From assembly GCF_041821025.1 (NCBI RefSeq), contig NZ_JBGUAY010000002.1, positions 248,001 through 312,000 on the forward strand: a DNA stretch of 64,000 nucleotides, given 5' to 3'. Positions 1-64,000 of this stretch are shown piece after piece. A program made the translations under genes and the position numbers. The notes below the pieces were generated by a model. That model did no database searches, had not been told where the DNA came from, and was given only the letters and a program-made list of their open reading frames with translations. Each line of letters starts with the position of its first letter. Within the stretch, counting starts at the first letter, position 1. The stretch is from Egicoccus sp. AB-alg6-2. Lineage in GTDB: Bacteria; Actinomycetota; Nitriliruptoria; Nitriliruptorales; Nitriliruptoraceae.

Positions 1-472
1 CGGCGCCCGACGCATCCAGCGCGATGCGGCCAATTTCGGACAGGGCGCCGCCGATGGCCAGCAGCAGCCCGGCACCGATGGTGGCGAGCATGCCGGCGAC
101 GATCGCACGAATGACGGCCTGCACGATCCGGGTCGTATTGCCGGTCACGATCCCGGCGATGGTTTCGGCGATCAGCGTGGCGACCATCACCAGCGCGGCC
201 AGTGCGTACAGCGGCAGTGCCGGCCCCTCGAGCACGGGCGTGTACCAGTCGGTCGTGGTCGGCGCCGTCGAGGCCTGCAGCGCCACCAGATCCAGCGCCC
301 AAAAGGCCCCGCGCAGCACCCACGCGGTCAGCTCCCCGCCGGCCTGACCGAGAAGCATCTGCGACCACTCGCCGCCAGCCCACGCCGCGCCGAGCACCCC
401 GCCCAGGGCGATGACCCCGACCACCACGAACGGGATCGCCCCCTGCTCGTCACGCAACCCGCGGCAGCTCAC
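1..472 (-). CDS. Multi-TM conjugation (VirB6/TrbL-like) protein, partial
   Basis: N-terminal 157 codons of a leftward gene that runs out of the window. The GTG start at 472 overlaps the TGA of the upstream gene (GTGA), so the two are translationally coupled. Three hydrophobic segments are visible, at about residues 11-34, 85-105 and 112-140, with an acidic/tryptophan-containing loop between the first two. Polytopic proteins placed after a bitopic VirB8-like protein are typical of the VirB6/TrbL inner-membrane component of actinobacterial conjugative machines. That assignment rests on topology and neighbours, not on a recognised motif. The C-terminal part, which often carries a cell-wall hydrolase or substrate-handling domain in such proteins, is not visible. 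Confidence 0.55.
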   Translation of the reverse strand, partial: MSCRGLRDEQGAIPFVVVGVIALGGVLGAAWAGGEWSQMLLGQAGGELTAWVLRGAFWALDLVALQASTAPTTTDWYTPVLEGPALPLYALAALVMVATLIAETIAGIVTGNTTRIVQAVIRAIVAGMLATIGAGLLLAIGGALSEIGRIALDASGA

Positions 473-1224
473 GAGGTCGGCTCCACGAGCGCGAAGTCGG
501 GTAGCGGCAGTGGCAGCACCGGCGCGGCGTCACGGACCATGGCCCGGGTACGGCCTGGCGCGGACGGGCTGTCGTACACCATCGGCACCGGGCCCTCGAC
601 GGTGTCGAGCGTGGTGACTCGCCAGGTTCCGGTGGTGTCATCGGCGACAAGCTCGACGGTTGAGGTGGTGAACACCGCACCGCCGTTGTCGCCGACGCCG
701 ACCAGCGTCATCGCCCACACCTCAACGCTGGCGGTCAGCGCCTGCGGATCGAACGCCGTGACCCGTACCGCGAGTGGGGAGAGGTGATACATCCGTCGTG
801 AGGCGGGCTGCTCTGCCCAGCCTGAAAGCTCGAAGTTGGTCCGGGCCGTCTCGACCTGCCGCGCCTGCAGCTCGGCCTCCGCCGGTGTGAACATCGCCTT
901 CGCGATCTGGGTAAACCGTTCCGGGTCGAACGCGAACTCGGCCTGGCCGGTAACGCCCACGACTGCAAGTGCTGCGGATGCGGCCCCGGGGCGGTCCAAC
1001 GCGAATCCCCAAGGCACCCCCTCGACCAGCTCAGCCACCTCAAACCCCGACCCGTCGGCCGTGGTGTTGGCGGGTGAGGTCTCGACCGGGGCGGCCGTGT
1101 CGGGTGTGCCGATGCCGCGCACGACCAGCCAGCCGCCGCCGACCGCCAGCACCGCCAGCAGCAGGCCGGCACCAACCAGCCACACGGTCTGCATCCGTGT
1201 CCGTGTTCCGTAGTCGTCTGCCAT
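469..1224 (-). CDS. Bitopic conjugation protein, VirB8/TcpC-like
   Basis: A 251-residue protein with a short cytoplasmic N-terminus (about 12 residues), one TM helix at about residues 13-36 and an extracytoplasmic domain. The outer part alternates predicted helix and beta strands and ends in a strand-rich section (around residues 160-225) resembling an NTF2-like fold, as in VirB8 and TcpC scaffold proteins of type IV secretion channels. It sits between a small two-TM protein and a polytopic membrane protein, with a 4-bp gap upstream and an overlapping start downstream. The family assignment is inferred from topology, length and context. It could also be an unrelated conserved membrane-anchored protein of the same mobile element. 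Confidence 0.5.
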   Translation of the reverse strand: MADDYGTRTRMQTVWLVGAGLLLAVLAVGGGWLVVRGIGTPDTAAPVETSPANTTADGSGFEVAELVEGVPWGFALDRPGAASAALAVVGVTGQAEFAFDPERFTQIAKAMFTPAEAELQARQVETARTNFELSGWAEQPASRRMYHLSPLAVRVTAFDPQALTASVEVWAMTLVGVGDNGGAVFTTSTVELVADDTTGTWRVTTLDTVEGPVPMVYDSPSAPGRTRAMVRDAAPVLPLPLPDFALVEPTS

Positions 1225-1228
1225 CGCT

Positions 1229-1528
1229 CTAGCTCCCCAACCGGAAACCGGTGTTGACGATCGCGACGGCCGCGCCGATCACGATCGCGCCGACAAATCC
1301 TCCGATGACCATGAACCGGCCCCAGGTCACCCCTTGGGTGTGGGCGCGGTTGGCGGCCAGCGCCCATGTCGCGCCCCCGACGACCACGACCCCGGCGGCG
1401 AACAGCAGCCCCGCCAAGGTCAGCCCGTTGAGCGCCGAGATGAGCTGGTCGTAGTTCGGAATCCACTGCGCTCCCCGTGACGGGTCGAGCCCAGGGACCG
1501 GGTTTGCCTGTGCAAGCACCGTCACCAC
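1229..1528 (-). CDS. Small two-TM pilin-like / DUF6112-type protein
   Basis: A 99-residue protein with two hydrophobic helices, at about residues 36-58 and 70-92, and an N-terminal section containing a predicted interfacial helix. Small two-TM proteins of this kind, conserved as DUF6112-type members in actinobacterial integrative elements, resemble VirB2/TrbC pilin-type subunits. It is the first gene of the leftward set and lies 4 bp before the VirB8-like gene, so one transcript probably covers all three. The initiator is GTG, preceded by an AAGGAGG-like sequence on the minus strand at about 1533-1540. The pilin role is an inference. Confidence 0.5.
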   Translation of the reverse strand: MVTVLAQANPVPGLDPSRGAQWIPNYDQLISALNGLTLAGLLFAAGVVVVGGATWALAANRAHTQGVTWGRFMVIGGFVGAIVIGAAVAIVNTGFRLGS

Positions 1529-1679
1529 GGCGCACCTCCTTGCTGCCGGCCGTCGACTGGTCGCCGGCTACGCAAGGGAGTTGTCTTCGAGGACGCCGAA
1601 AAGTGACATCCGTGCATCTGTCGCACGCTTGTCACCCGCGGACGGCGGTCGGAACAACTCCCTTCACACGGAGGGAGCC

Positions 1680-2144
1680 ATGCGCCTACCTGTCGCCGTG
1701 CTCGCGGTCGCCACGTTTGCGGTGGCCGCCGGTTGCGCCCGCCCGCCGGCACCGTCGCCGCAACACGCCGACGCGGCCGGGGCCGCCGCATCGCACGCGG
1801 CGTTGGGCCCCGCACCCGCCGAAGAACGGAGCCGGCCGTCGTACGGCCACGGGCTCGATCGGCCCGGTATGTACCGCTCGGGTTGGTCCCGACCGGCTGA
1901 CGGCGACGAACCCGGTCCGTCGGCAGTCGCGGCCAACGAGATCGTGCGACGCTTCGCGGACGAGCAGTTGACCGTCCTCGACCTGCAGGCAGATCCCGAA
2001 CCGGCGACGTCACGGCAGGCCACCGTGTACGTCGCGGTCGTGTACGGCACGGGCCATGCCCACCCCGACCATGCCCGCTACCGGGTCCACCTCACCCGCT
2101 TCGACGATCGCTGGGTGGTCGTCGAGGTCGAGGCGACACCGTGA
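1680..2144 (+). CDS. Putative lipoprotein of conjugative element
   Basis: A 154-residue protein starting at the ATG at 1680, chosen because GGAGGG lies just upstream and because it gives a clean lipoprotein signal: Met-Arg, a hydrophobic run and a lipobox ending VAAGC (Cys at about 19). The mature part is proline/alanine-rich, then has a compact C-terminal domain (about residues 80-154) of alternating helix and strand ending in a WVVVEVEA strand, compatible with a small NTF2-like fold. It is translationally coupled to the lytic transglycosylase through a GTGA overlap. Its role is unknown; an accessory envelope component of the transfer apparatus is plausible. Confidence 0.55.
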   Translation: MRLPVAVLAVATFAVAAGCARPPAPSPQHADAAGAAASHAALGPAPAEERSRPSYGHGLDRPGMYRSGWSRPADGDEPGPSAVAANEIVRRFADEQLTVLDLQADPEPATSRQATVYVAVVYGTGHAHPDHARYRVHLTRFDDRWVVVEVEATP

Positions 2145-3190
2145 TCCGCCGGACGGTCGCGGCCCTGATCGTCGGCACACTCGCCGCAGCGTTCGCCATG
2201 CTCGGCGCCAGCGCCGACACCGGCCCGCACACCGGCGGGTTCGATCCGACACGGCTCGCCGGGCACGTGCCCGAGCCGATGCTCGGCGCCTACCTCGACG
2301 CGGCCGAAACCTTCGACATCGACTGGGCCCTGCTGGCCGCCATCGGTCAGCTCGAATGCGACCATTTCCGCAACCGCATGGCCGGCTGCTGGCCGCCCGG
2401 GACCATCAACCATGCCGGCGCCCGCGGCCCCATGCAGTTTGTCGGATCGACCTGGCGCACCGACGCCGACCCCCACGACCTCGAAGTCGCCGGACCGCCC
2501 CCACCGGCCGGGCGCGGCTGGGGCACCGACGGTGACGGTGACGGGATCGCGGATCCGTGGTCGGTCTACGACGCCGTCCACGCCGCGGCCCGCTACCTGG
2601 TCGAACTCGGCGGCCGCGACGACCCCCGCACCGCCGCTAAGCACTACAACGCCGGCCCCGCCAACTCCGACCCCATCGCCGGCGAAGGCTACGCCACCCG
2701 CGTGGTCGAACTCATGGCCGAGCTGCACGCGCTCGCAGGCCACGGCGGCCCCGGAGCACCGAAGCTTGACCCGCCCTCCGGCGGCGCAGCCGGCTGCACC
2801 GTCGCGGACCCGACCGGCACCGGCGGCTGCGTCACACCAACAACCGCGGCACTGGTCGCCGGCATCCGGGCCGCCTCCCCCGACGCGCCGATCGCATGCT
2901 GGGCACCCCGACCTGCCAACCCCACCTCCGACCACCCCCACGGCCGCGCCTGCGACGTCACCTACGGCGCCATCGGCCGCTTTCCCACACCGTCAGAGCG
3001 GGCAGCCGGCTGGGCCCTCGCCGACTGGCTCGTCGCCAACGCCCAACAGCTCGACATCGCCTATGTCATCTGGGACGGCCGCATCTGGACCTCCAGTGGC
3101 TGGCGCACCTACACCGGCGGCGGGGTCTACAACCCCAGCCATGCCACCGGCGGCCACTACGACCACATCCACGTCTCGGTCCGCCGATGA
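2141..3190 (+). CDS. Lytic transglycosylase with C-terminal DHIH-type domain
   Basis: A 349-residue secreted protein with an N-terminal signal or anchor (residues 1-25). Residues about 40-210 form an SLT/goose-lysozyme-like domain: the candidate catalytic Glu is E72 in IGQLECDH, followed by ARGPMQF, an Asp-rich D-G-D-G-D-G loop (about residues 128-136) and KHYNAGP. A second domain (about 225-349) carries SDHPHGRACDVT and GHYDHIHVSV, the His/Asp pattern of extracytoplasmic domains often attached to actinobacterial cell-wall hydrolases. Conjugative elements carry such enzymes to open peptidoglycan locally for the secretion channel. The GTG start overlaps the lipoprotein stop. The domain calls are firm; the role in conjugation is contextual. 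Confidence 0.8.
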   Translation: MIRRTVAALIVGTLAAAFAMLGASADTGPHTGGFDPTRLAGHVPEPMLGAYLDAAETFDIDWALLAAIGQLECDHFRNRMAGCWPPGTINHAGARGPMQFVGSTWRTDADPHDLEVAGPPPPAGRGWGTDGDGDGIADPWSVYDAVHAAARYLVELGGRDDPRTAAKHYNAGPANSDPIAGEGYATRVVELMAELHALAGHGGPGAPKLDPPSGGAAGCTVADPTGTGGCVTPTTAALVAGIRAASPDAPIACWAPRPANPTSDHPHGRACDVTYGAIGRFPTPSERAAGWALADWLVANAQQLDIAYVIWDGRIWTSSGWRTYTGGGVYNPSHATGGHYDHIHVSVRR

Positions 3191-3963
3191 ACGCCGACCC
3201 GGCTCACGGCACAGAGACGCCATCGTGGCGACAACAGGCTGCATGCCTCGGCGAAGACCCGCGCCTGTTCACCGACCCACGACCCGACACCGACGACACC
3301 CGCGAAGCCCTAGGGATCTGCCACCGCTGCCCGGTCCAGGCGGCATGCCTGAGCGAAGCACTCGCTCGCCCCGCCAATGCCGACATCGGCATCTGGGGAG
3401 CCACCACCGAAGACGCCCGTTTCGCCATGCGCCGCCAGACCGACACCCCCGAGCGACCACCCGCACCAACGCCAGGAATGTTCCGCACGCTCGAGGGCGA
3501 CCTCACCGACATCACCGGCCGAGGTCTCATCGTCGAGCTACCCACCCCGCCACGACTGCTATTGCTCATCGACCACAAGCCGCAGTTGCGCACCAACAAC
3601 CTCGACCAAGCATCGCGCCACCTGATCGCCACCCTGCCTGAGCTGCAATCGGACGCGTTGGCGCCGTTCGCGCTCACCGCCAGCGGCGAGCTGACCGAAC
3701 CAAGCCACCGGGTACTCATCACCCGGCTACCCGTCGCACCCCACCTCCTGCTCGTCCTCGACGGCCGCCCACACGTCCGCACCGACCGGCTCGAACACGC
3801 CCACCATCGCGCCCTGAACTGGCTGGCAATCCACCGTCACACCGAACCGACCGGCCCTCCGCAACGCGCGCCAGTCGTGCACATCGGTGACGACGACCAC
3901 AGGCGCCGGCCGAACAAACGCGCCGCCGAAGGCGCATCCCTGCTGCCTATCGCGAGACGATGA
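3187..3963 (+). CDS. WhiB-family [4Fe-4S] protein with duplicated C-terminal region
   Basis: The ATG at 3187 overlaps the preceding stop (ATGA) and gives a 258-residue protein. Residues 14-75 are a Wbl domain with the four cluster cysteines C20, C45, C48 and C54 (ICHRCPVQAAC) and the turn motif GIWG at 68-71. Wbl proteins bind an iron-sulfur cluster and usually act with the principal sigma factor. The protein is about twice the usual Wbl length. The extra part contains two related units of about 55 residues (roughly 98-155 and 160-215), each with an acidic start, a strand-like run (GLIVELP / RVLITRLP), a hydrophobic LLLL-D segment, a K/R-P-x-x-R-T-x-x-L-[DE] segment and a closing helix. A basic tail follows. 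The function of the repeat is unknown. Confidence 0.8.
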   Translation: MNADPAHGTETPSWRQQAACLGEDPRLFTDPRPDTDDTREALGICHRCPVQAACLSEALARPANADIGIWGATTEDARFAMRRQTDTPERPPAPTPGMFRTLEGDLTDITGRGLIVELPTPPRLLLLIDHKPQLRTNNLDQASRHLIATLPELQSDALAPFALTASGELTEPSHRVLITRLPVAPHLLLVLDGRPHVRTDRLEHAHHRALNWLAIHRHTEPTGPPQRAPVVHIGDDDHRRRPNKRAAEGASLLPIARR

Positions 3964-3971
3964 CCTGACAA

Positions 3972-3992
3972 CCGAGAACAGCCGCTTCTCGG
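3972..3992 (+). terminator. Hairpin after WhiB gene, possible terminator
   Basis: Perfect 7-bp inverted repeat CCGAGAA / TTCTCGG with a 7-nt loop, starting 8 nt after the WhiB stop. No T-run follows, so it is only a candidate terminator, as is common in high-GC actinobacteria. Confidence 0.35.
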
Positions 3993-4128
3993 TAGCCGGC
4001 TGCTGTTCCAACCGGGCAGTCGCAAGATCTTCCTAGCGGTCGCCCTAGGGCGCGTCCCGCTGCCGGCCAGAACAGAAGGTGCGCGTGCAAGTGGAATCGG
4101 CCAGGTCAAAATGGAGCCGGAAGACTAA

Positions 4129-4146
4129 CCGTGCGTTTGCGCACGG
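4129..4146. repeat. Perfect 7-bp inverted repeat
   Basis: CCGTGCG / CGCACGG separated by TTTG, in the non-coding stretch before the HEPN-motif gene. It could be an operator or a transcript hairpin; nothing in the sequence decides which. Confidence 0.3.
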
Positions 4147-4398
4147 ACTTGCGGATGCTCAAGATGGCTGTCCGACTGACCCATACCCGAGCTGCCGGTC
4201 GTCGACGCACGAGCCCGCGGACCGGACACCGATGCGATGAGTCCACTACGGCTGCATCCGTTCGGCCGCCCCCTCCGGCCAGGCCCCAGCGACGACGCCT
4301 CGTTCTGCAGCGGGCGGTCTATGACCTCGCCTGGTACCGCCCGCGGCTGCCGCTCCGAAAATGGCCCGCAATCTAGGCGCCCGCGATAATGTGAGCCC

Positions 4399-5238
4399 AT
4401 GCGCAGATACCGACTGCTCGGCATCAGTTTCGACTCTCGCCCTTCCGTCCTTGGGACTGAGATCTCGTCAGATTGGGATCTGGAGGTACAAGCACAATGG
4501 AAGAAGAACCACCGAAGCTTGCGCGAAGACCTGCAGGCCTACTTGGGCTCTGCTGAGTGGGCAAGGAAGGAACAGGATTTTGTTGAACTCGGCCAGGCTC
4601 CCTGGATCGTCGTGTTCGACGGATCCGATGAGGTTCAGGAAGTGCGTAACACCTTCGCCAGCGGCAACTATCGAGCCGCGGCCGGTGCAGCCGGTGCCCT
4701 CGGCGAGCGATTCCTGAACATGCTCGTTCGAGATCTACGTGAAGAGTTCCCGCCGGCATCCGTTCAACTTGCGCGCAGATGGTCTTCCAAATGGCAGCCG
4801 CTAGTTCGAGCACTAGAGGACTGGGGGGTCTTCACCGAGGACCTCGCGGCTGCGGCCATGCGCCTGGCCGCGCTTCGCAATATGGCGCTCCATAGAGGAT
4901 TCGCGAGCGACGGGCGGTCGGAGGCGATGGAGGCCCATGGCATTCTGCGTACATTGATGGAGGGAGTGCTTGGTGGGCTTCCTCCAACTCGATGGTTCAT
5001 ACAGCACCACGCGCATGAGCCGCTCATCGCGGAGGAGTATGAGGCGCATCCCGTAGTTCAGGTCTACTACGCCCCGCAGTCAGCTTATGTGGGTCCTTGG
5101 CACAAGCTTGACTTCGAGCCCGCGCCGGGAGGCATGCGTGTCGTTGTACATGATTCCCACGAGTACGCCGACGTGTCGATATCGGACGACGAATTCCTTG
5201 CGCTGCGACGGGAAGGGCCGCCGCTGTCGGACGCATAA
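4399..5238 (+). CDS. HEPN-motif protein, putative RNase/defence gene
   Basis: A 279-residue protein with ATG at 4399; no named family is recognised. Residues about 75-195 are mostly helical and contain F-A-S-G-N-Y-x-A-A (about 86-93), A-L-G-E-R-F-L-N (about 100-107) and R160-N161-M-A-L-H165. Together these match the layout of HEPN domains, whose R-N-x3-H motif is the catalytic centre in RNase members. The C-terminal part (about 200-279) looks beta-rich and carries no known motif. The gene stands alone between long non-coding stretches, with visibly lower GC than the conjugation genes. HEPN toxins and effectors are common in defence islands, and the neighbourhood agrees, but nuclease activity is inferred. 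Confidence 0.55.
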   Translation: MRRYRLLGISFDSRPSVLGTEISSDWDLEVQAQWKKNHRSLREDLQAYLGSAEWARKEQDFVELGQAPWIVVFDGSDEVQEVRNTFASGNYRAAAGAAGALGERFLNMLVRDLREEFPPASVQLARRWSSKWQPLVRALEDWGVFTEDLAAAAMRLAALRNMALHRGFASDGRSEAMEAHGILRTLMEGVLGGLPPTRWFIQHHAHEPLIAEEYEAHPVVQVYYAPQSAYVGPWHKLDFEPAPGGMRVVVHDSHEYADVSISDDEFLALRREGPPLSDA

Positions 5239-5790
5239 TCGTCAGCAGGGTGCCCGTGTCGCACGCGAAGATGCACGATCTGCGGACGACAGCTCGACCA
5301 GCGCTTAGTAAGACTCCCTGCTTGGACGTCGTAGATGGCGGTCAGACGTGCCGTTCGCGGTGCTTACGATCACGAAGTGCGGCAGGGCCCTCAGGGCTGC
5401 GCGACCTACTCGGAGAGTAGCGAGACACTTTGCCGTCACAGCGAAGCCGCGGGGGGCGTCCGCGAGGAGGCACAGCGCCTACATTGCCCCGTCGCCGCGC
5501 TTGTGGACACCCTTCTACGGGGCTTCTGCCTTGGGTCTTGCCCTTGGGCCGCTGTGGCCACGGCAAGTCAGTAGCCGTCATCCATCCGGCCACACGCAAT
5601 GTGCTCTGTTGAGGTCGACCAGTTCGTTGAGAGGAGTCGCGCTTGAGCGTCCGGTTTGGTGGCTCCGCGACGGTGGCAGCCGTGCCCCGTCCGTCCGCCC
5701 GCCCGCCCGCCGTCCTTCGGCGAACGTGTTGCGGGGCGGCATGTCGCAGTAGTCGCCTACGGTGCCGCACGCCGACTGGGAGGCAACGGC
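5239..5790. other. Non-coding gap
   Basis: About 550 bp with no supported gene. Reading frames here are short, Arg/Ser-rich and without a ribosome binding site. The last 60 bp presumably hold the promoter of the following restriction-like gene, but no clear -35/-10 pair is visible. Confidence 0.4.
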
Positions 5791-6735
5791 ATGGAATGGG
5801 AGCTGCAGCCGGGGGACACCATTCTCCGAAAGCACCTGCACGAGCAGTATGGCGGCAGCGGCCAGGGCGGGATCAATCCCACCAGGTCATCCGACAACGT
5901 GTTCGTGTTCACGGACCCTGAGACCGGACCGCAATACGGCTACCTCGACCGCTGGGAGGAGGGCATCTTCCACTACACGGGCGAGGGGCAGAAGGGTCCT
6001 CAGAGCATGAAGGCGGGGAACAAGCGGATCCGGGATCACACCCAAGACGGCAAGGCCCTGCGTGTCTTTGACGGGTCGCGAGGCGAGGTTCTATACATGG
6101 GCGAGTTTGCTCTGGACACGAGCAACCCGTGGTACTTCGCAAAGGCCCCCGAGTTTCAGAACCCCGACGTCCTGCGGCGAGTCATCATGTTCCGCATGGT
6201 GCCGGTCGGGTTGATCTCGACCCCGCAGGGCGTTGTCGTGGCAGGCCACCAGCCCATGGCCGAGGAGACCGAACTTGCCGCCACCGCGGTTGCCAAGCTC
6301 GCCGGAGATGGCGCCGGGTCCGGCCAAGGTTTCGCCAACAACGCGAAAGTCCGCCGTGCTGTCGAGTTGCGCGCGATGGCGTTGGCCGAGCAGCACTATC
6401 AGAGCCAGGGATGGTCGATCGACGACGTCTCAGCGAACCACAGCTACGACTTGCGAGCCACCCGGAACGGTGTCGAGTTGCACATCGAGGTCAAGGGTAC
6501 GCAGTCGCGCGGCCAGGAAGTGCTCCTGACCCCGAACGAGGTCGCTCATGCCCGCGCGTATCCCGACGTGTCGCTCGTGGTCGTGCATTCGATCGCCGTG
6601 ACCGAGACGAAGACACAGGTCGTGGCCGACGGGGGTGAGCTGGCGGTGTACGACCCGTGGTTGATCGACACGGGCGACCTCGCGGCCCTTGGGTATGCGT
6701 ACACCGTTCCGGGCGTGCCTGACTCAGCATCTTGA
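5791..6735 (+). CDS. Putative type IV restriction enzyme: SBD/SRA-like + DUF3883
   Basis: The ATG at 5791 is chosen for its upstream GGGAGG (5778-5783); the protein is 314 residues. Residues about 7-140 match the sulfur-binding/SRA-like PUA-fold module of ScoMcrA-type enzymes: L-R-K-x-L-H-x-x-Y-G-G, GGINPT, a Phe-x-Phe-T-D strand, YGYLDRW, F-H-Y-T-G-E-G-Q, A-G-N-K-x-I, then MGEF. Residues about 185-275 form a DUF3883 domain with D220 and I-E233-V-K235-G-T, the D...ExK layout of PD-(D/E)xK nucleases, followed by LTPNE. In ScoMcrA the reader is joined to an HNH nuclease; here a DUF3883 domain takes that place. The likely job is cleavage of DNA bearing phosphorothioate or modified bases. The activity is inferred from domains and the defence setting. 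Confidence 0.7.
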   Translation: MEWELQPGDTILRKHLHEQYGGSGQGGINPTRSSDNVFVFTDPETGPQYGYLDRWEEGIFHYTGEGQKGPQSMKAGNKRIRDHTQDGKALRVFDGSRGEVLYMGEFALDTSNPWYFAKAPEFQNPDVLRRVIMFRMVPVGLISTPQGVVVAGHQPMAEETELAATAVAKLAGDGAGSGQGFANNAKVRRAVELRAMALAEQHYQSQGWSIDDVSANHSYDLRATRNGVELHIEVKGTQSRGQEVLLTPNEVAHARAYPDVSLVVVHSIAVTETKTQVVADGGELAVYDPWLIDTGDLAALGYAYTVPGVPDSAS

Positions 6736-7360
6736 GCGCTCAGATCCGCAGGGGCCTCTTCGACTGCCGCTCGGAGTGGCAGTCGGCATCGAGGCGGTCA
6801 AACCTGGTCGACAAGGGTTAGTTGAAGCATGGGTGCCGTATGGGTGCCATGCTACAAAGTATCTACAGATCACGCGCCGATACCGGGTGGGATGCAAGGC
6901 GGCATAACCGTCGGTCAGAGCCAGGTTTCCGGGATCGGGCGGGCGAGCCGAAATCGGGCGAAACGGGCGGACTCCGGCTCGGCACCCCCGGCGACGGTCT
7001 CGAGCACCTGCAATGCGGGAAGGCGGCCAGCAGCAGGCTGGTCTGGAAGCGGAAGTGGTGGAGCATGAATGCGCACCGACCGGGAGTCTCCGAGCCACGG
7101 AAGCGCCCGGTCGCCCATGGGTGCGGAGACCATTTCGCGGAGCGATACATGACGTCGCGCATCGCCGTGATTCTATGCTCACGGGCGTTGGGCCGCGAGT
7201 GCCCATAAGCGTACGGACCCATTTCGGTTCGCTCGTCGTCAGGAAGAGCGCTCTCTCGGGCGACAGGACAGCGCTACCGGACGAAGCTGGGCCCCGGGCC
7301 AACGACAATGTCCGGAAGACTCGGCATGGCGGATCGCCCTGCGAAGCGGAGTGCCAGGAA
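6736..7360. other. Non-coding gap containing repeat copy A
   Basis: About 625 bp without a supported gene. It contains the left copy of a roughly 170-bp imperfect direct repeat (6817-6990). Nothing further is recognised. Confidence 0.5.
6817..6990 (+). repeat. Imperfect direct repeat, copy A (att-like)
   Basis: About 174 bp that align along their length with 20313-20488 in the same orientation. Shared blocks include GTTAGTTGAAGC, two GGGTGCC heptamers about 12 bp apart, GTATCTACAGA, GATACCG, GGTCAGAGCC, AAATCGGGCGAAACGGGCG and ACTCCGGCTC. By eye roughly three quarters of positions agree. Paired GGGTGCC heptamers beside a longer repeat resemble integrase arm sites of an attachment region, but no integrase gene lies nearby. 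Confidence 0.55.
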
Positions 7361-7981
7361 TCACGCAGCCCCGGAGTCGTCCCCTTGCAGCTCATCCAGG
7401 AGGGCACGGCCGAATCCAGTGACGCCCCAATGAGTTGTGCTGCCGCCTAGCACTGAAAGGCTCGTGCTCCAGATGCAGCCGTGGCGCATCAAGGCGGCTT
7501 CAATCGGCGAGATCATTCCGGACGTGGAGGTCTCAATCATTCGCGCGGCCGCGTCCTGTCGGTCTGGCTCGGCGGCATCCGCTCTACGACGGAAGGCTTC
7601 TAACTCGCGCAGATGGGGAACATCGAGGTCGCTCAGGGCGGCGATGATCAGCTGACCCTCATCAACTCTTGCCGTGTCGAGCACCGCTCGTGAAACGGCG
7701 TCTGCCATGGCACGGCGCTTCTCACGCAGGGTCGTGCGGGCGCCAGACTCGACTGCCTGCGCGAAGAGCGCCGCTAGTCGCTGATCCTCTTCAAGTCGAG
7801 AGACGAGCTCACCGGCGTCGACGGACTCGGCCACGACGCTGGCGGTCTCCCGTGCTCGCTCCCTTCGACGATCCATCTCGTCACCAAAGACCGTGGCGAG
7901 CGCCCCGCCCACGAAGGGAACAAGCGAAAGGGCCGCCTTGAGTGCTGTCTCGTCCCTCGGACGGCCTTCCTCATGCCCCAT
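7361..7981 (-). CDS. Hypothetical protein with hydrophobic N-terminal helix
   Basis: A 206-residue protein; the ATG at 7981 is chosen because AGAGG lies 7 nt upstream. Residues about 15-35 form a small hydrophobic, glycine-containing segment (SLVPFVGGALATVFG) preceding a highly charged, helical region (about 36-145) of probable coiled-coil character. The C-terminal part carries a short hydrophobic stretch and ends in an acidic helix. The layout, a membrane-proximal glycine-rich helix followed by charged helices, resembles several unnamed proteins of defence islands, but no named family is recognised. It is alone on its strand, convergent with nothing and divergent from the gene at 8134. Confidence 0.5.
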   Translation of the reverse strand: MGHEEGRPRDETALKAALSLVPFVGGALATVFGDEMDRRRERARETASVVAESVDAGELVSRLEEDQRLAALFAQAVESGARTTLREKRRAMADAVSRAVLDTARVDEGQLIIAALSDLDVPHLRELEAFRRRADAAEPDRQDAAARMIETSTSGMISPIEAALMRHGCIWSTSLSVLGGSTTHWGVTGFGRALLDELQGDDSGAA

Positions 7982-8133
7982 CAACAACCTCTTTCGACCG
8001 GTTCAGCCGAACATACGGGCTGAGCGCCGCCCGCGGCGACGATGGCGTGCAGCAACAATGAACGTGAGAGAGCGTGGCAAGGGCCGGTGGTATCCATAGC
8101 CTCAACCGAGCCACGAAGCGAGGGAGACCCATC

Positions 8134-8826
8134 GTGAAGAGCCCGCGCGAAGTCCTGATCAACTTGGCTAACGAAGTGGATGCCGAGTTCGCGCGCCGAC
8201 GCTCTCAGGCGTTCGTGACCTGGTCCTGGGTCGAACATGCCGCCGCCAGAGTCTGGGCGTCGCCCGACTCTGAGCAGAGGCGTGAGGCGGTCGTCGGCCT
8301 CCTCTGCGCTGTCGGGAACTTCAAGCGACAGACACCGATCTCACTGGGCTCGCAGGCTCGCGAGGTGACTTCGCCGCAGCGGTCGACCTCGCTTGAGTTG
8401 CCGGGCATCCTGGAAACTCCCGTGATCGTCGATGAGCACCCCCAATCGGTACGAGTGCTCACCCGGGGCGACGGGATTGGTACGGCCACGGCGACAGCCG
8501 TTCTCTCCGCTCTGTTCCCCGAGAACCACGCCATCATGGATGTGCGGTCCGCCCCTGTAGCCGCTGCATGGGCACGCGCACTCGCCGTTGCGGCCCCGGG
8601 TCCGCATCACGATGACTCCAGACCGGCCGTGGTCTCCGACGACGACTACGCGGGCTGGTACCACGGCGTGGTCCACAGCCTGGCGCTCGAAGCTGTCGTG
8701 GGTGTTCGCGCCATCGAACGGGTCTGCTTCTTGGCTCGGGTGAACACCTCGGGATATGAGTCGTGGGACGATTTCGCAGATGCCTTGGTCACCAAGGGAC
8801 GAGACGGTTGGTCCCGCGGGCTCTGA
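8134..8826 (+). CDS. Hypothetical protein with helix-hairpin-helix-like motif
   Basis: A 230-residue protein; the GTG at 8134 is preceded by GAGGGAG. It is mostly helical. Residues about 133-165 read L-T-R-G-D-G-I-G-T-A-T-A-T-A-V-L, then F-P-E-N-H-A-I-M-D-x-R. This resembles the helix-hairpin-helix and following Pro/Asp loop of HhH-GPD DNA glycosylases, in which the Asp is catalytic. The N-terminal half (V-T-W-S-W-V-E) matches nothing known to me. A DNA-binding protein or degenerate glycosylase of the defence island is possible; the function is unassigned. A strong hairpin follows at 8920-8939. Confidence 0.45.
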   Translation: MKSPREVLINLANEVDAEFARRRSQAFVTWSWVEHAAARVWASPDSEQRREAVVGLLCAVGNFKRQTPISLGSQAREVTSPQRSTSLELPGILETPVIVDEHPQSVRVLTRGDGIGTATATAVLSALFPENHAIMDVRSAPVAAAWARALAVAAPGPHHDDSRPAVVSDDDYAGWYHGVVHSLALEAVVGVRAIERVCFLARVNTSGYESWDDFADALVTKGRDGWSRGL

Positions 8827-9198
8827 TCCCACGCGGAGCCGTGATGATGTGCGGCTCGTCGGAGCACCGCTGCCGCCCGTAGCGAACGGTGGTTTTGGCC
8901 CGAGATCTTGCATGCGGTCCTGCGGTCCCTGGACCGCAGTCACCCTTGGAGTCGCCGGTCGCTCGGACGGACGTGTTCGCCGGATGTTGCGGTCCCGGAT
9001 GCTTCCGCGTGACAGGGGTTCCGGTGACGCTGTTCGGTTGTCGTCCGGATTACACAGCCGGGCTTGCCGGATTACGGTCTCGCATATTGAGGTTGCGCCG
9101 TCCGACGCGAAGCATCCTCAAGGGGGCGGAATGAACAACCCTGGACCGTTGCCGTCGTAGCGTCCGAGTGGCGCACCAGACTGCCTCGAGGAGCCGTC
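8827..9198. other. Non-coding gap with perfect inverted repeat
   Basis: About 370 bp with no supported gene. It contains a strong hairpin (8920-8939) and the presumed promoter of the HEPN gene at 9199. Confidence 0.45.
8920..8939. terminator. Hairpin with 9-bp arms, possible terminator
   Basis: CTGCGGTCC / GGACCGCAG with two bases between them, about 94 nt after the stop of the HhH-like gene. It has no T-run. It is a candidate terminator or regulatory hairpin. Confidence 0.35.
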
Positions 9199-10005
9199 AT
9201 GCCACGCATCGCTCCCTACGACGTTGGCGTCATCGAGCGCATCGCTAAGGTGATCGGCGACACGGATCAAGGTCTCAAGGGCGGCCAGATCGGCGACTTG
9301 CTGGCCAGCCAGGGACTCGCCGACCCTGGCGAGATCACCAAGTGGCGCCGCATCCAACAGGCGCTGCTCGTCGAGCAGCAGCACACTCGTTCCGGGAACT
9401 GCGTACTCGCTCTCGTTCAGGCGGCGATGAGCCCTGTCCGCTGGGAGAGCCACTCACACTTCGAGCGACTGCGCGCCGACCTCAACAGCGTGCTGCTCTT
9501 CGTTGGTGTCGAACTGCGCGAGGACGGGAACCTCATCCATGTCTCCGCGGCCACCACCCACGATGAGGTTGCCTTGCGGACACGGCGCCTGCGCAAGGAA
9601 CTCGAGAGGCGCGGCTGCCACTCGGAGGTCTTTCAATACTGCACGCGGGAGCTGCTCGCCGAGGACTGCTTCACCGCCGTCTTCGAGGCGATCAAGGGGC
9701 TCGCCGAGCGAACACGGACTCTCGCCGGCGTCGACGAGGACGGCCACGCCCTGGTCGACGTTGCGCTGCTGGGCAGCTCACCGCGGATGGCGCTGAACAG
9801 CCTGAGGACCGAGACCGAGCGCAACGAGCAGCGCGGCCTGGCCAACATCATGAAGGGCGTCTTCAGCGCCTTCCGCAACCCGGCCGCTCACGAGACCCGG
9901 ATTGTCTGGAGCATCAGCGAAGCTGACGCCCTGGACCTGTTCGCCACCCTGTCGCTCGTGCACCGGCGGCTGGACACCGCCGTCCGTGTCCCCCAGGCAC
10001 CGTGA
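9199..10005 (+). CDS. TIGR02391-type (Ymh) protein with HEPN motif
   Basis: A 268-residue protein with ATG at 9199. The N-terminal region (about 1-75) is a helical module. The middle (about 95-150) contains a beta/alpha section, and the C-terminal region (about 150-255) has the signature of the TIGR02391/Ymh family: E-A-x-K-G-L (about 163-168), a G-x-x-x-A-L-x-x-L/V segment, Q-R-G-L-A-N-I-M-K-G and F225-R226-N227-P-A-A-H231-E. R-N-x3-H is the HEPN catalytic motif and P-A-A-H is typical of this family. Such proteins occur in prophages and defence islands and are presumed RNases. It is convergent with the CBASS operon, ending 66 bp from the JAB gene stop. Family call good, function inferred. 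Confidence 0.7.
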   Translation: MPRIAPYDVGVIERIAKVIGDTDQGLKGGQIGDLLASQGLADPGEITKWRRIQQALLVEQQHTRSGNCVLALVQAAMSPVRWESHSHFERLRADLNSVLLFVGVELREDGNLIHVSAATTHDEVALRTRRLRKELERRGCHSEVFQYCTRELLAEDCFTAVFEAIKGLAERTRTLAGVDEDGHALVDVALLGSSPRMALNSLRTETERNEQRGLANIMKGVFSAFRNPAAHETRIVWSISEADALDLFATLSLVHRRLDTAVRVPQAP

Positions 10006-10071
10006 GTGGCAGTCCGCGGGCGGCGCTCGATGCGGAGACCCTATGTCTCCGATTCTGATCTGACTTGAGCA

Positions 10072-10572
10072 TCACCCGGTTTCGCGCAAGTCGGTCCGCG
10101 TCCACTTGATGGGACGGCTGACGAGTGTGTGTCGCCGAGGGTCCCACTGCCAGCATCCGAGGTCTCGCCTCTGCGCCGTCCACGGCAGGACCGAAGTGGC
10201 GACGATCACCTGCAACGGGGACGGCAGCCCGACGTCGGGCTCGCCCGCGATGCCCTGTGCCGTCCTGACGTCCCGCGAGCTCGGGATCGCACTCCCCGCC
10301 GGGTGCGAGTGCCAAGAGCCGACGTAGCGCAACCGCCCGCCCGAACGGCGGTACTCGTCCACAAGGATGCGGTCGACGGCGGCGCTGTCCGGCTGGAAGG
10401 ACCCGCGGCGCCGCGTGGCATTTTCGACCCCGGCAGCCCGGACGACGACGAAGTCGCGGTCGACGATGTAGCCGACGAGTGGGCCGCCGGTCTCCAACCA
10501 TCGCCGGTGTCGTCGCAGCTCGTCGCGGATGTCGTCGCGGATGCGATGGTCGACCCAGATGCGTTCAGCCAT
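10072..10572 (-). CDS. cap3: CBASS JAB/Mov34 isopeptidase (Cap3)
   Basis: The ATG at 10572 gives 166 residues and overlaps the end of the Cap2 gene by 8 bp. It has a complete JAMM zinc-protease signature: E27 in WLETGG, then H88-S-H90-P-x6-S98-x2-D101 (SWHSHP...PSSRD). In type II CBASS, Cap3 removes target proteins from the C-terminus of the CD-NTase, opposing Cap2. It is the last gene of the leftward operon. All catalytic positions are present and length is typical for a single JAB domain, so activity is expected. Confidence 0.85.
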   Translation of the reverse strand: MAERIWVDHRIRDDIRDELRRHRRWLETGGPLVGYIVDRDFVVVRAAGVENATRRRGSFQPDSAAVDRILVDEYRRSGGRLRYVGSWHSHPAGSAIPSSRDVRTAQGIAGEPDVGLPSPLQVIVATSVLPWTAQRRDLGCWQWDPRRHTLVSRPIKWTRTDLRETG

Positions 10573-12202
10573 GGCGGTGGCAGGCTTCGTGGACCTCGGC
10601 CTTTCCAGTGTGCTTCTTGTCGGTGTGAAGGTCATACACCGACCAGTTTTCCTCCAGCTGTTCCGGCTCTCCTCCACTGAGTTCCTGGATCGCCGTCCTT
10701 GTCACCAGCGCTGCGAGGTGCGTCGCGGAGAACCCAGGCCCAGGGAAAGCGGGCATCCTGCATGCCACTGGCGTGAGCGGGGTGGCAGGTGCTGCCGCCG
10801 GCGGTCGGGGAATCGCCCCGTCCTCCTGGTGCAGCTTAAAGCAGTCGAAGCACGGTCCCTCGCGGCGCTGCAGCAGCAGCTCGCCGCCGTGCACGCCGTA
10901 GGACAGCCCGGCGATCAGCAGGCCGCCGACGCTGCGGCGCAGGGCTGCGGCCGTGCGTGCCACGTCCGTGGAACCGGTGGTGTCAATCAAGAGGTCCGCT
11001 TCTCCCACTGCGGCGACGACGTCATCGGCGTCCCGGCAGGACGCTCCGAGCCGTGAGGTGATGCCTTTTGCTCGCACGTACGGGTTGTACTCGCGTGCGG
11101 CCGCGGCGACGCCGTCGGCCTTCAGGACGCCTGCGGCAGTGACCGGCAGGACGTGACGGACGGCGTTGCCGACGTCGTAATGGTCGTCGTCGATGATGGT
11201 CAGCAGGCCGATTCCGGCCTTGGCCAGTTCGATCGCGACGGGTGACCCGAGCGATCCTGCCCCGATGATGGCCACGTGCTTATGCGCCAGACTCTCGAGG
11301 CCGGGCAGACGGATCTGACGTGACGCGCGGCTGAGCTCCTGGCCTTGGCTCAGCGTGACAACCCGGTAGGTGCTGCTGGCCTCGCTGTGGATCTGGGTCA
11401 GCACCCAGGCGCGACGTTGTTGACCGCGGGCAGGTCCCTCCTCGAGGAAGGTGAAGAAGGCCGCCCGGGGGTTGCTCTTCACACGCCGAAACAGTGCCCG
11501 AAGACGTTGAAGCGGAACCACGTCCGCGAGGTTTGTGGCGAGCCCAGGCGGCGGGAGCGGATCGTCGATGGCGTACCACGGAAGACAGATGAGGTCGTCC
11601 GGTTCGGCGCCTCCAGCCAGACTCGCCAGTGCAGGATGGTCTTCCGGGACGAGCGGCCGGCCTGAGGCGGTGGTGGCCTTCCGGCTGATCCAGGCTCCGG
11701 AGCTGAGTGGCTGCATCCAGATGTTGCCGCGCTTGGTCGGCAGCGTCTCTTCCCACAGCGGGTCGGTAAGGATGAACGCCGGAGCGTTGTAGTAGTAGAA
11801 CGCCGTGACAGGTTCGGCCCAGGGGACCTCTGAGTCGGCCACGGCCTCGCCCCCGTCCTGCAGGTCGCTGAGGAGCTTCCGCAGGCGAGGGATGAGGGTG
11901 TCGGCTGCGCTCCAGGCAGGTGACCAGTCCCCTCCTTCCGGATCAGGGAAGAGGCACAGGTTGCCGCCGGGCTCGTGATGACGTGGGAGGAGGCGGTCCC
12001 TCAGGTACGCCCGAGGCATCGCGTCCGGGTAGAACGCGGGGAAGATGATCTGGATGTCTTCCCAGCGGCCCGCTGCTCGGACACGCACCTTGACGACCAT
12101 GGCATCGCCGTCGGGCTCGTGCTGCGGCTTCAAGCCGACCTGTCGGAACCGCTCCAGCTCCCACTGCAGGCGATCCGGGTCGCGTTCCCACCAGCGCTGC
12201 AT
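10565..12202 (-). CDS. cap2: CBASS E2-E1 ubiquitin-transfer fusion (Cap2)
   Basis: A 545-residue protein starting at ATG 12202, four bases after the CD-NTase stop; an alternative GTG at 12226 would overlap that gene. Residues 1-110 are an E2-like domain with the conjugating Cys C83 in GNLCLFPDPEGGDWSP. Residues about 300-530 are an E1/ThiF adenylation domain with GAGSLG (314-319), the acidic DDDHYD turn, the NAVRH segment near 346-350 and cysteines C451/C454 in GPCFDC, candidates for the thioester Cys. A linker of about 190 residues joins them. Cap2 conjugates the CD-NTase C-terminus to cellular targets and primes its cyclase activity. Order and composition are those of type II CBASS. Confidence 0.85.
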   Translation of the reverse strand: MQRWWERDPDRLQWELERFRQVGLKPQHEPDGDAMVVKVRVRAAGRWEDIQIIFPAFYPDAMPRAYLRDRLLPRHHEPGGNLCLFPDPEGGDWSPAWSAADTLIPRLRKLLSDLQDGGEAVADSEVPWAEPVTAFYYYNAPAFILTDPLWEETLPTKRGNIWMQPLSSGAWISRKATTASGRPLVPEDHPALASLAGGAEPDDLICLPWYAIDDPLPPPGLATNLADVVPLQRLRALFRRVKSNPRAAFFTFLEEGPARGQQRRAWVLTQIHSEASSTYRVVTLSQGQELSRASRQIRLPGLESLAHKHVAIIGAGSLGSPVAIELAKAGIGLLTIIDDDHYDVGNAVRHVLPVTAAGVLKADGVAAAAREYNPYVRAKGITSRLGASCRDADDVVAAVGEADLLIDTTGSTDVARTAAALRRSVGGLLIAGLSYGVHGGELLLQRREGPCFDCFKLHQEDGAIPRPPAAAPATPLTPVACRMPAFPGPGFSATHLAALVTRTAIQELSGGEPEQLEENWSVYDLHTDKKHTGKAEVHEACHRHG

Positions 12203-12206
12203 GCCG

Positions 12207-13178
12207 TCAGCCGTAGCGTTCGTCACGTGGGGCACGCGGGCGCGAAGCGACGTGTCCGGGAGCGGGAGGGCTCGGCGGTGCGGCTGAGTTGCCTCCGTCG
12301 GGGAACGGAGGAAAGGCGTCCCCGAGCAGGTCGCGCCAGAGGTCGTGCGCGTCCTTGGAGGTGCCTGCTGCCAGAGCCTGCTCGGCGATCTCCGCGGCAT
12401 CGGACAGGTGGTTCTTGAACAGCTCGAAGTCGTCGTCGGACCAGGTCTGGGTTAGGTCCTCGTCGGGCAGTGATGGGTTGCACAGCTCCGGAGGTGTGTC
12501 GTGCGGCGCGAGGCGCTCGTGCATGTTGGCCAGCGTGGTGGCGAGGGCTGTGGCATCGTCTGTCTCTCCGGCGGGCAGGGCCTCGGCGACTAGGACCTGA
12601 AGAACGATGGACTTGATGCCGCGCCGGTCGTCGTCCTCTGTCTCGTCGCGCCAGCGCTTGAGCATGCGGACGGTGCGGGCGAACTGCTCCGGCTGCTGCA
12701 GGCACCAGTCCTGGAACCCCTGCGGGTTGGTCTCCCGCCATCCCGTGTTCCGGATCGGGATCTCGAGATGGCCATCGGCGCATGGTCGGGCCGCGACGAC
12801 GTCGACGTGGAACGATCCGTATTCGTCATCCTCATAGTTCAGTCGGACGCAGCGCGGCTTGCTGGTGTCCAGACGCTTGGCGTAGTCGTCGCTCTCGGAG
12901 AGGATCTCCTCGAGCCTGGTGAAGGCGGCGTCGGGGTCGTCGATGTCCGCTGCGATGATGGCGCAGGAGTCGACGTCGTAGCCGCCGCTGCTGTCGGCGG
13001 GACGCACAGCCGTGCCGTTCGGGTACGACCCCTGGAGGAACACGTCGTCGGGCGAGATTTCGGCGTGGCGGACGATGTGGTCCTTCAGCCGGTCCCAGGC
13101 GCTCTTGATGCGGTCCTCTGGCTGGGTCGGCAGGGCGATCTTGTCGAAGAACTCGTCGAAGGCGTCACTCGGCGGCAT
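12207..13178 (-). CDS. CBASS CD-NTase (cGAS/DncV-like nucleotidyltransferase)
   Basis: A 323-residue protein. The ATG at 13178 is chosen because GGAAGG lies upstream and the conserved region begins at once; longer frames give low-complexity N-termini. Nucleotidyltransferase motifs are G50-S51-Y-P-N-G-T, Y-D68-V-D70-S and the third metal ligand D126 in FHVDVV. It makes a cyclic oligonucleotide on phage infection that switches on the effector. The C-terminus ends in a flexible Pro/Ala-rich tail and Gly, as expected for a CD-NTase conjugated by Cap2. The gene overlaps the upstream membrane-protein gene by 14 bp and is followed at 4 bp by cap2. The cyclic product cannot be told from the sequence. 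Confidence 0.85.
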   Translation of the reverse strand: MPPSDAFDEFFDKIALPTQPEDRIKSAWDRLKDHIVRHAEISPDDVFLQGSYPNGTAVRPADSSGGYDVDSCAIIAADIDDPDAAFTRLEEILSESDDYAKRLDTSKPRCVRLNYEDDEYGSFHVDVVAARPCADGHLEIPIRNTGWRETNPQGFQDWCLQQPEQFARTVRMLKRWRDETEDDDRRGIKSIVLQVLVAEALPAGETDDATALATTLANMHERLAPHDTPPELCNPSLPDEDLTQTWSDDDFELFKNHLSDAAEIAEQALAAGTSKDAHDLWRDLLGDAFPPFPDGGNSAAPPSPPAPGHVASRPRAPRDERYG

Positions 13179-13953
13179 GGGTGGAACCTTCCGGTCGGTG
13201 TGGCGGTGTGGGCTGGCGGAGTCGGCGGTAGTGCCACCAGGGCCACAGGCGTGGCAGTAGCCACGGTGAGAGGTGTCGGCGGACGGCGGTTCGGAAGTCG
13301 GAGTCAGCGGTCTGCAGGTTGGGGTCGTTGGCGGGGTGAGTATCCTCCGGCCGGGTCCAGCCGCGGACCTCGCGGCGGGGCTGCTCCCATGCCACCTGGA
13401 GCGGCTCCTTGCAGGCAGCCTTGATGCACTCGATGAGCTCGTCGTAGGCCAGGGCCATCGTGGGGGATTCCGCTGCGATCCAGCCCCGGTAGTAGTCGAC
13501 TTGTTCTTGTAGGTCGTGCAGGTGGTTGACGATCTGTCGCTGCGCTTCGGGACTGTCGTCACGACGACGTACGCGGTAGACGGCTTCGATCCAGCCGCGC
13601 GCGGCTTGATAGGCGGAACCGAATGTGTCGCGGCGGCGGTCGCGGACCTCCGCCAGGCGACCAGCGAGGTAGGTCAAGAACGTTGCGGTAGCGGCAACGA
13701 GAGCAGCCCACGGGATGATGTCCCACAGCGTGGCTGCGCTGTTGGTGGCGGCGTCGGTTGCGATCGTCAGGTCTAAGGCCTTTGCGGTGGTCAGTCCACT
13801 CTGCCAGTCGGGTGGGACAGCAAGCCGGAGATCGCACAGATGATGAACGGGCCGCTCGGGCACGTCGAGCGTCCACCGATTCGCCCGCCGGAAGTCCCAG
13901 GGCAACCGTGAGGGCTTAGTCCCGACCGAACCCGCGGGTGAACCCGTCGACAT
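13165..13953 (-). CDS. Single-TM protein, candidate CBASS effector
   Basis: First gene of the leftward CBASS operon, 262 residues from the start at 13953; the first 50 residues are weakly protein-like, so the true start may be internal (for example the GTG near codon 31). One strong TM helix spans about residues 77-98 and is followed by a basic stretch (R-D-R-R-R-D) and a long helical cytoplasmic domain (about 105-205) with conserved-looking S-P-E-A-Q-R and Y-Y-R-G-W-I-A-A-E-S elements. The tail is Trp/Pro-rich. CBASS effectors are often membrane proteins that disrupt the envelope when bound by cyclic nucleotides; position and 14-bp overlap with the CD-NTase fit that. It does not match the 2TM-SAVED, Cap15 or 4TM types I know. 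Confidence 0.55.
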   Translation of the reverse strand: MSTGSPAGSVGTKPSRLPWDFRRANRWTLDVPERPVHHLCDLRLAVPPDWQSGLTTAKALDLTIATDAATNSAATLWDIIPWAALVAATATFLTYLAGRLAEVRDRRRDTFGSAYQAARGWIEAVYRVRRRDDSPEAQRQIVNHLHDLQEQVDYYRGWIAAESPTMALAYDELIECIKAACKEPLQVAWEQPRREVRGWTRPEDTHPANDPNLQTADSDFRTAVRRHLSPWLLPRLWPWWHYRRLRQPTPPHRPEGSTHAAE

Positions 13954-14366
13954 CGTTTCCTACGGCCGCCGAGCGCCAGACTAGGGGATGATTTCCCCGT
14001 TTCAGAGCAATTGTGGGAGTTCGGGACCACTTGATGGATCGGGTGGAATGGCGTGTTGCTGGGCGTGATCGTCCGATGGTCAGGACTGCCGACGGGGTGT
14101 TGGTGCAAGTGCCTCGCGCAGTCGGAGCGTCGCCGGCATCTGACTGCGAACTCGTTGCACTTTGGTGTGGCGACTAGTTCGGTGCGAATGCCCACTCAGA
14201 ACCCTCTGTGTCAACGACTGGTCCTGTGGTCGAGCTCGCGAGGGCGTGGTGGGAGGACCCGGCGACATGTGTCGCGGGTGGGTGTAGCGTCGGTTGTGGG
14301 TCCGGGAGTGACTCGCCGCATCGACGGCCGTTCAGCTGGAATTGCTGACTGTCCTCCCGGGCCTGC
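13954..14366. other. Gap between CBASS operon and IS110 transposase
   Basis: About 410 bp with no supported gene. It should include the CBASS promoter (minus strand) and the end of the insertion sequence beyond the transposase stop. The exact element end cannot be placed because IS110 elements lack terminal inverted repeats. Confidence 0.4.
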
Positions 14367-15407
14367 TCATGCGGCGGCGTCCAGGGAGTACCGGCGGGCG
14401 TCGTTGAGCAGGTGCTGGTAGATCACGTTGGAGAGCTGCCGTTTGAGGGCACGCATCGCCTCGCGGCGGGTCTTGCCTTCGGCCATGCGGCGCTGCAGAT
14501 AGGCCCGGCCGGCACTGTCGTGTGAGAGCTGGCTGAGTGCGACGAGGTGGATGGCGGCATTGAGCCGCCGATTGCCACGACGGGATAGCCGATGCACGGA
14601 CCGGTCCGCAGACGAAGCTTCGATCGGGGCCGTGCCGGCGTAGCTGGCGAAGTGTCCTCGGGTCGGAAACCGGGTCATGTCGCCGGCGTGTCCGATGATC
14701 ACCGCGGCCAGCACGGGCCCGACGCCGACGATGTCGGTCAGGGTCGTGTCCGACGCGGTGACGGCCTGGCGGATGCGGCCATCGATGTCGGCCAGCTGCC
14801 GATCGACACGGCGCAGGTCGGCGAGTAGCTCGCGAAGCAGGCCACGGCGATGCTGATCGACCACGCCATCGACGCGCAAGCCCTTGAGTAACCGTGCGAC
14901 CTGATCTGCGGTCAGGTTGGTCTTGGCACCGCCAGCACGAAGGTGACGGAACTGGTTGTGGATCCGGCAGATGATCCGGTTGCGCTCGTGGGCGATGTGG
15001 TCACGGCGGTCTGCGAGCATGCGCAAGATCACCGTGGTGTCCTCGAGCGTCACCGGCCGCAGCCGTTTGCCGTGCAGCGCCGCGATTGCGGTCGAGCGGG
15101 CGTCGTGGCTGTCGGACTTGCGGGCCGATCCGCCCGAGAGCAGCCGCACCCGGGCCGACAGGGTTGCGGGCACGTCGATGACCGGCTCACCCGCGCGAAC
15201 CAACTGTTGGGCCAGCAGCCGTCCGAGACCTGCGGCGCTCTCGACCGCCCAGCGGCGGTCGGGCCAGCGTTCGGCGAATGCCAGCAGCTGGTCGAGTTGG
15301 CGGCGGCCGGCGACGAGTCGGAGCTGGTCGAGGACCTGTTCGGTGGTGTCAATGGCCACCGCGGTGTGTGAGCTCTTGTGGGGATCGATGCCAATGATGA
15401 CGTCCAT
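14367..15407 (-). mobile_element. IS110-family transposase gene
   Basis: The ATG at 15407, with GAGGAG 6 nt upstream, gives 346 residues. The N-terminal DEDD (RuvC-like) domain begins VIIGIDPHKSSH and continues with AVESAAGLG and the K-S-D-x-x-D-A-R motif near residues 95-102. The C-terminal transposase_20 domain shows D-I-V-G-V-G-P-V-L-A and SYAGTAPIEASSADR with the Ser-rich site typical of IS110 recombinases, ending in A-L-K-R-Q-L-x-N-V-I-Y. The reading frame is intact and of full length, so the element may be active. Related elements use a structured non-coding RNA from the element end to choose target and donor sequences. Confidence 0.9.
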
Positions 15408-16171
15408 GCCGTTCTCCTCATGTTGGTGAAGGAGCCACGGCGGACAGTCCTGATGCGAGTCGCCAGTCCTCTGTCGAGTCACGCCGAGGCCAGGCTCCGG
15501 CAGGCGCACCTCGTTTTCAAGTCAACCCATTGATGAGGGCGACAGGGGATTTCCGAGCGTTCTGCCGGAGCCCTACGACGCTGACACCAGCGCCAGCCTC
15601 GCGCCAGCAGCATCCCCATCAGAGGATTTCCGAGCGGCTTCCAGTTCATGGCCGGACGAGCGAGGCGCCTGCAGCGAGCCCCCTCGTCAGGGGATGCCGG
15701 CGACGCGGCACCGAGGGGGTCCGCCCTGGACGTGACAGCGCGGCAATCAGAGGGTTCCCATCCGGATCACCGCGCGTAGGGGCGTCTGTCACCTCCCCAC
15801 CGAAGAACCCGCCTGGCCCACACGAGTGTCAAGGTACTCGTCCGGAGCTCAAGCTCACGGCGGACCTCGCTGGTTGGCTTGTGCCGAAACCCGCACGGGT
15901 TGGTGCCGACGACTTCCAGACCGGAACCTGCGTTCTGAGAACCGTCGATTCGCGGCGCTCAGGACGATAGGCACCCGCCCGCTTCCAAGCGGCTGAGGGC
16001 GACCCGCTCGACAATCCCCGCTTCGAGCGCTTCCGCGGAAGCGCCGAGGTCGTAGAGCCACACAAAGTTGGCGGTCACGACCCTGGCCTCGATCGAGGGG
16101 TCGCACCGCCAGCAGTCCCCGGGGCCGCGATCGCAGAGACTAGCGCCTATTCGCGAAGGGTGACCTCCACC
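15408..16171. other. Non-coding stretch upstream of IS110, possible bridge-RNA end
   Basis: About 760 bp without a supported gene. In many IS110-group elements the end upstream of the transposase carries the bridge RNA; the part next to the gene (about 15408-15640) is the place to expect it here. It contains two copies of a near-identical motif (15543 and 15619) and weaker relatives near 15687 and 15747. No boundary can be drawn. Confidence 0.3.
15543..15636 (+). repeat. Two near-identical motifs upstream of IS110 tnp
   Basis: CAGGGGATTTCCGAGCG at 15543-15559 and CAGAGGATTTCCGAGCG at 15620-15636 differ at one base and lie 77 bp apart. Weaker relatives (TCAGGGGATGCCG near 15687, TCAGAGGGTTCCC near 15748) continue the spacing of roughly 65-75 bp. 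Confidence 0.5.
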
Positions 16172-16672
16172 ATGAGCGAGTCTCCCCAATGTCTTGTTCG
16201 AGCCACGCCCGAGGGCTCGAGCGCTAGAGTTGCCAGCCCATCGAGAGCAGGCTTGGGTGACGCAGTGAAGTGGCGACCCGGCAGGCGCCGTCATCCAGAA
16301 GTCCCAATCCCGTCACCTCCTGACGGCCTTAACGAAGCGGCCAGGAAGGTGTTCGAGGAGCGCGTTCGCAAGTTCGCGGGCGACCTCTACGACGAGGCGG
16401 GGCGCCTTGAAGCGGCCCAGAACCCCGCCTCCGAGACGTTGGAGATCACAAGCACGATGATCACCGACGCTGATGTCCAAATTCGGCGCGCTTACAGACG
16501 GCAGCGAGTAGACACTATCGCACTACTAGCCGCAGTCGGTGCCAATACATTTGCGCTGCTTGTTGGCGTCGCACTAACCGCCATGGACAAGGGCTGGGGG
16601 CAGATACTCTTTGTGGTTGGTGTATCTGGAGCATTGATTCTCAATGCCGCTGCGGTGATTAGGGATCGTTGA
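16172..16672 (+). CDS. Two-TM hypothetical protein, partner of HEPN protein
   Basis: A 166-residue protein from ATG 16172; a GTG at 16265 would remove a Ser/Arg-rich leader and is also possible. After a Pro-rich start comes a charged helical region (about 52-110: E-A-A-R-K-V-F-E-E-R-V-R-K-F), then two TM helices at about 113-136 and 143-161 and a very short basic tail. No family is recognised. It ends one base before the next gene, so the pair is almost certainly one unit. Codon use is less GC-rich than in the chromosomal genes downstream, which agrees with acquisition by transfer. Confidence 0.55.
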   Translation: MSESPQCLVRATPEGSSARVASPSRAGLGDAVKWRPGRRRHPEVPIPSPPDGLNEAARKVFEERVRKFAGDLYDEAGRLEAAQNPASETLEITSTMITDADVQIRRAYRRQRVDTIALLAAVGANTFALLVGVALTAMDKGWGQILFVVGVSGALILNAAAVIRDR

Positions 16673-16673
16673 T

Positions 16674-17387
16674 ATGGAACCGGACTCGTCCCTGGAAAGC
16701 CGTCTCTCTCCTGCGGCGCAACTAGCGCTGCAAGAACTCCTCGAGGATGTGCGCGCGGAGATTCTTGCCAGAGCGGGGAGCAAGGCAGCCGGCGCCGGGG
16801 AGATAACCGCGACGGATATCATTGCTTCCGCCGAGGCGACACAACGCCGACCGGAGCTTCGTCGGGAATCGATTATTGGGCGCATCCTCAGCCTCTATGC
16901 AGGCCTCGGAGTGGTCACCGCAGTGGCGGCACTCGCCTTCGGGTTCGCCGACAGTTTCACGATGCCAGTGACGCTTATCGCCACTACAGGACTGACACTA
17001 GCGCTTGTTGCGGCATTCGCTACGGCGTACATGCAGTTGAAGCGCAGCCGCCGGCTGCTGTGGTCTATCGAGCCATCCGGCAGAGAGTCTCCGTTTCTGG
17101 CTACCGCTCATTTCCTTAACGCTTGGAACGATCTGGAAGCGATGTCCCGTGAGAAAGTTGCTCTTAGCCTCGGTGAGTCGAAAGCAGGTGAACCCTTGTC
17201 CCGCATAGTGGCGTACCTGGCAAGCATGAAGGTACTGGCCGAAGAAGACACCGCCAGCTTCAAGTCACTACTTGAACTTCGGAACGCAATTGTCCACGGG
17301 AATCAGGAACCCGACCCGGCCCTTCTGATTGGTTCAATCAAGCGTATCGAGGATCTGCGCAACCGGCTGTCACGCTCTCTAGCGTAA
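16674..17387 (+). CDS. Membrane-anchored HEPN-motif protein
   Basis: A 237-residue protein. An N-terminal helical region (1-65) precedes two TM helices (about 69-91 and 97-119), a basic K-R-S-R-R stop-transfer and a cytoplasmic helical domain (about 135-237). That domain contains S-R-I-V-A-Y-L-A and L-E-L-R203-N204-A-I-V-H208-G-N. R-N-x3-H followed by Gly is the HEPN motif, and its place near the end of the domain fits the fold. A membrane-tethered HEPN domain next to a two-TM partner suggests a sensor/effector pair or a toxin held at the membrane. This is an inference; no named family is recognised. GC content is lower than in the chromosomal flanks. Confidence 0.6.
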   Translation: MEPDSSLESRLSPAAQLALQELLEDVRAEILARAGSKAAGAGEITATDIIASAEATQRRPELRRESIIGRILSLYAGLGVVTAVAALAFGFADSFTMPVTLIATTGLTLALVAAFATAYMQLKRSRRLLWSIEPSGRESPFLATAHFLNAWNDLEAMSREKVALSLGESKAGEPLSRIVAYLASMKVLAEEDTASFKSLLELRNAIVHGNQEPDPALLIGSIKRIEDLRNRLSRSLA

Positions 17388-17899
17388 CCTGTAATCAGCC
17401 GCCGCTATCGCTGTCGGTTCCCGGTAAGTTGGAAGCCGTCTCGGTCGAGCGCCCGTCGGAGTGAAGTGCATCCGGCGCGGTGACGTCCGGGCTGCCCAAT
17501 CCGAAGCAATTCGAAAAGAGCCGCCGTGCACTCTCTGGCCCTTCCTAGGCGGACCGCATCAGCGAAAACAGCATCGACCCGCTGCTACTTATAGGCCGAC
17601 TGACGACCAAGCGCGCGGTCCTGCTCACGGGCAGGACCTGGAGCCGGGTCTGCCTGAACGCAGCCGTTCCGACGAAGGCGCTGTCAAGAGCGGCGTGAGA
17701 AGGCCCGATGCCGCCATGCCTGTAGCAGGCAAGAGCACCACCGACCTCACCGCTGATCTCGGGCACTGAACCGCCTCCTTGGCTGCTCGCAGTGTAGAGA
17801 CTGCGCGAGCGTCGCAGTCGTCGCTGCCTCCGCCGAGGGGTGTTTCGGGCGGAGAGTGGCCATAGCGCGCCCGCCCATCATCACGGCGGTGGGTGTGCT
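17388..17899. other. Non-coding gap with strong hairpin
   Basis: About 510 bp between convergent genes with no supported reading frame. It contains a perfect 8-bp hairpin at 17617-17638. Confidence 0.45.
17617..17638. terminator. Perfect hairpin between convergent genes
   Basis: GGTCCTGC / GCAGGACC with a 6-nt loop, 230 nt after the HEPN gene and 260 nt after the end of the leftward DUF3883 gene. It could serve both directions. No T-run is present. Confidence 0.35.
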
Positions 17900-18301
17900 C
17901 TACTGAAGGCCACTCGGCGTCTCGTCGTACACCTTCACGGACCATGGCACGGTGAAGTACCGCTGCTCGCGGCGACGCTGTAGCAGTACTCGAAGTGTCT
18001 CACCCCCTAGAACGCGTAGCGTGAAGCCAGCCGGATCACCCTGACGGACATTCTCGACCACGTAGATGAAGAACTGCGGGTTGCGGTCTGCTTCTTCGAC
18101 CTGCCGCGGCTCCAGCCACAGGTCCTGTCCCCGCGCCGACCTGCCGTACGCCTTGACCTCGATGAGACGTGGCGGACTTGAGATGTCGGCGGCGGCGCCG
18201 GTGCCGCGAGTGTCGACGGCTTCTCGACCGGCCTCGCGCTCGATGCGGAGTACCCACGCAATTGCTGCTTCTTCGACGGCCCGGTTGTGGGTGAGTTCCA
18301 C
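17900..18301 (-). CDS. DUF3883-domain (PD-(D/E)xK-like) protein
   Basis: A 133-residue protein; the GTG at 18301 is chosen because GAGGAG lies 7 nt upstream, and longer versions add a low-quality leader. Nearly the whole protein is one DUF3883 domain: N-R-A-V-E-E-A-A-I-A-W-V, an R-E-A-V-D-T-R-G-T-G segment with A-A-A-D, then R-L-I-E-V-K-A-Y-G and W-L-E-P-R-Q-V-E-E-A. The I-E-V-K element is the ExK half of the nuclease-like site; the D-x-[ST] position corresponds to the preceding Asp. It is a stand-alone version of the domain fused to the reader in the gene at 5791. It follows the DUF7662 gene on the same strand at 100 bp. Confidence 0.65.
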   Translation of the reverse strand: MELTHNRAVEEAAIAWVLRIEREAGREAVDTRGTGAAADISSPPRLIEVKAYGRSARGQDLWLEPRQVEEADRNPQFFIYVVENVRQGDPAGFTLRVLGGETLRVLLQRRREQRYFTVPWSVKVYDETPSGLQ

Positions 18302-18401
18302 GTTCTTACTCCTCGCAGTCCGCCCTTGCGTGCCAACTACAGACAGGAACGCTATGCGTGGTTCGGAATCGAGGACGCCCACACGCGATCACGGTGACGA
18401 G

Positions 18402-18644
18402 CTACGCCCTGTTGAAGCGAACCCGCTCAGCAGTGAGGTTCACGTTCGCGACGCGCCAACCCGCGTCGAGCCACGCTCGGGCTTGAACGTGCCTCCCCTC
18501 GTGCTCGTTGGACCACCAGGCCGAGTAGCGCCGCGCTGAGGCCGGTAGGCCGCCAACGACGTCATCGATCTCACGGAACGCCATCTCGACTGAGGCGCCG
18601 GACGCGGCCTCCAGGTGGCGACGCAGCGCGCTGTACTTCGACAC
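18402..18644 (-). CDS. DUF7662-type small protein
   Basis: An 80-residue protein; the GTG at 18644 follows GAGGAGG and directly begins the conserved S-K-Y-x-x-L-R-x-H-L. Further on come V-E-M-A-F-R-E-I, G-L-P-A-S-A-R-R-Y-x-A-W-W-S-N and A-W-L-D-A-G-W-R-V, the standard features of DUF7662. The domain is found as a small stand-alone protein in many actinobacteria and as a fusion partner in restriction-like genes. Its role is unknown. Its position directly upstream of a DUF3883 gene on the same strand suggests a joint transcript. Confidence 0.7.
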   Translation of the reverse strand: MSKYSALRRHLEAASGASVEMAFREIDDVVGGLPASARRYSAWWSNEHEGRHVQARAWLDAGWRVANVNLTAERVRFNRA

Positions 18645-19170
18645 GACATCCTCCTCGCCCGTAGATCGCGATAGCGACCTTAGGGGTGCATGGAGCTTCG
18701 CGGCGAGGAGTTCACGATCACGGCTGTCGCGCGTCGGGCCGCCGTTGGTCGACGCGGTCGGTGCCATCCTGGCCGAAGTCGTCGGGGTGGTCGCCTGGAC
18801 GGTGCCGATGCAGGTGCACATCCGTGTCGGCTCCCGCGACCGTCGTGCTCGAGCTGCGGCACCTCGGCTCGGGTCAAGCACACGATGCGGGGTCGGCTGG
18901 GATGCGGGCAACACCTCGACCTCACGCCCCCATGGCCGCGTGGTAGGCGGGTGTGACTCCGCCGCATGCGCGTGGCGCTGAACGGGTCGACCGCCCCTCG
19001 CTTCGAGGACCTTCGCCTTGAGGGCGTGCCCGGTCATCATCGTCGCCGGCCCCTCTCCAAAGGAGTGGACGACACGATGTGCTGCTCGGAGCCAGCGGTA
19101 GGTACCGATACGTGGGTGAGAAGCGAGTTGCCAACAATCTCGTGGGGATCGACGCGAGAGAGCGAGTGAC
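18645..19170. other. Non-coding gap
   Basis: About 525 bp between divergent genes. The frames are Arg-rich, lack ribosome binding sites and resemble no protein. Nothing is recognised. Confidence 0.4.
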
Positions 19171-19716
19171 GTGGGCGGGGTGACTTCGGCCTTTACACAG
19201 GTGTTGTCGGACGACGCCGTCTACGAGTACCGGGCCGACCGGTGGTGGGCAGAAGGCCCACGACTGGCGTTCGTGGGCTGCAATCCGAGCCTGATCACAT
19301 GGCAGGCTGGCGCCCGCTTGGACCCGACCAGTGCCAACTGCGAGGCGATCGCCTGGCGCGACGGCTACGCCGGGGTAACCATGCTCAACCTTTGGGCGCT
19401 ACGGAGCACGGACCCGCGGGAGTTGCGCGATCACCCCGATCCGATCGGCCCGGGGTGGGCTGCGGCGTTCGACGAGGCGGTGCGCGACCTGGACTTCGTA
19501 GTGGGCGCATGGGGGACCGCTCCCTTCGGCGCCGGCACACGCGTCGCCCGGCGCCGCATCGCTGAGGTAGTCGACCACCTGGTCGAACTCGGGTTGGAGG
19601 TGCGCTGCCTCGGCCAGACGGCGGACGGCGAACCGCGCCACCTGTCGCTGCGAGGTGTGTCGAGAGGTGCCCTGCCAGCACTGCAGCCGTTCGTCGGTCG
19701 CAGGACGAGGCCGTAG
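19171..19716 (+). CDS. DUF1643-domain protein
   Basis: A 181-residue protein matching DUF1643 over most of its length: Y-R-A-D-R-W-W, then L-A-F-V-G-C-N-P-S, a D-P-T segment, W-R-D-G-Y-A-G-V and M-L-N-L-W-A-L-R-S-T-D-P-x-x-L, and later V-V-G-A-W-G followed by L-G-Q-T-A-D-G-x-P-R-H-L. The C-terminal G-x-P-R-H-P/L motif is standard for the family. These are widespread small proteins of unknown biochemical function, often in mobile or nuclease-rich regions. The GTG/ATG choice at the start is uncertain by a few codons (GVTSAF follows). Confidence 0.75.
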   Translation: MGGVTSAFTQVLSDDAVYEYRADRWWAEGPRLAFVGCNPSLITWQAGARLDPTSANCEAIAWRDGYAGVTMLNLWALRSTDPRELRDHPDPIGPGWAAAFDEAVRDLDFVVGAWGTAPFGAGTRVARRRIAEVVDHLVELGLEVRCLGQTADGEPRHLSLRGVSRGALPALQPFVGRRTRP

Positions 19717-20547
19717 TCGTGCCGCGCAGAGCGGCCGCGGCCTCTGGGGTCGTTGTCGCCGACGGGCATCGCCGGGTAGCCCGGGCTAGCGACCATCAGT
19801 CGACCGCCCCGTGAACTTCCGAAGAATCCGATATCTCAAGTGCGCGCCGGCCCCACGGGGTGAGCAGGCGCGAATCCCACCATGTGGGTCGGCGACATGC
19901 GCTCGACGACGACCGATCCGGGATCACATCCACCGCAGAGGCTGAAGAGACGTGAGCAACCACCGGGCGACTATGCGCAGGCTGGTGGCTCGGGCAGCGC
20001 ACCCGAAGTCAGCGCTCCTCAGGTGAAGTCGTTCGGGCATGATTGCCACAGCGGCACCGGCGGGGAACCGAGGTTCGGGAAGCGGCGTCCCGATGAGACC
20101 ACCAGACTGACAGGTGTGTGGCAATCAGACGATCGTCTCCGGCCGCTCTCGTGCTTGACTTCGACACCGATGCCTACCACCGGTGGACCCCTGAGCTGAG
20201 GTGGAGCCGGCCACCTAACTCCCGTCGGTGGGCACACGTTGGGCCGGGTCGCCGACCACGAGGGAGAGGAGGGATGGGCCCGTTGTCGCGGTGAGATCGG
20301 GGCGAAAAGCCGTTAGTTGAAGCTTCATGGGTGCCATCTGGGTGCCATACTACAGAGTATCTACAGAAACGCCCCGATACCGAATGGGACACGAAACGAC
20401 ATAGCCGCAGGTCAGAGCCGGTTTTTCGCCATCGGGTGGGACGCGCGGAAATCGGGCGAAACGGGCGAACTCCGGCTCATAACCCGGAGGTCTGCTGCCA
20501 CCTCGCGTACGGTCGGGGTGCGCGTGTTGAGACATTGGAGCGCGTGT
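19717..20547. other. Non-coding gap containing repeat copy B
   Basis: About 830 bp without a supported gene. Its right part carries the second copy of the 170-bp repeat (20313-20488) and, from 20536, the ribosome binding site of the HNH gene. The left part shows nothing recognisable. Confidence 0.45.
20313..20488 (+). repeat. Imperfect direct repeat, copy B (att-like)
   Basis: Same orientation and block order as 6817-6990. This copy ends in ACTCCGGCTCATAACCCGGAGGTC (20469-20492), where CTCATAAC sits in a 6-bp stem (CTCCGG/CCGGAG). That resembles the anticodon arm of an elongator tRNA-Met, a frequent integration target. The sequence to the right does not continue as a tRNA. Copy A lacks this last part. 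Confidence 0.5.
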
Positions 20548-21690
20548 GTGAATGAGGTCACTAGCCAGAGCTCGCCACTCGCGTTCGGGGAGAAGCTGCT
20601 CTCGTTGCTCGACACGGGCAGCTTCACCACGACCTACAAGTACGCGCTGTTGCTCTCGCTGCTCGACGCGACGGTGGAGGGCACCGACGCCGACGGACGG
20701 GCGCCAGCGACGCTGTCGGGCCGCGACCTCGGTCGGCGAGTTTTCGAGCTGTACTGGCGGCAGGCTCGACCCTTCAGCGAACACGGCCCGCTCCGACAGT
20801 CGCGCCAACGCGACCTCGTGGTCAAGATCGCCGAACTACGTACGCGGCTCGGCCTGTCAGAGCACGCATCGCTGGATGTCGCGCGGCGTGCTGACGAGTT
20901 GGCCGTGGCGCGCCTCGAACGCGAAGTCATCGCGACCGTCGTCCGCTATCCGATCCCGCTGCTCCAGCGGTTCGGATCCGGCTCAGGAGCGGTCGACGAC
21001 CGGTTCATCTACGGCATCGGCTGGGTAGCCGGGATCACCCAGGGGCGGGTGTTCGCCGCCGACTTCGACGACCGGCTCCATCTGCGGCCGGGAGCCGGCG
21101 AGCACCTGGCTGCGCTCGCCGGATTGGTCCGGCCGGTGATCGAGCGCGAATGGCTGCGCTACGTCGCCCGACGAAACGACGACCTCGTCGACGAACTGCG
21201 CCTCGAGACGTTCCTGTTCGGCAGGGCACGCATCTCGCTCGCCAACGTTCGTACGCCGCTGCTCGAACTGCAGGACGGCCGCTGCTTCTACTGCGGTCGC
21301 GAGCGTGGCCCGTGGGAGGTCGACCACTTCCTGCCGTGGTCCCGGTGGCCGGACGACCGTCTCGACAACCTCGTCGTCGCCGATCGGGGCTGTAACGGCG
21401 ACAAGCGCGCAGCGTTGGCCGCCCTGCCCCACCTGGAACGCTGGTGGCGACGGCTCACGCCGGGCACCGTGGAGCACGAGCATCTCGGTGCCATCGCGAC
21501 GCGGACGTCGTGGCCCCGTCGTACGGGCCGAACGGCTGGCGGCGCCCGCGGCCTCTACCTCCATCAGCCCCATGGGGCGCTGCTGTGGGAGGCGCCGGGC
21601 GAGGTTCGCCCCCTCGATCTGCGGCGGCTGCAGTCGACCCTCGCGTCACGGCAGGCGGCCGCCGAGGATCCCGGCGACTACACGCCGTAG
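20548..21690 (+). CDS. HNH endonuclease
   Basis: A 380-residue protein; the GTG at 20548 is preceded by GGAG and starts the recognisable protein, while an upstream in-frame extension would run through the repeat. Residues 1-230 are a helical N-terminal region with no motif known to me (L-L-S-L-L-D-T-G-S-F-T-T-T-Y-K-Y). The HNH core is C246-x2-C249, then E-V-D259-H260-F-L-P-W-S, N274-L-V-V and C282-N283-G-D-K, with the Cys residues forming the structural zinc site. The N-terminal layout is that of actinobacterial HNH proteins annotated only as nucleases. A DNA-cleaving defence or homing function is likely; the target is unknown. It is convergent with the NERD gene. Confidence 0.75.
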   Translation: MNEVTSQSSPLAFGEKLLSLLDTGSFTTTYKYALLLSLLDATVEGTDADGRAPATLSGRDLGRRVFELYWRQARPFSEHGPLRQSRQRDLVVKIAELRTRLGLSEHASLDVARRADELAVARLEREVIATVVRYPIPLLQRFGSGSGAVDDRFIYGIGWVAGITQGRVFAADFDDRLHLRPGAGEHLAALAGLVRPVIEREWLRYVARRNDDLVDELRLETFLFGRARISLANVRTPLLELQDGRCFYCGRERGPWEVDHFLPWSRWPDDRLDNLVVADRGCNGDKRAALAALPHLERWWRRLTPGTVEHEHLGAIATRTSWPRRTGRTAGGARGLYLHQPHGALLWEAPGEVRPLDLRRLQSTLASRQAAAEDPGDYTP

Positions 21691-21714
21691 GTCGAGCGCG
21701 TTCGACCGGTCTGG

Positions 21715-22617
21715 TCAGGCAGCGGCGTGGGCTTCACGGAGTCTGCGGCCGATCTCGCCGTTGGTGTCGTCGACCTCGAGGTGCAACTCGCCGGTCGGCA
21801 GATCGAGGTAGCCGAGCCGCTCGCCGTTTGGTCCGTTCGCATACAGGCGGTCGTTGCCGAACCTCGTCCAGCGTCGGACCGAGATCGCGCCGCCGGGCGA
21901 TGTCGGCGTTCCCGCTGCCGGGACGGACGCAGACGGTGCGGGCGCGGCCGGCCGTTGTGATCTCTGACGTGGATCCCAGGTGTCGGGGTCGCGAGCCAAC
22001 CGTTCGAGGCGCAACACGTCCCCCTCGCTGAACACGCCGGTTGGGAGTCGCTCGAACCAGCCCGGTAGGTCGTGCTCGCGCAGGAGGGTCAGGTTGGCCA
22101 ACGGCTTCTTGATCGTGATCTCGCAGCCGAGCACGACCAGGACGCTCCAGGCATGGACCGGCCGGCCCAGAGCGGTCGACAGACGGTCCTGCACTGTTCG
22201 AGCTTCGCGGAGTGCCGCCGGGACGAATGCCGTCTTGTGACCGTTCTGGAGCACGGCGTGGTCGTACACCGTGAGACATCCGGTCAGGTTCTTGGTATTG
22301 AGCACGAAGATGCCCGCAGGCCCCAGCACCAGGTGGTCGAGGTTCGCGCCGCGCCGCCCGACGGTGAGGTCGTGAACGACCGCCCAGGGCCGGGGGAGCC
22401 GCTCCAGCCTGCGAGCGACGACTTCCTCGCCCTCGGCGCCGCGCCGCCAGGATCGCTCGTCCGTTCTGGCGTCGAACACCCGCTCGATCAGTTGCTTCGC
22501 ACGTGACTTGCCCGCCGCGAGCTCCCGCTCCTTCTCCCGTGCCCCCATACCCGCCTGGTTGTGCAGGTACTGCTTGTCGATCCTGATGTGGAACTCGTCC
22601 ACGCTGCCCCCAAGCAC
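21715..22617 (-). CDS. NERD-domain protein
   Basis: A 300-residue protein. The first part is basic and helical, then residues about 58-165 form the NERD (nuclease-related) domain: G-A-E-G-E-E-V-V, V-V-H-D-L-T-V, G-A-N-L-D-H-L-V-L-G-P-A-G-I-F-V and L-N-T-K-N-L-T-G. The Glu, Asp and N-T-K positions correspond to the PD-(D/E)xK-like site. The C-terminal 75 residues have a proline-rich linker and a small beta domain (R-F-G-N-D-R-L-Y-A, G-Y-L-D-L). NERD proteins are predicted nucleases, often with helicases. The start at 22617 is not certain; an in-frame GTG begins V-D-E-F six codons in. It is divergent from the thiamine operon. Confidence 0.7.
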   Translation of the reverse strand: MLGGSVDEFHIRIDKQYLHNQAGMGAREKERELAAGKSRAKQLIERVFDARTDERSWRRGAEGEEVVARRLERLPRPWAVVHDLTVGRRGANLDHLVLGPAGIFVLNTKNLTGCLTVYDHAVLQNGHKTAFVPAALREARTVQDRLSTALGRPVHAWSVLVVLGCEITIKKPLANLTLLREHDLPGWFERLPTGVFSEGDVLRLERLARDPDTWDPRQRSQRPAAPAPSASVPAAGTPTSPGGAISVRRWTRFGNDRLYANGPNGERLGYLDLPTGELHLEVDDTNGEIGRRLREAHAAA

Positions 22618-22719
22618 GACGTGGCACTAGCCATCGGCACGCGCAGGTCGCACCTTGAACACCGGCTGGATGAATCCTCGCCGCGGGGAGCGCGGCGGCC
22701 CGATATGGTCGGGACCGAA

Positions 22720-22818
22720 GACGCCGAGGGAGCCCTCCGAACCGAGGGCTGAGAATGCGCCGGGCGGGCGCCCTACCTCGGAACCTGATCCGGGTAATGC
22801 CGGCGGAGGGAGCGCGTC
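22720..22818 (+). promoter_or_regulatory. TPP (thi-box) riboswitch
   Basis: Aptamer landmarks are all present: P1 strands GACGC (22720-22724) and GCGTC (22814-22818), a P3 hairpin GCCCTC/GAGGGC, the pyrimidine-sensor CTGAGA (22748-22753) and the thi-box core GAACCTGATCCGGGTAATGC followed by CGGCGGAGGGA. The Shine-Dalgarno-like GGAGGG (22805-22810) lies inside the 3' half, 9 nt before the GTG start at 22819, so ligand-stabilised folding would hide the ribosome binding site. The switch should lower expression of the downstream thiamine genes when thiamine pyrophosphate is plentiful. Confidence 0.93.
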
Positions 22819-24270
22819 GTGGTGGCTACATCTCTCAGTGTGCTGTTGCTGGGCACGGTGCTCGCGGCATTCGTGGTCATCGGCGTCCGTGCCGGCCGCG
22901 AGGTCCCACGCGCCGACCTCGACGACTTCACCGTCGCCCGCGGCAGCCAGGGGCCGCTCACCCTCGGCCTGTCGTTCCTCGCATCCGGCCTCGGCGCCTG
23001 GATCCTGTTCGCGCCGCCCGAGCTCGGCGCCATCCTCGGCATCGGCCCCGTCATCGGCTACGCGGTCGCCGCCGCCGGACCGTTCCTGGTGTTCGCGTTC
23101 GTCGGACCGCGGCTGCGTCGAATCGTGCCCTCCGGCCAGGGGCTGAGCGAGTTCCTGCGCGTGCGCTTCGGGCGTTCGGCGAGCCGCCTCGTCACCGCGG
23201 TCTCGCTGCTGTACATGGGCGTCTTCGTCGCGGCCGAGCTCGTCGCGATCGGCGGCCTGGTCGAACTGCTCGGCGGGATCCCACGCCAGCTCACCGTCGT
23301 CGCCGTGGTCGCGGCCACCCTCACCTACACCACGTACGGCGGCCTCCGGGCCTCACTGCGCACCGACCGGTGGCAGAGCTGGCTCGTGATCGTCCTGCTG
23401 ACCGTCGCCGCCGTCGCCGCCGTGGTGGGAGTGGACGGGCCAGTCGCCAGCGTCCGCGACAGCGGCCTGCTCGGTATCGACCGGGTGGGTCTCAAGAGCG
23501 CCGCGACACTCATCCTCGCCGTCACCGCCGCGAACCTGTTCCACCACGGCTACTGGCAGCGGGTCTGGTCGGCCCGGGACGATCGGGCCCTGCGCCAGGG
23601 CGCCCTCGTCGGCGCCGCCGTCACGATCCCCTTGATGCTGATCGCCGGCGGGCTCGGTGTGCTGTCCGCCTCGGTCGGTCTCGCCGAAGTGCCGGCGCTG
23701 TCCATCTTCGTGCTCGCCGCCGAGCTCCCCGGCGTGGTCGTCGCGGTCGTCCTCGTGCTCGGCATCGCGCTCGTCGCGTCGTCGGTGGACACGCTCGAGA
23801 ACGGCCTCGCCGCCCTGCTCGTCTCCGAACGTCCCTCTCTCCGTCTCGGGCACGCGCGCCTGCTGACCGTGGCCGTAATGCTGCCGGCGCTGGCCGTCGG
23901 GCTGGTTGCCACCTCCGTGCTGCAGCTGTTCCTCATCGCCGACCTGCTCGCCGCCGTTCTGCTCCTGCCGGCCCTGCTCGGCCTCTGGCGCCGCACCACC
24001 ACGACGGCGGTCTGGTCCGGGATCGTCGCCGGCGCGGTCGGGGCGCTCGGTGCCGGCCTGCTCGCGGCGGGCAGCCTCGAGGGTGCGGTCGCCCGGGTCA
24101 CCTTCCCCGACGCGGTCCCGACCCTGGCGCCGTTCGCCGGCGCACTGCTCGCCAGCGGCCTCGTCACCTTCCTCGTGTCGCTGGGCGGCCGTCCGACCGT
24201 CGAGCTGTCCGAGCTCGACGCACGCGTCCGGGAACGCGTCCCCGCCGCCGGCCCGCCGAGCGGAGCCTGA
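22819..24270 (+). CDS. Sodium/solute symporter family transporter, likely thiamine-precursor uptake
   Basis: A 483-residue protein with about 13 hydrophobic helices starting at the GTG immediately after the riboswitch. SSS (2.A.21) features are visible: L-T-L-G-L-S-F-L-A-S-G-L-G-A in the region of the unwound first core helix, G-x-x-x-G-Y-A, F-L-R-V-R-F-G, Y-T-T-Y-G-G-L-R-A-S-L-R-T-D and H-H-G-Y-W-Q-R. Members of this family are known or predicted carriers of vitamins and precursors (pantothenate, and ThiV-type HMP transport). Because it is the first gene under a TPP switch and in the same operon as thiE, thiG and thiD, uptake of thiamine or a precursor such as HMP is the best inference. thiE follows after one base. 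Confidence 0.75.
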   Translation: MVATSLSVLLLGTVLAAFVVIGVRAGREVPRADLDDFTVARGSQGPLTLGLSFLASGLGAWILFAPPELGAILGIGPVIGYAVAAAGPFLVFAFVGPRLRRIVPSGQGLSEFLRVRFGRSASRLVTAVSLLYMGVFVAAELVAIGGLVELLGGIPRQLTVVAVVAATLTYTTYGGLRASLRTDRWQSWLVIVLLTVAAVAAVVGVDGPVASVRDSGLLGIDRVGLKSAATLILAVTAANLFHHGYWQRVWSARDDRALRQGALVGAAVTIPLMLIAGGLGVLSASVGLAEVPALSIFVLAAELPGVVVAVVLVLGIALVASSVDTLENGLAALLVSERPSLRLGHARLLTVAVMLPALAVGLVATSVLQLFLIADLLAAVLLLPALLGLWRRTTTTAVWSGIVAGAVGALGAGLLAAGSLEGAVARVTFPDAVPTLAPFAGALLASGLVTFLVSLGGRPTVELSELDARVRERVPAAGPPSGA

Positions 24271-24271
24271 C

Positions 24272-24907
24272 GTGCGCCGCCCCCTGCCACGACTTCACGT
24301 GCTGACCTCCGCGGCGCAACGCGTCGACGACCTGCGTGTCGTCGACGCCGCACTCGACGCCGGCGCCCCGGCCATCCAGATCCGCGTGAAGGACCGCACC
24401 GACCGCGACCACCTCGAGGTCGCCCGCGCGATCGTGGCGCGCTGCCGCACGACCGGCGCCATCAGCATCGTCAACGACCGCGTCGACCTCGCGCTCGCCG
24501 CCGGCGCCGATGCCGTCCACCTCGGCCTGACCGACCTGCCGATCGCCGCCGCACGCGAGCTCGCCGGCGACCGGCTCGTCATCGGTGGAACCGCGCGTGA
24601 TCCCGACACGGCCCGTCGCCTCGTCGCGGAGGGGGCCGACTACCTCGGGGTCGGCCCCACCTACGCCACCGCCACCAAGGACGGACTGCCAGACCCGATC
24701 GGCCCGGGCACGGTCGCCGCGATCGTCGCAGCGGTCGAGGTCCCCGTCATCGCGATCTCCGGCATCACCGCAGCACGGGTGCCCGAGGTCCTGGCCACCG
24801 GCGCGCACGGGGTGGCCGTCGTCAGCGCCGTCGTCGACGCGCCCGACCCCGGTGCAGCCACCCGCGAACTGCTCGACCTGCTCGCCGACCAGGGGCAGGC
24901 GTCATGA
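24272..24907 (+). CDS. thiE: Thiamine-phosphate synthase
   Basis: A 211-residue TIM-barrel enzyme joining HMP pyrophosphate and thiazole phosphate. The GTG start at 24272 is one base after the transporter stop. Motifs are the substrate loop I-Q-I-R-V-K-D-R, I-V-N-D-R-V-D-L-A-L-A, A-D-A-V-H-L-G, A-D-Y-L-G-V-G-P-T-Y-A-T-A-T-K and I-A-I-S-G-I at the phosphate site. All pyrophosphate and thiazole-binding elements are present, in contrast to the paralogue at 27108, so this copy is the likely functional ThiE. It overlaps thiO by ATGA. Confidence 0.85.
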   Translation: MRRPLPRLHVLTSAAQRVDDLRVVDAALDAGAPAIQIRVKDRTDRDHLEVARAIVARCRTTGAISIVNDRVDLALAAGADAVHLGLTDLPIAAARELAGDRLVIGGTARDPDTARRLVAEGADYLGVGPTYATATKDGLPDPIGPGTVAAIVAAVEVPVIAISGITAARVPEVLATGAHGVAVVSAVVDAPDPGAATRELLDLLADQGQAS

Positions 24908-26033
24908 CGTCCGACGCGCTGTTCGTGGGTGGCGGCATCATCGGTCTCGCCAGCGCCTGGCGGGCGGCCCGGGCCGGCCTCGACGTCACCGTGTTCGACC
25001 CCGCCCCGGGTGCGGCCGCCTCCAACGTCGCCGCCGGCATGCTCGCCCCCGTCACCGAGGTGGAGTACGGCGAGGAGGACCGCCTCGCGCTCAACGTGGC
25101 CGCGGCACGTCGCTGGCCCGCGTTCGCCGACGAACTCGAGGCGGCCGCGGACGCCGACGTGGGTTACCGCGCGACCGGCACGTTGCTGGTCGGCTTCGAC
25201 CGCGACGACGTCGCCGCGCTGTCCGACCTCCACGCGTTCCAGGCCGAACTCGGCCTCGAGGTCGAGCAGCTGCGCAGCCGCGAGGTCCGCGCCCGCGAAC
25301 CGATGCTGAGTCCCCGCGTCCGGGTCGGCCTGCACGCCGCCGAGGACCACCGGGTCGAACCGCGGGCGTGCGTCGCCGCGCTCCTGCGCGCCTGCGCCGA
25401 CGCCGGGGTCGTCCTCGACCACCGCGAGATCGCGCGGGTCGAGCAGCAGGGCGGCCACGTCACCGGCGTGCTGACCGCCGACGGCGAGCGGCACCACGCG
25501 GGCCAGGTCGTGCTCACCGCCGGCGCGTGGTCCGCCACGATCGAAGGGATCCCGGACGCGCACCGACCGGCCGTGCGGCCGGTGAAGGGGCAGCTGCTCC
25601 ACCTGCGTGACCCGTCGGGGCGGCAGGTGCTGACCACCACCGTCCGCGGACTGGTCCGGCACCGCAGCGTCTACCTCGTCCCACGCGACGACGGCCGGCT
25701 CGTCGTCGGCGCCAGCCAGGAGGAGCGGGGCTTCGACACCACCGTGACCGCCGGCGCGGTCCGCGAGCTGCTCGACGACGCCGCCGCCATCGTGCCCGGC
25801 GTCGACGAGCTCGAACTCGTCGAGACGATCGCCGGCCTGCGGCCCACCACCCCGGACAACGCGCCGGTGATCGGTCCCGGCCCCATCGACGGGCTCGTCG
25901 TCGCGACGGGGCACCACCGCAACGGCGTGCTGCTGGCGCCGATCACCGCCGAGGCGGTCACCGCGATCCTCACCGGCGCCGAGGTCGACCCGGTCCTCGC
26001 CGTCGCCCACCCGGACCGAGCAGGAGCACCGAC

Positions 26034-26037
<4 letters not shown>
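24904..26037 (+). CDS. thiO: Glycine oxidase ThiO
   Basis: A 377-residue DAO-family flavoenzyme. The Rossmann motif F-V-G-G-G-I-I-G-L-A-S-A is at residues 7-18, followed by a second FAD element A-A-S-N-V-A-A-G-M-L-A-P. The C-terminal region has G-L-R-P-T-T-P-D-N-A-P-V-I-G and A-T-G-H-H-R-N-G-V-L-L-A-P, both typical of ThiO. It oxidises glycine to the iminoacetate used by ThiG for thiazole assembly under aerobic conditions. It overlaps thiE upstream and thiS downstream (ATGA at 26034), so the three are translated together. Confidence 0.9.
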
Positions 26038-27730
<1,693 letters not shown>

Positions 27731-27734
<4 letters not shown>

Positions 27735-28549
27735 CCACGCCCCACGTCGCGCTCACCATCGCCGGCTCCGACTCCGGCGGTGGCGCCGGCATCCAGGCCG
27801 ACCTGCGGTCCTTCGGGCAGTTCGACGTCTTCGGGGCCAGCGTGATCACCGCGGTCACCGCGCAGAACACCGTCGGCGTGACCGACGTCCACGTGGTCCC
27901 GGCCACGACCGTCACGGCGCAGATCGACGCCGTGCTGGACGACCTGCCGGTCGCAGCCGTCAAGACCGGGATGCTCGCCACGGCCGAACTCGTGGAACTC
28001 GTCGCCGCGCGCGCGGCCGCCGGCGAGCTGCCGAACCTCGTCGTCGACCCGGTGCTCGTGTCGGCGACCGGCCACCGGCTGCTCGAGGACAGCGCCCTGG
28101 CCGCCTACCGCGACCTGCTCCTGCCGCACGCGACGATCGCGACGCCGAACCTCGACGAGGCGACGGCGCTCCTTGGCCGCCCGCTCCGCACGCTCGACGA
28201 CGCCCGCGCCGCGGCCCACGCGCTCGCCGAGCTCGGCACCCGGGTCGTCGTGGTGAAGGGCGGCCACCTCGAAGGCACACACGCCGTCGACGTCGTCGTC
28301 GTGGACGGCGATGACCACGAGCTCGGGGCCGACCGCATCGACACCCCGAACACCCACGGCACCGGCTGCACCTTCGCCGCCGCTGCGGCGGCAGGACTCG
28401 CCAACGGCCTCGATCCGCTCGACGCGCTGGCCGGCGCGAAACGCTACGTCACCGCAGCCATCGCCGGCGCCGCCGCCTGGCGCCTCGGTTCGGGCAACGG
28501 ACCCCTCGACCACCTTGGCTTCGGCACTTCGTGGCGTGCACCGGGGTAA
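27731..28549 (+). CDS. thiD: HMP/HMP-phosphate kinase
   Basis: A 272-residue ribokinase-fold enzyme: [16 protein letters not shown] at the N-terminus, [22 protein letters not shown] near residue 140, V-V-V-K-G-G-H and the anion-hole/catalytic [12 protein letters not shown]. It phosphorylates HMP twice to supply ThiE. It is the last gene of the riboswitch operon. Since no thiC is in the window, HMP may come from uptake through the first gene of the operon or from a distant thiC. Confidence 0.92.
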
Positions 28550-28707
28550 AGCTCCATCTCGACAAACTCCTCCACGCTCACCCTGCGCCGCCGGCTTGCG
28601 CGAATCGGCTCGTTGGCTTGGGCCAGCCGGCTCTTTGTCCGGAGGGGGACGGGCCGCCGCCGCGACGGGCCTCCGTGCAGCTCGTGCTTGACGGCGACGC
28701 CGCCTTG

Positions 28708-29913
28708 TCAAGATGGTGTCGCCATCACTTCCAGGACGCGGTTGGCGCGGATGGCGGCGACGAAGGCGAACAGGTCGAGCGCCCGGCGAGGATCTGCGCC
28801 GGTCAGGTCCCGGACACGCGCCAGGCGGTACAGCACGGTGTTCGGGTGCACGTAGAGCATCTCGGCCGTGCGACTGATGGACAGATCACACCGGGCGAGC
28901 GCTTCCACGGTCTCGGTCAGGTGCGGGCGCCCCGCAAGCGGACGCAGGTAGCGATCGACCAGCGCCGCGGCCGCTTCCTCGTCCGCTGTGGCCAGCACGT
29001 CGAGCAGGACGGCGTCGTAGGCGACCACGTGCTCGGAAGCTGCTGAACGCCGGACGGTCTGCATCGCGGCCAGCGCCTGACGGCACGACGCCCCCGCACT
29101 CGCCAGATCGGCGACGGACCGCCCGACCGTAAGGCGGGGCGCAAGCGGGGCGAACTCGTCGAGCAGCACGACGAGACGCCTGACCAGGTCGTCGGTCAAC
29201 TCGCCGGGGATCAGCAACACGTCGCATCCCTCGGCCGAGCCGGACACGATGCGTCCGGCCCGGTCGGTGCCCAGCACCGCCAGGACGGCCCGCTGCAGCG
29301 CAACCACATCGGTGACGTCGGCGCCGGACTGGGTCGACAGGGCCAGGGCGCGGACGTCCTCGACGTCCTCGTCCCAGCCCAGCGACGTCGCGAGGTGGTT
29401 GATCTGCTCGCCGCGGAGCGCCCCCGCGATGAGACCGGTGACGAGGTCGCCGGCGAGGCGGTCGTAGTGCGCCGTCACCTCCTCCGTCGTCACGCGGTAG
29501 GCGTCGATCGATGCGGTCGCCAGGTCGTCGAAGGCGGCGGCGATCAGTCGCAGGCCGGCCGTCAGCTGGCTCGCGCTCAGCGTGGCTGCCGCATCGACGA
29601 ACGCGTCGGTGATGACCCGCTCCGCGCTGCGGTAGGACAGGACCACCGCGTCGAGTGGCACGCCCTGCAGCGCGCGGTTGACGCCGATCTGCCGGGCCCG
29701 CTCCGTGTCCGCGTCGTCCAGCGGCAGTCCCGCGAGTCGGTCGACCACGGCACGCAGGTTGGGCGTGACCGCGGCCGCATACTCCTCGGCGCGCATGCGC
29801 GGCGGCTCGTAGCCAGGGATGTGCCCCCAGGCGAGGTCGAGAACCTGCGCCGCGAGGACGTCGAGCCTGATTCGGAGGGTGGCCGCGACTTGTGTCAGAT
29901 CCACAAACACCAC
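28708..29913 (-). CDS. PucR-family transcriptional regulator
   Basis: A 401-residue regulator divergent from the permease operon. The C-terminal PucR helix-turn-helix is clear: T-V-E-A-L-A-R-C-D-L-S-I-S-R-T-A-E-M-L, Y-V-H-P-N-T-V-L-Y-R-L-A-R-V, then G-A-D-P-R. The central part (about 170-300) has the GGDEF-like fold common in the family and G-R-S-V-A-D-L. PucR-type proteins usually activate nearby nucleobase or amine catabolic genes in response to a nitrogen compound, so the neighbouring operon is the likely target. The start is uncertain: GTG codons at 29913, 29910 and 29904 are alternatives. Confidence 0.8.
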   Translation of the reverse strand: MVFVDLTQVAATLRIRLDVLAAQVLDLAWGHIPGYEPPRMRAEEYAAAVTPNLRAVVDRLAGLPLDDADTERARQIGVNRALQGVPLDAVVLSYRSAERVITDAFVDAAATLSASQLTAGLRLIAAAFDDLATASIDAYRVTTEEVTAHYDRLAGDLVTGLIAGALRGEQINHLATSLGWDEDVEDVRALALSTQSGADVTDVVALQRAVLAVLGTDRAGRIVSGSAEGCDVLLIPGELTDDLVRRLVVLLDEFAPLAPRLTVGRSVADLASAGASCRQALAAMQTVRRSAASEHVVAYDAVLLDVLATADEEAAAALVDRYLRPLAGRPHLTETVEALARCDLSISRTAEMLYVHPNTVLYRLARVRDLTGADPRRALDLFAFVAAIRANRVLEVMATPS

Positions 29914-29950
29914 CCGGTCGGATTCGGATGATCCAACGCTAGCCGGGTGG
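29910..29950. promoter_or_regulatory. Inverted repeat in pucR/permease divergent region
   Basis: CCACCCGG (29910-29917) and CCGGGTGG (29943-29950) are perfect complements 25 bp apart, overlapping the regulator start region and lying 77 bp before the permease gene. Position suggests an operator for the PucR protein; this is untested. Confidence 0.35.
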
Positions 29951-30026
29951 CGCCATCATCGTGCATGCTTCCTCTTCGGGAGACTGACAGGCCGGGAGCC
30001 AGCGTCGCTGAGCGGTAGGAGAAGCT

Positions 30027-31343
30027 GTGAGCGAACACGCCGATGTTGTGCGGTCGTCACAAAGTGACGATCGGAGTGAGGCGCTGAAGCACGACCACGC
30101 CCTCGAAGCCGTACCGATGTCGGAGCGGCGGTCGACCTTCCAGATGGTCGCCGTCGCGTTCGGCTGGGCGGTCAGCGTGTCGGGGTTCCTGGTGGGCGGC
30201 ACGCTCGGCGGCGGCCTGACCTTCGGGCAGGGCGTGTCGGCGATCGTGCTCGGCAACCTCGTCCTCGTCGTGGTGGCCAGCCTGATCGGACTCGTGGGCT
30301 ACCGCACCGGCATGACCTCGTACCTGATCGCCAAGAACGTGTTCGGCCGCAGCGGGTCGGTGTTCGTCTCGATCATGCTCGGCATCCTCGCGATGGGATT
30401 CATCGGGGTGCTCATGGACGCCTTCGGCAACGCGTTCGTCGCGCTGGTCGACGGCGTGCCGTGGACGTTGGTCGTGCTGGTCTTCGCGGTCCTGGTGCTC
30501 TCGACCGCCCTCTTCGGCTTCACCGGCCTGTCCTGGATCAGCCGGGTCGCGTCCCCCGCGCTGGTGATCCTCTCCGTCCTCGGGCTGATCACGCTCGCGC
30601 GCTCCGAAGGCGGCTTCTCGACCGCGATCAACGCGGTACCCGAGTCGCCGATCGGCTTCGACGTCGGCATCACCGCCGTGTTCGCGACCTGGGTCACGGG
30701 TGCCGCGCTGACCAGCGACATCGCCCGCTACGCCCGCCGCGGACGCGACGTCGTCCTGGCCACCTTCTGCGGCTATGTGCTCGGCGCCGGCTTCTTCGAG
30801 TTCGTCGCCATGATCAGCTCGCACGAGGCAGGCACGTCCGACTTCGTGGCCGCGATGAGTTCGCTCGGGCTGCTCCTGCCGGCCGTCATCGTGCTGGTGC
30901 TCGCCCTGTGGACCACCACGGACAACAACCTGTACTCGTCGTCGCTCGCCTTCACCCACGCCAGCGAGGTCCTGGGACGAACCGTCGCCAAGCCGATCTG
31001 GGTCGTCATCGCCACGGCCATCGCTGTCGGTGTCGCCTTCCTCGGCTTCGCCTCGAACTTCCTGTCGTTCCTGCGGATCATCGGGCTGGTCACGCCGCCG
31101 TTCGCCGGTGTGGTCATCACCCACTACTGGGTGCTGGGCCACATCCGGCGCCCCGAGCTCACCAGCCCCGGCTTTCGCTGGCAGGCTCTGGTCGCCTGGC
31201 TCGGGACCTCGGTGGCCGCCTACTTCGTCGAGCTGCCAGCCGAACCGATCCTGATCCTCGTCATCGGCGGCGCCGTGTATGCCCTGCTGTCGATGGTGGG
31301 ACGATCCGAACAGAGCGTCACCGAGCCAAAGGTCACCGCGTGA
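30027..31343 (+). CDS. NCS1-type cytosine/purine permease
   Basis: A 438-residue protein with 12 predicted TM helices; the GTG at 30027 follows AGGAG. The N-terminus carries R-S-T-F-Q-M-V-A-V-A-F-G-W, then G-G-T-L-G-G-G-L and G-Y-R-T-G-M-T-S-Y-L-I-A-K-N-V-F-G, all typical of the CodB/cytosine-permease branch, and later T-S-D-I-A-R-Y-A-R-R-G-R-D-V and T-T-D-N-N-L-Y-S-S-S-L. It should import a nucleobase, hydantoin or related N-heterocycle by cation symport. It heads a five-gene operon and its stop overlaps the next start (GTGA). Confidence 0.85.
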   Translation: MSEHADVVRSSQSDDRSEALKHDHALEAVPMSERRSTFQMVAVAFGWAVSVSGFLVGGTLGGGLTFGQGVSAIVLGNLVLVVVASLIGLVGYRTGMTSYLIAKNVFGRSGSVFVSIMLGILAMGFIGVLMDAFGNAFVALVDGVPWTLVVLVFAVLVLSTALFGFTGLSWISRVASPALVILSVLGLITLARSEGGFSTAINAVPESPIGFDVGITAVFATWVTGAALTSDIARYARRGRDVVLATFCGYVLGAGFFEFVAMISSHEAGTSDFVAAMSSLGLLLPAVIVLVLALWTTTDNNLYSSSLAFTHASEVLGRTVAKPIWVVIATAIAVGVAFLGFASNFLSFLRIIGLVTPPFAGVVITHYWVLGHIRRPELTSPGFRWQALVAWLGTSVAAYFVELPAEPILILVIGGAVYALLSMVGRSEQSVTEPKVTA

Positions 31344-32356
31344 ACCCTCGCTTCGGTCTCGGCGTCCCCACCGGTACCGAGGGGATGATGTACCCGGTGC
31401 CCTACGCCACCATCGACGAGGCGGTCGAACTCGCCGTCGCCGCCGAGGAGCTCGGCTACGACTCGGTGTGGGGCAACGACCACCTGACCACACAGGCGTA
31501 CGTGCGCGAGGAGTTCGACCAGCCGCCGAACTTCTTCGATCCGCTGAGCTACCTCACGTTCGTCGCGGCCAGGACGCAACGGATCCGTCTGGCGACCTGC
31601 ATCCTCGTGTTGCCGTTCCGCCATCCGGTCGTGGCCGCCAAGCAGCTCGCGACGATCGATCAGCTCAGCAGGGGACGGCTGGTCGTCGGTGTCGGCATCG
31701 GCGCCTACCGCGAGGAGTTCGAGGCGCTGCACCCCGGCGTCAAGCTGCACCGTGGCCGCTACGCCGAGGAGGCGCTGCGCTCGCTGCAGCTGCTGTTCAC
31801 CGAGCGGCGCGCCAGCTTCGACGGCGAGTTCATCCGGTTCGCCGACGTCGAGAGCTACCCCAAGCCGGTCCAGCAGCCGCTGCCCCTGCTGTCGGGCGGC
31901 AACAGTCCCGGCTCCAAGGACCGTGCCGGCCGCCTGGTCGACGGCTGGCTCCCCGCCTGCCTCACCCCCGCCGAGGTCGAGTCCGGTCTGGCGGCGATCA
32001 AAGAGTCAGCGGACTCGGTGGACCGGCAGCTGCCAGACCACTTCGAGATGGCGCTGCAGCTCGGCATCTCCGTCGCGCCGACGCGCGAGGAAGCCGAGGA
32101 ACGCTTCCGCTCGTCGCAGGTCTACAAGCACATGGAGTCGCTGGCGGGCTCCACCCTCAAGGATCAGCAGGACGGCGACCTGATGTCACGCAACCTGGTC
32201 GGCACTCCCGACGAGGTCGCCACACAGGTGCAGGCCTACCTCGACGTCGGCGTCGACACCTTCGCCGGGTCGCTGTTCGCCTGCGACACCGTCGGTGAGA
32301 CGCTCAAGGCGATGGAGCTCTTCCGTGACGAGGTGATGGCGCGCTTCACGTCCTGA
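31340..32356 (+). CDS. LLM-class flavin-dependent oxidoreductase
   Basis: A 338-residue luciferase-like monooxygenase-fold protein with GTG at 31340. Hallmarks are E-L-G-Y-D-S-V-W-G-N-D-H, T-Q-R-I-R-L-A-T, L-P-F-R-H-P-V-V-A-A-K-Q-L-A-T-I-D and G-R-L-V-V-G-V-G-I-G, followed by K-L-H-R-G-R-Y. Members use FMN or F420 to oxidise or open substrates; RutA, which opens the uracil ring, is a distant relative. Placement directly after a nucleobase-type permease suggests action on the imported compound. The cofactor cannot be decided from the sequence. Confidence 0.8.
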   Translation: MNPRFGLGVPTGTEGMMYPVPYATIDEAVELAVAAEELGYDSVWGNDHLTTQAYVREEFDQPPNFFDPLSYLTFVAARTQRIRLATCILVLPFRHPVVAAKQLATIDQLSRGRLVVGVGIGAYREEFEALHPGVKLHRGRYAEEALRSLQLLFTERRASFDGEFIRFADVESYPKPVQQPLPLLSGGNSPGSKDRAGRLVDGWLPACLTPAEVESGLAAIKESADSVDRQLPDHFEMALQLGISVAPTREEAEERFRSSQVYKHMESLAGSTLKDQQDGDLMSRNLVGTPDEVATQVQAYLDVGVDTFAGSLFACDTVGETLKAMELFRDEVMARFTS

Positions 32357-32401
32357 CCTCCGCACCGCCCGCTTCGACCGACACGGGGAGACGACGACAC
32401 C

Positions 32402-33607
32402 ATGTCCGAAACGCGCTCCAGCCTCGCCGCCGCGCCGCCCGCCGGCCTGCTCGCCCAGCACCTCGACCGGCTACGCGCCGCCCTTGCGGAGGCGCCGTTC
32501 GACGTCTTCGTCGCCGGCTCGCCCGCCAACGTCGCGCACGCCACCGGCTACCGCAGCGTGGCGGGGGAGCTGTTCCGCGCTCACCAGATGGCGGCGGTCG
32601 TGACCCCCGACGACGTCGTGCTGGTCTGTCCCGTCGCCGACGCCGCCCCGGCCGCCGATGCCGGGATGGCCGCGGACACAATCGTGCACTACGGCCGATT
32701 CTTCTTCGAGGTCGCCGACGGATCAGGGCTGAGCGCACCGCCGGTCGACCAGCACGGCGATCTCGCCGCAGCACTGGCCACTGCACTCGGCCGGATCGGG
32801 GCGACGGCACGTCTCGGCCTCGACATCGAGGGGCTGGGCGCGAGCTGGCCCGCCGTCGAGGCAGCCCTTCCGCCTGGCAGCGTGGTCGTCGACGCCTCCG
32901 CATGGGCGAAGCAGGTGCGCGCCCGCAAGCTCCCCGCCGAGGTCGAGCTGCTGCGGCAGGCCGCCCGGCTGGCGGAGGAGGGCATCGACCGGGCCATCCT
33001 CAAGGCCGGCCCTGGGATCACCGAACGCGAACTGGCCGCCGAGGTGGCCCATGCCATGGTCGCAGGTGGCGGCTCGCCCCGGTTCGTGGTCGTGACCAGC
33101 GGACCGCGCAGTGCCCTGGCCGACGCGACGCCCACGGACCGTCAGCTGGCCGGCGGCGACCTGCTGCGGTTCGACGTCGGCTGCGTCCTGCACGGCTACT
33201 GGTCCGACATCGGCCGGACCGCGGTCGTCGGCGACCCGGACCAGCTCCAGCAGCGTCGCTACGAGGCGATCTACGCCGGCGAGCAGGCGCAGCTCGAGCT
33301 CGTAAGGCCGGGCGTCACGGCGCGCGAACTGTTCGACGTTGCGGTCGAGACCGTCGAGACGCACGGCCTGGCGCCCTACCGGCGCCACCACTGCGGCCAC
33401 GGGATCGGCCGCGAGGTGTACGAACCGCCGATCATCGCGCCCAGCTACGACACCCCGCTCGAGCCGGGCATGACCTTCTGCTTCGAGACGCCGTTCTACG
33501 AGCTCGGCTGGGGCGGCATGATGGTCGAGGACACCCTGGTCGTGACCGAGGACGGCTGCCAGATGCTCAGCAGCTCCGACCGCTCCCTGCGCGTGGTGCC
33601 GTGGTGA
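32402..33607 (+). CDS. M24-family metallohydrolase (creatinase/Xaa-Pro peptidase-like)
   Basis: A 401-residue protein with a creatinase N-terminal domain (about 15-165) and a pita-bread M24 domain (about 175-395). The five metal ligands are present: Asp in L-R-F-D-V-G-C, Asp in Y-W-S-D-I-G-R, His in H-C-G-H-G-I-G, Glu in F-C-F-E-T-P and Glu in M-M-V-E-D-T. The family includes X-Pro peptidases and creatinase, which hydrolyses a guanidino/urea-type bond without metal; with all ligands kept, a metal hydrolase is more likely here. In this operon it may cleave an amide or ureide intermediate. It overlaps the next gene by GTGA. Confidence 0.8.
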   Translation: MSETRSSLAAAPPAGLLAQHLDRLRAALAEAPFDVFVAGSPANVAHATGYRSVAGELFRAHQMAAVVTPDDVVLVCPVADAAPAADAGMAADTIVHYGRFFFEVADGSGLSAPPVDQHGDLAAALATALGRIGATARLGLDIEGLGASWPAVEAALPPGSVVVDASAWAKQVRARKLPAEVELLRQAARLAEEGIDRAILKAGPGITERELAAEVAHAMVAGGGSPRFVVVTSGPRSALADATPTDRQLAGGDLLRFDVGCVLHGYWSDIGRTAVVGDPDQLQQRRYEAIYAGEQAQLELVRPGVTARELFDVAVETVETHGLAPYRRHHCGHGIGREVYEPPIIAPSYDTPLEPGMTFCFETPFYELGWGGMMVEDTLVVTEDGCQMLSSSDRSLRVVPW

Positions 33608-34869
33608 GCGACTACACCGGCAGCCTCCGCTGCGTGCGCTGTGGCCACGACCTCGACGCCCGTTCGCCGTGGACCGGCTGCCCGAACTGCGCCGCCGACG
33701 ACGTCCATGCCAACGCGCTGCCCACCTATGGGTCGGCCACCGCCGACAGCCTGGCGCCGGCCGCCGACCAGCCCGGGCTGTTCCGGTTCCGGCGCCGACT
33801 GCCGATCTCCGATGACGCCGTCCCCGTCAGCCTGGGGGAAGGCAACACGCCACTCGTTGGTGTCGAGTCGCTGGCCGATACCGCAGGCGTCGGCCAACTG
33901 TGGTTCAAGGACGAGACGCGCAACCCGACCTGGTCGTACAAGGACCGGCTCGCGGCGGTCGCGATCACCGAGGCGCGCGCCCGCGGCGCCGACACGGTGG
34001 CGTTGGCCACGACCGGCAACCACGGCGCCGCGACGGCGGCCTACGCCGCGGCTGCGGGGCTCCGCTGTGTCGCGCTGACGCTGACCTCGGTGCCCACCAC
34101 CATGAAGGTGCTGATGCAGGCCTACGGCGCCGAGGTGCTGGCCCTGCGGACCGGCCCCGAACGATGGCAGCTGCTGCGCCAGGCCATCGACGCCTGGGGC
34201 TGGGTGCCGGTCTCCGGCTTTCTCGACCCGCCCATCGGATCGAACCCGTTCGGCGTCGACGGCTACAAGACGATCGCGTTCGAACTCCACGCCGACCTCG
34301 GTGACGTACCCGACGTCGTCGTCGTGCCGGCCGCGTACGCGGACGGGCTGGCCGGGATCCAGCGTGGCTTCGCCGACCTGGTCGAGGCCGGCCTGGCCGA
34401 CCGACAACCCCAACTCGTCGCGGTCGATCCCTTCGGAGCGTATGCGGCCGCGCTCGGCGATCCTGCCCCGGTCCTGCCACGAGTCGGGTACGGGCCGAGC
34501 ACCGCCTTCTCGATCGCAACGCCGACGGCGACGCACCAGGGCGTCGCGGCCCTCCAGGCCTGCGGAGGGCTGGCGGCGGGACCGTTCGACGACAAGCAGC
34601 TCGCGGACGCACAGCTGCGAATTGCACGCAGCAGTGGCCTGTACCTCGAAGCATCCTCAGCAATCACCTTGCTGGCGGTCGAGCAGCTCGCCGCCACCGG
34701 GCAAATCGCTCCCGATGGCCGCGTCGTCTGTCTCGCCACGTCGACGGGCCTCAAGGACATCGGCATGACCGCGGAACACCTCCCAGAGGTGCCGGTCATC
34801 GAACCGCAGCTCGACCAACTCGAGCGGCACCTGGACGGTGCCGGTCAACGAGCGGCCGCCGACACATGA
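33604..34869 (+). CDS. Threonine-synthase-like PLP enzyme with zinc ribbon
   Basis: A 421-residue fold-type II PLP enzyme. Residues 9-30 form a CxxC...CxxC ribbon (R-C-V-R-C-G and G-C-P-N-C). The PLP lysine is in T-W-S-Y-K-D-R (about residue 119), the phosphate-contacting A-T-T-G-N-H-G-A-A is near residues 137-145, and G-S-N-P-F-G-V-D-G-Y-K is as in threonine synthase. The N-terminal ribbon is found in threonine synthases and related lyases. Its neighbours argue for a catabolic beta-elimination or replacement rather than threonine synthesis, but a threonine synthase copy is not excluded. GTG start, overlapped with the M24 gene; its end overlaps the next start. Confidence 0.75.
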   Translation: MSDYTGSLRCVRCGHDLDARSPWTGCPNCAADDVHANALPTYGSATADSLAPAADQPGLFRFRRRLPISDDAVPVSLGEGNTPLVGVESLADTAGVGQLWFKDETRNPTWSYKDRLAAVAITEARARGADTVALATTGNHGAATAAYAAAAGLRCVALTLTSVPTTMKVLMQAYGAEVLALRTGPERWQLLRQAIDAWGWVPVSGFLDPPIGSNPFGVDGYKTIAFELHADLGDVPDVVVVPAAYADGLAGIQRGFADLVEAGLADRQPQLVAVDPFGAYAAALGDPAPVLPRVGYGPSTAFSIATPTATHQGVAALQACGGLAAGPFDDKQLADAQLRIARSSGLYLEASSAITLLAVEQLAATGQIAPDGRVVCLATSTGLKDIGMTAEHLPEVPVIEPQLDQLERHLDGAGQRAAADT

Positions 34870-35831
34870 GGCTCGGGTTCGCGATCTCGGGAAAGCGGTC
34901 GGCTCGCGAGGCGGTCGACGTGGCCCGTCAGGTCGAGGCCGCCGGGCTCGAAGAGGTCTGGATCACGGAGGACTACTTCGAGCGCGGTGCCTTCGCAGTG
35001 GCCGGCGCGGTCCTGACCGCCACCTCCCGTGTGAAGCTCGGGATCGGCGTCATCAACCCGTGGACGCGCCATCCCGTGCTGACGGCCATGGAGACCGCGG
35101 CGTTGAGCGAGCTCGCGCCTGGCCGACTGCTGCTCGGTCTCGGCGCATCCAACGAGCGTTGGATGCAGCAGCAGCTGGGAATCCCGTTCCAGAAGCCACT
35201 CCGTCGCCTGGAGGAAGCGGTCGAGATCCTTCGTCCCGCGCTTCGCGGGGAGGTCGTGCGGCACGAGGGTCTGGCCGGGGCGGTCGATGCCAAGCTGGCC
35301 TTCTCGGCCGGGGACGTGCCGATCATCCTCGGCGTGAAGGGGCCTCGCGCCCTGGACCTCGCCAGTCGGGTATCCGACGGGGTGCTGCTCTCGGTGCTGG
35401 CGGCGCCGGCGTACGTCGCATGGGCGGCACGGCGTCTGGGTGGCGACCTGCCCTACGGCATCGGCAGCTACATCGCCGTTCGATGCGAGGCCGATCGCGC
35501 CGCGGCGCGGGCCGCCCTGCGGCCGTTCGTGGCCTACTACCTCGGTGTGCACGGCGACCATGCCATCACGCGGGAGGCGGGTATCGACCCGGAGCTGGCC
35601 GCTCGCTTCCGCAGCGGGCTGCAGGACGGTCAGCCGCGCACGGACCTGGTGACCGAGGAACACCTCGACAGCTTCGTCGCCGCGGGCAATCGGGACGACA
35701 TCGTCGCCGCGCTCGGCCGGTTCGCCGACGCCGGGCTCGACACCGCGGTCGTCTTCGATCAGACCGACCTGCCCCTCGAACGCGTGCTCAGCGACGTGAT
35801 CCCGGCTGCCAAGGAGGCCGGGGCGACGTAG
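34866..35831 (+). CDS. LLM-class oxidoreductase, methylene-H4MPT-reductase-like
   Basis: A 321-residue protein beginning M-R-L-G-F-A-I-S, with G-L-E-E-V-W-I-T-E-D, I-G-V-I-N-P-W-T-R-H-P, L-L-L-G-L-G-A-S and P-I-I-L-G-V-K-G-P-R-A-L. These are the features of the F420-dependent branch resembling methylene-tetrahydromethanopterin reductase. It differs clearly from the first LLM gene of the operon, so the two probably do different steps. Last gene of the operon, overlapping the PLP-enzyme stop by ATGA. Confidence 0.8.
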   Translation: MRLGFAISGKRSAREAVDVARQVEAAGLEEVWITEDYFERGAFAVAGAVLTATSRVKLGIGVINPWTRHPVLTAMETAALSELAPGRLLLGLGASNERWMQQQLGIPFQKPLRRLEEAVEILRPALRGEVVRHEGLAGAVDAKLAFSAGDVPIILGVKGPRALDLASRVSDGVLLSVLAAPAYVAWAARRLGGDLPYGIGSYIAVRCEADRAAARAALRPFVAYYLGVHGDHAITREAGIDPELAARFRSGLQDGQPRTDLVTEEHLDSFVAAGNRDDIVAALGRFADAGLDTAVVFDQTDLPLERVLSDVIPAAKEAGAT

Positions 35832-35869
35832 GTCCTCCAGACAGTCCGAACGTCGAGCGTCATGCCGCG

Positions 35870-36724
35870 TCAGCGTGCGAGCGTGCGGTCCAGGAAGGCG
35901 ATGATGTCGGCGGTGACCTCGTCGCGGTTGGTCTCGTTGAGCACTTCGTGCCGTGCACCGGGATAGAGCTTCACCTCGACGTCGCTCAGGCCGGCCTGCC
36001 GGTACTGCTCGGCCAGCGCTTCGACCGTCGCGCCGCCCTGGGCGAGCGGGTCGTCCGAGCCGGACACGATGAGGATCGGCAGGTCGTCGCGAATGGCGGC
36101 GAGACGCTGCGGATCCGCCGCTGCAGCAAGGGTGTCGATCGCGGTCAGCGGAGGCGCCTCCCACCCGCAGGCCGGGTCGGCGACGTACGCATCGACCTCG
36201 GCGGTGTCACGGCTCAGCCACTCGAAGCCGGTGCGGTGTTCGAACGGTTCGTTGAAGACGCTGAGGTCGGCTGGCTCGTCGGCGGCCAGCACCGGCACGA
36301 GCCAGCTCACCTCGGTGCTGCCGGACAGCACGACGGCGTCGACCTCGTCGGCGTGGTGGAGCAGGTGCTGCTGGGCGGCGAACGACCCCATGCTGTGCCC
36401 GAACAGTCCGAGCGGCAGTCCGGGCTCGTCCTGCCGGATGCCGGCGGTCAGGCGGGCGACGTCGTCGACCCAGCCCGCCCAGCCGTCCGCGCCCCACGCG
36501 CCGTACCCGTTGGCGGCGCTCTGGCCGGAGCCGCGGGCGTCAGCGGCGTAGACGAGGTAGCCGGCGGCGGTCAGGGCCTCGGCGAAGCGGCGGTAGCGAG
36601 CGGCGTGCTCGGCGAGTCCGTGTTGCACCTGCACCACGGCCTTCGGCCGGGCATCAGGCGCCCAGCGGTAGACGTGCAACTGCTGTCCGTCACCGGTGGT
36701 GACCGTCGTCGTCGACTGCTCCAC
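35870..36724 (-). CDS. Alpha/beta hydrolase, monoacylglycerol-lipase-like
   Basis: A 284-residue hydrolase. The nucleophile elbow is G-H-S-M-G-S, the oxyanion region is V-Q-H-G-L-A-E-H-A-A-R-Y, and the late catalytic residues are in S-G-S-D-D-P and G-A-R-H-E-V. H-G-x-x-E-H-x-x-R-Y is characteristic of the serine aminopeptidase S33/monoacylglycerol lipase group. It is convergent with the LLM gene, stops 38 bp away, and appears to be a separate housekeeping gene. Confidence 0.85.
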   Translation of the reverse strand: MEQSTTTVTTGDGQQLHVYRWAPDARPKAVVQVQHGLAEHAARYRRFAEALTAAGYLVYAADARGSGQSAANGYGAWGADGWAGWVDDVARLTAGIRQDEPGLPLGLFGHSMGSFAAQQHLLHHADEVDAVVLSGSTEVSWLVPVLAADEPADLSVFNEPFEHRTGFEWLSRDTAEVDAYVADPACGWEAPPLTAIDTLAAAADPQRLAAIRDDLPILIVSGSDDPLAQGGATVEALAEQYRQAGLSDVEVKLYPGARHEVLNETNRDEVTADIIAFLDRTLAR

Positions 36725-36903
36725 GTCCGTACTCCTCGCCCAGGTCGTGTCGGCTCAACCGTAGACCCTGGAGATTTGTGGTTCGTGGTGCTGCTCGCGG
36801 ACGTGCTCGACCGGTAGGTCGAAACGACGCCTGCGGCGCTGGCGGGGTGCCTTGCCAAGCTCCGTGGGGCAACGTATCGTCAAGCCAGTTTTGGGAGTCA
36901 GAG

Positions 36904-36918
36904 TTTCATCTAGTGAAA
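36904..36918. promoter_or_regulatory. Inverted repeat upstream of aminotransferase gene
   Basis: TTTCA-TCTAG-TGAAA lies 15 bp before the ATG at 36934. Its half TTTCATCTA matches TTTCACCTA of the stronger repeat at 38270, read on the opposite strand. A shared binding site for the IclR protein encoded at 45378 is an attractive guess. Confidence 0.4.
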
Positions 36919-36933
36919 GCATCCGGGGATCGT

Positions 36934-38202
36934 ATGTCGAGTAAGAAGAGCCTTGCCGCCCAACTGCACTCGGATGCAGTGAGCTTCACACCGGGAGGCG
37001 TGCACTCCAACGTCCGCCTCGAACGGGCTACGGCTTTCTTCGCCCGCGGTAAGGGCGCGTGGCTCTGGGACGTCGAGGGCAACGACTACGTCGATTATCT
37101 GCTGGGGCAGGGCCCGAACTTCCTCGGGCATGCACCAGAGGCCGTCACCGAAGCGGTTGCCGATGCCTGCAGGCGGGGGATGGTCTACGGCGCCCAGCAC
37201 GAGCTGGAAGTGGAAGCGGGCCGCTCCTTCCTCTCAGCGGTGGCATGGGCGGATCAGGTCCGGTTCGGCCTCTCAGGGACCGAGATGGTGCAGGCTGCGC
37301 TGCGGCTGGCCCGGGCCGTGACTGGCCGGAAGAAATTCATCCGATTCGAAGGCCACTATCACGGTTGGCTCGACAACGTGCTCCTCGCACCACAGGCGGA
37401 CGGGACCCCGGGGCCGGCAAGTGCAGGTCAGTTGTCCAGCCACCTCGAGGACTGCGTGATCCTGCCGTGGAACGACGAGAACGCGCTCGCGCACGCCTTG
37501 GAAGAGCACGCGGGACAGGTCGCCGCGGTCATCACCGAGCCGTTCATGTGCAACAGCGGAGCGGTGTCGCCCCGTGACGGCTACCTGCAACGGATGCGCC
37601 AACTATGCGATGAGCACGAGGCCGTGCTGATCTTCGACGAGGTCATCACGGGTTTCCGGGTGGCGTTCGGAGGTGCAGCAGAACGTTTCGGCGTCACCCC
37701 CGATCTCGCGACCTACGGCAAGGCAATGGCCGGGGGATGGCCGGTGGCGGCCCTGGCGGGGCGCGCCGAACTCATGCAGCGGTTTGCGGACGACGTGAGC
37801 CACGCCGGCACCTTCAATGCGTCGGTCATGGCCTGCGCGGCGGTGGTCGCAACGCTCGAGGAACTGCGTTCCGACCCGCCATATGCCCGGGTCGAGGCGC
37901 ACGGCGAAGAGGTCATGGCAGGTATCCGGAAGCTCGCGGACGACCACGAGGTGCCGTTGCGGGTGCAGGGACTCGGGATGTCCTTCCACGCCTCCTTCGG
38001 CCCGAAAGACCGCGTTTTCGACTTCCAAGGCCTTCAGGCACTCGACCTTCAGCGTTACAACGCACTGGCGCAGCGATTGACGGAGTTCGGGGTCTGGGTG
38101 GCCGGACGAGGCATCTGGTACGTGTCCGCCGCCCACGGCGACAGGGAGGCGACCGTGGTGCTCGAACGGCTGGATGCTGCGCTTCGAGCGTGGCACGGGT
38201 GA
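36934..38202 (+). CDS. Class III aminotransferase, glutamate-1-semialdehyde-aminomutase-like
   Basis: A 422-residue PLP enzyme; the ATG at 36934 is taken because recognisable sequence begins soon after (T-P-G-G-V-H-S-N). Motifs: W-D-V-E-G-N-D-Y-V-D-Y, G-T-E-M-V-Q-A-A-L-R-L-A-R-A, E-G-H-Y-H-G-W, I-F-D-E-V-I-T-G-F-R and the PLP lysine in Y-G-K-A-M-A-G-G-W-P. The architecture is that of HemL, but the setting, with a catabolic gene set directly downstream and not haem genes, favours an amino-acid or amine transaminase/racemase of the family. A 105-bp gap with a promoter separates it from the ABC genes. Confidence 0.75.
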   Translation: MSSKKSLAAQLHSDAVSFTPGGVHSNVRLERATAFFARGKGAWLWDVEGNDYVDYLLGQGPNFLGHAPEAVTEAVADACRRGMVYGAQHELEVEAGRSFLSAVAWADQVRFGLSGTEMVQAALRLARAVTGRKKFIRFEGHYHGWLDNVLLAPQADGTPGPASAGQLSSHLEDCVILPWNDENALAHALEEHAGQVAAVITEPFMCNSGAVSPRDGYLQRMRQLCDEHEAVLIFDEVITGFRVAFGGAAERFGVTPDLATYGKAMAGGWPVAALAGRAELMQRFADDVSHAGTFNASVMACAAVVATLEELRSDPPYARVEAHGEEVMAGIRKLADDHEVPLRVQGLGMSFHASFGPKDRVFDFQGLQALDLQRYNALAQRLTEFGVWVAGRGIWYVSAAHGDREATVVLERLDAALRAWHG

Positions 38203-38232
38203 AGTCATTCGAGGCGCGGCGCCGACGACCAC

Positions 38233-38261
38233 TTGACAAGCCGCACCAAGCCATGTTGAGT
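38233..38261 (+). promoter_or_regulatory. Promoter of ABC/creatininase operon
   Basis: TTGACA at 38233-38238, 17-bp spacer, TTGAGT at 38256-38261. The -35 is perfect, the -10 weak. It lies just upstream of the palindrome at 38270-38289, which would cover the transcription start region. Confidence 0.45.
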
Positions 38262-38269
38262 TTTTGAAA

Positions 38270-38289
38270 TCACCTATTTTGGTAGGTGA
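38270..38289. promoter_or_regulatory. Operator-like palindrome TCACCTA-N6-TAGGTGA
   Basis: Perfect 7-bp inverted repeat with a 6-bp AT-rich centre (TTTTGG), 9 bp after the putative -10 and 18 bp before the ATG at 38308. Position suits a repressor. It shares the half-site TTTCA[CT]CTA with 36904-36918. Confidence 0.55.
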
Positions 38290-38307
38290 AACCGGAGGGA
38301 GCCGGGT

Positions 38308-39678
38308 ATGAGGGAGCAGTCACGACCTGCCGCCGTCGGCGCAGCGTTCTCGCGACGGACGTTCTTGCAGGGCAGTGCAGGACTGGGAGGCCTTCTGGCC
38401 ACCGGTGGGCTCGCTGCAGTGCTCGCAGCCTGCGGGCGAGCCAACGAAGGTGCGCCGACCGGTGAGCCGGGTGAGAATTTCACCGGCGCGCTCGGTCTGC
38501 TTCTCGGATCGCACATGGGGCCGGTCCAAGAACTGGTGACCCAGTACGAGAGCGAGTATGGGGTCACGCCCGAAGTCCAGGAGATCACCACCCCTGATCT
38601 CCGCAGCGTCGTCTCCAGCGCCTTCCTGGCGCAGAGTTCGCCCTGGGATGCCATCTTCACGACCGCCGTCCTCGCGCAGGAACTCGGTGCCCGCAACTGG
38701 GTGCAGACGGTCGACGCCTTCCTGGACCAGAGCGTTCGTGCGCGAGGCGAGCTGATGGACCGCGGATTGGGTGCGATCAGCGCTGCCGACGGCTACCTCG
38801 CGGTGCCGTGGACCATGGGCGCTCCGCTGATGCACTGGAACCGGCAGTTGCTCGAGGATGCCGATCTCGACCCCGACGCCCCACTGAACTGGCACGCCGA
38901 ACCCAATTCTTGGGACACCTTCGTCGAGTATGCCCAGGCGCTGACCTTCGAACGCGACGGCGTCCAGCACTACGGATTCACCGACGCGTGGGCCGATGAC
39001 CACATCCTCTACACGTGGGGATCGCTGCTGCAGATGCACGGCGGACGTTTCCTCGACGACGAACACGAGCCGGTCTTCAACGACGACGCCGGCGTCGAAG
39101 CGACCATGAAGATGTACGAGCTGCTCAACACGCACAGGGTCGTGGATCCCGCCGTGAACACCTACACCTGGGTGTTCGATGCATCCCCGGGCTTCCTCAA
39201 CGGAACGCGCGCCTTCTTCTTCACCTGGCCCTTCATCGCTGGGGTCGCCAACGACCCAGAAGGGTCCGAGATTGCTGGCAACAACGCGTTCGCGCCTCAG
39301 CCCGCCGTCGAGACCAGTGCGTCGGTCGACGGTTCGGAGTTCCTCGCCGTGCCGGTGTTCGCAGACAACGAGGACGAGGCCTGGCGCTTCCTCGAACTGG
39401 TGACCAGCCCGGAGGGGCAGCGCACCATCGCGCTCGGAGGCTGGGCCTCGATCTACCGCGATGTGAACCTCGATCCGGAGGTCCTCGAAGCGTTCCCGGT
39501 CAACGAGGCAGTCGTGCAGTCCTACGAGTACCCGGTCGACGGTGGCTACTCGGCTGATCGCGAGATCTGGGGGCCGATCCTCGGCAACCAGATCCAAGAG
39601 GTGTTTGCGGACAACAAGAGCGCCCAAGAAGCACTCGACGACGCCGTCAGGCTCATCCGCGCCGAGCGGGAAGGTTAG
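38308..39678 (+). CDS. ABC transporter substrate-binding lipoprotein (sugar-type)
   Basis: A 456-residue protein with a Tat-type signal (S-R-R-T-F-L-Q-G) and a lipobox ending L-A-A-C (Cys about residue 34). The mature protein is a COG1653-type family 1 binding protein: L-V-T-Q-Y-E-S-E-Y-G, a D-A-I-F-T-T segment, G-Y-L-A-V-P-W-T-M-G-A-P, W-D-T-F-V-E-Y-A-Q-A-L and a C-terminal S-P-E-G-Q-R-T-I. Family 1 members bind sugars, oligosaccharides, polyols or sugar-like compounds. ATG at 38308 with GGAGGG upstream. First gene of the long operon; the ligand cannot be read from the sequence. Confidence 0.85.
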   Translation: MREQSRPAAVGAAFSRRTFLQGSAGLGGLLATGGLAAVLAACGRANEGAPTGEPGENFTGALGLLLGSHMGPVQELVTQYESEYGVTPEVQEITTPDLRSVVSSAFLAQSSPWDAIFTTAVLAQELGARNWVQTVDAFLDQSVRARGELMDRGLGAISAADGYLAVPWTMGAPLMHWNRQLLEDADLDPDAPLNWHAEPNSWDTFVEYAQALTFERDGVQHYGFTDAWADDHILYTWGSLLQMHGGRFLDDEHEPVFNDDAGVEATMKMYELLNTHRVVDPAVNTYTWVFDASPGFLNGTRAFFFTWPFIAGVANDPEGSEIAGNNAFAPQPAVETSASVDGSEFLAVPVFADNEDEAWRFLELVTSPEGQRTIALGGWASIYRDVNLDPEVLEAFPVNEAVVQSYEYPVDGGYSADREIWGPILGNQIQEVFADNKSAQEALDDAVRLIRAEREG

Positions 39679-39692
39679 AAGTCATCGGGAAC

Positions 39693-40655
39693 GTGACGGG
39701 GACTGAGACACACAGCCCCGCGAACTCAGCGCTCGCCGACGATCCAGATGGCTCGGCGCACAAGCGCACGTCGTGGCGGCGACAGGAGCGGCGGACCGCG
39801 CTGCTCCTGGTCGCTCCGGCGTTCCTCGTGGTCGCGGGTGTGTACCTCTATCCGGCCGTCGCGACACTCGTCTACAGCACGACGTCGATCGACATCGGTA
39901 CCTACACGGTGGAACGGTTCGTCGGTCTGGGCAACTTCGAGACCGTGCTCCAGAGCGACACCTTCCAGACCGTGTTGCTACGCACCATCTACTTCGGTGT
40001 GATGGTTTCCGTCCTGACGGTGATTCCTGCCTTCTTCATCGCCCTGCTCCTCAATCAGCGGTTCCCGGGTCGAACCGTCCTCCGCGTCGTCGTGTTGCTG
40101 CCATGGGCAGTGCCGCCGGTTGTCGCTGGGGTGTTGTGGACCCAGATGTTCCAGTCCGAGTACGGGTTCGTGAACGCTGCCCTCCGCGAGTTGGGTTTCT
40201 CCGGACAGACCATCTGGCTCGGCGAGCCCAACCTGGCTCTGCATGCCCTCGTCATTGCCGAAGTATGGCGCTGGTTGCCGTTCGCAACCCTGTTCCTGCT
40301 GGCGGGGCTACAGACCATCCCCCGAGACGTCTACGAAGCCGCCGACGTGGATGGCGCCACCATCTGGCAGCGAATGACTCAGGTGACCCTCCCCTTGATG
40401 GGGCCGATGATCATCCCCGTGGTCATCTTCCTCTTCGTGTGGGCGATGAAGGCCTTCGACACGATCTTCGTCCTCACGCGCGGTGGCCCTCGGATGGGGA
40501 CCACGACCTTGAACTATCTCGTCTACCAGCAGGGCTTCGAACAGTTCCGCTTCGGTCGTGCGGCCGCGACCGCCTACCTGCTGACGCTGCTCACACTCTT
40601 CGTGATCATGGCGCTCAGCCTCCTCCGTCGGTACGGCAAGAGGCGAGTCGCATGA
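39693..40655 (+). CDS. ABC transporter permease, MalF/UgpA type
   Basis: A 320-residue protein with GTG at 39693 and six TM helices after a charged N-terminus. The EAA loop reads Y-E-A-A-D-V-D-G-A-T-I-W-Q-R-M-T-Q-V-T-L-P (about residues 212-232), the contact site for the ATPase. Its end overlaps the next permease start by ATGA. Together with the adjacent permease and binding protein it makes a carbohydrate-type importer. Confidence 0.9.
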   Translation: MTGTETHSPANSALADDPDGSAHKRTSWRRQERRTALLLVAPAFLVVAGVYLYPAVATLVYSTTSIDIGTYTVERFVGLGNFETVLQSDTFQTVLLRTIYFGVMVSVLTVIPAFFIALLLNQRFPGRTVLRVVVLLPWAVPPVVAGVLWTQMFQSEYGFVNAALRELGFSGQTIWLGEPNLALHALVIAEVWRWLPFATLFLLAGLQTIPRDVYEAADVDGATIWQRMTQVTLPLMGPMIIPVVIFLFVWAMKAFDTIFVLTRGGPRMGTTTLNYLVYQQGFEQFRFGRAAATAYLLTLLTLFVIMALSLLRRYGKRRVA

Positions 40656-41497
40656 CGATGTCACGACGTTCCCGTCGCAGGCTGGGTCACGTTGGTCGAT
40701 ACTCAGCCGCCTTGGCGGTGTTCACCTTCGTGGCGTTCCCCTTATACGCGGTGTTGCTCACGAGTGTGCAGACCGAACGTGACGTCCGATCGCCGGACCT
40801 CTCGCTGATTCCGACCTACCTCGACTTCAGTCACTACCAGGCGGTGCTCACGCCCGGACACATCGTCCCGGTCGTCGAGGGGATGATGAACAGCCTCTTC
40901 GTCTCCCTCGTCGCCGCGATTATTGCGGTCGCTCTCGCCGCTCCCGCCGCCTACGCGCTGCACCGACTGCATGTTCCAGGTGGCAGGTACATCCTGGCAG
41001 CGATGGTGTCGGTGTACGTGTTGCCCACGCTGCTGTTCATCATCCCGCTCTACATCGCCTGGATCAGCGTCGGCCTCCACGACACGTACGCGGGGTTGAT
41101 CATCCCGTACGTCGCGTTCCTTCTGCCGTTCACCGTCTGGATCCTCGGCTCCTTCGTCAAGGCGGTCCCCGCCGAGGTGGAGGAGGCTGCGCGGATCGAT
41201 GGCGCCTCGCCACTGCAGATCCTGACCCGCATCGTCACCCCCTTGATCTTGCCGGGAGTGTTCGCCTGCCTGCTGCTGGGGTTCATCCTCTCCTGGGTCG
41301 AGTTCCTCACGCCACTGCTGTTCACCAGCGACATCACCATCCTCACCGTCGCGCTCGGGCTGTACCGCTCGACTTTCGACATCCAGATCGGGCAGTTGGC
41401 GGCATCAGCGGTCCTGACCGCGCTTCCCGTGATCGTCATCACTCTGATCTTCCAGAAGCGCCTCCAAGAGGTCATCGTGGTCGGAGCCGACAAGTGA
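40652..41497 (+). CDS. ABC transporter permease, MalG/UgpE type
   Basis: A 281-residue partner permease with six TM helices. The EAA loop is V-E-E-A-A-R-I-D-G-A-S-P-L-Q-I-L-T-R-I-V-T-P-L-I-L-P. A-Y-A-L-H-R-L and Y-V-L-P-T-L-L-F-I-I-P-L-Y are typical of the MalG branch. No ATPase gene follows anywhere in the cluster, so the importer probably relies on a shared MsiK-like ATPase encoded elsewhere. Confidence 0.9.
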   Translation: MTMSRRSRRRLGHVGRYSAALAVFTFVAFPLYAVLLTSVQTERDVRSPDLSLIPTYLDFSHYQAVLTPGHIVPVVEGMMNSLFVSLVAAIIAVALAAPAAYALHRLHVPGGRYILAAMVSVYVLPTLLFIIPLYIAWISVGLHDTYAGLIIPYVAFLLPFTVWILGSFVKAVPAEVEEAARIDGASPLQILTRIVTPLILPGVFACLLLGFILSWVEFLTPLLFTSDITILTVALGLYRSTFDIQIGQLAASAVLTALPVIVITLIFQKRLQEVIVVGADK

Positions 41498-41526
41498 CGT
41501 CCGATCCTGCCCAGAAAGGCGCCGCC

Positions 41527-42321
41527 ATGGACGTTCGACTGCACACCCGAACCTGGCTGGAAGTCCGTGAGCTGCTTGATGACGAGCCCGTCATCGTCAT
41601 CCCGATCGGTGCGCTCGAACAGCACGGTCCGCATCTGCCGCTCGAGACCGACTTTCGGATGGCGGACACGGTCGCCGAGTTGGCCGCCCAACGAGCCACT
41701 GCGGACGGCACCCCAACCCTGGTCACGCCGCCGATCTGGAGCGGCTACTCGCCCCATCACATGGACTTCCAGGGCACCGTCACGCTCAGTTCCGCGACCC
41801 TTCAAGCCGTCATCCGCGACGTCGCGGTCAGCCTGTGGCGCCATGGGTTCCGCAAGATCTTGTTCCTCAATGGCCACGGTGGGAACGCGAACCTGCTCGG
41901 AGGCATGGTGCAAACGCTGCGGTTCGAAGAAGGGGTCAGGGTCGCAGCCGCGAGCTACTGGTCCTTCGTGGCCGACCGCATCGGCGAGTGGCGGCACTCC
42001 GGACCGGGCGGGATCGATCACGCCTGCGAGATGGAGATGTCGTTGATGTTGCACGTCCGCCCCGAGCATGCCCGAGCCGAGGTCGCGACCGACGGCACGT
42101 GGTTCCCCAACTCCCGCTTCCTGACCGGCGACCTTGCCATCGGTGCGCCGGTCTCGGTGTCGTGGAGCTTCAGTGAGCTGACCGAGAACGGGACGCTGGG
42201 CGACCCCGTGAAGGCGAGCGCCGAGCGCGGCGCCGAACTCCTCACCATGATCGTCGACGAGGTCGCCGCCTTCCTCACCGAGTTCCGCAACTGGAACTGG
42301 GACGAGCCGCGAGCAATCTGA
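41527..42321 (+). CDS. Creatininase-family amidohydrolase
   Basis: A 264-residue protein; the ATG at 41527 is preferred (GAAAGG upstream), though a GTG at 41494 overlapping the permease stop is possible. Metal-binding motifs of the family are intact: G-A-L-E-Q-H-G-P-H-L-P-L-E-T-D, then S-P-H-H-M-D-F, N-G-H-G-G-N and D-H-A-C-E-M-E. Members include creatinine amidohydrolase and enzymes that hydrolyse cyclic or aryl formamides with two metal ions. In this operon it probably opens or deacylates the imported substrate. It does not decide the compound. Confidence 0.88.
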   Translation: MDVRLHTRTWLEVRELLDDEPVIVIPIGALEQHGPHLPLETDFRMADTVAELAAQRATADGTPTLVTPPIWSGYSPHHMDFQGTVTLSSATLQAVIRDVAVSLWRHGFRKILFLNGHGGNANLLGGMVQTLRFEEGVRVAAASYWSFVADRIGEWRHSGPGGIDHACEMEMSLMLHVRPEHARAEVATDGTWFPNSRFLTGDLAIGAPVSVSWSFSELTENGTLGDPVKASAERGAELLTMIVDEVAAFLTEFRNWNWDEPRAI

Positions 42322-42332
42322 AAGGACGCGCG

Positions 42333-43568
42333 ATGACGACGCCCAACCTCATGTGGGCCTACCCCTGGGACCTGCTCGACGAGGGCATCGGCCCGGCGCT
42401 CGATCGGATGCAGACCCGGGCGAAGGTCACCGACGTCGCCGTGACCACGGTCTACCACGCCGGCAAGTTCCTCCACCCGAACAACCCACGGCGCAAGATC
42501 GTCTTCCCGGAGTCCGGAACGTTGTACTTCCCGCCGGATCGGTCATGGTACGGCCGCCAGCGGATCACCCCGCCGGTATGGCCGGAAGCGCAGACACACG
42601 ATTTCTGGCCCGCGCTCCGCCACGAGACCGCCCTGCGCGGGATGGGGCTCACGGCCTGGGCACTGTGCCTGCACAACAGCGGCATTGGGAGTGAGCACCT
42701 CGACTGCACCGTGCAGAACGCCTTCGGTGACCGACTCCGCACCGATCTGTGTGCAGCACACCCGGACGTGGGCGACTACCTCACCGCCGTCATGCGCGAC
42801 ATCGCCGCGTCACGGCAGGTGGACCGCATCCTGCTCGAGTCCTTGGAATTCATGCCGTTCCAACACGGCTTCCATCACGAGGTCATCGGCGTTCCCGTCG
42901 GTCCGACGATGGGACTGTTGATGGCGTTGTGCTTTTGCGAGCACTGCCTGCGGGCGGCCCGACAAGACGGCGTCGACGGCTCAGCAGTCAGACGCTGGGT
43001 GGTTGACGAACTCGACGACCACTTCGCCGACCCGTTCGCGCACGATCCGCCCCACTGGAGCTGGGATGAGCTGCGCGCCGCAGCCAACGGTCAGCTGGGC
43101 CGGTTCCTCGACGTACGGGAGCGCCTCGTCAGCGACCTCACCCGGCGTGTGGTCACCGCGATCCGAGACGCATCGGACTGCACGATCGCGGCCCTCGACT
43201 TCGGACCGCTCTACCCCCACGGTCCCGACGAGACCCGGTGGGAGAGCGGGGCCGACGTCGCCGTCCTCGCCGAGCTCGTCGACGAGATCCACCCGACCTT
43301 CTACTTCACCGATCCCGAGATCCATGCCGAGAAGGTGCGGACCTACGTCGAGATGCTCGGTGGCCGGATGCCCATGCATCCCGCCATCCGGGCCATCCTG
43401 CCGCAAACGGATAGCCCCCAGGCGTTGGCAGCTCAGCTGGCGCCGCTCGCAGGACACGTCGAGGGCGTCTCCTTCTACAACTACGGCTTCATGGCCCGTC
43501 AGACCCTGGATTGGATCGGGAGCGCCATCGAGGGCATCGAACCGCAACGGCCGAAGGAGACGACATGA
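42333..43568 (+). CDS. Unknown protein, probable TIM-barrel enzyme
   Basis: A 411-residue cytoplasmic protein, ATG at 42333 with AAAGGA upstream. No family is recognised. Visible traits: a start M-W-A-Y-P-W-D-L-L-D-E-G, V-T-T-V-Y-H-A-G-K-F, L-T-A-W-A-L-C-L-H-N-S (about residue 110-119), I-L-L-E-S-L-E-F-M-P-F (about 167-177), C-F-C-E-H-C (two Cys pairs, near 194-199), and a later I-A-A-L-D-F-G and H-P-T-F-Y-F-T-D. Regularly spaced beta-strand/helix units with polar residues at strand ends suggest a barrel hydrolase, perhaps glycosidase-like. Its stop overlaps the next start. It is the least understood gene of the operon. Confidence 0.55.
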   Translation: MTTPNLMWAYPWDLLDEGIGPALDRMQTRAKVTDVAVTTVYHAGKFLHPNNPRRKIVFPESGTLYFPPDRSWYGRQRITPPVWPEAQTHDFWPALRHETALRGMGLTAWALCLHNSGIGSEHLDCTVQNAFGDRLRTDLCAAHPDVGDYLTAVMRDIAASRQVDRILLESLEFMPFQHGFHHEVIGVPVGPTMGLLMALCFCEHCLRAARQDGVDGSAVRRWVVDELDDHFADPFAHDPPHWSWDELRAAANGQLGRFLDVRERLVSDLTRRVVTAIRDASDCTIAALDFGPLYPHGPDETRWESGADVAVLAELVDEIHPTFYFTDPEIHAEKVRTYVEMLGGRMPMHPAIRAILPQTDSPQALAAQLAPLAGHVEGVSFYNYGFMARQTLDWIGSAIEGIEPQRPKETT

Positions 43569-44326
43569 CCCCGACGCTCGACATCCTGATCCAACCGGTG
43601 GTGCTGCGCTTCAGCATCCACCAGGACGAAATCGTCTACCACTTCGCTTCCAACGCCGACATGCAGCTCGACCGCATGGAACACCTCATGGGTATCGACC
43701 CGAACGAAACCATGCTCTTCGATTCCAACCTCGGCTTCCTGCCGATCGCGACCACGGTGCTCATTCGGGGTGAGCGCAACATCGTGATCGACCCGGGTAA
43801 CCACCACACCGGTTTCTACGGGCAGCTGGGCTTGTCGCTACGCCGCTTCGGGCTGGAGTTCAGCGACATCGATGCCGTGGTCGCCAGCCACTGCCACCAC
43901 GACCATTTCTCGAGTGTCTTCAAGTTCCCGGGCAGCGAACTGGTCATGGGCGAGGGCGAGCTCGACTTCGCCCGCTCCGTCTACGGCAAGGAGACGGTCG
44001 ACGCGACCGTCGGCAAGCTCGGCACCCTCTCCGAGGTGCCGCTCGACGGGGTCGTCGACCTCTGTGAAGGCGTGCAAGTGGTGTCCACTCCGGGTCACAC
44101 GCCCGGTCACGTCAGCGTGGCCGTGGAGATCGGCGACGAGCGCATTCTCATCACCGGCGACGCGTCGATGACCCGCTCCGAGTACGAGGACGGCGCATTC
44201 AGTCACTGGTACGAGGAGGACCAGCGGCGTGAGGTCGAACGCAGCGCCGAGCGCATGCGGTCGCTCGAGCCGACGCTCGTCCTGCCGGGTCACGATCGCG
44301 CTTTCCGACCGCAGGAGCGGCGATGA
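43565..44326 (+). CDS. Metallo-beta-lactamase-fold hydrolase
   Basis: A 253-residue MBL protein with the ATG at 43565 overlapping the previous stop. Zinc motifs: S-H-C-H-H-D-H-F-S-S (HxHxDH), P-G-H-T-P-G-H (third His), G-D-A-S (bridging Asp) and L-P-G-H-D (last His). The size and order fit lactonase/AttM-like or glyoxalase II-like hydrolases. A lactone- or ester-opening step is plausible in this pathway, for example after the Gfo/Idh dehydrogenase encoded next. Confidence 0.85.
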   Translation: MTPTLDILIQPVVLRFSIHQDEIVYHFASNADMQLDRMEHLMGIDPNETMLFDSNLGFLPIATTVLIRGERNIVIDPGNHHTGFYGQLGLSLRRFGLEFSDIDAVVASHCHHDHFSSVFKFPGSELVMGEGELDFARSVYGKETVDATVGKLGTLSEVPLDGVVDLCEGVQVVSTPGHTPGHVSVAVEIGDERILITGDASMTRSEYEDGAFSHWYEEDQRREVERSAERMRSLEPTLVLPGHDRAFRPQERR

Positions 44327-45348
44327 CGCCTCTACGTGCTGGTGTGATCGGCGTCGGCATGATCGGGTCTCTCCACGCCCGGGTGTACGCGGACCACCCG
44401 AGCACGGATCTGGTCGGTGTGGTCGACGCGGACCTCGCTCGTGCAGAGAATGTCGCCTCGGACCTCGGCACGAGGGCCTACCGCGACCTCGACGGGCTCC
44501 TCGAGAAGGCGAACCTCGACATCCTCAGCGTCGCCGTTCCCGAGCAACACCGGACGTATCCCGCCGTCGCTGCAGCAGCGCAGGGCGTCCATCTCCTCCT
44601 CGAGAAGCCGTTGGCGCCCACCCTGGAGGAGGTCGACGAACTCCTCGACGCGCTCGAACCCGCCGGCGTCACGACGATGGTCAACTTCATCCTGCGTTCG
44701 GACCCCCGCTACCTGCAGGTTCGCGAAGCCGCTCAGGCTGGTGCCTTCGGGGAACTGCGCACGCTCACTGCGCGCCGGACCGGAACCGCGGCCGGAGCGG
44801 AGGTCTATGGGCCCTGGACGGATCTGCTCATCTCGACCGCTATCCACGACCTCGACATCATGACGTGGGTCGCTGGAGCGCCGGTCAGCCGGGTCTATGC
44901 AGAGGCGGTCGCTGGTCGATGCGCGGAGTGGGGGCACGAGGATGCCGTGCTCGCGACGCTGCGGTTCGCGAACGGCGTCATCGGTGCGGTGGAGACGAGT
45001 TGGGTGCTTCCGACCTCGCCCGCGCCACTGTCCTCGGGGCTGCGTGTCGTGGGCACAGCGGGCGGAGCCACCATCGAGGGGAACGATCATGGTCTCGCGT
45101 TGTTGGACGGCGACGGCCTGCACCTGCCTGACCTCGCCAACTGGCCCATGGGTCGTTCCGGCGTCGAGGGAAGCCTCCGAGCCAGCATCGATCACTTCAT
45201 TGCCTGCGTGCGGACAGGCGCGGATCCCGTGATGGATCTGCAAGGTGCCAGAGCCGCCCAGGTCGTCGTCGCTGCCATCAAGGAATCGATCAATGCCGGC
45301 ACGCCCGTCACCATCGACACCAGCCGAACCGGGAGCCAGATCCCTTGA
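44323..45348 (+). CDS. Gfo/Idh/MocA-family dehydrogenase
   Basis: A 341-residue NAD(P)-dependent oxidoreductase. Rossmann fold V-I-G-V-G-M-I-G-S-L-H-A at residues 7-18, E-K-P-L-A-P-T (the catalytic-region E-K-P) near residue 98, and H-D-L-D-I-M-T-W with the active-site D-x-x-x-H-like segment near 178-185. Members oxidise sugars, inositols and related alcohols, matching a sugar-type importer in the operon. ATGA overlaps at both ends. Confidence 0.88.
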   Translation: MTPLRAGVIGVGMIGSLHARVYADHPSTDLVGVVDADLARAENVASDLGTRAYRDLDGLLEKANLDILSVAVPEQHRTYPAVAAAAQGVHLLLEKPLAPTLEEVDELLDALEPAGVTTMVNFILRSDPRYLQVREAAQAGAFGELRTLTARRTGTAAGAEVYGPWTDLLISTAIHDLDIMTWVAGAPVSRVYAEAVAGRCAEWGHEDAVLATLRFANGVIGAVETSWVLPTSPAPLSSGLRVVGTAGGATIEGNDHGLALLDGDGLHLPDLANWPMGRSGVEGSLRASIDHFIACVRTGADPVMDLQGARAAQVVVAAIKESINAGTPVTIDTSRTGSQIP

Positions 45349-45377
45349 GTGCCGCATCCTCCTCGCCGGACGAGCCC

Positions 45378-46154
45378 ATGAACACCGAGGTCAGTGCCTA
45401 CTCGATCCGCTCGGTCGAGCGCGTCGTCGACCTTCTGGAGCTTCTGGCTTCTGCGGATTCGCCCGTCTCACTCAGCCACCTGGCCGAGGCAGCCGACCTT
45501 CCCAGGAGCTCGGCATTCCGTTACCTGGCCACACTCGAGAGCCGCGGCTACGCGCTCCGCGACCCGGACGGATCCGGTTACCTGCTCGGACCAGCAGTGC
45601 CACGCTCCACCGACCGCAGTCTCGACGAGTTGGTGGAGATCGCCCATCCTCATCTCGAGCAGCTGGCGAAAGCGGCCGGAGAAACCGTCAATCTCGGGAT
45701 CCTCAGTGGTAGCCGGGTCTGCTACCTCGACATCGTCGAGAGCCATCGACAGGTGCGCCTCGCGGCAAAGGTGGGGGATCGTGACCGTATCCACAGCACC
45801 GCTCTCGGGAAGGCGATCGCCTCGCGGCTGACCGAGGACGCCGTCCGCCACATCCTTCGTGTCGAGGGGATGCCGGTCCTGACCAAGCGCACCATCGACG
45901 ACCCCGGCGCGTACCTCGATGCCCTGGCCGCGGTCCGTGAACAGGGCTACGCCGTCGACGACCGCGAGAACGAGAACGACGGTCGCTGTGTGGCGGTACC
46001 GCTCACGGTCTCGGGACTCCAGGCGGCGGTCAGCCTCAGCGCCCCTGCCAGCCGCTTCTCCGCCGAAGAAGTCCCTCACGTCGCAGAAGAACTCCGTGAC
46101 CTGTGCGTCGCCATCGCGGAGGACTATCGGCGGCGGCTGGCGCAGACGCCGTGA
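45378..46154 (+). CDS. IclR-family transcriptional regulator
   Basis: A 258-residue regulator. The ATG at 45378 is chosen because the conserved S-I-R-S-V-E-R-V-V-D-L-L starts directly after; TTG at 45345 would overlap the previous stop. The winged HTH covers about residues 8-65 (S-H-L-A-E-A-A-D-L-P-R-S-S-A-F-R-Y-L), then the effector domain with L-G-K-A-I-A and D-D-R-E-N-E-N-D-G-R-C-V-A-V-P-L. The gene is embedded in the middle of the operon, which implies autoregulation, and its protein is the best candidate for the palindromes at 36904 and 38270. Confidence 0.88.
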   Translation: MNTEVSAYSIRSVERVVDLLELLASADSPVSLSHLAEAADLPRSSAFRYLATLESRGYALRDPDGSGYLLGPAVPRSTDRSLDELVEIAHPHLEQLAKAAGETVNLGILSGSRVCYLDIVESHRQVRLAAKVGDRDRIHSTALGKAIASRLTEDAVRHILRVEGMPVLTKRTIDDPGAYLDALAAVREQGYAVDDRENENDGRCVAVPLTVSGLQAAVSLSAPASRFSAEEVPHVAEELRDLCVAIAEDYRRRLAQTP

Positions 46155-47683
46155 GCTCCGACGGCGCCCGCCCCCGCATCGGCCTCGCCGGCTGCTTCCA
46201 CGAGACGAACACCTTCGCGAGCACCGTCACCGACGTCGCCGCTTTCCGCGCCAGCCGCGGCTGGTACGTCGGAGCGGAGCTGCTCGACGCCTACGGCGGC
46301 ACCCGCACGGTGATGGGCGGAATGATCGACGGCGCCAGGGAGCATGGGTTCGAGCTCGTCCCAGTGTTCGGCGCGTTCGCGACCCCAGCCGGCATCGTGA
46401 CCAAGACCGCCTTCGAGGAAATCTCGGCGCGACTGATCGAAGGGCTCCGAGCGGCAAGCCATCTCGACGGGGTGCTCCTCGAGCTTCACGGCGCCATGGT
46501 GGTCGAAGGCGACCGCGACCCGGAAACGACCCTGCTCACCGCCATCCGCGAAACGATCGGTGACCTCCCGCTCGTTGCGGTCACCGACCTCCATGCGAAC
46601 ATGACCGCCGAGCGTGTGGCATTGCTGGACGCGCTCGTCGGCTACCGCACCAACCCGCACGTGGACACCTACGAATCGGGAGCCGACGCGGCCGGCCACC
46701 TCTCCCGCTTGCTCAACGACGGACTGGAGACGACGCTCCTCCACCGTGCCGTCCCGGTCATCGCCGCCCCGATTGCGCAACGGAGCGCCGACCTTCCGTT
46801 GCTCCGGCTGCTGGCAACCGCCCACGAACAGCAACGCCGACACCGCCTGCTCGATGTGACCGTGCACGCCGGTTACGCGTTCGCCGATGTGCCTCACGCG
46901 GGGGTGTCCTTCACCGTCACCGCGCCCATCGACCGGACGGCGCAGGCCGAAGAGGTTCTCGATCGGCTCGCCAGGCAGGCGTGGGAGCATCGCTCGGAGT
47001 TCGCCGTCGAGCTACCCGACGCTCGTGCAGCCGCCGAACAGGCGATCGCGCTCTACCGGCGGCACGGACGCCCGATCGCAGTCGCCGACACCGGCGACAA
47101 CATCAACGGCGGTGGCCCGGGCGACGCGACCTGGCTGCTGCGTGCCGCACTCGAGGTGGCAGAGGCGCCCGTCGCCGGGACGCTCTGGGATCCCCGCGCC
47201 GTCGAGATCGCCAGGGCGGTGGGCGTCGGCGGCACGTTCGACGCCGAGCTCGGCGGCAGGGCGGAGACGCTCAGCGGTGAACCGCTGCGCGGCCCGGCCA
47301 CGGTCCGCTGGCTCGGTGAGGGCGCCTTCGTCAACACCGGCCCCATGGCGTCGGGTGCGCGAGTCACGATGGGGCTGGCCGCCGTTGTCGAGATCGGCCG
47401 GGCACACGTCATTCTGCAGTCGCTGCCGGTCCAGCCGAACGATCCGGAGATGTTCCGGGCGGTAGGCCTGGATCCAGCGCAACAGGCGCTCGTCCTGCTG
47501 AAGGGTGCGGCCGCCATCCGCGCCGGGTGGGCGCCGATCGTGAGCGGCTTCGTGGATGCCGGCACCCCGGGCGTCACCGACTGCGACGTCCGACGACTGC
47601 CCTACCAGTCCCTGCACGGCGTGTGGCCGCTCGATTCCGGCGCCACGCTGCCTCCAACCACCACCGAGGAGATGACCAGATGA
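46151..47683 (+). CDS. M81-family metallohydrolase (MlrC-like)
   Basis: A 510-residue protein, GTG at 46151 overlapping the IclR stop. The N-terminal DUF1485/M81 part has R-I-G-L-A-G-C-F-H-E-T-N-T-F, L-L-E-L-H-G-A-M-V, V-T-D-L-H-A-N-M-T and Y-R-T-N-P-H-V-D-T-Y-E-S-G; the C-terminal MlrC part has A-D-T-G-D-N-I-N-G-G-G-P-G-D. His, Asp and Glu positions of the metal site are kept. MlrC cleaves linearised microcystin; most relatives act on unknown amides. Together with the creatininase-type enzyme it suggests two amide-hydrolysis steps in the pathway. Confidence 0.85.
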   Translation: MSSDGARPRIGLAGCFHETNTFASTVTDVAAFRASRGWYVGAELLDAYGGTRTVMGGMIDGAREHGFELVPVFGAFATPAGIVTKTAFEEISARLIEGLRAASHLDGVLLELHGAMVVEGDRDPETTLLTAIRETIGDLPLVAVTDLHANMTAERVALLDALVGYRTNPHVDTYESGADAAGHLSRLLNDGLETTLLHRAVPVIAAPIAQRSADLPLLRLLATAHEQQRRHRLLDVTVHAGYAFADVPHAGVSFTVTAPIDRTAQAEEVLDRLARQAWEHRSEFAVELPDARAAAEQAIALYRRHGRPIAVADTGDNINGGGPGDATWLLRAALEVAEAPVAGTLWDPRAVEIARAVGVGGTFDAELGGRAETLSGEPLRGPATVRWLGEGAFVNTGPMASGARVTMGLAAVVEIGRAHVILQSLPVQPNDPEMFRAVGLDPAQQALVLLKGAAAIRAGWAPIVSGFVDAGTPGVTDCDVRRLPYQSLHGVWPLDSGATLPPTTTEEMTR

Positions 47684-48540
47684 AGTTGTTGCGTATCGGA
47701 CGCGCCGGTGCCGAGCGGCCCGCCGTGCTCACGGACGAGGGCACGCTCCACGACGTCAGCGCGGTGGCTACCGACGACTTCGGTCCGCGCTTCCTTGCTG
47801 GGGGCGGCATCGAGCGACTCGCCGACGCGCTGGCAACAAGGGAGCTGCCGGCGATGGATGCTGCCGGCCAACGCATCGGAGCGCCCATCACCCGTCCCGG
47901 CAAGGTGATCTGCATCGGGTTGAACTACGCCGACCACGCGGCGGAGTCGGGAATGGCGCTGCCACAGGAACCGGTCGTCTTCTTCAAGGCCTCCAACACC
48001 GTGGTCGGCCCCAACGACGACGTGCTCCTGCCGATCGGTGGCGAGAAGACCGACTGGGAGGTGGAACTGGGCGTCGTCATCGGGTCGCAGGCCCGATACC
48101 TCGAAGACGAGACTGCGGCCAGGGCGGTCATCGCCGGCTACTGCGTGTCGAACGACGTCTCTGAGCGCGCGTTCCAACTCGAACGCGGTGGACAGTGGGT
48201 GAAGGGCAAGTCATGCGAGACGTTCAACCCGCTCGGTCCCTGGCTCGTCACCCCCGACGAGGTCGGCGACCTCGACTCCCTCGGCCTGTGGCTCGACGTC
48301 AACGGGGAGCGGGTCCAGGACGGGACGACCAAGAACATGGTCTTCGACGTCCCGCACCTCGTCTGGTACCTCAGCCAGTTCATGGTGCTCGAACCTGGCG
48401 ACCTCATCAACACGGGTACGCCGGCCGGTGTCGGGCTCGGCTTCGACCCGCCTCGCTACCTGCAAGAGGGCGATGTGATGGAGCTCTCCGTCGAGGGGCT
48501 CGGCACGCAGCGCCAGATCTGCCGTCGAGCGGCCCGCTGA
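47680..48540 (+). CDS. Fumarylacetoacetate hydrolase family protein
   Basis: A 286-residue protein with a 65-residue N-terminal cap and a FAH catalytic domain: I-C-I-G-L-N-Y-A-D-H-A-A-E, P-V-V-F-F-K-A-S-N, D-W-E-V-E-L-G-V-V-I-G (metal-binding Glu residues), N-D-V-S-E-R and F-N-P-L-G-P-W, G-T-P-A-G-V-G-L-G. Relatives are acylpyruvate hydrolases, oxaloacetate decarboxylases and 2,4-diketo-3-deoxysugar acid hydrolases. A sugar-acid C-C cleavage role would fit the preceding dehydrogenase. ATG at 47680 overlaps the M81 stop. Confidence 0.88.
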   Translation: MKLLRIGRAGAERPAVLTDEGTLHDVSAVATDDFGPRFLAGGGIERLADALATRELPAMDAAGQRIGAPITRPGKVICIGLNYADHAAESGMALPQEPVVFFKASNTVVGPNDDVLLPIGGEKTDWEVELGVVIGSQARYLEDETAARAVIAGYCVSNDVSERAFQLERGGQWVKGKSCETFNPLGPWLVTPDEVGDLDSLGLWLDVNGERVQDGTTKNMVFDVPHLVWYLSQFMVLEPGDLINTGTPAGVGLGFDPPRYLQEGDVMELSVEGLGTQRQICRRAAR

Positions 48541-48557
48541 GACGAGGAGGGATCACG

Positions 48558-48926
48558 ATGCCGATCCAACACTTCGGAGCATCCCCCACGCGACCGCTCA
48601 CGCCGGCGGTCCGGGCGGGTGAGTGGCTGTTCGTCTCCGGTCAGGCCTCGACCGATCCGACGACGGGTGAGGTGGTGTCCGGCACCTTCGCGGAGGAGTT
48701 CGATCGAGCCGTAGACAACCTGCGCGCCGTCTTGTCGTATGCGGGCGCTGACCTCAGTCAGGTCGTCAAAGTGGTCGCCTTCCTCAGCGATGAGGCCTGG
48801 CTGGCGGAGTACAACCACCGCTACCTCGATGCGTTCCCGCATCCCCGCCCGGCTCGAACCACCTTCGTCAGTCCGCTCGAACTCGTGAAGTTCGAACTGG
48901 AATGCCACGTGTACCTGGGGGACTGA
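48558..48926 (+). CDS. RidA-family protein (enamine/imine deaminase-like)
   Basis: A 122-residue YjgF/YER057c/UK114 protein; ATG at 48558 with GAGGAGGG upstream. It contains L-F-V-S-G-Q-A-S, A-V-D-N-L-R-A-V-L, V-V-K-V-V-A-F-L and P-A-R-T-T-F-V. The catalytic Arg of RidA corresponds to the R in P-A-R-T-T. The C-terminal substrate Glu region reads K-F-E-L-E-C-H. Such proteins hydrolyse reactive enamine/imine intermediates and often accompany PLP- or FAD-dependent amine catabolism, in keeping with the aminotransferase gene and the flavin oxidase that follows. Confidence 0.85.
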   Translation: MPIQHFGASPTRPLTPAVRAGEWLFVSGQASTDPTTGEVVSGTFAEEFDRAVDNLRAVLSYAGADLSQVVKVVAFLSDEAWLAEYNHRYLDAFPHPRPARTTFVSPLELVKFELECHVYLGD

Positions 48927-48927
48927 C

Positions 48928-50337
48928 GTGAGCGCGGACGTCGACGATGGCGCCTCGGAGGTCGTTTCCCTCCTGCGGGCGATCCTCGGCCACGATGGCG
49001 TGATCGAGGACGGCGACGTGCTGGTGGCCTACCAGCGGGACCAGGCGGGTTTCGTTTCCGCAGGGACACCTCTCGCGGCCGTCTTTCCCCGTTCCACAGC
49101 CGAGGTCGCTGCGGTGGTGAAGCTCGCCCACCAGCGCCGCATCCCGCTCGTCCCCCGTGGAGCTGGGTCGGGACTGGCGGGAGGCGCCAACGCCGTTGAT
49201 GGTTGTCTCGTGCTCGTGCTCACCAGGATGAACGCGATCCTGGCCATCGACTCGGTCGAACACTCCGCGCGCGTCCAGCCGGGGGTGATCAACGCCGACC
49301 TCTCGCGCCGGGTGCGCGAGGAAGGCTTGTGGTATCCGCCGGACCCCGCAAGTTGGGAGTTCTCCACCATCGGCGGAAACCTGGCCACCAACGCAGGTGG
49401 CCTGTGCTGCGTGAAGTACGGCGTGACCCGCGACTGGGTGCAGAATCTCGAGGTCGTGCTCGGAGACGGCAGGACCGTCACCGTCGGCCGGCAGACCGTC
49501 AAGGGCGTCGCCGGGTACGACCTCGTCGGGTTGTTCGTGGGCTCAGAAGGCACCCTGGGCATCATCACCGAAGCCACGCTGCGGCTTCGTCCCATCCCTC
49601 CCGCCCGCACCACGATCGTCGCGACCTTCGCGACCCTGGGCGCGGCAAGCGAGGCCATCGCAAGCGTACTGGCCGTGTCCTCGCCGGCACTGCTCGAGAT
49701 CATCGACGCCACGACCATCGCGGCGATCGAACGCTGGAAACGGATGGGGCTCGATACCGACGCGGCTGCGCTGCTGCTCGTGCAGTCGGACCTTCCGGGC
49801 GAACTGGTCGCTGCCGAGGCCACCCGCATCGAGCGAGCCTGTTCGGACGCAGGGGCCGATCTCGTCGTCTCGAGCACCGACCCCGAGGAAGCGGAGATGC
49901 TCCTCGCTGCCCGCCGGTTCGCCTTCCCAGCACTGGAGCAGCTCGGCGACACGCTGCTCGACGACATCGCCGTACCTCGCGGCCGCCTCACCGCGATGAT
50001 CGAGGCCGTTGGCGACATCGCGAGCCGATACGGGCTGACCATCGGCACATTCGGTCATGCCGGTGACGGCAACCTGCATCCCACGATCGTTTACGACCGC
50101 GCTGACCCCGCTCAGGTCGAGCGCGCCGCGGCGGCATTCGACGACATCGTCCAGGCGGCGCTTTCGCTGGGCGGCACGGTCACCGGGGAACACGGTGTCG
50201 GACTGTTGAAGCGCGACCACCTGGTCCAGGAACTCGGACCGGTCGGAGTCAGTCTGCAACGGTCGATCAAGGCCGCACTCGACCCCCACCACATCCTCAA
50301 CCCGGGCAAGGTCTTTGAGGGCCAGGACTCTCCATGA
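48928..50337 (+). CDS. FAD-linked oxidase, GlcD-like
   Basis: A 469-residue VAO/PCMH-family flavoprotein. The FAD domain shows V-P-R-G-A-G-S-G-L-A-G-G-A, W-E-F-S-T-I-G-G-N-L-A-T-N-A-G-G and T-V-K-G-V-A-G-Y-D-L-x-x-L-F-V-G-S-E-G-T-L-G-I-I. The C-terminal part carries G-H-A-G-D-G-N-L-H-P and G-E-H-G-V-G-L-L-K, the His-bearing motifs of GlcD and D-lactate dehydrogenases. It oxidises a 2-hydroxy acid. The adjacent D-2-hydroxyacid dehydrogenase gene, overlapped by ATGA, suggests both act on the same acid. GTG start one base after the RidA stop. Confidence 0.85.
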   Translation: MSADVDDGASEVVSLLRAILGHDGVIEDGDVLVAYQRDQAGFVSAGTPLAAVFPRSTAEVAAVVKLAHQRRIPLVPRGAGSGLAGGANAVDGCLVLVLTRMNAILAIDSVEHSARVQPGVINADLSRRVREEGLWYPPDPASWEFSTIGGNLATNAGGLCCVKYGVTRDWVQNLEVVLGDGRTVTVGRQTVKGVAGYDLVGLFVGSEGTLGIITEATLRLRPIPPARTTIVATFATLGAASEAIASVLAVSSPALLEIIDATTIAAIERWKRMGLDTDAAALLLVQSDLPGELVAAEATRIERACSDAGADLVVSSTDPEEAEMLLAARRFAFPALEQLGDTLLDDIAVPRGRLTAMIEAVGDIASRYGLTIGTFGHAGDGNLHPTIVYDRADPAQVERAAAAFDDIVQAALSLGGTVTGEHGVGLLKRDHLVQELGPVGVSLQRSIKAALDPHHILNPGKVFEGQDSP

Positions 50338-51266
50338 AGGTGGTCATCACCGCCACCGATTTCCCCGACGCCGACATCGAGCGCGCGATCCTCGAGGATG
50401 CGGGACACGAGGTAGTGGTCACCGACGTTTCCGCCCCGCACCGGATCGCCAACGAGGCCGCCGACGCCGACGCGTTGCTGGTGCAGTTCGCCATCATCGA
50501 CCGTGACACCATCAGCCAGCTACCGAAGCTGCAGTTCATCAGCCGCTATGGGGTCGGCGTCGACAACATCGACCTCGAAGCGGCCTTCGAGCGGAACATC
50601 CGCGTCGCGAACGTCCCCTCGTACGGCGGAGATGAGGTCGCCCTTCACGCGACGAGCCTGATTCTCGCCCTGATACGTCACCTACCTGGTTTCGACCGCT
50701 GCGTTCGAGCGGGGCAGTGGAACTACCGCGACACCGGACCGGTGGCTGCGTCAGCGGACATGACCCTTGGCCTGCTCGGGCTCGGTCGGATTGGGCGAAC
50801 CGTCGCGGAACGGGCCGGCGTCTGGTTCAGGCAGGTCATCGCCCACGACCCCCACGTCATAGACGAGGGAGCAGTTGACCTCGTCGGCCTCGACGAGCTC
50901 TTCGCACGTGCCGACGTCGTCTCGGTCCATGTGCCCCTCACCTCCGAGACCGCCGGATCGGTCGACCGCCGACGGATGCGCCTGCTCGGCCCTGGCGGCT
51001 ACCTGGTGAATACCGCTCGCGGGGCGGTCGTCCGGCTCGATGATCTCCTCGAAGCCCTCGACGCGGGGGAATTGCGCGCGGCAGCGCTCGACGTCCAGCC
51101 CCACGAGCCGCCGCCGCCGAGTCACCCGATCCTGAGGCACCCTGCCGTCTTGCTGACCCCGCATGTCGCCTGGTACTCGGAGTCAGCCGAAGCCGACCTG
51201 CGCCGACAGGCCGCGAGGAACGTCGTGGCATGGCAGCGCGGAAAGCCGGAGAACCTCTGCCGATAG
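50334..51266 (+). CDS. D-isomer-specific 2-hydroxyacid dehydrogenase
   Basis: A 310-residue NAD-dependent enzyme. Features: F-I-S-R-Y-G-V-G-V-D-N-I-D, L-G-L-L-G-L-G-R-I-G-R-T-V-A (NAD fold), V-S-V-H-V-P-L-T, the catalytic Arg in N-T-A-R-G-A-V-V and the His in L-T-P-H-V-A-W-Y. Reduces a 2-keto acid or oxidises a D-2-hydroxy acid. Last gene of the catabolic operon. Confidence 0.88.
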   Translation: MKVVITATDFPDADIERAILEDAGHEVVVTDVSAPHRIANEAADADALLVQFAIIDRDTISQLPKLQFISRYGVGVDNIDLEAAFERNIRVANVPSYGGDEVALHATSLILALIRHLPGFDRCVRAGQWNYRDTGPVAASADMTLGLLGLGRIGRTVAERAGVWFRQVIAHDPHVIDEGAVDLVGLDELFARADVVSVHVPLTSETAGSVDRRRMRLLGPGGYLVNTARGAVVRLDDLLEALDAGELRAAALDVQPHEPPPPSHPILRHPAVLLTPHVAWYSESAEADLRRQAARNVVAWQRGKPENLCR

Positions 51267-51343
51267 TGAGCGATACGACCGTCCCCGCGCTGCAGGTAGT
51301 TGCAGAAGCAAGTACGATCGGGCTAGCCATAGCGGAGGTCATG

Positions 51344-52381
51344 ATGCGTACCGATGGCGTCGTCCTGCAGCAGGTGGAGCTCGGCCGGGTGTGGCAGACG
51401 GTCGACCCGTTCCTCTTCTGCGTCCACCACGACGACGACTACCCCGAGGGCGACGACGAGCTGGGGCCCTGCGCCCCGCTCGTCGGCCGCGACCTCGGCA
51501 TGGACTTCTCGGGCCGCGACGGCTGGTCGATGTACCACGGCTCGCTCGTACCGGGCTTCCCCCAGCACCCCCACCGCGGTTTCGAGACGATCTCGTTCCT
51601 GCGCAAGGGCTTCATGGACCACGCCGACTCGCTCGGTGCGGCGGCGCGGTTCGGTCGCGGCGACGTGCAGTGGATGACGGCCGGCTCGGGGATCGTGCAC
51701 GCCGAGATGTTCCCCCTGCTCAACCGGGACGCGCACAACGAGACCGAGCTGTTCCAGATCTGGATCAACCTGCCGTCCACGGACAAGATGGTCCCGCCCC
51801 ACTTCTCCATGTTGTGGAGCCACCAGATCCCTCGTCACACCTTCCTCGACGGTGCCGGTCGCCCGACCGAGGTCACCGTCGTCGCCGGCGAACTGGTCGC
51901 GGGCGAGCGGGCCCCCGAGCCGCCGCCGCACTCCTGGGCGTCGCGTCCGGACACCGACGTCGGCATCTACCACGCCGCGATCTCGCCCGAGGGCTCGTGG
52001 CGTCTCGGCCCGGCCGCACACCGCGAGACCATGCGCACCGTGTACGTCTTCCGGGGCGGCTCGGTACGCATCGGGGCGAGCGAGGTGACCGGCGGACATG
52101 CCGCGGTGGTGCGTCCCGACGTGCCGATCACGCTGACCGACACGGGTGACGGCGCCGAGGTGCTGGTGCTGCAGGGCCGCCCCATCGGCGAACCGATCGT
52201 GCAGTACGGGCCCTTCGTGATGAACACCAAGGCCGAGATTCAGAAGGCCTACCACGACTACCACGAGACCCACTTCGGTGGCTGGCCGTGGCCGGTGGAC
52301 GACCCCAACCACGGCGCGGACCTGCGCCGGTTCGCCCGCCACGCCGACGGCCGCACCGAGGAACTGGCCGCCGCCAGCTGA
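51344..52381 (+). CDS. Pirin-family protein
   Basis: A 345-residue bicupin. Two ATGs are adjacent (51341, 51344); the second is placed 5 nt after GGAGG and is preferred. Pirin traits: F-P-Q-H-P-H-R-G-F-E-T-I-S-F and a D-H-A-D-S segment, V-Q-W-M-T-A-G-S-G-I-V-H-A-E-M and L-F-Q-I-W-I-N-L-P, giving the metal-binding His/Glu set. Bacterial pirins are quercetinase-like or regulate central metabolism. It is outside the catabolic operon, 77 bp after it, with its own ribosome binding site. Confidence 0.88.
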   Translation: MRTDGVVLQQVELGRVWQTVDPFLFCVHHDDDYPEGDDELGPCAPLVGRDLGMDFSGRDGWSMYHGSLVPGFPQHPHRGFETISFLRKGFMDHADSLGAAARFGRGDVQWMTAGSGIVHAEMFPLLNRDAHNETELFQIWINLPSTDKMVPPHFSMLWSHQIPRHTFLDGAGRPTEVTVVAGELVAGERAPEPPPHSWASRPDTDVGIYHAAISPEGSWRLGPAAHRETMRTVYVFRGGSVRIGASEVTGGHAAVVRPDVPITLTDTGDGAEVLVLQGRPIGEPIVQYGPFVMNTKAEIQKAYHDYHETHFGGWPWPVDDPNHGADLRRFARHADGRTEELAAAS

Positions 52382-52424
52382 CCCCGACGGATCGGCTGCT
52401 CATCGCCTTTCCCCCGGTGCCGAG

Positions 52425-53168
52425 TCATGGGCTCCGCAGGCGTGGGGAGGCGAGCGGCGTCGACGCGCAGCGGTAGAAGGTGCGACCACCGATGGTGAGC
52501 GTGTGGACCGGCGCCTGGTGCAGGGTGCAACGTTCACGTCGGTAGACGGTCTTCGGGATCTCTCCGGCTTCGGCGCTGCGCCGCATCAGGTCGACGAGTG
52601 CCTGCCACAGTCCCTCGGCATCGGCGTCCGACAGCGCCGACGCGGGTCGTTCGCCGTCGATCCCGACCAGGTGGAGCACCTCCGCCCGCAGGACGTTGCC
52701 GATGCCGCTGATGCGCGACTGGTCCAGCAGCGCCGCACCGATCGGGCTGGTGGTCGCTCGCAGCGCCGACAGCGCGACGGTCGCATCGGCGTCGGCTCGG
52801 AGTGGGTCCGGCCCGAGGCCCGCGACGACCGCCTCTTGGCCGGCTTCGTCGACGACCTCGCAGAGCAGCGGTGCAATGAGGTCGCTCGCGAGCCGCGGAC
52901 CGACCACACGCATCCGGACCTGGGGCCGCGGAGCCGGCGGCGGGATGTCGTGGTGCACGAACAGACCCTGCTTGCCGAGGTGGACGTGCACGACCATCCC
53001 GTCGCTCCAGCCGTGGAACAGATGCTTGCCGTGGGCCTCGACGCCCTCCAGCACGCCGGTGATCGCAGCCGCGTCGAAACGGCCCTGCGGCGAGCTCACC
53101 TCGCGCGCCCCGAGCAGCCCGTCGCGGTGCTGGCGGGCGAGGTGATGGAGAAGATGTCCTTCGGGCAC
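52425..53168 (-). CDS. Endonuclease VIII / Fpg-Nei DNA glycosylase
   Basis: A 247-residue protein. The GTG at 53168 is fixed by the family N-terminus, P-E-G-H after the initiator, where Pro2 and Glu3 are catalytic. Further motifs: G-K-H-L-F-H, V-H-V-H-L-G-K-Q-G, and the H2TH region Q-S-R-I-S-G-I-G-N-V-L-R-A-E. The C-terminal zinc-finger is abnormal: only C-x2-H and one later Cys (Y-R-C-A-S) are present in place of four Cys. It removes oxidised bases and nicks the strand. Divergent from the neighbour at 53218 with 49 bp between. Confidence 0.85.
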   Translation of the reverse strand: MPEGHLLHHLARQHRDGLLGAREVSSPQGRFDAAAITGVLEGVEAHGKHLFHGWSDGMVVHVHLGKQGLFVHHDIPPPAPRPQVRMRVVGPRLASDLIAPLLCEVVDEAGQEAVVAGLGPDPLRADADATVALSALRATTSPIGAALLDQSRISGIGNVLRAEVLHLVGIDGERPASALSDADAEGLWQALVDLMRRSAEAGEIPKTVYRRERCTLHQAPVHTLTIGGRTFYRCASTPLASPRLRSP

Positions 53169-53217
53169 GCCGCGACCGTACGGGGCGGCCGCCTTCACGG
53201 CCCGTACGATCGGTGGG

Positions 53218-54063
53218 ATGCAGACGTTCCTGCCCTTTCCGAGCTTCGCGGGGTCCGCGGAGGTGCTCGACGACCGGCGGCTCGGCAAGCAGCGCGTCGA
53301 GACCCTGCAGATCCTGCGGGCACTGCACTTCGAGGGCTACGGCTGGCGCCACCACCCGGCCGTCACGATGTGGCGCGGCTACACCGACGCGCTCGTGACC
53401 TACGGCGTGACCATGGTCGACGGCTGGGTCGAGCGCGGCCACCGCGACACCACCCGTGCCCAGATCGCGGAGTTCGTCCACCCGGAGGACCCGCGCGACG
53501 AACCTGCGCTGGCCGCGGCCGGGCGGCTGCCGCCGTGGATGGGGTGGGAGCCGCTGCACCGCTCCCACCGTGCCGCGCTGCTCCGCAAGGATCCGGCGCA
53601 CTACGCCCCGCTGTTACCCGACACCCCCGTAGAGCTGGACTACGTCTGGCCCGAACCGCCTGCCCCCGAGCCGGAACCCGGCCCGAGGACCGCGTGGGTC
53701 GTCCGCGGAACGGTCGCCGATGGCCTGGTTGCGGTGCCGGCTGCCCCCGGCGAGGAGCCGGCTGCGTGGGCGCCGGTCGCCCGCCGTGAACGCAAGCGTG
53801 ACCGGCAGGTGCGGCGGCTCACCGACGGCATCGCGCCCGGCGACCGCGTCGTCGTGCCCGGCGACGACGCGACGTTGCGCATCGGCATCGTGGCCGGCCC
53901 GTACCGCTACGACGAGGACCGAGGCGCGCACGTCCGGCCGGTGCAGTGGCTGGGTGAGCTCCCACGGCGTGCGCTCGACTTCCCGGCAGCGCTGCAGGAC
54001 CCGCAGGCGGTGTTCGCGCTCCACGGAGAACCTGTCGTCGCGGCACTCGCGCCGTCGAGGTAG
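53218..54063 (+). CDS. MSMEG_6728-type protein with C-terminal PUA/SRA-like domain
   Basis: A 281-residue protein. Residues 1-140 match the MSMEG_6728/pyrimidine-dimer-glycosylase-like family: M-Q-T-F-L-P-F-P-S-F, L-D-D-R-R-L-G-K-Q-R-V-E-T-L-Q-I-L, H-H-P-A-V-x-M-W-R-G-Y and W-M-G-W-E-P-L-H. A Pro/Glu linker leads to residues 195-270: I-A-P-G-D-R-V-V-V-P-G, L-R-I-G-I-V-A-G-P-Y-R-Y, H-V-R-P-V-Q-W-L. This second part resembles the small beta domains that read modified DNA in restriction enzymes. Divergence from an Nei-type glycosylase points to base-damage recognition. The catalytic role is not established. Confidence 0.7.
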   Translation: MQTFLPFPSFAGSAEVLDDRRLGKQRVETLQILRALHFEGYGWRHHPAVTMWRGYTDALVTYGVTMVDGWVERGHRDTTRAQIAEFVHPEDPRDEPALAAAGRLPPWMGWEPLHRSHRAALLRKDPAHYAPLLPDTPVELDYVWPEPPAPEPEPGPRTAWVVRGTVADGLVAVPAAPGEEPAAWAPVARRERKRDRQVRRLTDGIAPGDRVVVPGDDATLRIGIVAGPYRYDEDRGAHVRPVQWLGELPRRALDFPAALQDPQAVFALHGEPVVAALAPSR

Positions 54064-54160
54064 CCGCGCCCGGATCGCTGCCCCACGCAGCCGCCAGCGG
54101 GATCGGGGATCCGGTGTACGTGGGGTGGTCGTCGAACGCGCCGCGCCGCGGTGGGCCGAA

Positions 54161-54201
54161 CGTCACCACCCCAGTTGACGGTCGCCTCTGGAGTGGTGAC
54201 G
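54161..54201. promoter_or_regulatory. Inverted repeat upstream of DUF6544-like gene
   Basis: CGTCACCAC (54161-54169) and GTGGTGACG (54193-54201) are perfect complements with a 23-bp centre containing TTGACG. They lie 44 bp before the GTG start at 54245. Possible operator over a -35 element. Confidence 0.4.
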
Positions 54202-54244
54202 CGACGGGAGGTTCGCTGGGCTGTCGACGTCATCGAGGTCCGCC

Positions 54245-55123
54245 GTGCCCGCCGTTGCAACGCTCCCGCCCCGTCAGACCGGCGCCCGCCGAGTCCGGCG
54301 CACACGCCGGCGGACCGGTCGGAGCCTGCGGTACGTCGCCGGCGAGTTGAGCGTGTTGGCCGCGGTGGGCTGGTTCGGCCTCCGCGTCCAGCCGGACCCG
54401 TTGCTCCAACCCGCGGTCACGCCCGGCGACGTGCCGATGGCGTCCCTGCCCGCGGATCTGCCCGAACCCGTCGAGCGCTTCTACCGCACCCTGTACGGCG
54501 ATCGGATCCCGGTCGTCGACAGCGCCGTGATCTCCGGGCGGGGCACCATGCGGATCGCCGGCATCACCTTCCCGGCCCGGTTCCGATTCAGCCACCTCAT
54601 CGGGGACGCGTACCGGCACTACATCGAGCTGACGTTCTTCGGACGCCCGGTCGTCACCGTCGACGAGTGGTTCCTCGACGGACACGCCAGGCTCGAGTTG
54701 CCCTTCGGCGTCAGCGAGGGACCCAACGTCGACCAGGGCGCGAACCTCGCCCTGTGGGCCGAGGCGGTGTGGATGCCGTCGGTCTGGGTCACCGATCCCC
54801 GCGTTCGCTGGGAGGCCGGCGACGACACCTCGGCGCGGCTGACGGTGCCATTCGGTGACGACCTCGAGACCTTCGAAGTGCACTTCGACGCCGACACCGG
54901 TCGGCTCGAGCGCATGGAGTCGTTGCGGTTCAAGGGGGCCACCAACGAGGCCAGGACCCGCTGGGTCAACGAGGCCTTCGACTGGAACGCCGACGGCCTC
55001 CCGGTTCCCGCACGGGCCGCCGTCACCTGGGCCGACGAGTCCGGTCCCTGGGCCGACCTCCGCACCGAGTCGGTGATCTACAACGCCGACCTGCGCGAGT
55101 ACGTCCGCCAGCAAGGGCCCTGA
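54245..55123 (+). CDS. DUF6544-like protein
   Basis: A 292-residue protein. After a basic start there is one hydrophobic segment (about 30-48, a signal anchor), then a mostly beta domain with G-R-G-T-M-R-I-A, F-R-F-S-H, A-L-W-A-E-A-V-W-M-P, F-D-A-D-T-G-R and R-T-R-W-V. These features match the DUF6544/DUF6920 type of envelope-associated proteins, of unknown function. The GTG at 54245 is not supported by a clear ribosome binding site; the true start could be later. Confidence 0.6.
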   Translation: MPAVATLPPRQTGARRVRRTRRRTGRSLRYVAGELSVLAAVGWFGLRVQPDPLLQPAVTPGDVPMASLPADLPEPVERFYRTLYGDRIPVVDSAVISGRGTMRIAGITFPARFRFSHLIGDAYRHYIELTFFGRPVVTVDEWFLDGHARLELPFGVSEGPNVDQGANLALWAEAVWMPSVWVTDPRVRWEAGDDTSARLTVPFGDDLETFEVHFDADTGRLERMESLRFKGATNEARTRWVNEAFDWNADGLPVPARAAVTWADESGPWADLRTESVIYNADLREYVRQQGP

Positions 55124-55226
55124 CGCCCACGCGGTGTGCCTGCAGGGTCCGTCCTCGAGATGGGGCCTTCCACGTTGGAGGTCGACGTGCCAGGATCGTC
55201 GCGTGGATCGACCGGAGGGCAACCCG

Positions 55227-55763
55227 ATGGCGGATGCCGTCGACACGTTCTTCCAGCGTTGGCTCGAGGCCTCGAATGCCGGTGACTGGGACCGCCTTGG
55301 CGACATGATGCGGCCCGAGGTGGTGCTGACCGACCCGATGGCGGCCGAGCCGGCCGTCGGTCGTGACGCCGTCCTGGCCCGCGCACGGGCGCAGTACGCC
55401 CCGTTCCCGGACGGGGTCGTGACGATGGTCGGCGAGCCGTTGACGTCCGTCGACCGGCGCTCCATCGCCTACCGCTGGCACTTCACGGGCCGGCAGGACC
55501 GCGAGGTGAAGCCGCCGGGGTTCGCCGCGACCGGGCGGCGCGTCGAGCTGGACGGCGCTTCGTTCATCGAACTGGTCGAGGGCCGGGCCAGCCGCATCAG
55601 CATGTTCTACGACAGCACGACCGTGGCACGCCAACTGCTCGCGGCGCCTTCCGCCGGCAGCCCACTGGAACGGCTCGTCGTGGTCGCGCAACGAGCCCGC
55701 GTCGCGGTCGAGCGTGCCCGCGTCGCGGTCGGGCGCGCCCGGGCCGGGCGGCGCCGCTCGTGA
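55227..55763 (+). CDS. SnoaL/NTF2-like protein
   Basis: A 178-residue protein; ATG at 55227 with CGGAGGG upstream. Residues 1-125 form a SnoaL-like NTF2 fold: F-F-Q-R-W-L-E-A-S-N-A-G-D-W-D-R, V-V-L-T-D-P, V-G-R-D-A-V and G-A-S-F-I-E-L-V-E-G. The C-terminus has a short repeated unit (A-R-V-A-V three times), basic and probably disordered. These small polyketide-cyclase-like proteins have varied functions. It is coupled to the flavin monooxygenase by a GTGA overlap. Confidence 0.75.
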   Translation: MADAVDTFFQRWLEASNAGDWDRLGDMMRPEVVLTDPMAAEPAVGRDAVLARARAQYAPFPDGVVTMVGEPLTSVDRRSIAYRWHFTGRQDREVKPPGFAATGRRVELDGASFIELVEGRASRISMFYDSTTVARQLLAAPSAGSPLERLVVVAQRARVAVERARVAVGRARAGRRRS

Positions 55764-56959
55764 CGGGCTCAGCGCACCACGAGGTGGTCGTGGTCGGCGC
55801 CGGGCCGGCCGGCCTGGCGACGGCCGCCTGCCTGGCCCGTCGCGGCATCGGCGGGGTCGTGGTCGACAAGGCGTCGTCGGTGGGCGCGGCCTGGCGATCC
55901 CGCTACGACCGCCTGCACCTGCACACCCCCCGCGTGCAGTCCGCACTGCCCGGCATGCGGATCCCACGCTCGGCCGGACGGTGGGTGTCACGTGACGACT
56001 TCGTCGCCTACCTCGAGGCGTATGCGGAGCGCCACCACATCCGCCCGTGGTTCGACGTCGAGGTGGAGCGTCTCGAGCGGGCCGGTGACCACTGGGAGGT
56101 GACCACGTCGGCGGGCACGTTCGAGGCCGAGGTGGTCGTGCTGGCCACGGGCTACAACGGCGCGCCGTTCGTCCCCTCGTGGCCGGGTCGCGAGACGTTC
56201 ACCGGCACGCTCGTGCACGCCTCCACCTACCGGACCGGGGCGGCGTTCGCCGGGCGTGACGTGCTCGTCGTCGGTTCGGGCAACACCGGCGCGGAGATCG
56301 CCGTCGACCTCGTCGAACAGGGTGCGGGACGCGTCCTACTCGCCATCCGGTCGGCACCGCACGTGGTGCCCCGCACCGTGGCCGGCGTCCCGACCACCCT
56401 GCTCGGCATACCCAATCAGTTCGCCCCGCCGGCGCTCGCCGACCCCGTCAACCGTGCCCTGCAACGGCTCACCGTCGGCGACCTGACGCCTTACGGCCTG
56501 CCGTCGCCCGAGGACGGTCTCGTGACCCGGTTCCGGGCCAGCGACGTGGTCCCGATCATCGACGTCGGCCTCGTCGCGCAGCTCAGGGCCGGACGGATCG
56601 AGCCGGTCGCCGCGGTCGCAGGTTTCGAGCCCGACGCGGTGCTGCTGGAAAACGGCACCCGCGTCGAGGTCGACGCCGTCGTTGCGGCCACCGGCTATCG
56701 CACCGGACTCGCACCCCTGGTCGGCCACCTCGGCATCCTCGACACACGCGGGCGGCCGACGTTCCGTTCGGGGACCACCCATCCAGCCGCGCCGGACCTG
56801 CACTTGGTCGGCTTGCGGAACCCGCTCATCGGGCTCCTCAACGCCATTCGCCGCGACGCCGAACGCGTCGCACGCGCCGTCGCGGACTCACGGCACGAGG
56901 GACGTCCCGGCCGCACGCACCGTCGATGGGGGAGCAGGCGTCAGTCGGCCGAGCCCTGA
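55760..56959 (+). CDS. Flavin-containing monooxygenase
   Basis: A 399-residue two-dinucleotide-binding protein. FAD site V-V-G-A-G-P-A-G-L-A-T-A (11-22), R-Y-D-R-L-H-L-H-T, the NADPH site V-V-G-S-G-N-T-G-A-E-I-A, A-T-G-Y-N-G and A-T-G-Y-R-T-G. Oxygenates nitrogen, sulfur or carbonyl compounds. Its GTG start at 55760 overlaps the NTF2-like gene. Its end overlaps the convergent GNAT pseudogene by 19 bp. Confidence 0.85.
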   Translation: MTGSAHHEVVVVGAGPAGLATAACLARRGIGGVVVDKASSVGAAWRSRYDRLHLHTPRVQSALPGMRIPRSAGRWVSRDDFVAYLEAYAERHHIRPWFDVEVERLERAGDHWEVTTSAGTFEAEVVVLATGYNGAPFVPSWPGRETFTGTLVHASTYRTGAAFAGRDVLVVGSGNTGAEIAVDLVEQGAGRVLLAIRSAPHVVPRTVAGVPTTLLGIPNQFAPPALADPVNRALQRLTVGDLTPYGLPSPEDGLVTRFRASDVVPIIDVGLVAQLRAGRIEPVAAVAGFEPDAVLLENGTRVEVDAVVAATGYRTGLAPLVGHLGILDTRGRPTFRSGTTHPAAPDLHLVGLRNPLIGLLNAIRRDAERVARAVADSRHEGRPGRTHRRWGSRRQSAEP

Positions 56960-57491
56960 GCGACGAGGGGTCGCACCATCCGGACCTCGTCGAACGTTGC
57001 GCCAGCCACCTCCTCACGCTGCGTCGCGCCGTCCAGCACCCAACCGTGGTGGGCGTAGAACCCGATCGAGCGCTCGTTCCCCGCCGCCAGCCACAGCATG
57101 GCGCCGGCGTGTCCGTCGACCGCGAGCAGCTCGTGGACACGGCGCAGCAGGGCGCCGCCGTGACCCCGGTCCCAGCGCGGGGGTCGGCGTAGAGCACGTA
57201 GAGCTGGCCCGTCAGGTCGTTGCTCGGCGCGATGGCGGGTCCGCACACGGCGACCGCGCGCGGCGGTCCGTCGACGCCGTCGGTCGAGACGAGTTGATGG
57301 ACCCCCTCGCGGCCCGGCCCGCTGAGCTGATCGGTCCATCGCGGGAGCCACGCGTCCTCGGCGAGGCCGTCGAGGAAGGCGTCCGGCACGATGTCGCGGT
57401 AGGCCGCCCGCCACGAGCGCACCTGCAGCGCCGCGATGGCCGCAGCGTCGCCTGCCGCGGCCGGGCGTACGACCGGACGGTCGCGGTCCAT
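56941..57491 (-). pseudogene. GNAT acetyltransferase with frameshift
   Basis: The first part (ATG 57491) reads V-V-R-P-A-A-A-G-D, S-W-R-A-A-Y-R-D-I and L-T-G-Q-L-Y-V-L-Y-A-D. The acetyl-CoA loop and the rest (G-G-A-L-L-R-R-V-H-E-L, S-I-G-F-Y-A-H-H-G-W) continue in a second frame to 56941. The break is at a run of five G/C bases at 57179-57183: one extra base restores a continuous GNAT protein of about 183 residues. It is either a true inactivating deletion or a base-calling error in a homopolymer. Confidence 0.75.
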
Positions 57492-57745
57492 GGGCCGGTC
57501 TCCGATGTCGGAGATCGACACTGCCCCCGAGCCGACCGGGAGGCAACTACCTCCGCACCGACGGTGGGCCCGGGCCAGTGCCGGGATGTGTGCGGATCAG
57601 GACGGAGAATTGCGTCCCAGGACGCACGGATCGGCGCGGGCGGGTGCCCGCGGCCGGTACGCCCGGCACTACGCTCGAAGGTGGTCGAGGGACCGACTTC
57701 TGTGCCGCCTGGCCCCCGGACCGCCCCGTTCGCCATGGAGGTGTC

Positions 57746-58324
57746 GTGGATCTGCGTGACCGGAAGCGGGACGTGGTGCGTCGAGCGATCCTCGAGTCCG
57801 CGTACTCGCTGTTCGTCGAGCACGGGTTCGACGACACCACCGTGGAGATGGTCGCGGCGCGCGCCGGCGTCTCGGGGCGGACGGTGTACCGCTACTTCGA
57901 GTCGAAGGAGGCGATCGTCTTCGAGGAGCTCGCCGGCGAGATCGACGAGCTCGCAGCGGCCGTGCGACTGCACTGCTCGGACCGCGTGCAGATGTCGCAG
58001 CTGGTGACCGCGTTCGCGGAATGGCTCGGCCGCCGATCGCGCGACCCGCTGTTCGCCACCCTCGCCAAGCTGATGCGCGACAACGACGCCCTGATGAGCC
58101 AGGCCGACTCGTGGCGCCGCGCCCTCGCCGAGCGGATCGCCACCGAGATCGCGCAGCTCGAGGGGTCGCGCGAGCCGCGCCTGGTCGACCATGCGCGGGC
58201 CGCGGCGGTGATCTGGGTCTCGACGGCTGCCATCTCGACGTGGGTGCGAGGCGGGTCCACGGAGGACCTCGAGGCCCTCGCCCACGAGGCGGGTGCCGTG
58301 CTGCTCCAAGACCTGGACAGCTGA
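57746..58324 (+). CDS. TetR-family transcriptional regulator
   Basis: A 192-residue regulator, GTG at 57746 with GGAGG 4 nt upstream. HTH: A-I-L-E-S-A-Y-S-L-F-V-E-H-G-F-D-D-T-T-V, R-A-G-V-S-G-R-T-V-Y-R-Y-F-E-S-K-E. The C-terminal ligand region has W-L-G-R-R-S-R-D and A-V-I-W-V-S-T-A, resembling the MftR/TetR_C type. Not obviously tied to its neighbours; the divergent GNAT remnant is a possible former target. Confidence 0.85.
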   Translation: MDLRDRKRDVVRRAILESAYSLFVEHGFDDTTVEMVAARAGVSGRTVYRYFESKEAIVFEELAGEIDELAAAVRLHCSDRVQMSQLVTAFAEWLGRRSRDPLFATLAKLMRDNDALMSQADSWRRALAERIATEIAQLEGSREPRLVDHARAAAVIWVSTAAISTWVRGGSTEDLEALAHEAGAVLLQDLDS

Positions 58325-58471
58325 CCGTCCGTGGTCGGACGCACACCGAGCGAGAAGATGTCATAGGCTGACACCGCTGTCGGCAAACGACAACTGATCG
58401 TAGGCGCCGTTGCTCCACGCGAATCCGAGGCCGGAGCGAGCACGACGCCGCGGGGGCGGGGGCATGGACGC

Positions 58472-60223
58472 ATGACGAGGTGGAGCAAACCGGGGGCCGG
58501 TCCGCGAGGCCGCGGCGGGAACAGCCCGAGCACGCAGGTCCGCGTGTCGGGGTTCGCGGAGTCCGCGCACCAGGCCGCGAGCATCCCCGCCGTGATGGCG
58601 TCACTCGCCGTCGCCGCGGGCGTCTACCTGATCGCGCGCGGCTGGTGGAGTGAGCCCGGCGCGGCCTCCCGCGTCGTACCGGTGTTCTACGCGCTCGTCG
58701 TGGTGGGTGCGGCCATCTGCTGCGCGCTGCTGCTGGCAAGGGCGCGTCTGCTCGACGACGCCCGCTCGCGGTGGATGGCCACCGGGATCACGCTGGCGGG
58801 CCTGGCCGCGTTGGCGCAGATCAGCGCGATCATCGATCTGGCCGACGCGCCGCTCCGGGTCGAAACCGCCGGCCTGGCGGCGCTGTACCTGATCTGGCAC
58901 GCCGCCCTCGTCGTCTTCGCCGTCGGGGCGATCGTGACGCCGGCTGCGGCGAGCCTGCGGCGTTGGTCGACACTGGCCTTCGTGGTCGTCATCGCGGTCG
59001 CCGTGCTCGACCGCTCCGGGGCGTTGATGCCGAACCTCGTCGCCGCGGACGGTTCGTTCTCGCCGCTCTACCGGCAGCTGCAACTCGGCTTGACGGTCGC
59101 GTCGGTGATCGCGGCCGCGGTCTGGATCGCGGGCTGCGGTCGGCGCCCCTCGCGCCCGGAGGTGTGGCTCGGCGTCGGCCTGGCGCTGGCGGCACTGGAC
59201 ATGACCGCTGCGGCAGGCGCCGAGCGACTGTTCGAGTCGATCTGGTGGTCGAGTGCGGCGTTGCGAGCGGCGCAGTTCCTGGTGCCAGCCGCCGGGTTGC
59301 TGGCCGACGCGGTGCGTCTGATGGGTCTGCTCCACCGCCACGAGTCCAGCCTCCAGGAGCGACTCGAGCAGCAGCGCGCCGCCGCGGCGCGACTGCTGGA
59401 GGTCCGGACCAGCCATGACGCCGAGCAACTCCGGCGGGTCGAGTCGGTGCTGCGCGAGCGGTCCTTCCATCCGGTGTTCCAGCCGATCTACTCGCTCGAG
59501 ACCGGCGCGCTGCTCGCGGTCGAAGCGCTCACACGGTTCACCAGCGAGCCCCGGCAGGGTCCCGACCGCTGGTTCGCCGAGGCAGAGCAGTGCGGCCGTG
59601 GGCCCGAGCTCGAGCTCGCCGCCCTCGATGAAGCGCTGCGGGCGGCATCCTCGCTCCCCGACGGCGTCCGGGTCGCCGTGAACCTCTCACCCGCCGTCGT
59701 GAGCGATCGGCGCTTCCCGGCGTGCCTCGCCGCGGCGCCAGCCGGCAGGGTGATCGTGGAGATCACCGAACATGCACCGGTCGACGACTACCAGCAGCTC
59801 ACCGGCGTCCTCGCCGACCTGCGATCCGCGCACGACGTCCTCGTCGCGATCGACGACGCGGGAGCCGGCTTCTCGAGCCTGCGCCACATCGTCCAACTCG
59901 GTCCCGACCTGATCAAGCTGGACATGAGCCTGACCCGGGACATCCACCTCGATCCGGTCCGGCGTGCACTGGCCGACTCGCTGGTCGGCTTCGCCACCAG
60001 CGCGGGCATCCGGTTGGTCGCCGAGGGGGTCGAGACCATGGAGGAGCTGCACGAGCTGCACGAACTGCACGTGCACGCCGCCCAGGGCTACCTGCTGGGC
60101 CGGCCGGGCAGCCTCCTGGAGATCCGTCCGACGATGTCGCTTCCGAGTCCCAGGCCGACGGCCATCACCGGGTCCGCCGCCCGCGCCCGTGCCGCCAGCG
60201 CCGCGGATCGGCTGGTCTCGTGA
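58472..60223 (+). CDS. Membrane-anchored EAL-domain c-di-GMP phosphodiesterase
   Basis: A 583-residue protein. About seven TM helices occupy residues 35-285, then a short coiled region (E-R-L-E-Q-Q-R-A-A) leads to an EAL domain (about 325-570). Catalytic positions are kept: E351-A-L, N in V-N-L-S-P, E in E-I-T-E-H, D461-D462-A-G-A-G, K in L-I-K-L-D and E in A-E-G-V-E. It should hydrolyse cyclic di-GMP in response to a membrane or periplasmic signal. It is followed 40 bp later by a receiver-only response regulator, and next by a diguanylate cyclase. Confidence 0.88.
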   Translation: MTRWSKPGAGPRGRGGNSPSTQVRVSGFAESAHQAASIPAVMASLAVAAGVYLIARGWWSEPGAASRVVPVFYALVVVGAAICCALLLARARLLDDARSRWMATGITLAGLAALAQISAIIDLADAPLRVETAGLAALYLIWHAALVVFAVGAIVTPAAASLRRWSTLAFVVVIAVAVLDRSGALMPNLVAADGSFSPLYRQLQLGLTVASVIAAAVWIAGCGRRPSRPEVWLGVGLALAALDMTAAAGAERLFESIWWSSAALRAAQFLVPAAGLLADAVRLMGLLHRHESSLQERLEQQRAAAARLLEVRTSHDAEQLRRVESVLRERSFHPVFQPIYSLETGALLAVEALTRFTSEPRQGPDRWFAEAEQCGRGPELELAALDEALRAASSLPDGVRVAVNLSPAVVSDRRFPACLAAAPAGRVIVEITEHAPVDDYQQLTGVLADLRSAHDVLVAIDDAGAGFSSLRHIVQLGPDLIKLDMSLTRDIHLDPVRRALADSLVGFATSAGIRLVAEGVETMEELHELHELHVHAAQGYLLGRPGSLLEIRPTMSLPSPRPTAITGSAARARAASAADRLVS

Positions 60224-60262
60224 GCGCATTCCTGGACGTCCGGGCGGCCGGAGGCGGTCGCT

Positions 60263-60673
60263 GTGGCTGACAGCCCGCTCAAGCGCGTGGTCATCGTCGA
60301 CGACTCCGTCGAGTTCCGACTCCTGCTGGCCCTGCACCTCGACGCGCTGGACATCCGCGTGGTCGCCGAGGCCGACGAAGGTCGCTCCGGTCTGGCCGCG
60401 GTCCTCGAGGCAGAACCGGACCTGGTGGTGACGGACCTGCAGATGCCCGGCGAAGACGGGATCTGGCTCACCCGGCGCCTCGGCGAGGAACGACCGGACC
60501 TGACCGTGGTCATGGCCACCTCAACGGAGGCGGACTCCATCCTCGTCGGTCAGGCCATCGAGGCCGGCGCCACGCGGATCGTCTGCAAGCTCGACGGCCC
60601 CGCCTCCGTGGCCGCCGTCGTGCACCAGACGCTGACCGCCTCCCAGGACGGCCCCGAACCCCCGGTTGCTTAA
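60263..60673 (+). CDS. Single-domain response regulator (REC)
   Basis: A 136-residue receiver domain, GTG at 60263. Acidic pair D13-D14 (V-D-D-S), phosphoacceptor D58 (V-T-D-L-Q-M-P-G-E-D-G), switch Thr/Ser in A-T-S and K109 in V-C-K. No output domain. It probably acts as a CheY-like or phosphorelay intermediate for the adjacent cyclic di-GMP proteins; no histidine kinase gene is nearby. Confidence 0.88.
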   Translation: MADSPLKRVVIVDDSVEFRLLLALHLDALDIRVVAEADEGRSGLAAVLEAEPDLVVTDLQMPGEDGIWLTRRLGEERPDLTVVMATSTEADSILVGQAIEAGATRIVCKLDGPASVAAVVHQTLTASQDGPEPPVA

Positions 60674-60809
60674 CACCTGGCCCCGTCGGGGGCGGAAGCG
60701 GTGCCGTCGAGCACGATGTGTGCACTTTGGGCCCGGCGATTGCGTGTGAGGACGCACGGATCGGTGGCCGGATGCTTGCCGCGGGTCGTGAACGGCCGAC
60801 AGGGCACGC

Positions 60810-62612
60810 ATGCGACGCGAATCGTTCGGGCTCACCGTGACCTGGGGCCGGCTGCCGGCAGCCGCCCGGCTCCTGCTGTTCGGCGCCGTCGTGGTCAGCC
60901 TGGGGATGTTGTCGGCCGAGTGGTTCCGGCCCGTCGACAGCCCGCTCGCCGTGTGGTGGCCGGTCGCTGGCGTGGGAACGGCGGCCCTGCTGCTCGCGAC
61001 GCGTCGCCAGTGGATCTACGTCCTCGGCGTGCACCTGCTCGGCACGGCGATCGCGAACGTGCACAACGGGCTCCCGTGGCGGGTCGCCGCGCTGCTTGGC
61101 GTGGCGAATGCCCTGGAGATCCTGGTCGTCGCCAGCGTCCTCGGTCTGCGCCGACCCGACCCCCGCCGGCTCCACGACGCCGGCGACCTGATGCGGCTCG
61201 TGGCCGCGGTCACCGCCGGCGCCGCAACCATCGCGGCCCTCGCCGCCGCCATCACCGGCTGGTTGGTGGGCGCGAACCCGCTCGGCGTCGCCGCCTCGCT
61301 GTGGCCGTCGCACGTCTCCGCGCTGCTGCTGGTCACGCTGATCGTCATGCGCGGCGTGCCGACCGGGGCTGAGGCGCGCCGCCCCGAGCAGGTGGCGCAA
61401 CTCCTCGCGGTCACGGCGGTCGCGGCGACCGTGTTCGCCCCGGGGCAGCGGCTCCCGCTGGCCATCCTGCTGTTCCCCGTCCTGCTGTGGACGTCGCTGC
61501 GCTCGGGCGTGCGTTCGCTGGGCGTCCAACTCGTGGCCGTCCTCACCTACGTCGCGGTGGCCAGCCTGCAGGGGTGGGGTCCCTACGCGGCGCCGGCGAC
61601 CACCGGAGTCGACACGATCCAGGGCACGATCGGGCTCGTGCAACTGCTCGCCGCCACGCTGACGCTGGTGACCGTGACGGTCCTCATGACCGTCTCCAGC
61701 CGCCGGCACGCGGCCGCCCGCGAAGCCGAGCAGACCCGGTGGATGCAGCAGGTCTTCGAGCAGTCGCTGGTCGGGATCGCGTTGCTGTGCCCCACCGACG
61801 ACCGCCTGCCAATCGTCGAGGCCAACCCCACGCTGGCGCAGACGCTCGGGTGCGGCAGCGACGACCTCGTCGGCCGCTCCTGGCTGTCGCTGTTCGACGG
61901 CAACGACGCCGAGCGCATCTCCATGGGCGTGCGCGCGGTCGCGGCCGGCCGCGCCCAGAGCTGGCAGGCGGAGCTGCCCATCACCGTGCACGAGAAGATG
62001 TGCTGGATCCAGGTCATGGTCTCCGCCGCGACGGGCTACGGCCCGGAGCAGACCCTGCTGATGGCGCAGATGCTGGACGTCACCGCCCAACGGGACGTCG
62101 AGCTGCACCTGACCGACCTCGCCATGCACGACCCGCTGACCGGCCTCGCCAACCGGTTGCTGTTCGACGACCGGCTCCACCAGACGGCCGCCCTGGCGCG
62201 CCGCACGGGGGAGCCCTACGGCCTGCTCGTCCTCGACCTCGACGGGTTCAAGCGCGTCAACGACCGCTTCGGGCACGCGGTCGGCGACCGGGTGCTGGTC
62301 ACGATCGCCGAGCGGCTGCGGGGCATCACCCGCGACGTCGACACCGTCGCCCGGCTCGGCGGCGACGAGTTCGTCGTGCTGTGCCCCGACGGTGGCGACC
62401 GGGCCGGCCTCGATGCGCTGGCCCGCCGCATGCAGGACGCCATCTCGCAACCGATCGTCGTCGGTGACGAGCGCATCATGGTCGGGGTGAGCGTCGGCAT
62501 CGAGCAGGGCGCGCCCGAACGCGACCCCCACGAACTCCTGCAGCGCGCCGACGCCGACATGTACGTGAACAAGCGCGCCGCCGCGTGCGCACGGACGGAC
62601 TCCCGGGCCTGA
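60810..62612 (+). CDS. MASE1-PAS-GGDEF diguanylate cyclase
   Basis: A 600-residue protein. Residues 15-300 form a MASE1-like membrane sensor with 8 or so helices (W-W-P-V-A-G-V-G-T-A-A-L is the characteristic start). A PAS domain (about 308-425) has F-E-Q-S-L-V-G-I-A and V-E-A-N-P-T-L-A. The GGDEF domain (about 430-595) has D-P-L-T-G-L-A-N-R, D-L-D-G-F-K and G517-G-D-E-F521, fully canonical. An inhibitory site R-D-V-D sits exactly 5 residues before GGDEF, so product feedback is expected. It makes cyclic di-GMP, opposing the EAL protein. Confidence 0.9.
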   Translation: MRRESFGLTVTWGRLPAAARLLLFGAVVVSLGMLSAEWFRPVDSPLAVWWPVAGVGTAALLLATRRQWIYVLGVHLLGTAIANVHNGLPWRVAALLGVANALEILVVASVLGLRRPDPRRLHDAGDLMRLVAAVTAGAATIAALAAAITGWLVGANPLGVAASLWPSHVSALLLVTLIVMRGVPTGAEARRPEQVAQLLAVTAVAATVFAPGQRLPLAILLFPVLLWTSLRSGVRSLGVQLVAVLTYVAVASLQGWGPYAAPATTGVDTIQGTIGLVQLLAATLTLVTVTVLMTVSSRRHAAAREAEQTRWMQQVFEQSLVGIALLCPTDDRLPIVEANPTLAQTLGCGSDDLVGRSWLSLFDGNDAERISMGVRAVAAGRAQSWQAELPITVHEKMCWIQVMVSAATGYGPEQTLLMAQMLDVTAQRDVELHLTDLAMHDPLTGLANRLLFDDRLHQTAALARRTGEPYGLLVLDLDGFKRVNDRFGHAVGDRVLVTIAERLRGITRDVDTVARLGGDEFVVLCPDGGDRAGLDALARRMQDAISQPIVVGDERIMVGVSVGIEQGAPERDPHELLQRADADMYVNKRAAACARTDSRA

Positions 62613-62667
62613 GCCCGCGTCGCGTCAGGACGGGCGGCGCGGGGAGTCGGGACGCCGCATGCGCCGA

Positions 62668-62985
62668 TCAGGCGACGCGCGGATCGCCGCCGCCGTCGGC
62701 GACGAACGGCAGGCCGTCACGCGACCACGCCTGCATGCCCCCGTCGAGGTTCTCGACCTCGTAGCCGGCCCGCTTCATGGCCTCGGTGACCGCGCCGCTG
62801 CGGTTGCCCGAGCGGCACACCGCCACGAACTCGCGCTCGGCGTCGAGTTCGTCGATGCGCTGGTTGAGCTGGCCCATCGGGATGTGCAGGGCGCCCTCGA
62901 TGTGGCCGGCCTGCCACTCGTCCGGCTCGCGGACGTCGAGGAACACCACGTCGTCGCGGCGTGCGTATGCGGTCTTGGGATCCAC
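62668..62985 (-). CDS. Rhodanese-domain protein
   Basis: A 105-residue single rhodanese domain, GTG at 62985. V-V-F-L-D-V-R-E-P-D-E-W-Q-A-G-H-I, H-I-P-M-G-Q-L, active-site loop V-C-R-S-G-N-R-S-G-A, and L-D-G-G-M-Q-A-W. The catalytic Cys is present, so sulfur transfer is expected. Not clearly linked to the convergent GGDEF gene or the ATPase gene behind it. Confidence 0.9.
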   Translation of the reverse strand: MDPKTAYARRDDVVFLDVREPDEWQAGHIEGALHIPMGQLNQRIDELDAEREFVAVCRSGNRSGAVTEAMKRAGYEVENLDGGMQAWSRDGLPFVADGGGDPRVA

Positions 62986-63133
62986 GCAGGGCTCCTGGGC
63001 GGTGTCGCCGTCGCGGGCGTCGTCGGGGAGGAGTGGTACCGCGCCACCGGCCCGCGCGTCAATGCGGCGGCGGGCCGGGGGAGCGGTGCCGCGCCCGGCG
63101 CAATGCTCGGTGGTCAGCGGCCGTCAGCCGCCG

Positions 63134-64000
63134 TCAACGGCCGAAGCGCCGCAGCCGCAACGAGTTGGTGACGACCGACACGCTGGAGAAGGCCATCGCG
63201 GCCCCGGCGATCATCGGGTTGAGCAGCCCGAGCGCCGCGACCGGGATCGCCGCGGTGTTGTACGCGAACGCCCAGAACAGGTTCTGCCTGATGGTGCGGT
63301 GGGTGCGGCGGGACAGGGCGATCGCGGTCGCGACCCCGTCGAGGTCGCCGCGCATCAGGGTGAGGTCGCTCGATTCGATGGCGACGTCGGTGCCGGTCCC
63401 GATCGCGATCCCGAGGTCGGCCTGGACGAGCGCGGGCGCGTCGTTGACACCGTCGCCGACCATCGCGACCGCATGCCCTTCGGCCTGCAGCCGGGCGACC
63501 TCGGCCTGCTTGTCCTCGGGCAGCACCTCGGCCAGGACCCGGTCGATGCCGACCTGGTCCGCGATCGACTGCGCCGTGCGGTGGTTGTCGCCGGTGATCA
63601 TCGCCACCTGCAGTCCCAGCGCGTGCAGCCGCGCCACGGCGGCCGCCGCGCCGTCCTTGAGCGTGTCCGCGACTGCCAGCACACCGCGTACCTCGCCGTC
63701 CCAGCCGGCGAGGACCGCGGTCCTGCCCGCCGACTCCAGCCGGGTTGCCTCGTCCTCGAGGTGGTTCGGGACGCGCAGTCCCGCGTCGGCCATCAGCTTG
63801 CGGCGGCCGACCGCGACGTCGACGCCGTCCACGCGGCCGCGCACCCCGTGGCCGGCGATGGCCGCGAACGCCGTCGCGGCCGGCAGCTCGCTCCCGGTCC
63901 GCTCGCGGGCACCGGCCGCGATGGCCTGGCCGACCGGATGCTCGGAGTCGGCCTCGACCGCGCCCGCCAGCCGCAGCAGTGTCGGCTCGTCGGTCTGCCC
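63134..64000 (-). CDS. copA: Copper-transporting P1B-type ATPase, C-terminal part
   Basis: Partial gene entering from the right edge; 288 codons visible. It contains the P1B HP locus in S-E-H-P-V-G-Q-A-I-A, the nucleotide-binding G-H-G-V-R-G, the P-domain M-I-T-G-D-N and G-D-G-V-N-D-A-P-A-L. TM7 has A-Y-N and TM8 M-A-F-S-S, the metal-site signature of Cu(I) exporters (YN / MxxSS). The N-terminal metal-binding and phosphorylation (DKTGT) parts lie outside. It pumps Cu(I) out of the cytoplasm. Confidence 0.88.
   Translation of the reverse strand, partial: GQTDEPTLLRLAGAVEADSEHPVGQAIAAGARERTGSELPAATAFAAIAGHGVRGRVDGVDVAVGRRKLMADAGLRVPNHLEDEATRLESAGRTAVLAGWDGEVRGVLAVADTLKDGAAAAVARLHALGLQVAMITGDNHRTAQSIADQVGIDRVLAEVLPEDKQAEVARLQAEGHAVAMVGDGVNDAPALVQADLGIAIGTGTDVAIESSDLTLMRGDLDGVATAIALSRRTHRTIRQNLFWAFAYNTAAIPVAALGLLNPMIAGAAMAFSSVSVVTNSLRLRRFGR

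Follow-up and report, generated by a model that had tools for sequence, protein, structure and literature searches.

The gene at 5791-6735 of the window, the whole stretch of 64,000 nucleotides that was analyzed (positions 248001-312000 of its contig, in a host genome of 3.7 Mb that is 98% complete), probably encodes a single-polypeptide, NTP-independent type IV (modification-dependent) restriction endonuclease, in which an N-terminal SRA domain would flip a modified cytosine and a C-terminal DUF3883 domain would cut nearby. The basis for this reading consists of two predicted folds, their order, the conservation of both sites, the type IV-like partners that each half has in other proteins, and the absence of a cognate methylase. 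A preliminary description had proposed a type IV enzyme for modified DNA, which is likely, with the activity deduced from the sequence and a predicted model; the sulfur-binding function that it gave to the N-terminal half does not hold.

Gene and genomic neighborhood

The ORF is a real gene whose translation has no internal stop, and the YGYLDRW, YTGEGQ, D220, and E233-V-K235 of the preliminary description are all found in its 314 residues (Table 1). The ATG at 5791 is supported as the start by the GGGAGG box 7 nt upstream, while an alternative in-frame TTG at 5656, which would give 359 aa, is less likely. The gene appears to stand alone: the preceding plus-strand ORF stops at 5238. Local G+C is 0.62-0.66, compared with 0.68-0.74 in the first 4 kb of the window. 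No methylase was recognized by Pfam among the neighboring ORFs scanned, and PF00145 is absent from the host genome, which agrees with the lack of a cognate methylase expected of a type IV enzyme.

Table 1. Features of the SRA-DUF3883 gene and of the nearby CBASS genes (window coordinates).
Feature	Position	Strand	Basis
Gene, whole	5791..6735	+	314 aa plus stop; next plausible gene downstream on the minus strand
Shine-Dalgarno-like GGGAGG	5778..5783	+	Visible in the sequence itself; 7 nt separate it from the ATG at 5791
N-terminal SRA (PUA-superfamily) reader, aa 1-150	5791..6240	+	Profile, SAD_SRA matches of relatives, predicted fold
Predicted flipped-base pocket: Y51, D53, Y62-T63-G64	5941..5982	+	Conservation in 46 relatives and TagI counterpart residues
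Linker, aa 151-184 (34 residues)	6241..6342	+	pLDDT <50 at 153-183
Predicted PD-(D/E)XK-type nuclease domain, aa 185-303	6343..6699	+	PF13020 match 6364-6591 plus fold matches
Predicted catalytic D220	6448..6450	+	29/29 relatives
Predicted catalytic E233-V-K235	6487..6495	+	E and K in 29/29 relatives
SMODS/CD-NTase ORF of CBASS set	12210-13562	-	
E1-E2 (Cap2-like) of CBASS set	10568-12400	-	
JAB (Cap3-like) of CBASS set	10075-10677	-	

A CBASS type II-like set (10075-13562, minus strand) lies 4-8 kb from the gene. Just upstream of this set, an ORF with a hydrophobic stretch (13165-13953, minus strand) could be its effector. Adjoining the CBASS genes is a full-length match to PADLOC PD-Lambda-3_B with a Hypoth_Ymh domain (9199-10005, plus strand; 1.2e-70), and an IS110-family transposase sits beside the defense genes (14367-15509, minus strand). 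Further along the window, a 457-aa ORF (20317-21690, plus strand) has an HNH_4 domain at residues 333-366 (1.1e-7).

The N-terminal reader

The N-terminal module is an SRA domain and not a sulfur-binding domain. As a single sequence, the reader matches ScoMcrA weakly (E 0.17), and the N-terminal half of the query alone has no Pfam match, PF02182 (SAD_SRA) included. A 15-member profile of this half found ScoMcrA at E 9.5e-9, together with low-score matches to the SRA domains of plant SUVH5/SUVH9 and to TagI, and SAD_SRA is matched by 7 of 15 relatives of the reader (best 2.1e-8). Residues 1-150 are predicted to form the SRA beta-barrel, and their model resembles SRA-type domains of SUVH5, ScoMcrA, TagI, UHRF1/2, AspBHI, and LpnPI with Z of 9-12.7, led by SUVH5 SRA with 5mC DNA (12.7), ScoMcrA 256-402 (11.9), TagI (11.4), and UHRF1 (10.9). 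The structures matched include complexes with 5mC and 5hmC DNA, and Foldseek returned ScoMcrA at 1.6e-7 and SUVH5 at 1.2e-6. The model of the whole protein is of modest quality (mean pLDDT 65, with the tail at 267-314 below 50).

The part of ScoMcrA that aligns, residues 256-402, is its SRA-like domain, and to this extent the reader is of the ScoMcrA type, as had been described. The sulfur-binding domain of ScoMcrA is formed by residues 91-260, with a pocket of R117/Y164/P165 (PMC6224610). Consequently, the sulfur-binding reading was rejected on domain boundaries: the homologous segment is a different one, the 34-residue linker is too short, and no unassigned stretch of the size of a sulfur-binding domain is left.

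The motifs YGYLDRW (residues 49-55) and YTGEGQ (62-67) are as previously listed, while the third, given as GN-x-I, is in fact GN-x-x-I (GNKRI, 76-80). The pocket residues, whose possible absence had been raised, follow the SRA base-pocket pattern Y51/D53/Y62, which is kept in ~90% of 46 relatives. Conservation is 41/46 for Y51, 42/46 for both D53 and Y62, 36/46 for T63, and 46/46 for G64; N77 is also invariant. By alignment, Y51, D53, Y62, and T63 would be the counterparts of the TagI pocket residues Tyr55, Asp58, Tyr67, and Thr68 (PMC6212794), although the spacing from the first aromatic to the acid is one residue shorter than that of TagI. The pocket thus appears to be of the aromatic/carboxylate/Y-T-G kind, its equivalence to TagI/UHRF1 being one of sequence alignment and not of atom-by-atom superposition.

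Whether this pocket reads 5mC or 5hmC is a separate matter. A nucleolytic protein could have an SRA domain that recognizes another base (glucosylated hmC or some other hypermodified pyrimidine, or else a base that is not cytosine) or that is structural, with the modification sensed elsewhere. For example, the SRA-like domain of such an enzyme can be silent: in HHPV4I, the N-terminal SRA variant is dispensable and a winged helix reads m6A (PMC10101028; PMC11037411). The SRA domain of ScoMcrA is without the NKR finger, the thumb, and the canonical residues that read 5mC (PMC6224610), and the query itself falls below the SAD_SRA model, a further point against the preferred reading. However, the D53 carboxylate and Y62 aromatic of a cytosine-type pocket are kept in 42 of the 46 relatives, there is no winged helix or alternative candidate sensor between the two domains here, and ScoMcrA cuts cluster near methylated cytosines (PMC7461809). 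We therefore regard a different base or a structural SRA as unlikely, although it deserves to be kept in mind, and prefer a reader of modified cytosine.

The predicted C-terminal nuclease domain

The DUF3883/NOV_C family (PF13020) matches residues 192-267 at E 3.4e-12 and 46.7 bits, above its gathering cut-off of 22.1 bits, and the Pfam scan of the protein found no HNH domain. The earlier proposal of a DUF3883 module where ScoMcrA has HNH is therefore upheld. In the model, this part has the alpha-beta-beta-beta-alpha-beta order of a PD-(D/E)XK core: a helix (185-205), three strands (209-212, 221-225, and 228-237), a second helix (248-256), and a last strand (260-266). The D...(D/E)xK residues are present, with D220 preceding the strand at 221-225 and E233/K235 lying within that at 228-237. 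When the isolated domain model was compared with known structures, the leading matches were the PD-(D/E)XK nucleases Hjc, SPARDA, I-Ssp6803I, RecU, and EcoRV. The match to Hjc has a Z of 8.0 (Foldseek 1.5e-4), a value of about 8 being modest taken singly, and nearly all leading rows belong to the PD-(D/E)XK superfamily. The profile aligns the D and EVK with those of Hjc, at E 1.2, and a NOV_C relative (L017) also matches PF11645 (PDDEXK_5). Matches of the C-terminus to the tRNA methyltransferase TRMT10C had E values above 0.15 and were set aside as chance.

The predicted fold and the invariance of D220, E233, and K235, together with E250, in 29 of 29 relatives agree with the PD-(D/E)xK-like site that had been proposed. 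DUF3883 has been termed a novel REase domain by earlier authors (PMC3710099), and it is present in the defense models HmaA and TmtA. A demonstrated activity for any DUF3883 domain was not found in the literature searched, which leaves some room for a DNA-binding or regulatory protein that uses the PD-(D/E)XK fold for binding only. NO VEIN, the plant protein that gave the domain its name, is not known as a nuclease, and this counts in the same direction. A non-nucleolytic protein is nonetheless quite improbable, since the invariance of all four residues is unlike the drift expected of a dead nuclease, and HNH nucleases are among the partners that take this domain's place on the reader. A catalytic DUF3883 domain remains the preferred reading.

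Modification in the host

A host without a C5-cytosine methylase would be spared self-cutting by a 5mC-dependent enzyme, and none (PF00145) was found in the host genome. Because PF00145 is present in 10 of 14 control genomes, its absence here adds only a little support. A phosphorothioating host was also sought, and the genome had no match to DndC; this is weak evidence, as none of the 14 controls gave a DndC match above the cut-off either. Phosphorothioate is the least likely target, because the SRA domain of ScoMcrA is credited with 5mC/5hmC recognition (PMC7461809). Although the best PDB sequence match is ScoMcrA, an enzyme that owes its dependence on phosphorothioate to another domain, a phosphorothioate-dependent type IV enzyme is highly implausible given the domain boundaries above and a ScoMcrA crystal structure in which the SRA domain makes no contact with phosphorothioated DNA (PMC6224610).

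Domain partners and origin

Both halves of the protein occur with other partners. In an SRA tree of 63 rows, with partners assigned by motif search, the reader is joined to HNH in 28, to a D...EAK module in 21, to other partners in 12 (some cut by contig ends), and to NOV_C in 2. HNH is also found on the same reader in most of 24 matches from viral contigs, and single proteins join it to a McrB-like AAA ATPase (L005) or a Schlafen-group-3-type helicase (L036). On the nuclease side, three proteins have an MrcB_N domain (E about 1e-34) joined directly to NOV_C with no McrB ATPase (L117, 754-1962; L119, 865-1959; L121, 577-1959), and these are likely NTP-independent relatives of the McrBC readers. 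A Proteus mirabilis protein (L017, 2455-3405) is a parallel two-domain DUF3427-NOV_C fusion. EVE was considered as a further partner of NOV_C and rejected: the N-termini of L029, L065, and L010 are EVE-like by eye, Pfam found no EVE domain in them, and L035 reached only E 0.063.

The combination of the same reader with an un-named module bearing D...EAK and 'TREAVRMAIGQLLDYRRF' is a common actinobacterial architecture (L022, many of L099-L124, and L013, 2992-3888). It has no C-terminal Pfam domain in the three examples scanned and looks like a second uncharacterized SRA-PD-(D/E)XK family. Gordonia phage Sidious has this architecture as well, with two methyltransferase genes next to it.

Complete SRA-NOV_C pairings numbered only two in about 1,550 genomes. 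The other one, found by a scan of genome contigs, is from an Acidobacteriota MAG (L002) and is 31% identical. Besides these two, only separate halves were seen in the genome samples, which covered 396 genomes of the host phylum, 394 of one class of that phylum, 297 of the phylum of the Acidobacteriota MAG, and 398 of the Sphingopyxis phylum (the last judged from match ranges only), and the viral scans held no further complete fusions. Two matches cut by contig ends (L004 and L094) could be further fusions. In quick trees, the two SRA halves were placed apart (p-AU 0.049, which is marginal), and the two NOV_C halves belonged to separate groups, each with strong support (p-AU 2e-5). Taken together, these sequence-based placements indicate that the fusions of the host and of the Acidobacteriota MAG arose independently.

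Discussion

Relating this protein to characterized enzymes helps to frame how it may work. It shares with the MspJI family (MspJI, AspBHI, and LpnPI) an N-terminal SRA-type reader, a C-terminal PD-(D/E)XK domain, and the lack of an NTPase (PMC6212794). The reader domains of AspBHI and LpnPI match at Z 9.6-9.8, and MspJI spans both model domains. However, the nuclease here is DUF3883/NOV_C, with Hjc-like nearest folds, and the reader belongs to the ScoMcrA/YTGEGQ type; sequence comparison showed no match to MspJI, which the nuclease domain alone resembles only in fold (Z 4.7). ScoMcrA (head-SBD-SRA-HNH) provides the closest solved homologue in its SRA-like domain, while our protein has no head and carries DUF3883 at its end; it is not a member of the ScoMcrA family, because two defining parts, the sulfur-binding domain and HNH, were tested for and are absent. 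TagI and ScoA3IV (SRA-HNH) have the same two-domain reader-nuclease layout, and for TagI the SRA fold and pocket pattern also agree, but their nuclease is HNH rather than PD-(D/E)XK. The MrcB_N-NOV_C and DUF3427-NOV_C proteins have the same C-terminal nuclease-like domain and differ in their N-terminal domain, which is not of the SRA type. We found no paper on SRA joined with DUF3883 in the literature searched, although the screen of Lutz et al. (2019) may include an earlier description.

By analogy, the mode of action may be like that of MspJI-type enzymes, with a nuclease from another family. The SRA domain would scan double-stranded DNA and flip out a cytosine bearing a modification (5mC or 5hmC being the most likely), which would be held between Y51 and Y62 while D53 reads its Watson-Crick edge. 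If TagI, VcaM4I, and MspJI are a guide, the DUF3883/NOV_C domains would pair, probably through dimerization, and D220, E233, and K235, with a divalent metal, would cut the DNA a short distance from the modified base. Its targets would be phages whose DNA contains modified cytosines, or methylated DNA that enters the cell.

Modular modification-dependent enzymes are expected to exchange domains while keeping a common function (PMC6212794; PMC7897488). We lean, with some reserve, toward the view that DUF3883/NOV_C serves as the general cutting module of a wide and for the most part undescribed type IV group with interchangeable readers (SRA, MrcB_N, and DUF3427), in which SRA and NOV_C were joined on two or more independent occasions. 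Many defense proteins contain DUF3883, and whether it is a nuclease can be asked directly here, since the protein is small, has two domains and a readable substrate hypothesis (modified cytosine), and comes with no ATPase or partner subunits. If active, it would extend the set of enzymes usable for mapping 5mC and 5hmC by a new combination of reader and nuclease. For the host, the gene probably provides a one-gene defense enzyme against viruses with modified DNA.

Follow-up and report, generated by a model that had tools for sequence, protein, structure and literature searches.

A conserved gene set in Egicoccus and other bacteria points to a putative F420-dependent catabolic pathway for a nitrogen heterocycle

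Anaerobic nicotinate catabolism relies on a molybdenum nicotinate dehydrogenase, 6-hydroxynicotinate reductase and enamidase, and picrate degradation employs two F420H2-dependent hydride transferases fed by the F420:NADPH oxidoreductase NpdG. Ectoine degradation pairs an M24 ring opener (the hydrolase DoeA/EutD) with a fold-type II PLP enzyme (the dehydratase EutB), and we know of no counterpart there to the luciferase-like hydride transferases (LLMs) or F420 genes discussed below. The closest system in print is the reductive uric acid pathway (XdhD, YgfK/UacX, SsnA, HyuA, YgeW/UacY, YgeY and YgeX), for which an F420-dependent reductase of the luciferase family has been proposed in Chloroflexota (PMC12507026).

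The window, a 64,000-nucleotide stretch of the Egicoccus sp. AB-alg6-2 genome, contains a catabolic-looking operon for a permease and four enzymes (Table 1). An earlier note had described these genes as closely spaced or translationally coupled; all five ORFs were found, with 4-bp overlaps at the NCS1/LLM1, M24/PLP and PLP/LLM2 junctions, confirming that the operon is real and of that composition. The LLM1 and M24 genes are 45 bp apart, and 113 bp separate NCS1 from the divergent PucR gene. Among open PMC papers we found no described pathway with this combination, in line with the same note.

Table 1. Features of the operon and its upstream region (positions in the window)
Feature	Position	Strand	Remarks
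PucR-family regulator, divergent	28708-29913	-	PF13556 HTH_30
Candidate operator, 16-bp block between PucR and NCS1	29930-29945	none	identical in G003
NCS1-family permease, CodB-like	30027-31343	+	GTG start; importer; PF02133
LLM1, luciferase-like hydride transferase, proposed F420H2-dependent	31340-32356	+	TIGR03619
M24-fold hydrolase, proposed ring-opening cyclic amide/amidine hydrolase	32402-33607	+	PF00557
Threonine-synthase-like fold-type II PLP enzyme, N-terminal Zn ribbon	33604-34869	+	PF00291
LLM2, Mer-like luciferase-like hydride transferase, proposed F420H2-dependent	34866-35831	+	solved-structure matches

The pathway proposed here would share with reductive uric acid degradation an XDH-like enzyme, reductive dearomatisation, hydrolytic opening and a PLP lyase yielding pyruvate and ammonia. 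However, this locus has two LLMs, a single M24 hydrolase in place of the amidohydrolases, a threonine-synthase-like enzyme in place of YgeX and no carbamoyl-removing enzymes; SsnA, HyuA, YgeW/UacY and YgeY were all absent from the five proteins of the window operon. The nicotinate route likewise hydroxylates, reduces and opens a lactam, whereas here reduction would fall to F420 and the LLMs and opening to M24, and the PLP step implies an alpha-amino acid product, unlike in nicotinate catabolism. Picrate degradation shares the two F420H2 hydride transfers and the F420:NADPH oxidoreductase supply, but the present set has other downstream enzymes (M24 and PLP) and spans a wider range of phyla. 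The M24 and PLP enzymes recall ectoine degradation, but the DoeA and EutB cut-offs were missed and the window operon has no DoeB.

The set extends well beyond this genome. In the neighbourhood survey that the earlier note had called for, 24 other genomes carried a close LLM1, and in 21 of them, belonging to several phyla, LLM1, LLM2, M24 and PLP lay mutually within 10 kb, so the grouping exceeds chance. The note's own refuting outcome, a gene order not conserved beyond this genome, did not occur; the four enzyme genes stand in differing orders in these genomes. The hosts are as different as soil dwellers and gut anaerobes, and include Rokubacteria and Firmicutes (Ruminococcaceae, Christensenellales), and the LLM1 and PLP trees each separate Firmicutes, Rokubacteria and window-like groups. 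The set is so uncommon, present in 3 of the 396 genomes of the window's phylum, that even draws miss it, and broad searches of that phylum and of the phylum and order of genome G063 gave no members beyond those known. When plasmids (1272 records) were searched with LLM1, the 25 best rows, at 28-36% identity, included no ortholog. M24 and PLP without close LLM1 or LLM2 orthologs occur on plasmids of Rhodococcus JS3073, Tistrella, Bosea and Agrobacterium, and a Mycobacterium plasmid carries PLP without other set genes; the M24+PLP and LLM1/LLM2 pairs are thus separable.

The regulator and the importer are local options outside this conserved core. The PucR protein (HTH_30, 64 bits in Pfam) has an ortholog of 67% identity in G003, and weaker relatives (35-36%) adjoin the set in Cellulomonas and G047. 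The candidate operator was delineated from a two-sequence alignment of the window and G003. The NCS1 permease scored 82 bits against Transp_cyt_pur (cut-off 23.5), its top PDB match was cytosine permease 7qoa (1.1e-41), and it fell below the curated cut-off for the cytosine permease CodB (219.8 < 326). It is 44-45% identical to the NCS1 adjoining LLM1 in two Ruminococcaceae and, among the loci read, accompanies the set only in these, the window and G003; the importers elsewhere are of the Dpp, LIV or NMT1 type. Just upstream, at 24904-28549, is a thi operon. We treat its proximity as coincidence and reject a thiamine link, because NCS1 scored lower against CytX (104 < 309.85) than against CodB and a reading of the G003 locus by eye turned up no thi genes next to the set.

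The set is tied to F420 through host genes and, in Firmicutes, through linked genes. In all four Firmicutes genomes it is intermixed with genes for F420:NADPH oxidoreductase, CofE, an ECF importer component and, in some, CofC or CofD. Directly after LLM2 at locus L023 stand npdG/Fno (208 > 149.8), CofE (258 > 180.65) and an ECF S component (61.3 > 60), and the same arrangement recurs at L024; in Christensenella, CofC (137.8 > 105) adjoins LLM1 and CofD (293 > 257) lies near PLP. In G1306 (Christensenellales), molybdenum hydroxylase, LLM2, LLM1, importer, F420:NADPH oxidoreductase, M24 and a cysteine-synthase-like PLP enzyme form a single run that also contains ECF-S. Each of the 15 set-bearing genomes tested had a CofE above the cut-off. 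Within the order of G067, 2 of 248 genomes did, the same two that have LLM1, a co-occurrence with a chance of 1/247 once the chosen centre genome is set aside. No match was found to the FO synthase CofH in G000 or G003 (both 98% completeness), nor to CofD in the two Ruminococcaceae.

F420 is inferred as the cofactor of LLM1 and LLM2 from their relatives and neighbour genes. The two proteins scored 198 and 173 bits against Bac_luciferase (Pfam). LLM1 exceeded the cut-off of the F420-dependent family TIGR03619 (209.4 > 166.9); the top solved-structure matches of LLM2 were methylene-H4MPT reductases (7.6e-34), and it fell under the curated Mer cut-offs (140.1 < 348.7; 170.2 < 276). The LLMs could instead be oxidative, as FMN/O2 monooxygenases or F420-dependent dehydrogenases acting on a saturated amine, alcohol or ring, with amide hydrolysis and PLP elimination to follow. 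This alternative is close to the idea of the earlier note. FMNH2-dependent monooxygenases are indeed among the top PDB matches of LLM1. Ruminococcaceae and Christensenellales are anaerobes, however, and there the set accompanies F420:NADPH oxidoreductase and CofE; together with the TIGR03619 score and the affinity of LLM2 to Mer, this makes oxidative LLMs unlikely. F420 enzymes of the same fold also work as dehydrogenases, according to a review (PMC8498797), and the dehydrogenase form keeps some probability. Because of the linked oxidoreductase and CofE genes and the gut Firmicutes hosts, hydride transfer from F420H2 is favoured over the ring oxidation first suggested for the LLMs.

The M24 protein (Peptidase_M24, 183 bits; Creatinase_N, 30 bits) retains the metal ligands D258, D269, H333, E362 and E376. 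In Xaa-Pro dipeptidase and aminopeptidase P, the His residues of 'PHG' and 'VHE' stand beside the five metal ligands; here D and Y replace them, which sets the protein apart from both peptidases. Its predicted model (pLDDT 87) matched DoeA (Z 40.9, rmsd 2.8, 367 aligned, 26% identity) in a tie with the dipeptidase PepE (Z 39.9, rmsd 2.6, 364 aligned). We propose that it is a ring-opening cyclic amide or amidine hydrolase. The PLP enzyme (PALP, 189 bits) has threonine synthases as the top matches of its predicted model (Z 38-40), but missed all threonine synthase cut-offs (PRK08197, 194.5 < 303; TIGR00260, 99 < 167.1; PRK05638, 153.5 < 421). It carries NPTWSYKDR, GNHGA and PAAYADG where threonine synthase has NPTGSFKDR, GNT(S/A)A and PVGNAGN, and close kin show like alterations. 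It is proposed to be an alpha,beta-eliminating lyase; in G1306 a CysK-like enzyme after M24 takes its place, which favours beta-elimination.

The DoeA match (tied with PepE), the M24+PLP pairs without LLMs, and a Cupriavidus PLP relative adjoining M24, a DoeB-like deacylase and EhuB would also suit an already reduced substrate (an ectoine-like cyclic amidine, or creatine-like), with M24 and PLP as the core and the LLMs trimming side groups. Such a substrate is quite unlikely, since M24 stays far below the curated DoeA cut-offs (85.7 < 575; 85.0 < 613), the window operon lacks a DoeB-like deacylase and, to our knowledge, ectoine importers are not of the NCS1 type.

Molybdenum hydroxylase genes adjoin the set in six genomes, and none was seen at most loci read, including the window neighbourhood. 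The G1306 molybdenum subunit gene overlaps LLM2 by 4 nt, and among the matches of its product are chains of nicotinate dehydrogenase and of 4-hydroxybenzoyl-CoA reductase; the best NCBIfam model for the molybdenum subunit was the latter, under its cut-off (598 < 994.55). PucR, NCS1 and these XDH-like genes fit purines loosely, and an F420-dependent luciferase-family yanthine reductase proposed in Chloroflexota (PMC12507026) would suit a variant reductive purine or uric acid pathway. We consider this variant very unlikely and reject the purine link for its too few hydrolases: the operon proteins include no SsnA- or HyuA-type amidohydrolase, carbamoyltransferase or M20 peptidase, and the opening of two rings plus the removal of two ureido groups is more than a single hydrolase could do. 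A loose neighbourhood of unrelated genes, which the rarity of the set and its differing importers and regulators might suggest, is hardly credible given the retention of all four enzymes in varied orders.

We return to the reading that the operon encodes an undescribed reductive pathway, using the rare cofactor F420, for the breakdown of a small N-heterocyclic compound, in which we place about even confidence. Weighing against it are the separable pairs, the missing CofH and CofD matches and the many loci at which no molybdenum hydroxylase was seen. The genes, their linkage and the F420 association come from sequence, and from them we infer every reaction. The substrate would be imported, in the window by NCS1, and in some hosts a molybdenum hydroxylase may first alter the ring by hydroxylation, or by dehydroxylation as in XdhD. 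LLM1 and LLM2 would then transfer hydride from F420H2, regenerated from NADPH by F420:NADPH oxidoreductase, and break ring aromaticity. M24 would hydrolyse the resulting cyclic amide or amidine to an alpha-amino acid whose beta-carbon bears a leaving group; this group the PLP enzyme may eliminate to give 2-aminoacrylate or a like enamine and hence a keto acid and ammonia; this order of amide hydrolysis and PLP elimination, anticipated in the earlier note, fits the gene set. RidA, which adjoins NCS1 at L023, may assist the enamine step in some hosts. A substrate of the pyrazine-2-carboxylate type would call on every enzyme a single time, through two reductions, hydrolysis of one lactam and beta-elimination of glycine; imidazole-4-carboxylate or picolinate types are candidate alternatives. 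Dipicolinate was rejected by reasoning, as it has no free ring carbon next to nitrogen for hydroxylation and would not need M24.

The F420 review (PMC8498797) states that no F420 role in bacteria outside Actinobacteria has been tested experimentally and leaves open whether Firmicutes make F420. We tentatively suggest, as a possibility on the doubtful side, that in gut Firmicutes this cross-phylum F420-dependent pathway of reductive dearomatisation and ring opening for a small N-heteroaromatic acid is the main reason to retain F420, and that, with no clear FO synthase, FO or another F420 precursor would be taken up through the dedicated ECF S component and finished by CofC, CofD and CofE. The set predicts an importer of an F420 precursor in gut bacteria and supplies two proposed hydride transferases, a proposed ring-opening hydrolase and a proposed PLP lyase for substrate screening. 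It offers a concrete, assayable role for F420 in Rokubacteria and Firmicutes.

The operon encodes a CodB-like NCS1 permease, two luciferase-like proteins (LLM1 and LLM2), an M24-fold hydrolase (M24) and a threonine-synthase-like PLP enzyme (PLP). The close packing and translational coupling noted earlier are borne out by 4-bp overlaps at three of the four operon gene junctions. The 16-bp block in the PucR-side gap is identical in the window and its congener G003, the two sequences compared. The upstream thi operon and an opposite-strand alpha/beta hydrolase downstream lie outside the conserved set.

Features of the window, with neighbouring regions
Feature	Coordinates	Strand	Remark
thi operon	24904-28549		immediately upstream of PucR; ThiO, ThiG, ThiE, ThiD (by reading)
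PucR gene	28708-29913	-	divergent, 113-bp gap
16-bp block	29930-29945
NCS1 permease	30027-31343	+
LLM1	31340-32356	+
M24 hydrolase	32402-33607	+
PLP enzyme	33604-34869	+
LLM2	34866-35831	+
Second catabolic-looking region	36778-52381		class III aminotransferase, sugar-type ABC importer, creatininase-family enzyme, M81/MlrC protein, FAA hydrolase, FAD-linked oxidase
411-aa ORF in that region	42333-43568		no Pfam match

The four-enzyme set (LLM1, LLM2, M24, PLP) is a real, conserved module. The neighbourhood survey proposed in the earlier note found LLM2, M24 and PLP within 10 kb in 21 of the 24 genomes with a strong LLM1 (one row per genome, window excluded), a count not wholly free of choice, as five entered via PLP. 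Three genomes depart from this: L097, where the contig ends, L064, which has another PLP enzyme, and L067. One scan of genome contigs with PLP as the query gave seven loci, named by record title: an Acidobacteria MAG (L021), Cellulomonas (L022), two Ruminococcaceae (L023 and L024, the latter under a Candidatus name), Rokubacteria (L025), Chloroflexota (L026) and Christensenella (L027). All four enzymes are present in L021-L025, and only M24 and PLP in L026; L027 ends at a contig edge. Gene order is also conserved beyond this genome, since NCS1-LLM1-M24-PLP-LLM2 recurs in both Ruminococcaceae loci at 35-49% identity.

LLM1 searches matched 4 of 66 genomes in the window's class and 3 of 396 in its phylum. 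For genome G063, the single matches in its phylum (1/398) and order (1/295) were the centre genome itself, as was one of the two in the order of genome G067 (2/248). In the class to which the Rokubacteria genome G065 belongs, 19 of 95 genomes matched, 15 with scores over 350 bits; every strong place and four of the six weaker ones were taken in, leaving out G1454 and the second G1425 place. At all 15 strong places LLM2 and M24 are found no more than 10 kb from LLM1, counting the more distant M24 type of L080; PLP is that close at 14, the exception being L067. The Firmicutes, Rokubacteria and window-like groups stand apart in both the LLM1 and PLP trees, where long branches underlie some joins.

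Related gene groups were also observed. A second LLM1-like set (41-44%) occurs in Rokubacteria (L080:2829-6012, L081, L082 and L083); some of these loci also have a separate M24 and TTT-type genes. M24-PLP pairs without close LLM1 or LLM2 orthologs, accompanied by TTT, TAXI or MFS transporters, are present on Bosea, Agrobacterium, Tistrella and Rhodococcus plasmids (L045, L046, L037 and L033); we regard these as a related, shorter pathway. A Cupriavidus plasmid (L036:5735-11097) groups M24, a DoeB-like deacylase, a PLP relative and EhuB, and may encode another route for ectoine. On the rhizobial plasmids L034, L035, L045 and L046, threonine synthase, cysteine-synthase-like and kinase genes recur by AHL/LuxR-type genes. 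An S-Me-THD (DUF917) protein, a Mo hydroxylase and a hydantoinase-A-like gene adjoin the set at L021:12504-18899.

The genes of the set are linked to each other, and the set is associated with cofactor F420. In L023, LLM2 is followed 3' by F420:NADPH oxidoreductase (Fno; TIGR01915, 208.2 against a cut-off of 149.8), an ECF S component (TIGR04518, 61.3 against 60) and the F420 biosynthesis protein CofE (TIGR01916, 258.4 against 180.65), a layout repeated in L024. One contig of Christensenella UBA941 carries PLP, then Fno, CofE, ECF-S, CofE and CofD (293.2 against 257.45), and on another CofC adjoins LLM1 (137.8 against 105). In the Christensenellales genome G1306, a single-strand run comprises a Mo hydroxylase (FAD, FeS and Mo subunits), LLM2, with a 4-nt overlap onto the Mo subunit, LLM1, a LIV importer, Fno, ECF-S, M24 and a CysK-like PLP enzyme, with CofE facing the run. 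The ECF S component adjoining CofE/Fno in Firmicutes (L023:12962-13522, L027:2472-3080, L064:1171-1716) is a putative importer for FO or a precursor of F420.

CofE exceeded its cut-off in each of the 16 genomes tested, of which 15 bear the set. Within the order of G067, it does so in only two of the 248 genomes, exactly the two with LLM1; because G067 was picked for having the set, chance agreement is fairly put at 1 in 247. The FO synthase CofH passed its cut-off in 38 of 61 relatives and gave no match in the set-bearing G000 and G003 (98% complete draft genomes), where CofD and CofE are present despite this. It scored below cut-off in the three Firmicutes drafts tested, and the two Ruminococcaceae drafts gave no CofD match.

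LLM1 exceeds the cut-off of the F420-dependent family TIGR03619 (209.4 against 166.9). Mer, the methylene-H4MPT reductase, is the closest family for LLM2, yet the score lies below its cut-offs, and NCS1 likewise falls below that of CodB. PLP passed no threonine synthase model, and the synthase motifs NPTGSFKDR, GNTSA and PVGNAGN read NPTWSYKDR, GNHGA and PAAYADG; its predicted structure (pLDDT 85.2) best matches threonine synthases (Z 39.7, rmsd 2.5, 367 aligned; Z 38.4, rmsd 2.1, 315). M24 passed neither the prolidase nor the ectoine hydrolase (DoeA) models. Its predicted structure (pLDDT 87.4) best matches DoeA (Z 40.9, rmsd 2.8, 367 aligned), tied with dipeptidase PepE (Z 39.9, rmsd 2.6, 364). 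The five metal ligands are kept, and in the window D and Y take the places of the two prolidase histidines. At the first of these positions, the M24s of the main LLM-linked set have D, those of L080, L082, Bosea and Agrobacterium have N, and the distant Chloroflexota M24 alone has H; the distant Cupriavidus row is unaligned at this point.

Six genomes have Mo hydroxylase-type genes adjoining the set (L021, L025/L071, L064, L073, L080 with a small subunit, and L081 with the second LLM1 type). The three Mo subunits scanned gave 4-hydroxybenzoyl-CoA reductase as best model, below cut-off, and 1rm6 is the best PDB chain for that of G1306. Importer type, mostly read by eye, varies by locus: NCS1 (window, G003, L023, L024), Dpp-type (L021, L022), LIV-type (L064, L069, L075-L077, L079), NMT1-type (L030) and TTT-type (L080, with the second LLM set). 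The regulator is PucR in the window, G003, G047 and Cellulomonas, YheO-like in L023 (similar by eye in L024 and L097) and IclR in L073 (by eye).

No published description of this gene set was found in the open PMC literature, in keeping with the earlier note's remark that no described pathway has this combination; the module is apparently undescribed. A reductive uric acid pathway has been shown, and an F420-dependent luciferase-family yanthine reductase proposed for Chloroflexota, in PMC12507026; PMC8498797 treats what F420 does in Firmicutes and other new producers as an open question.

For the substrate and each reaction, we infer the following scheme. The compound would be imported, optionally hydroxylated or dehydroxylated in a Mo step, and reduced by two hydride transfers from F420H2; M24 would then open the ring, and the PLP enzyme would catalyse a beta-elimination. 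The last reaction is favoured because a CysK-like enzyme stands in for PLP in G1306 and a RidA gene adjoins NCS1 in L023. As the general mechanism of the module, this scheme has about an even chance of being correct.
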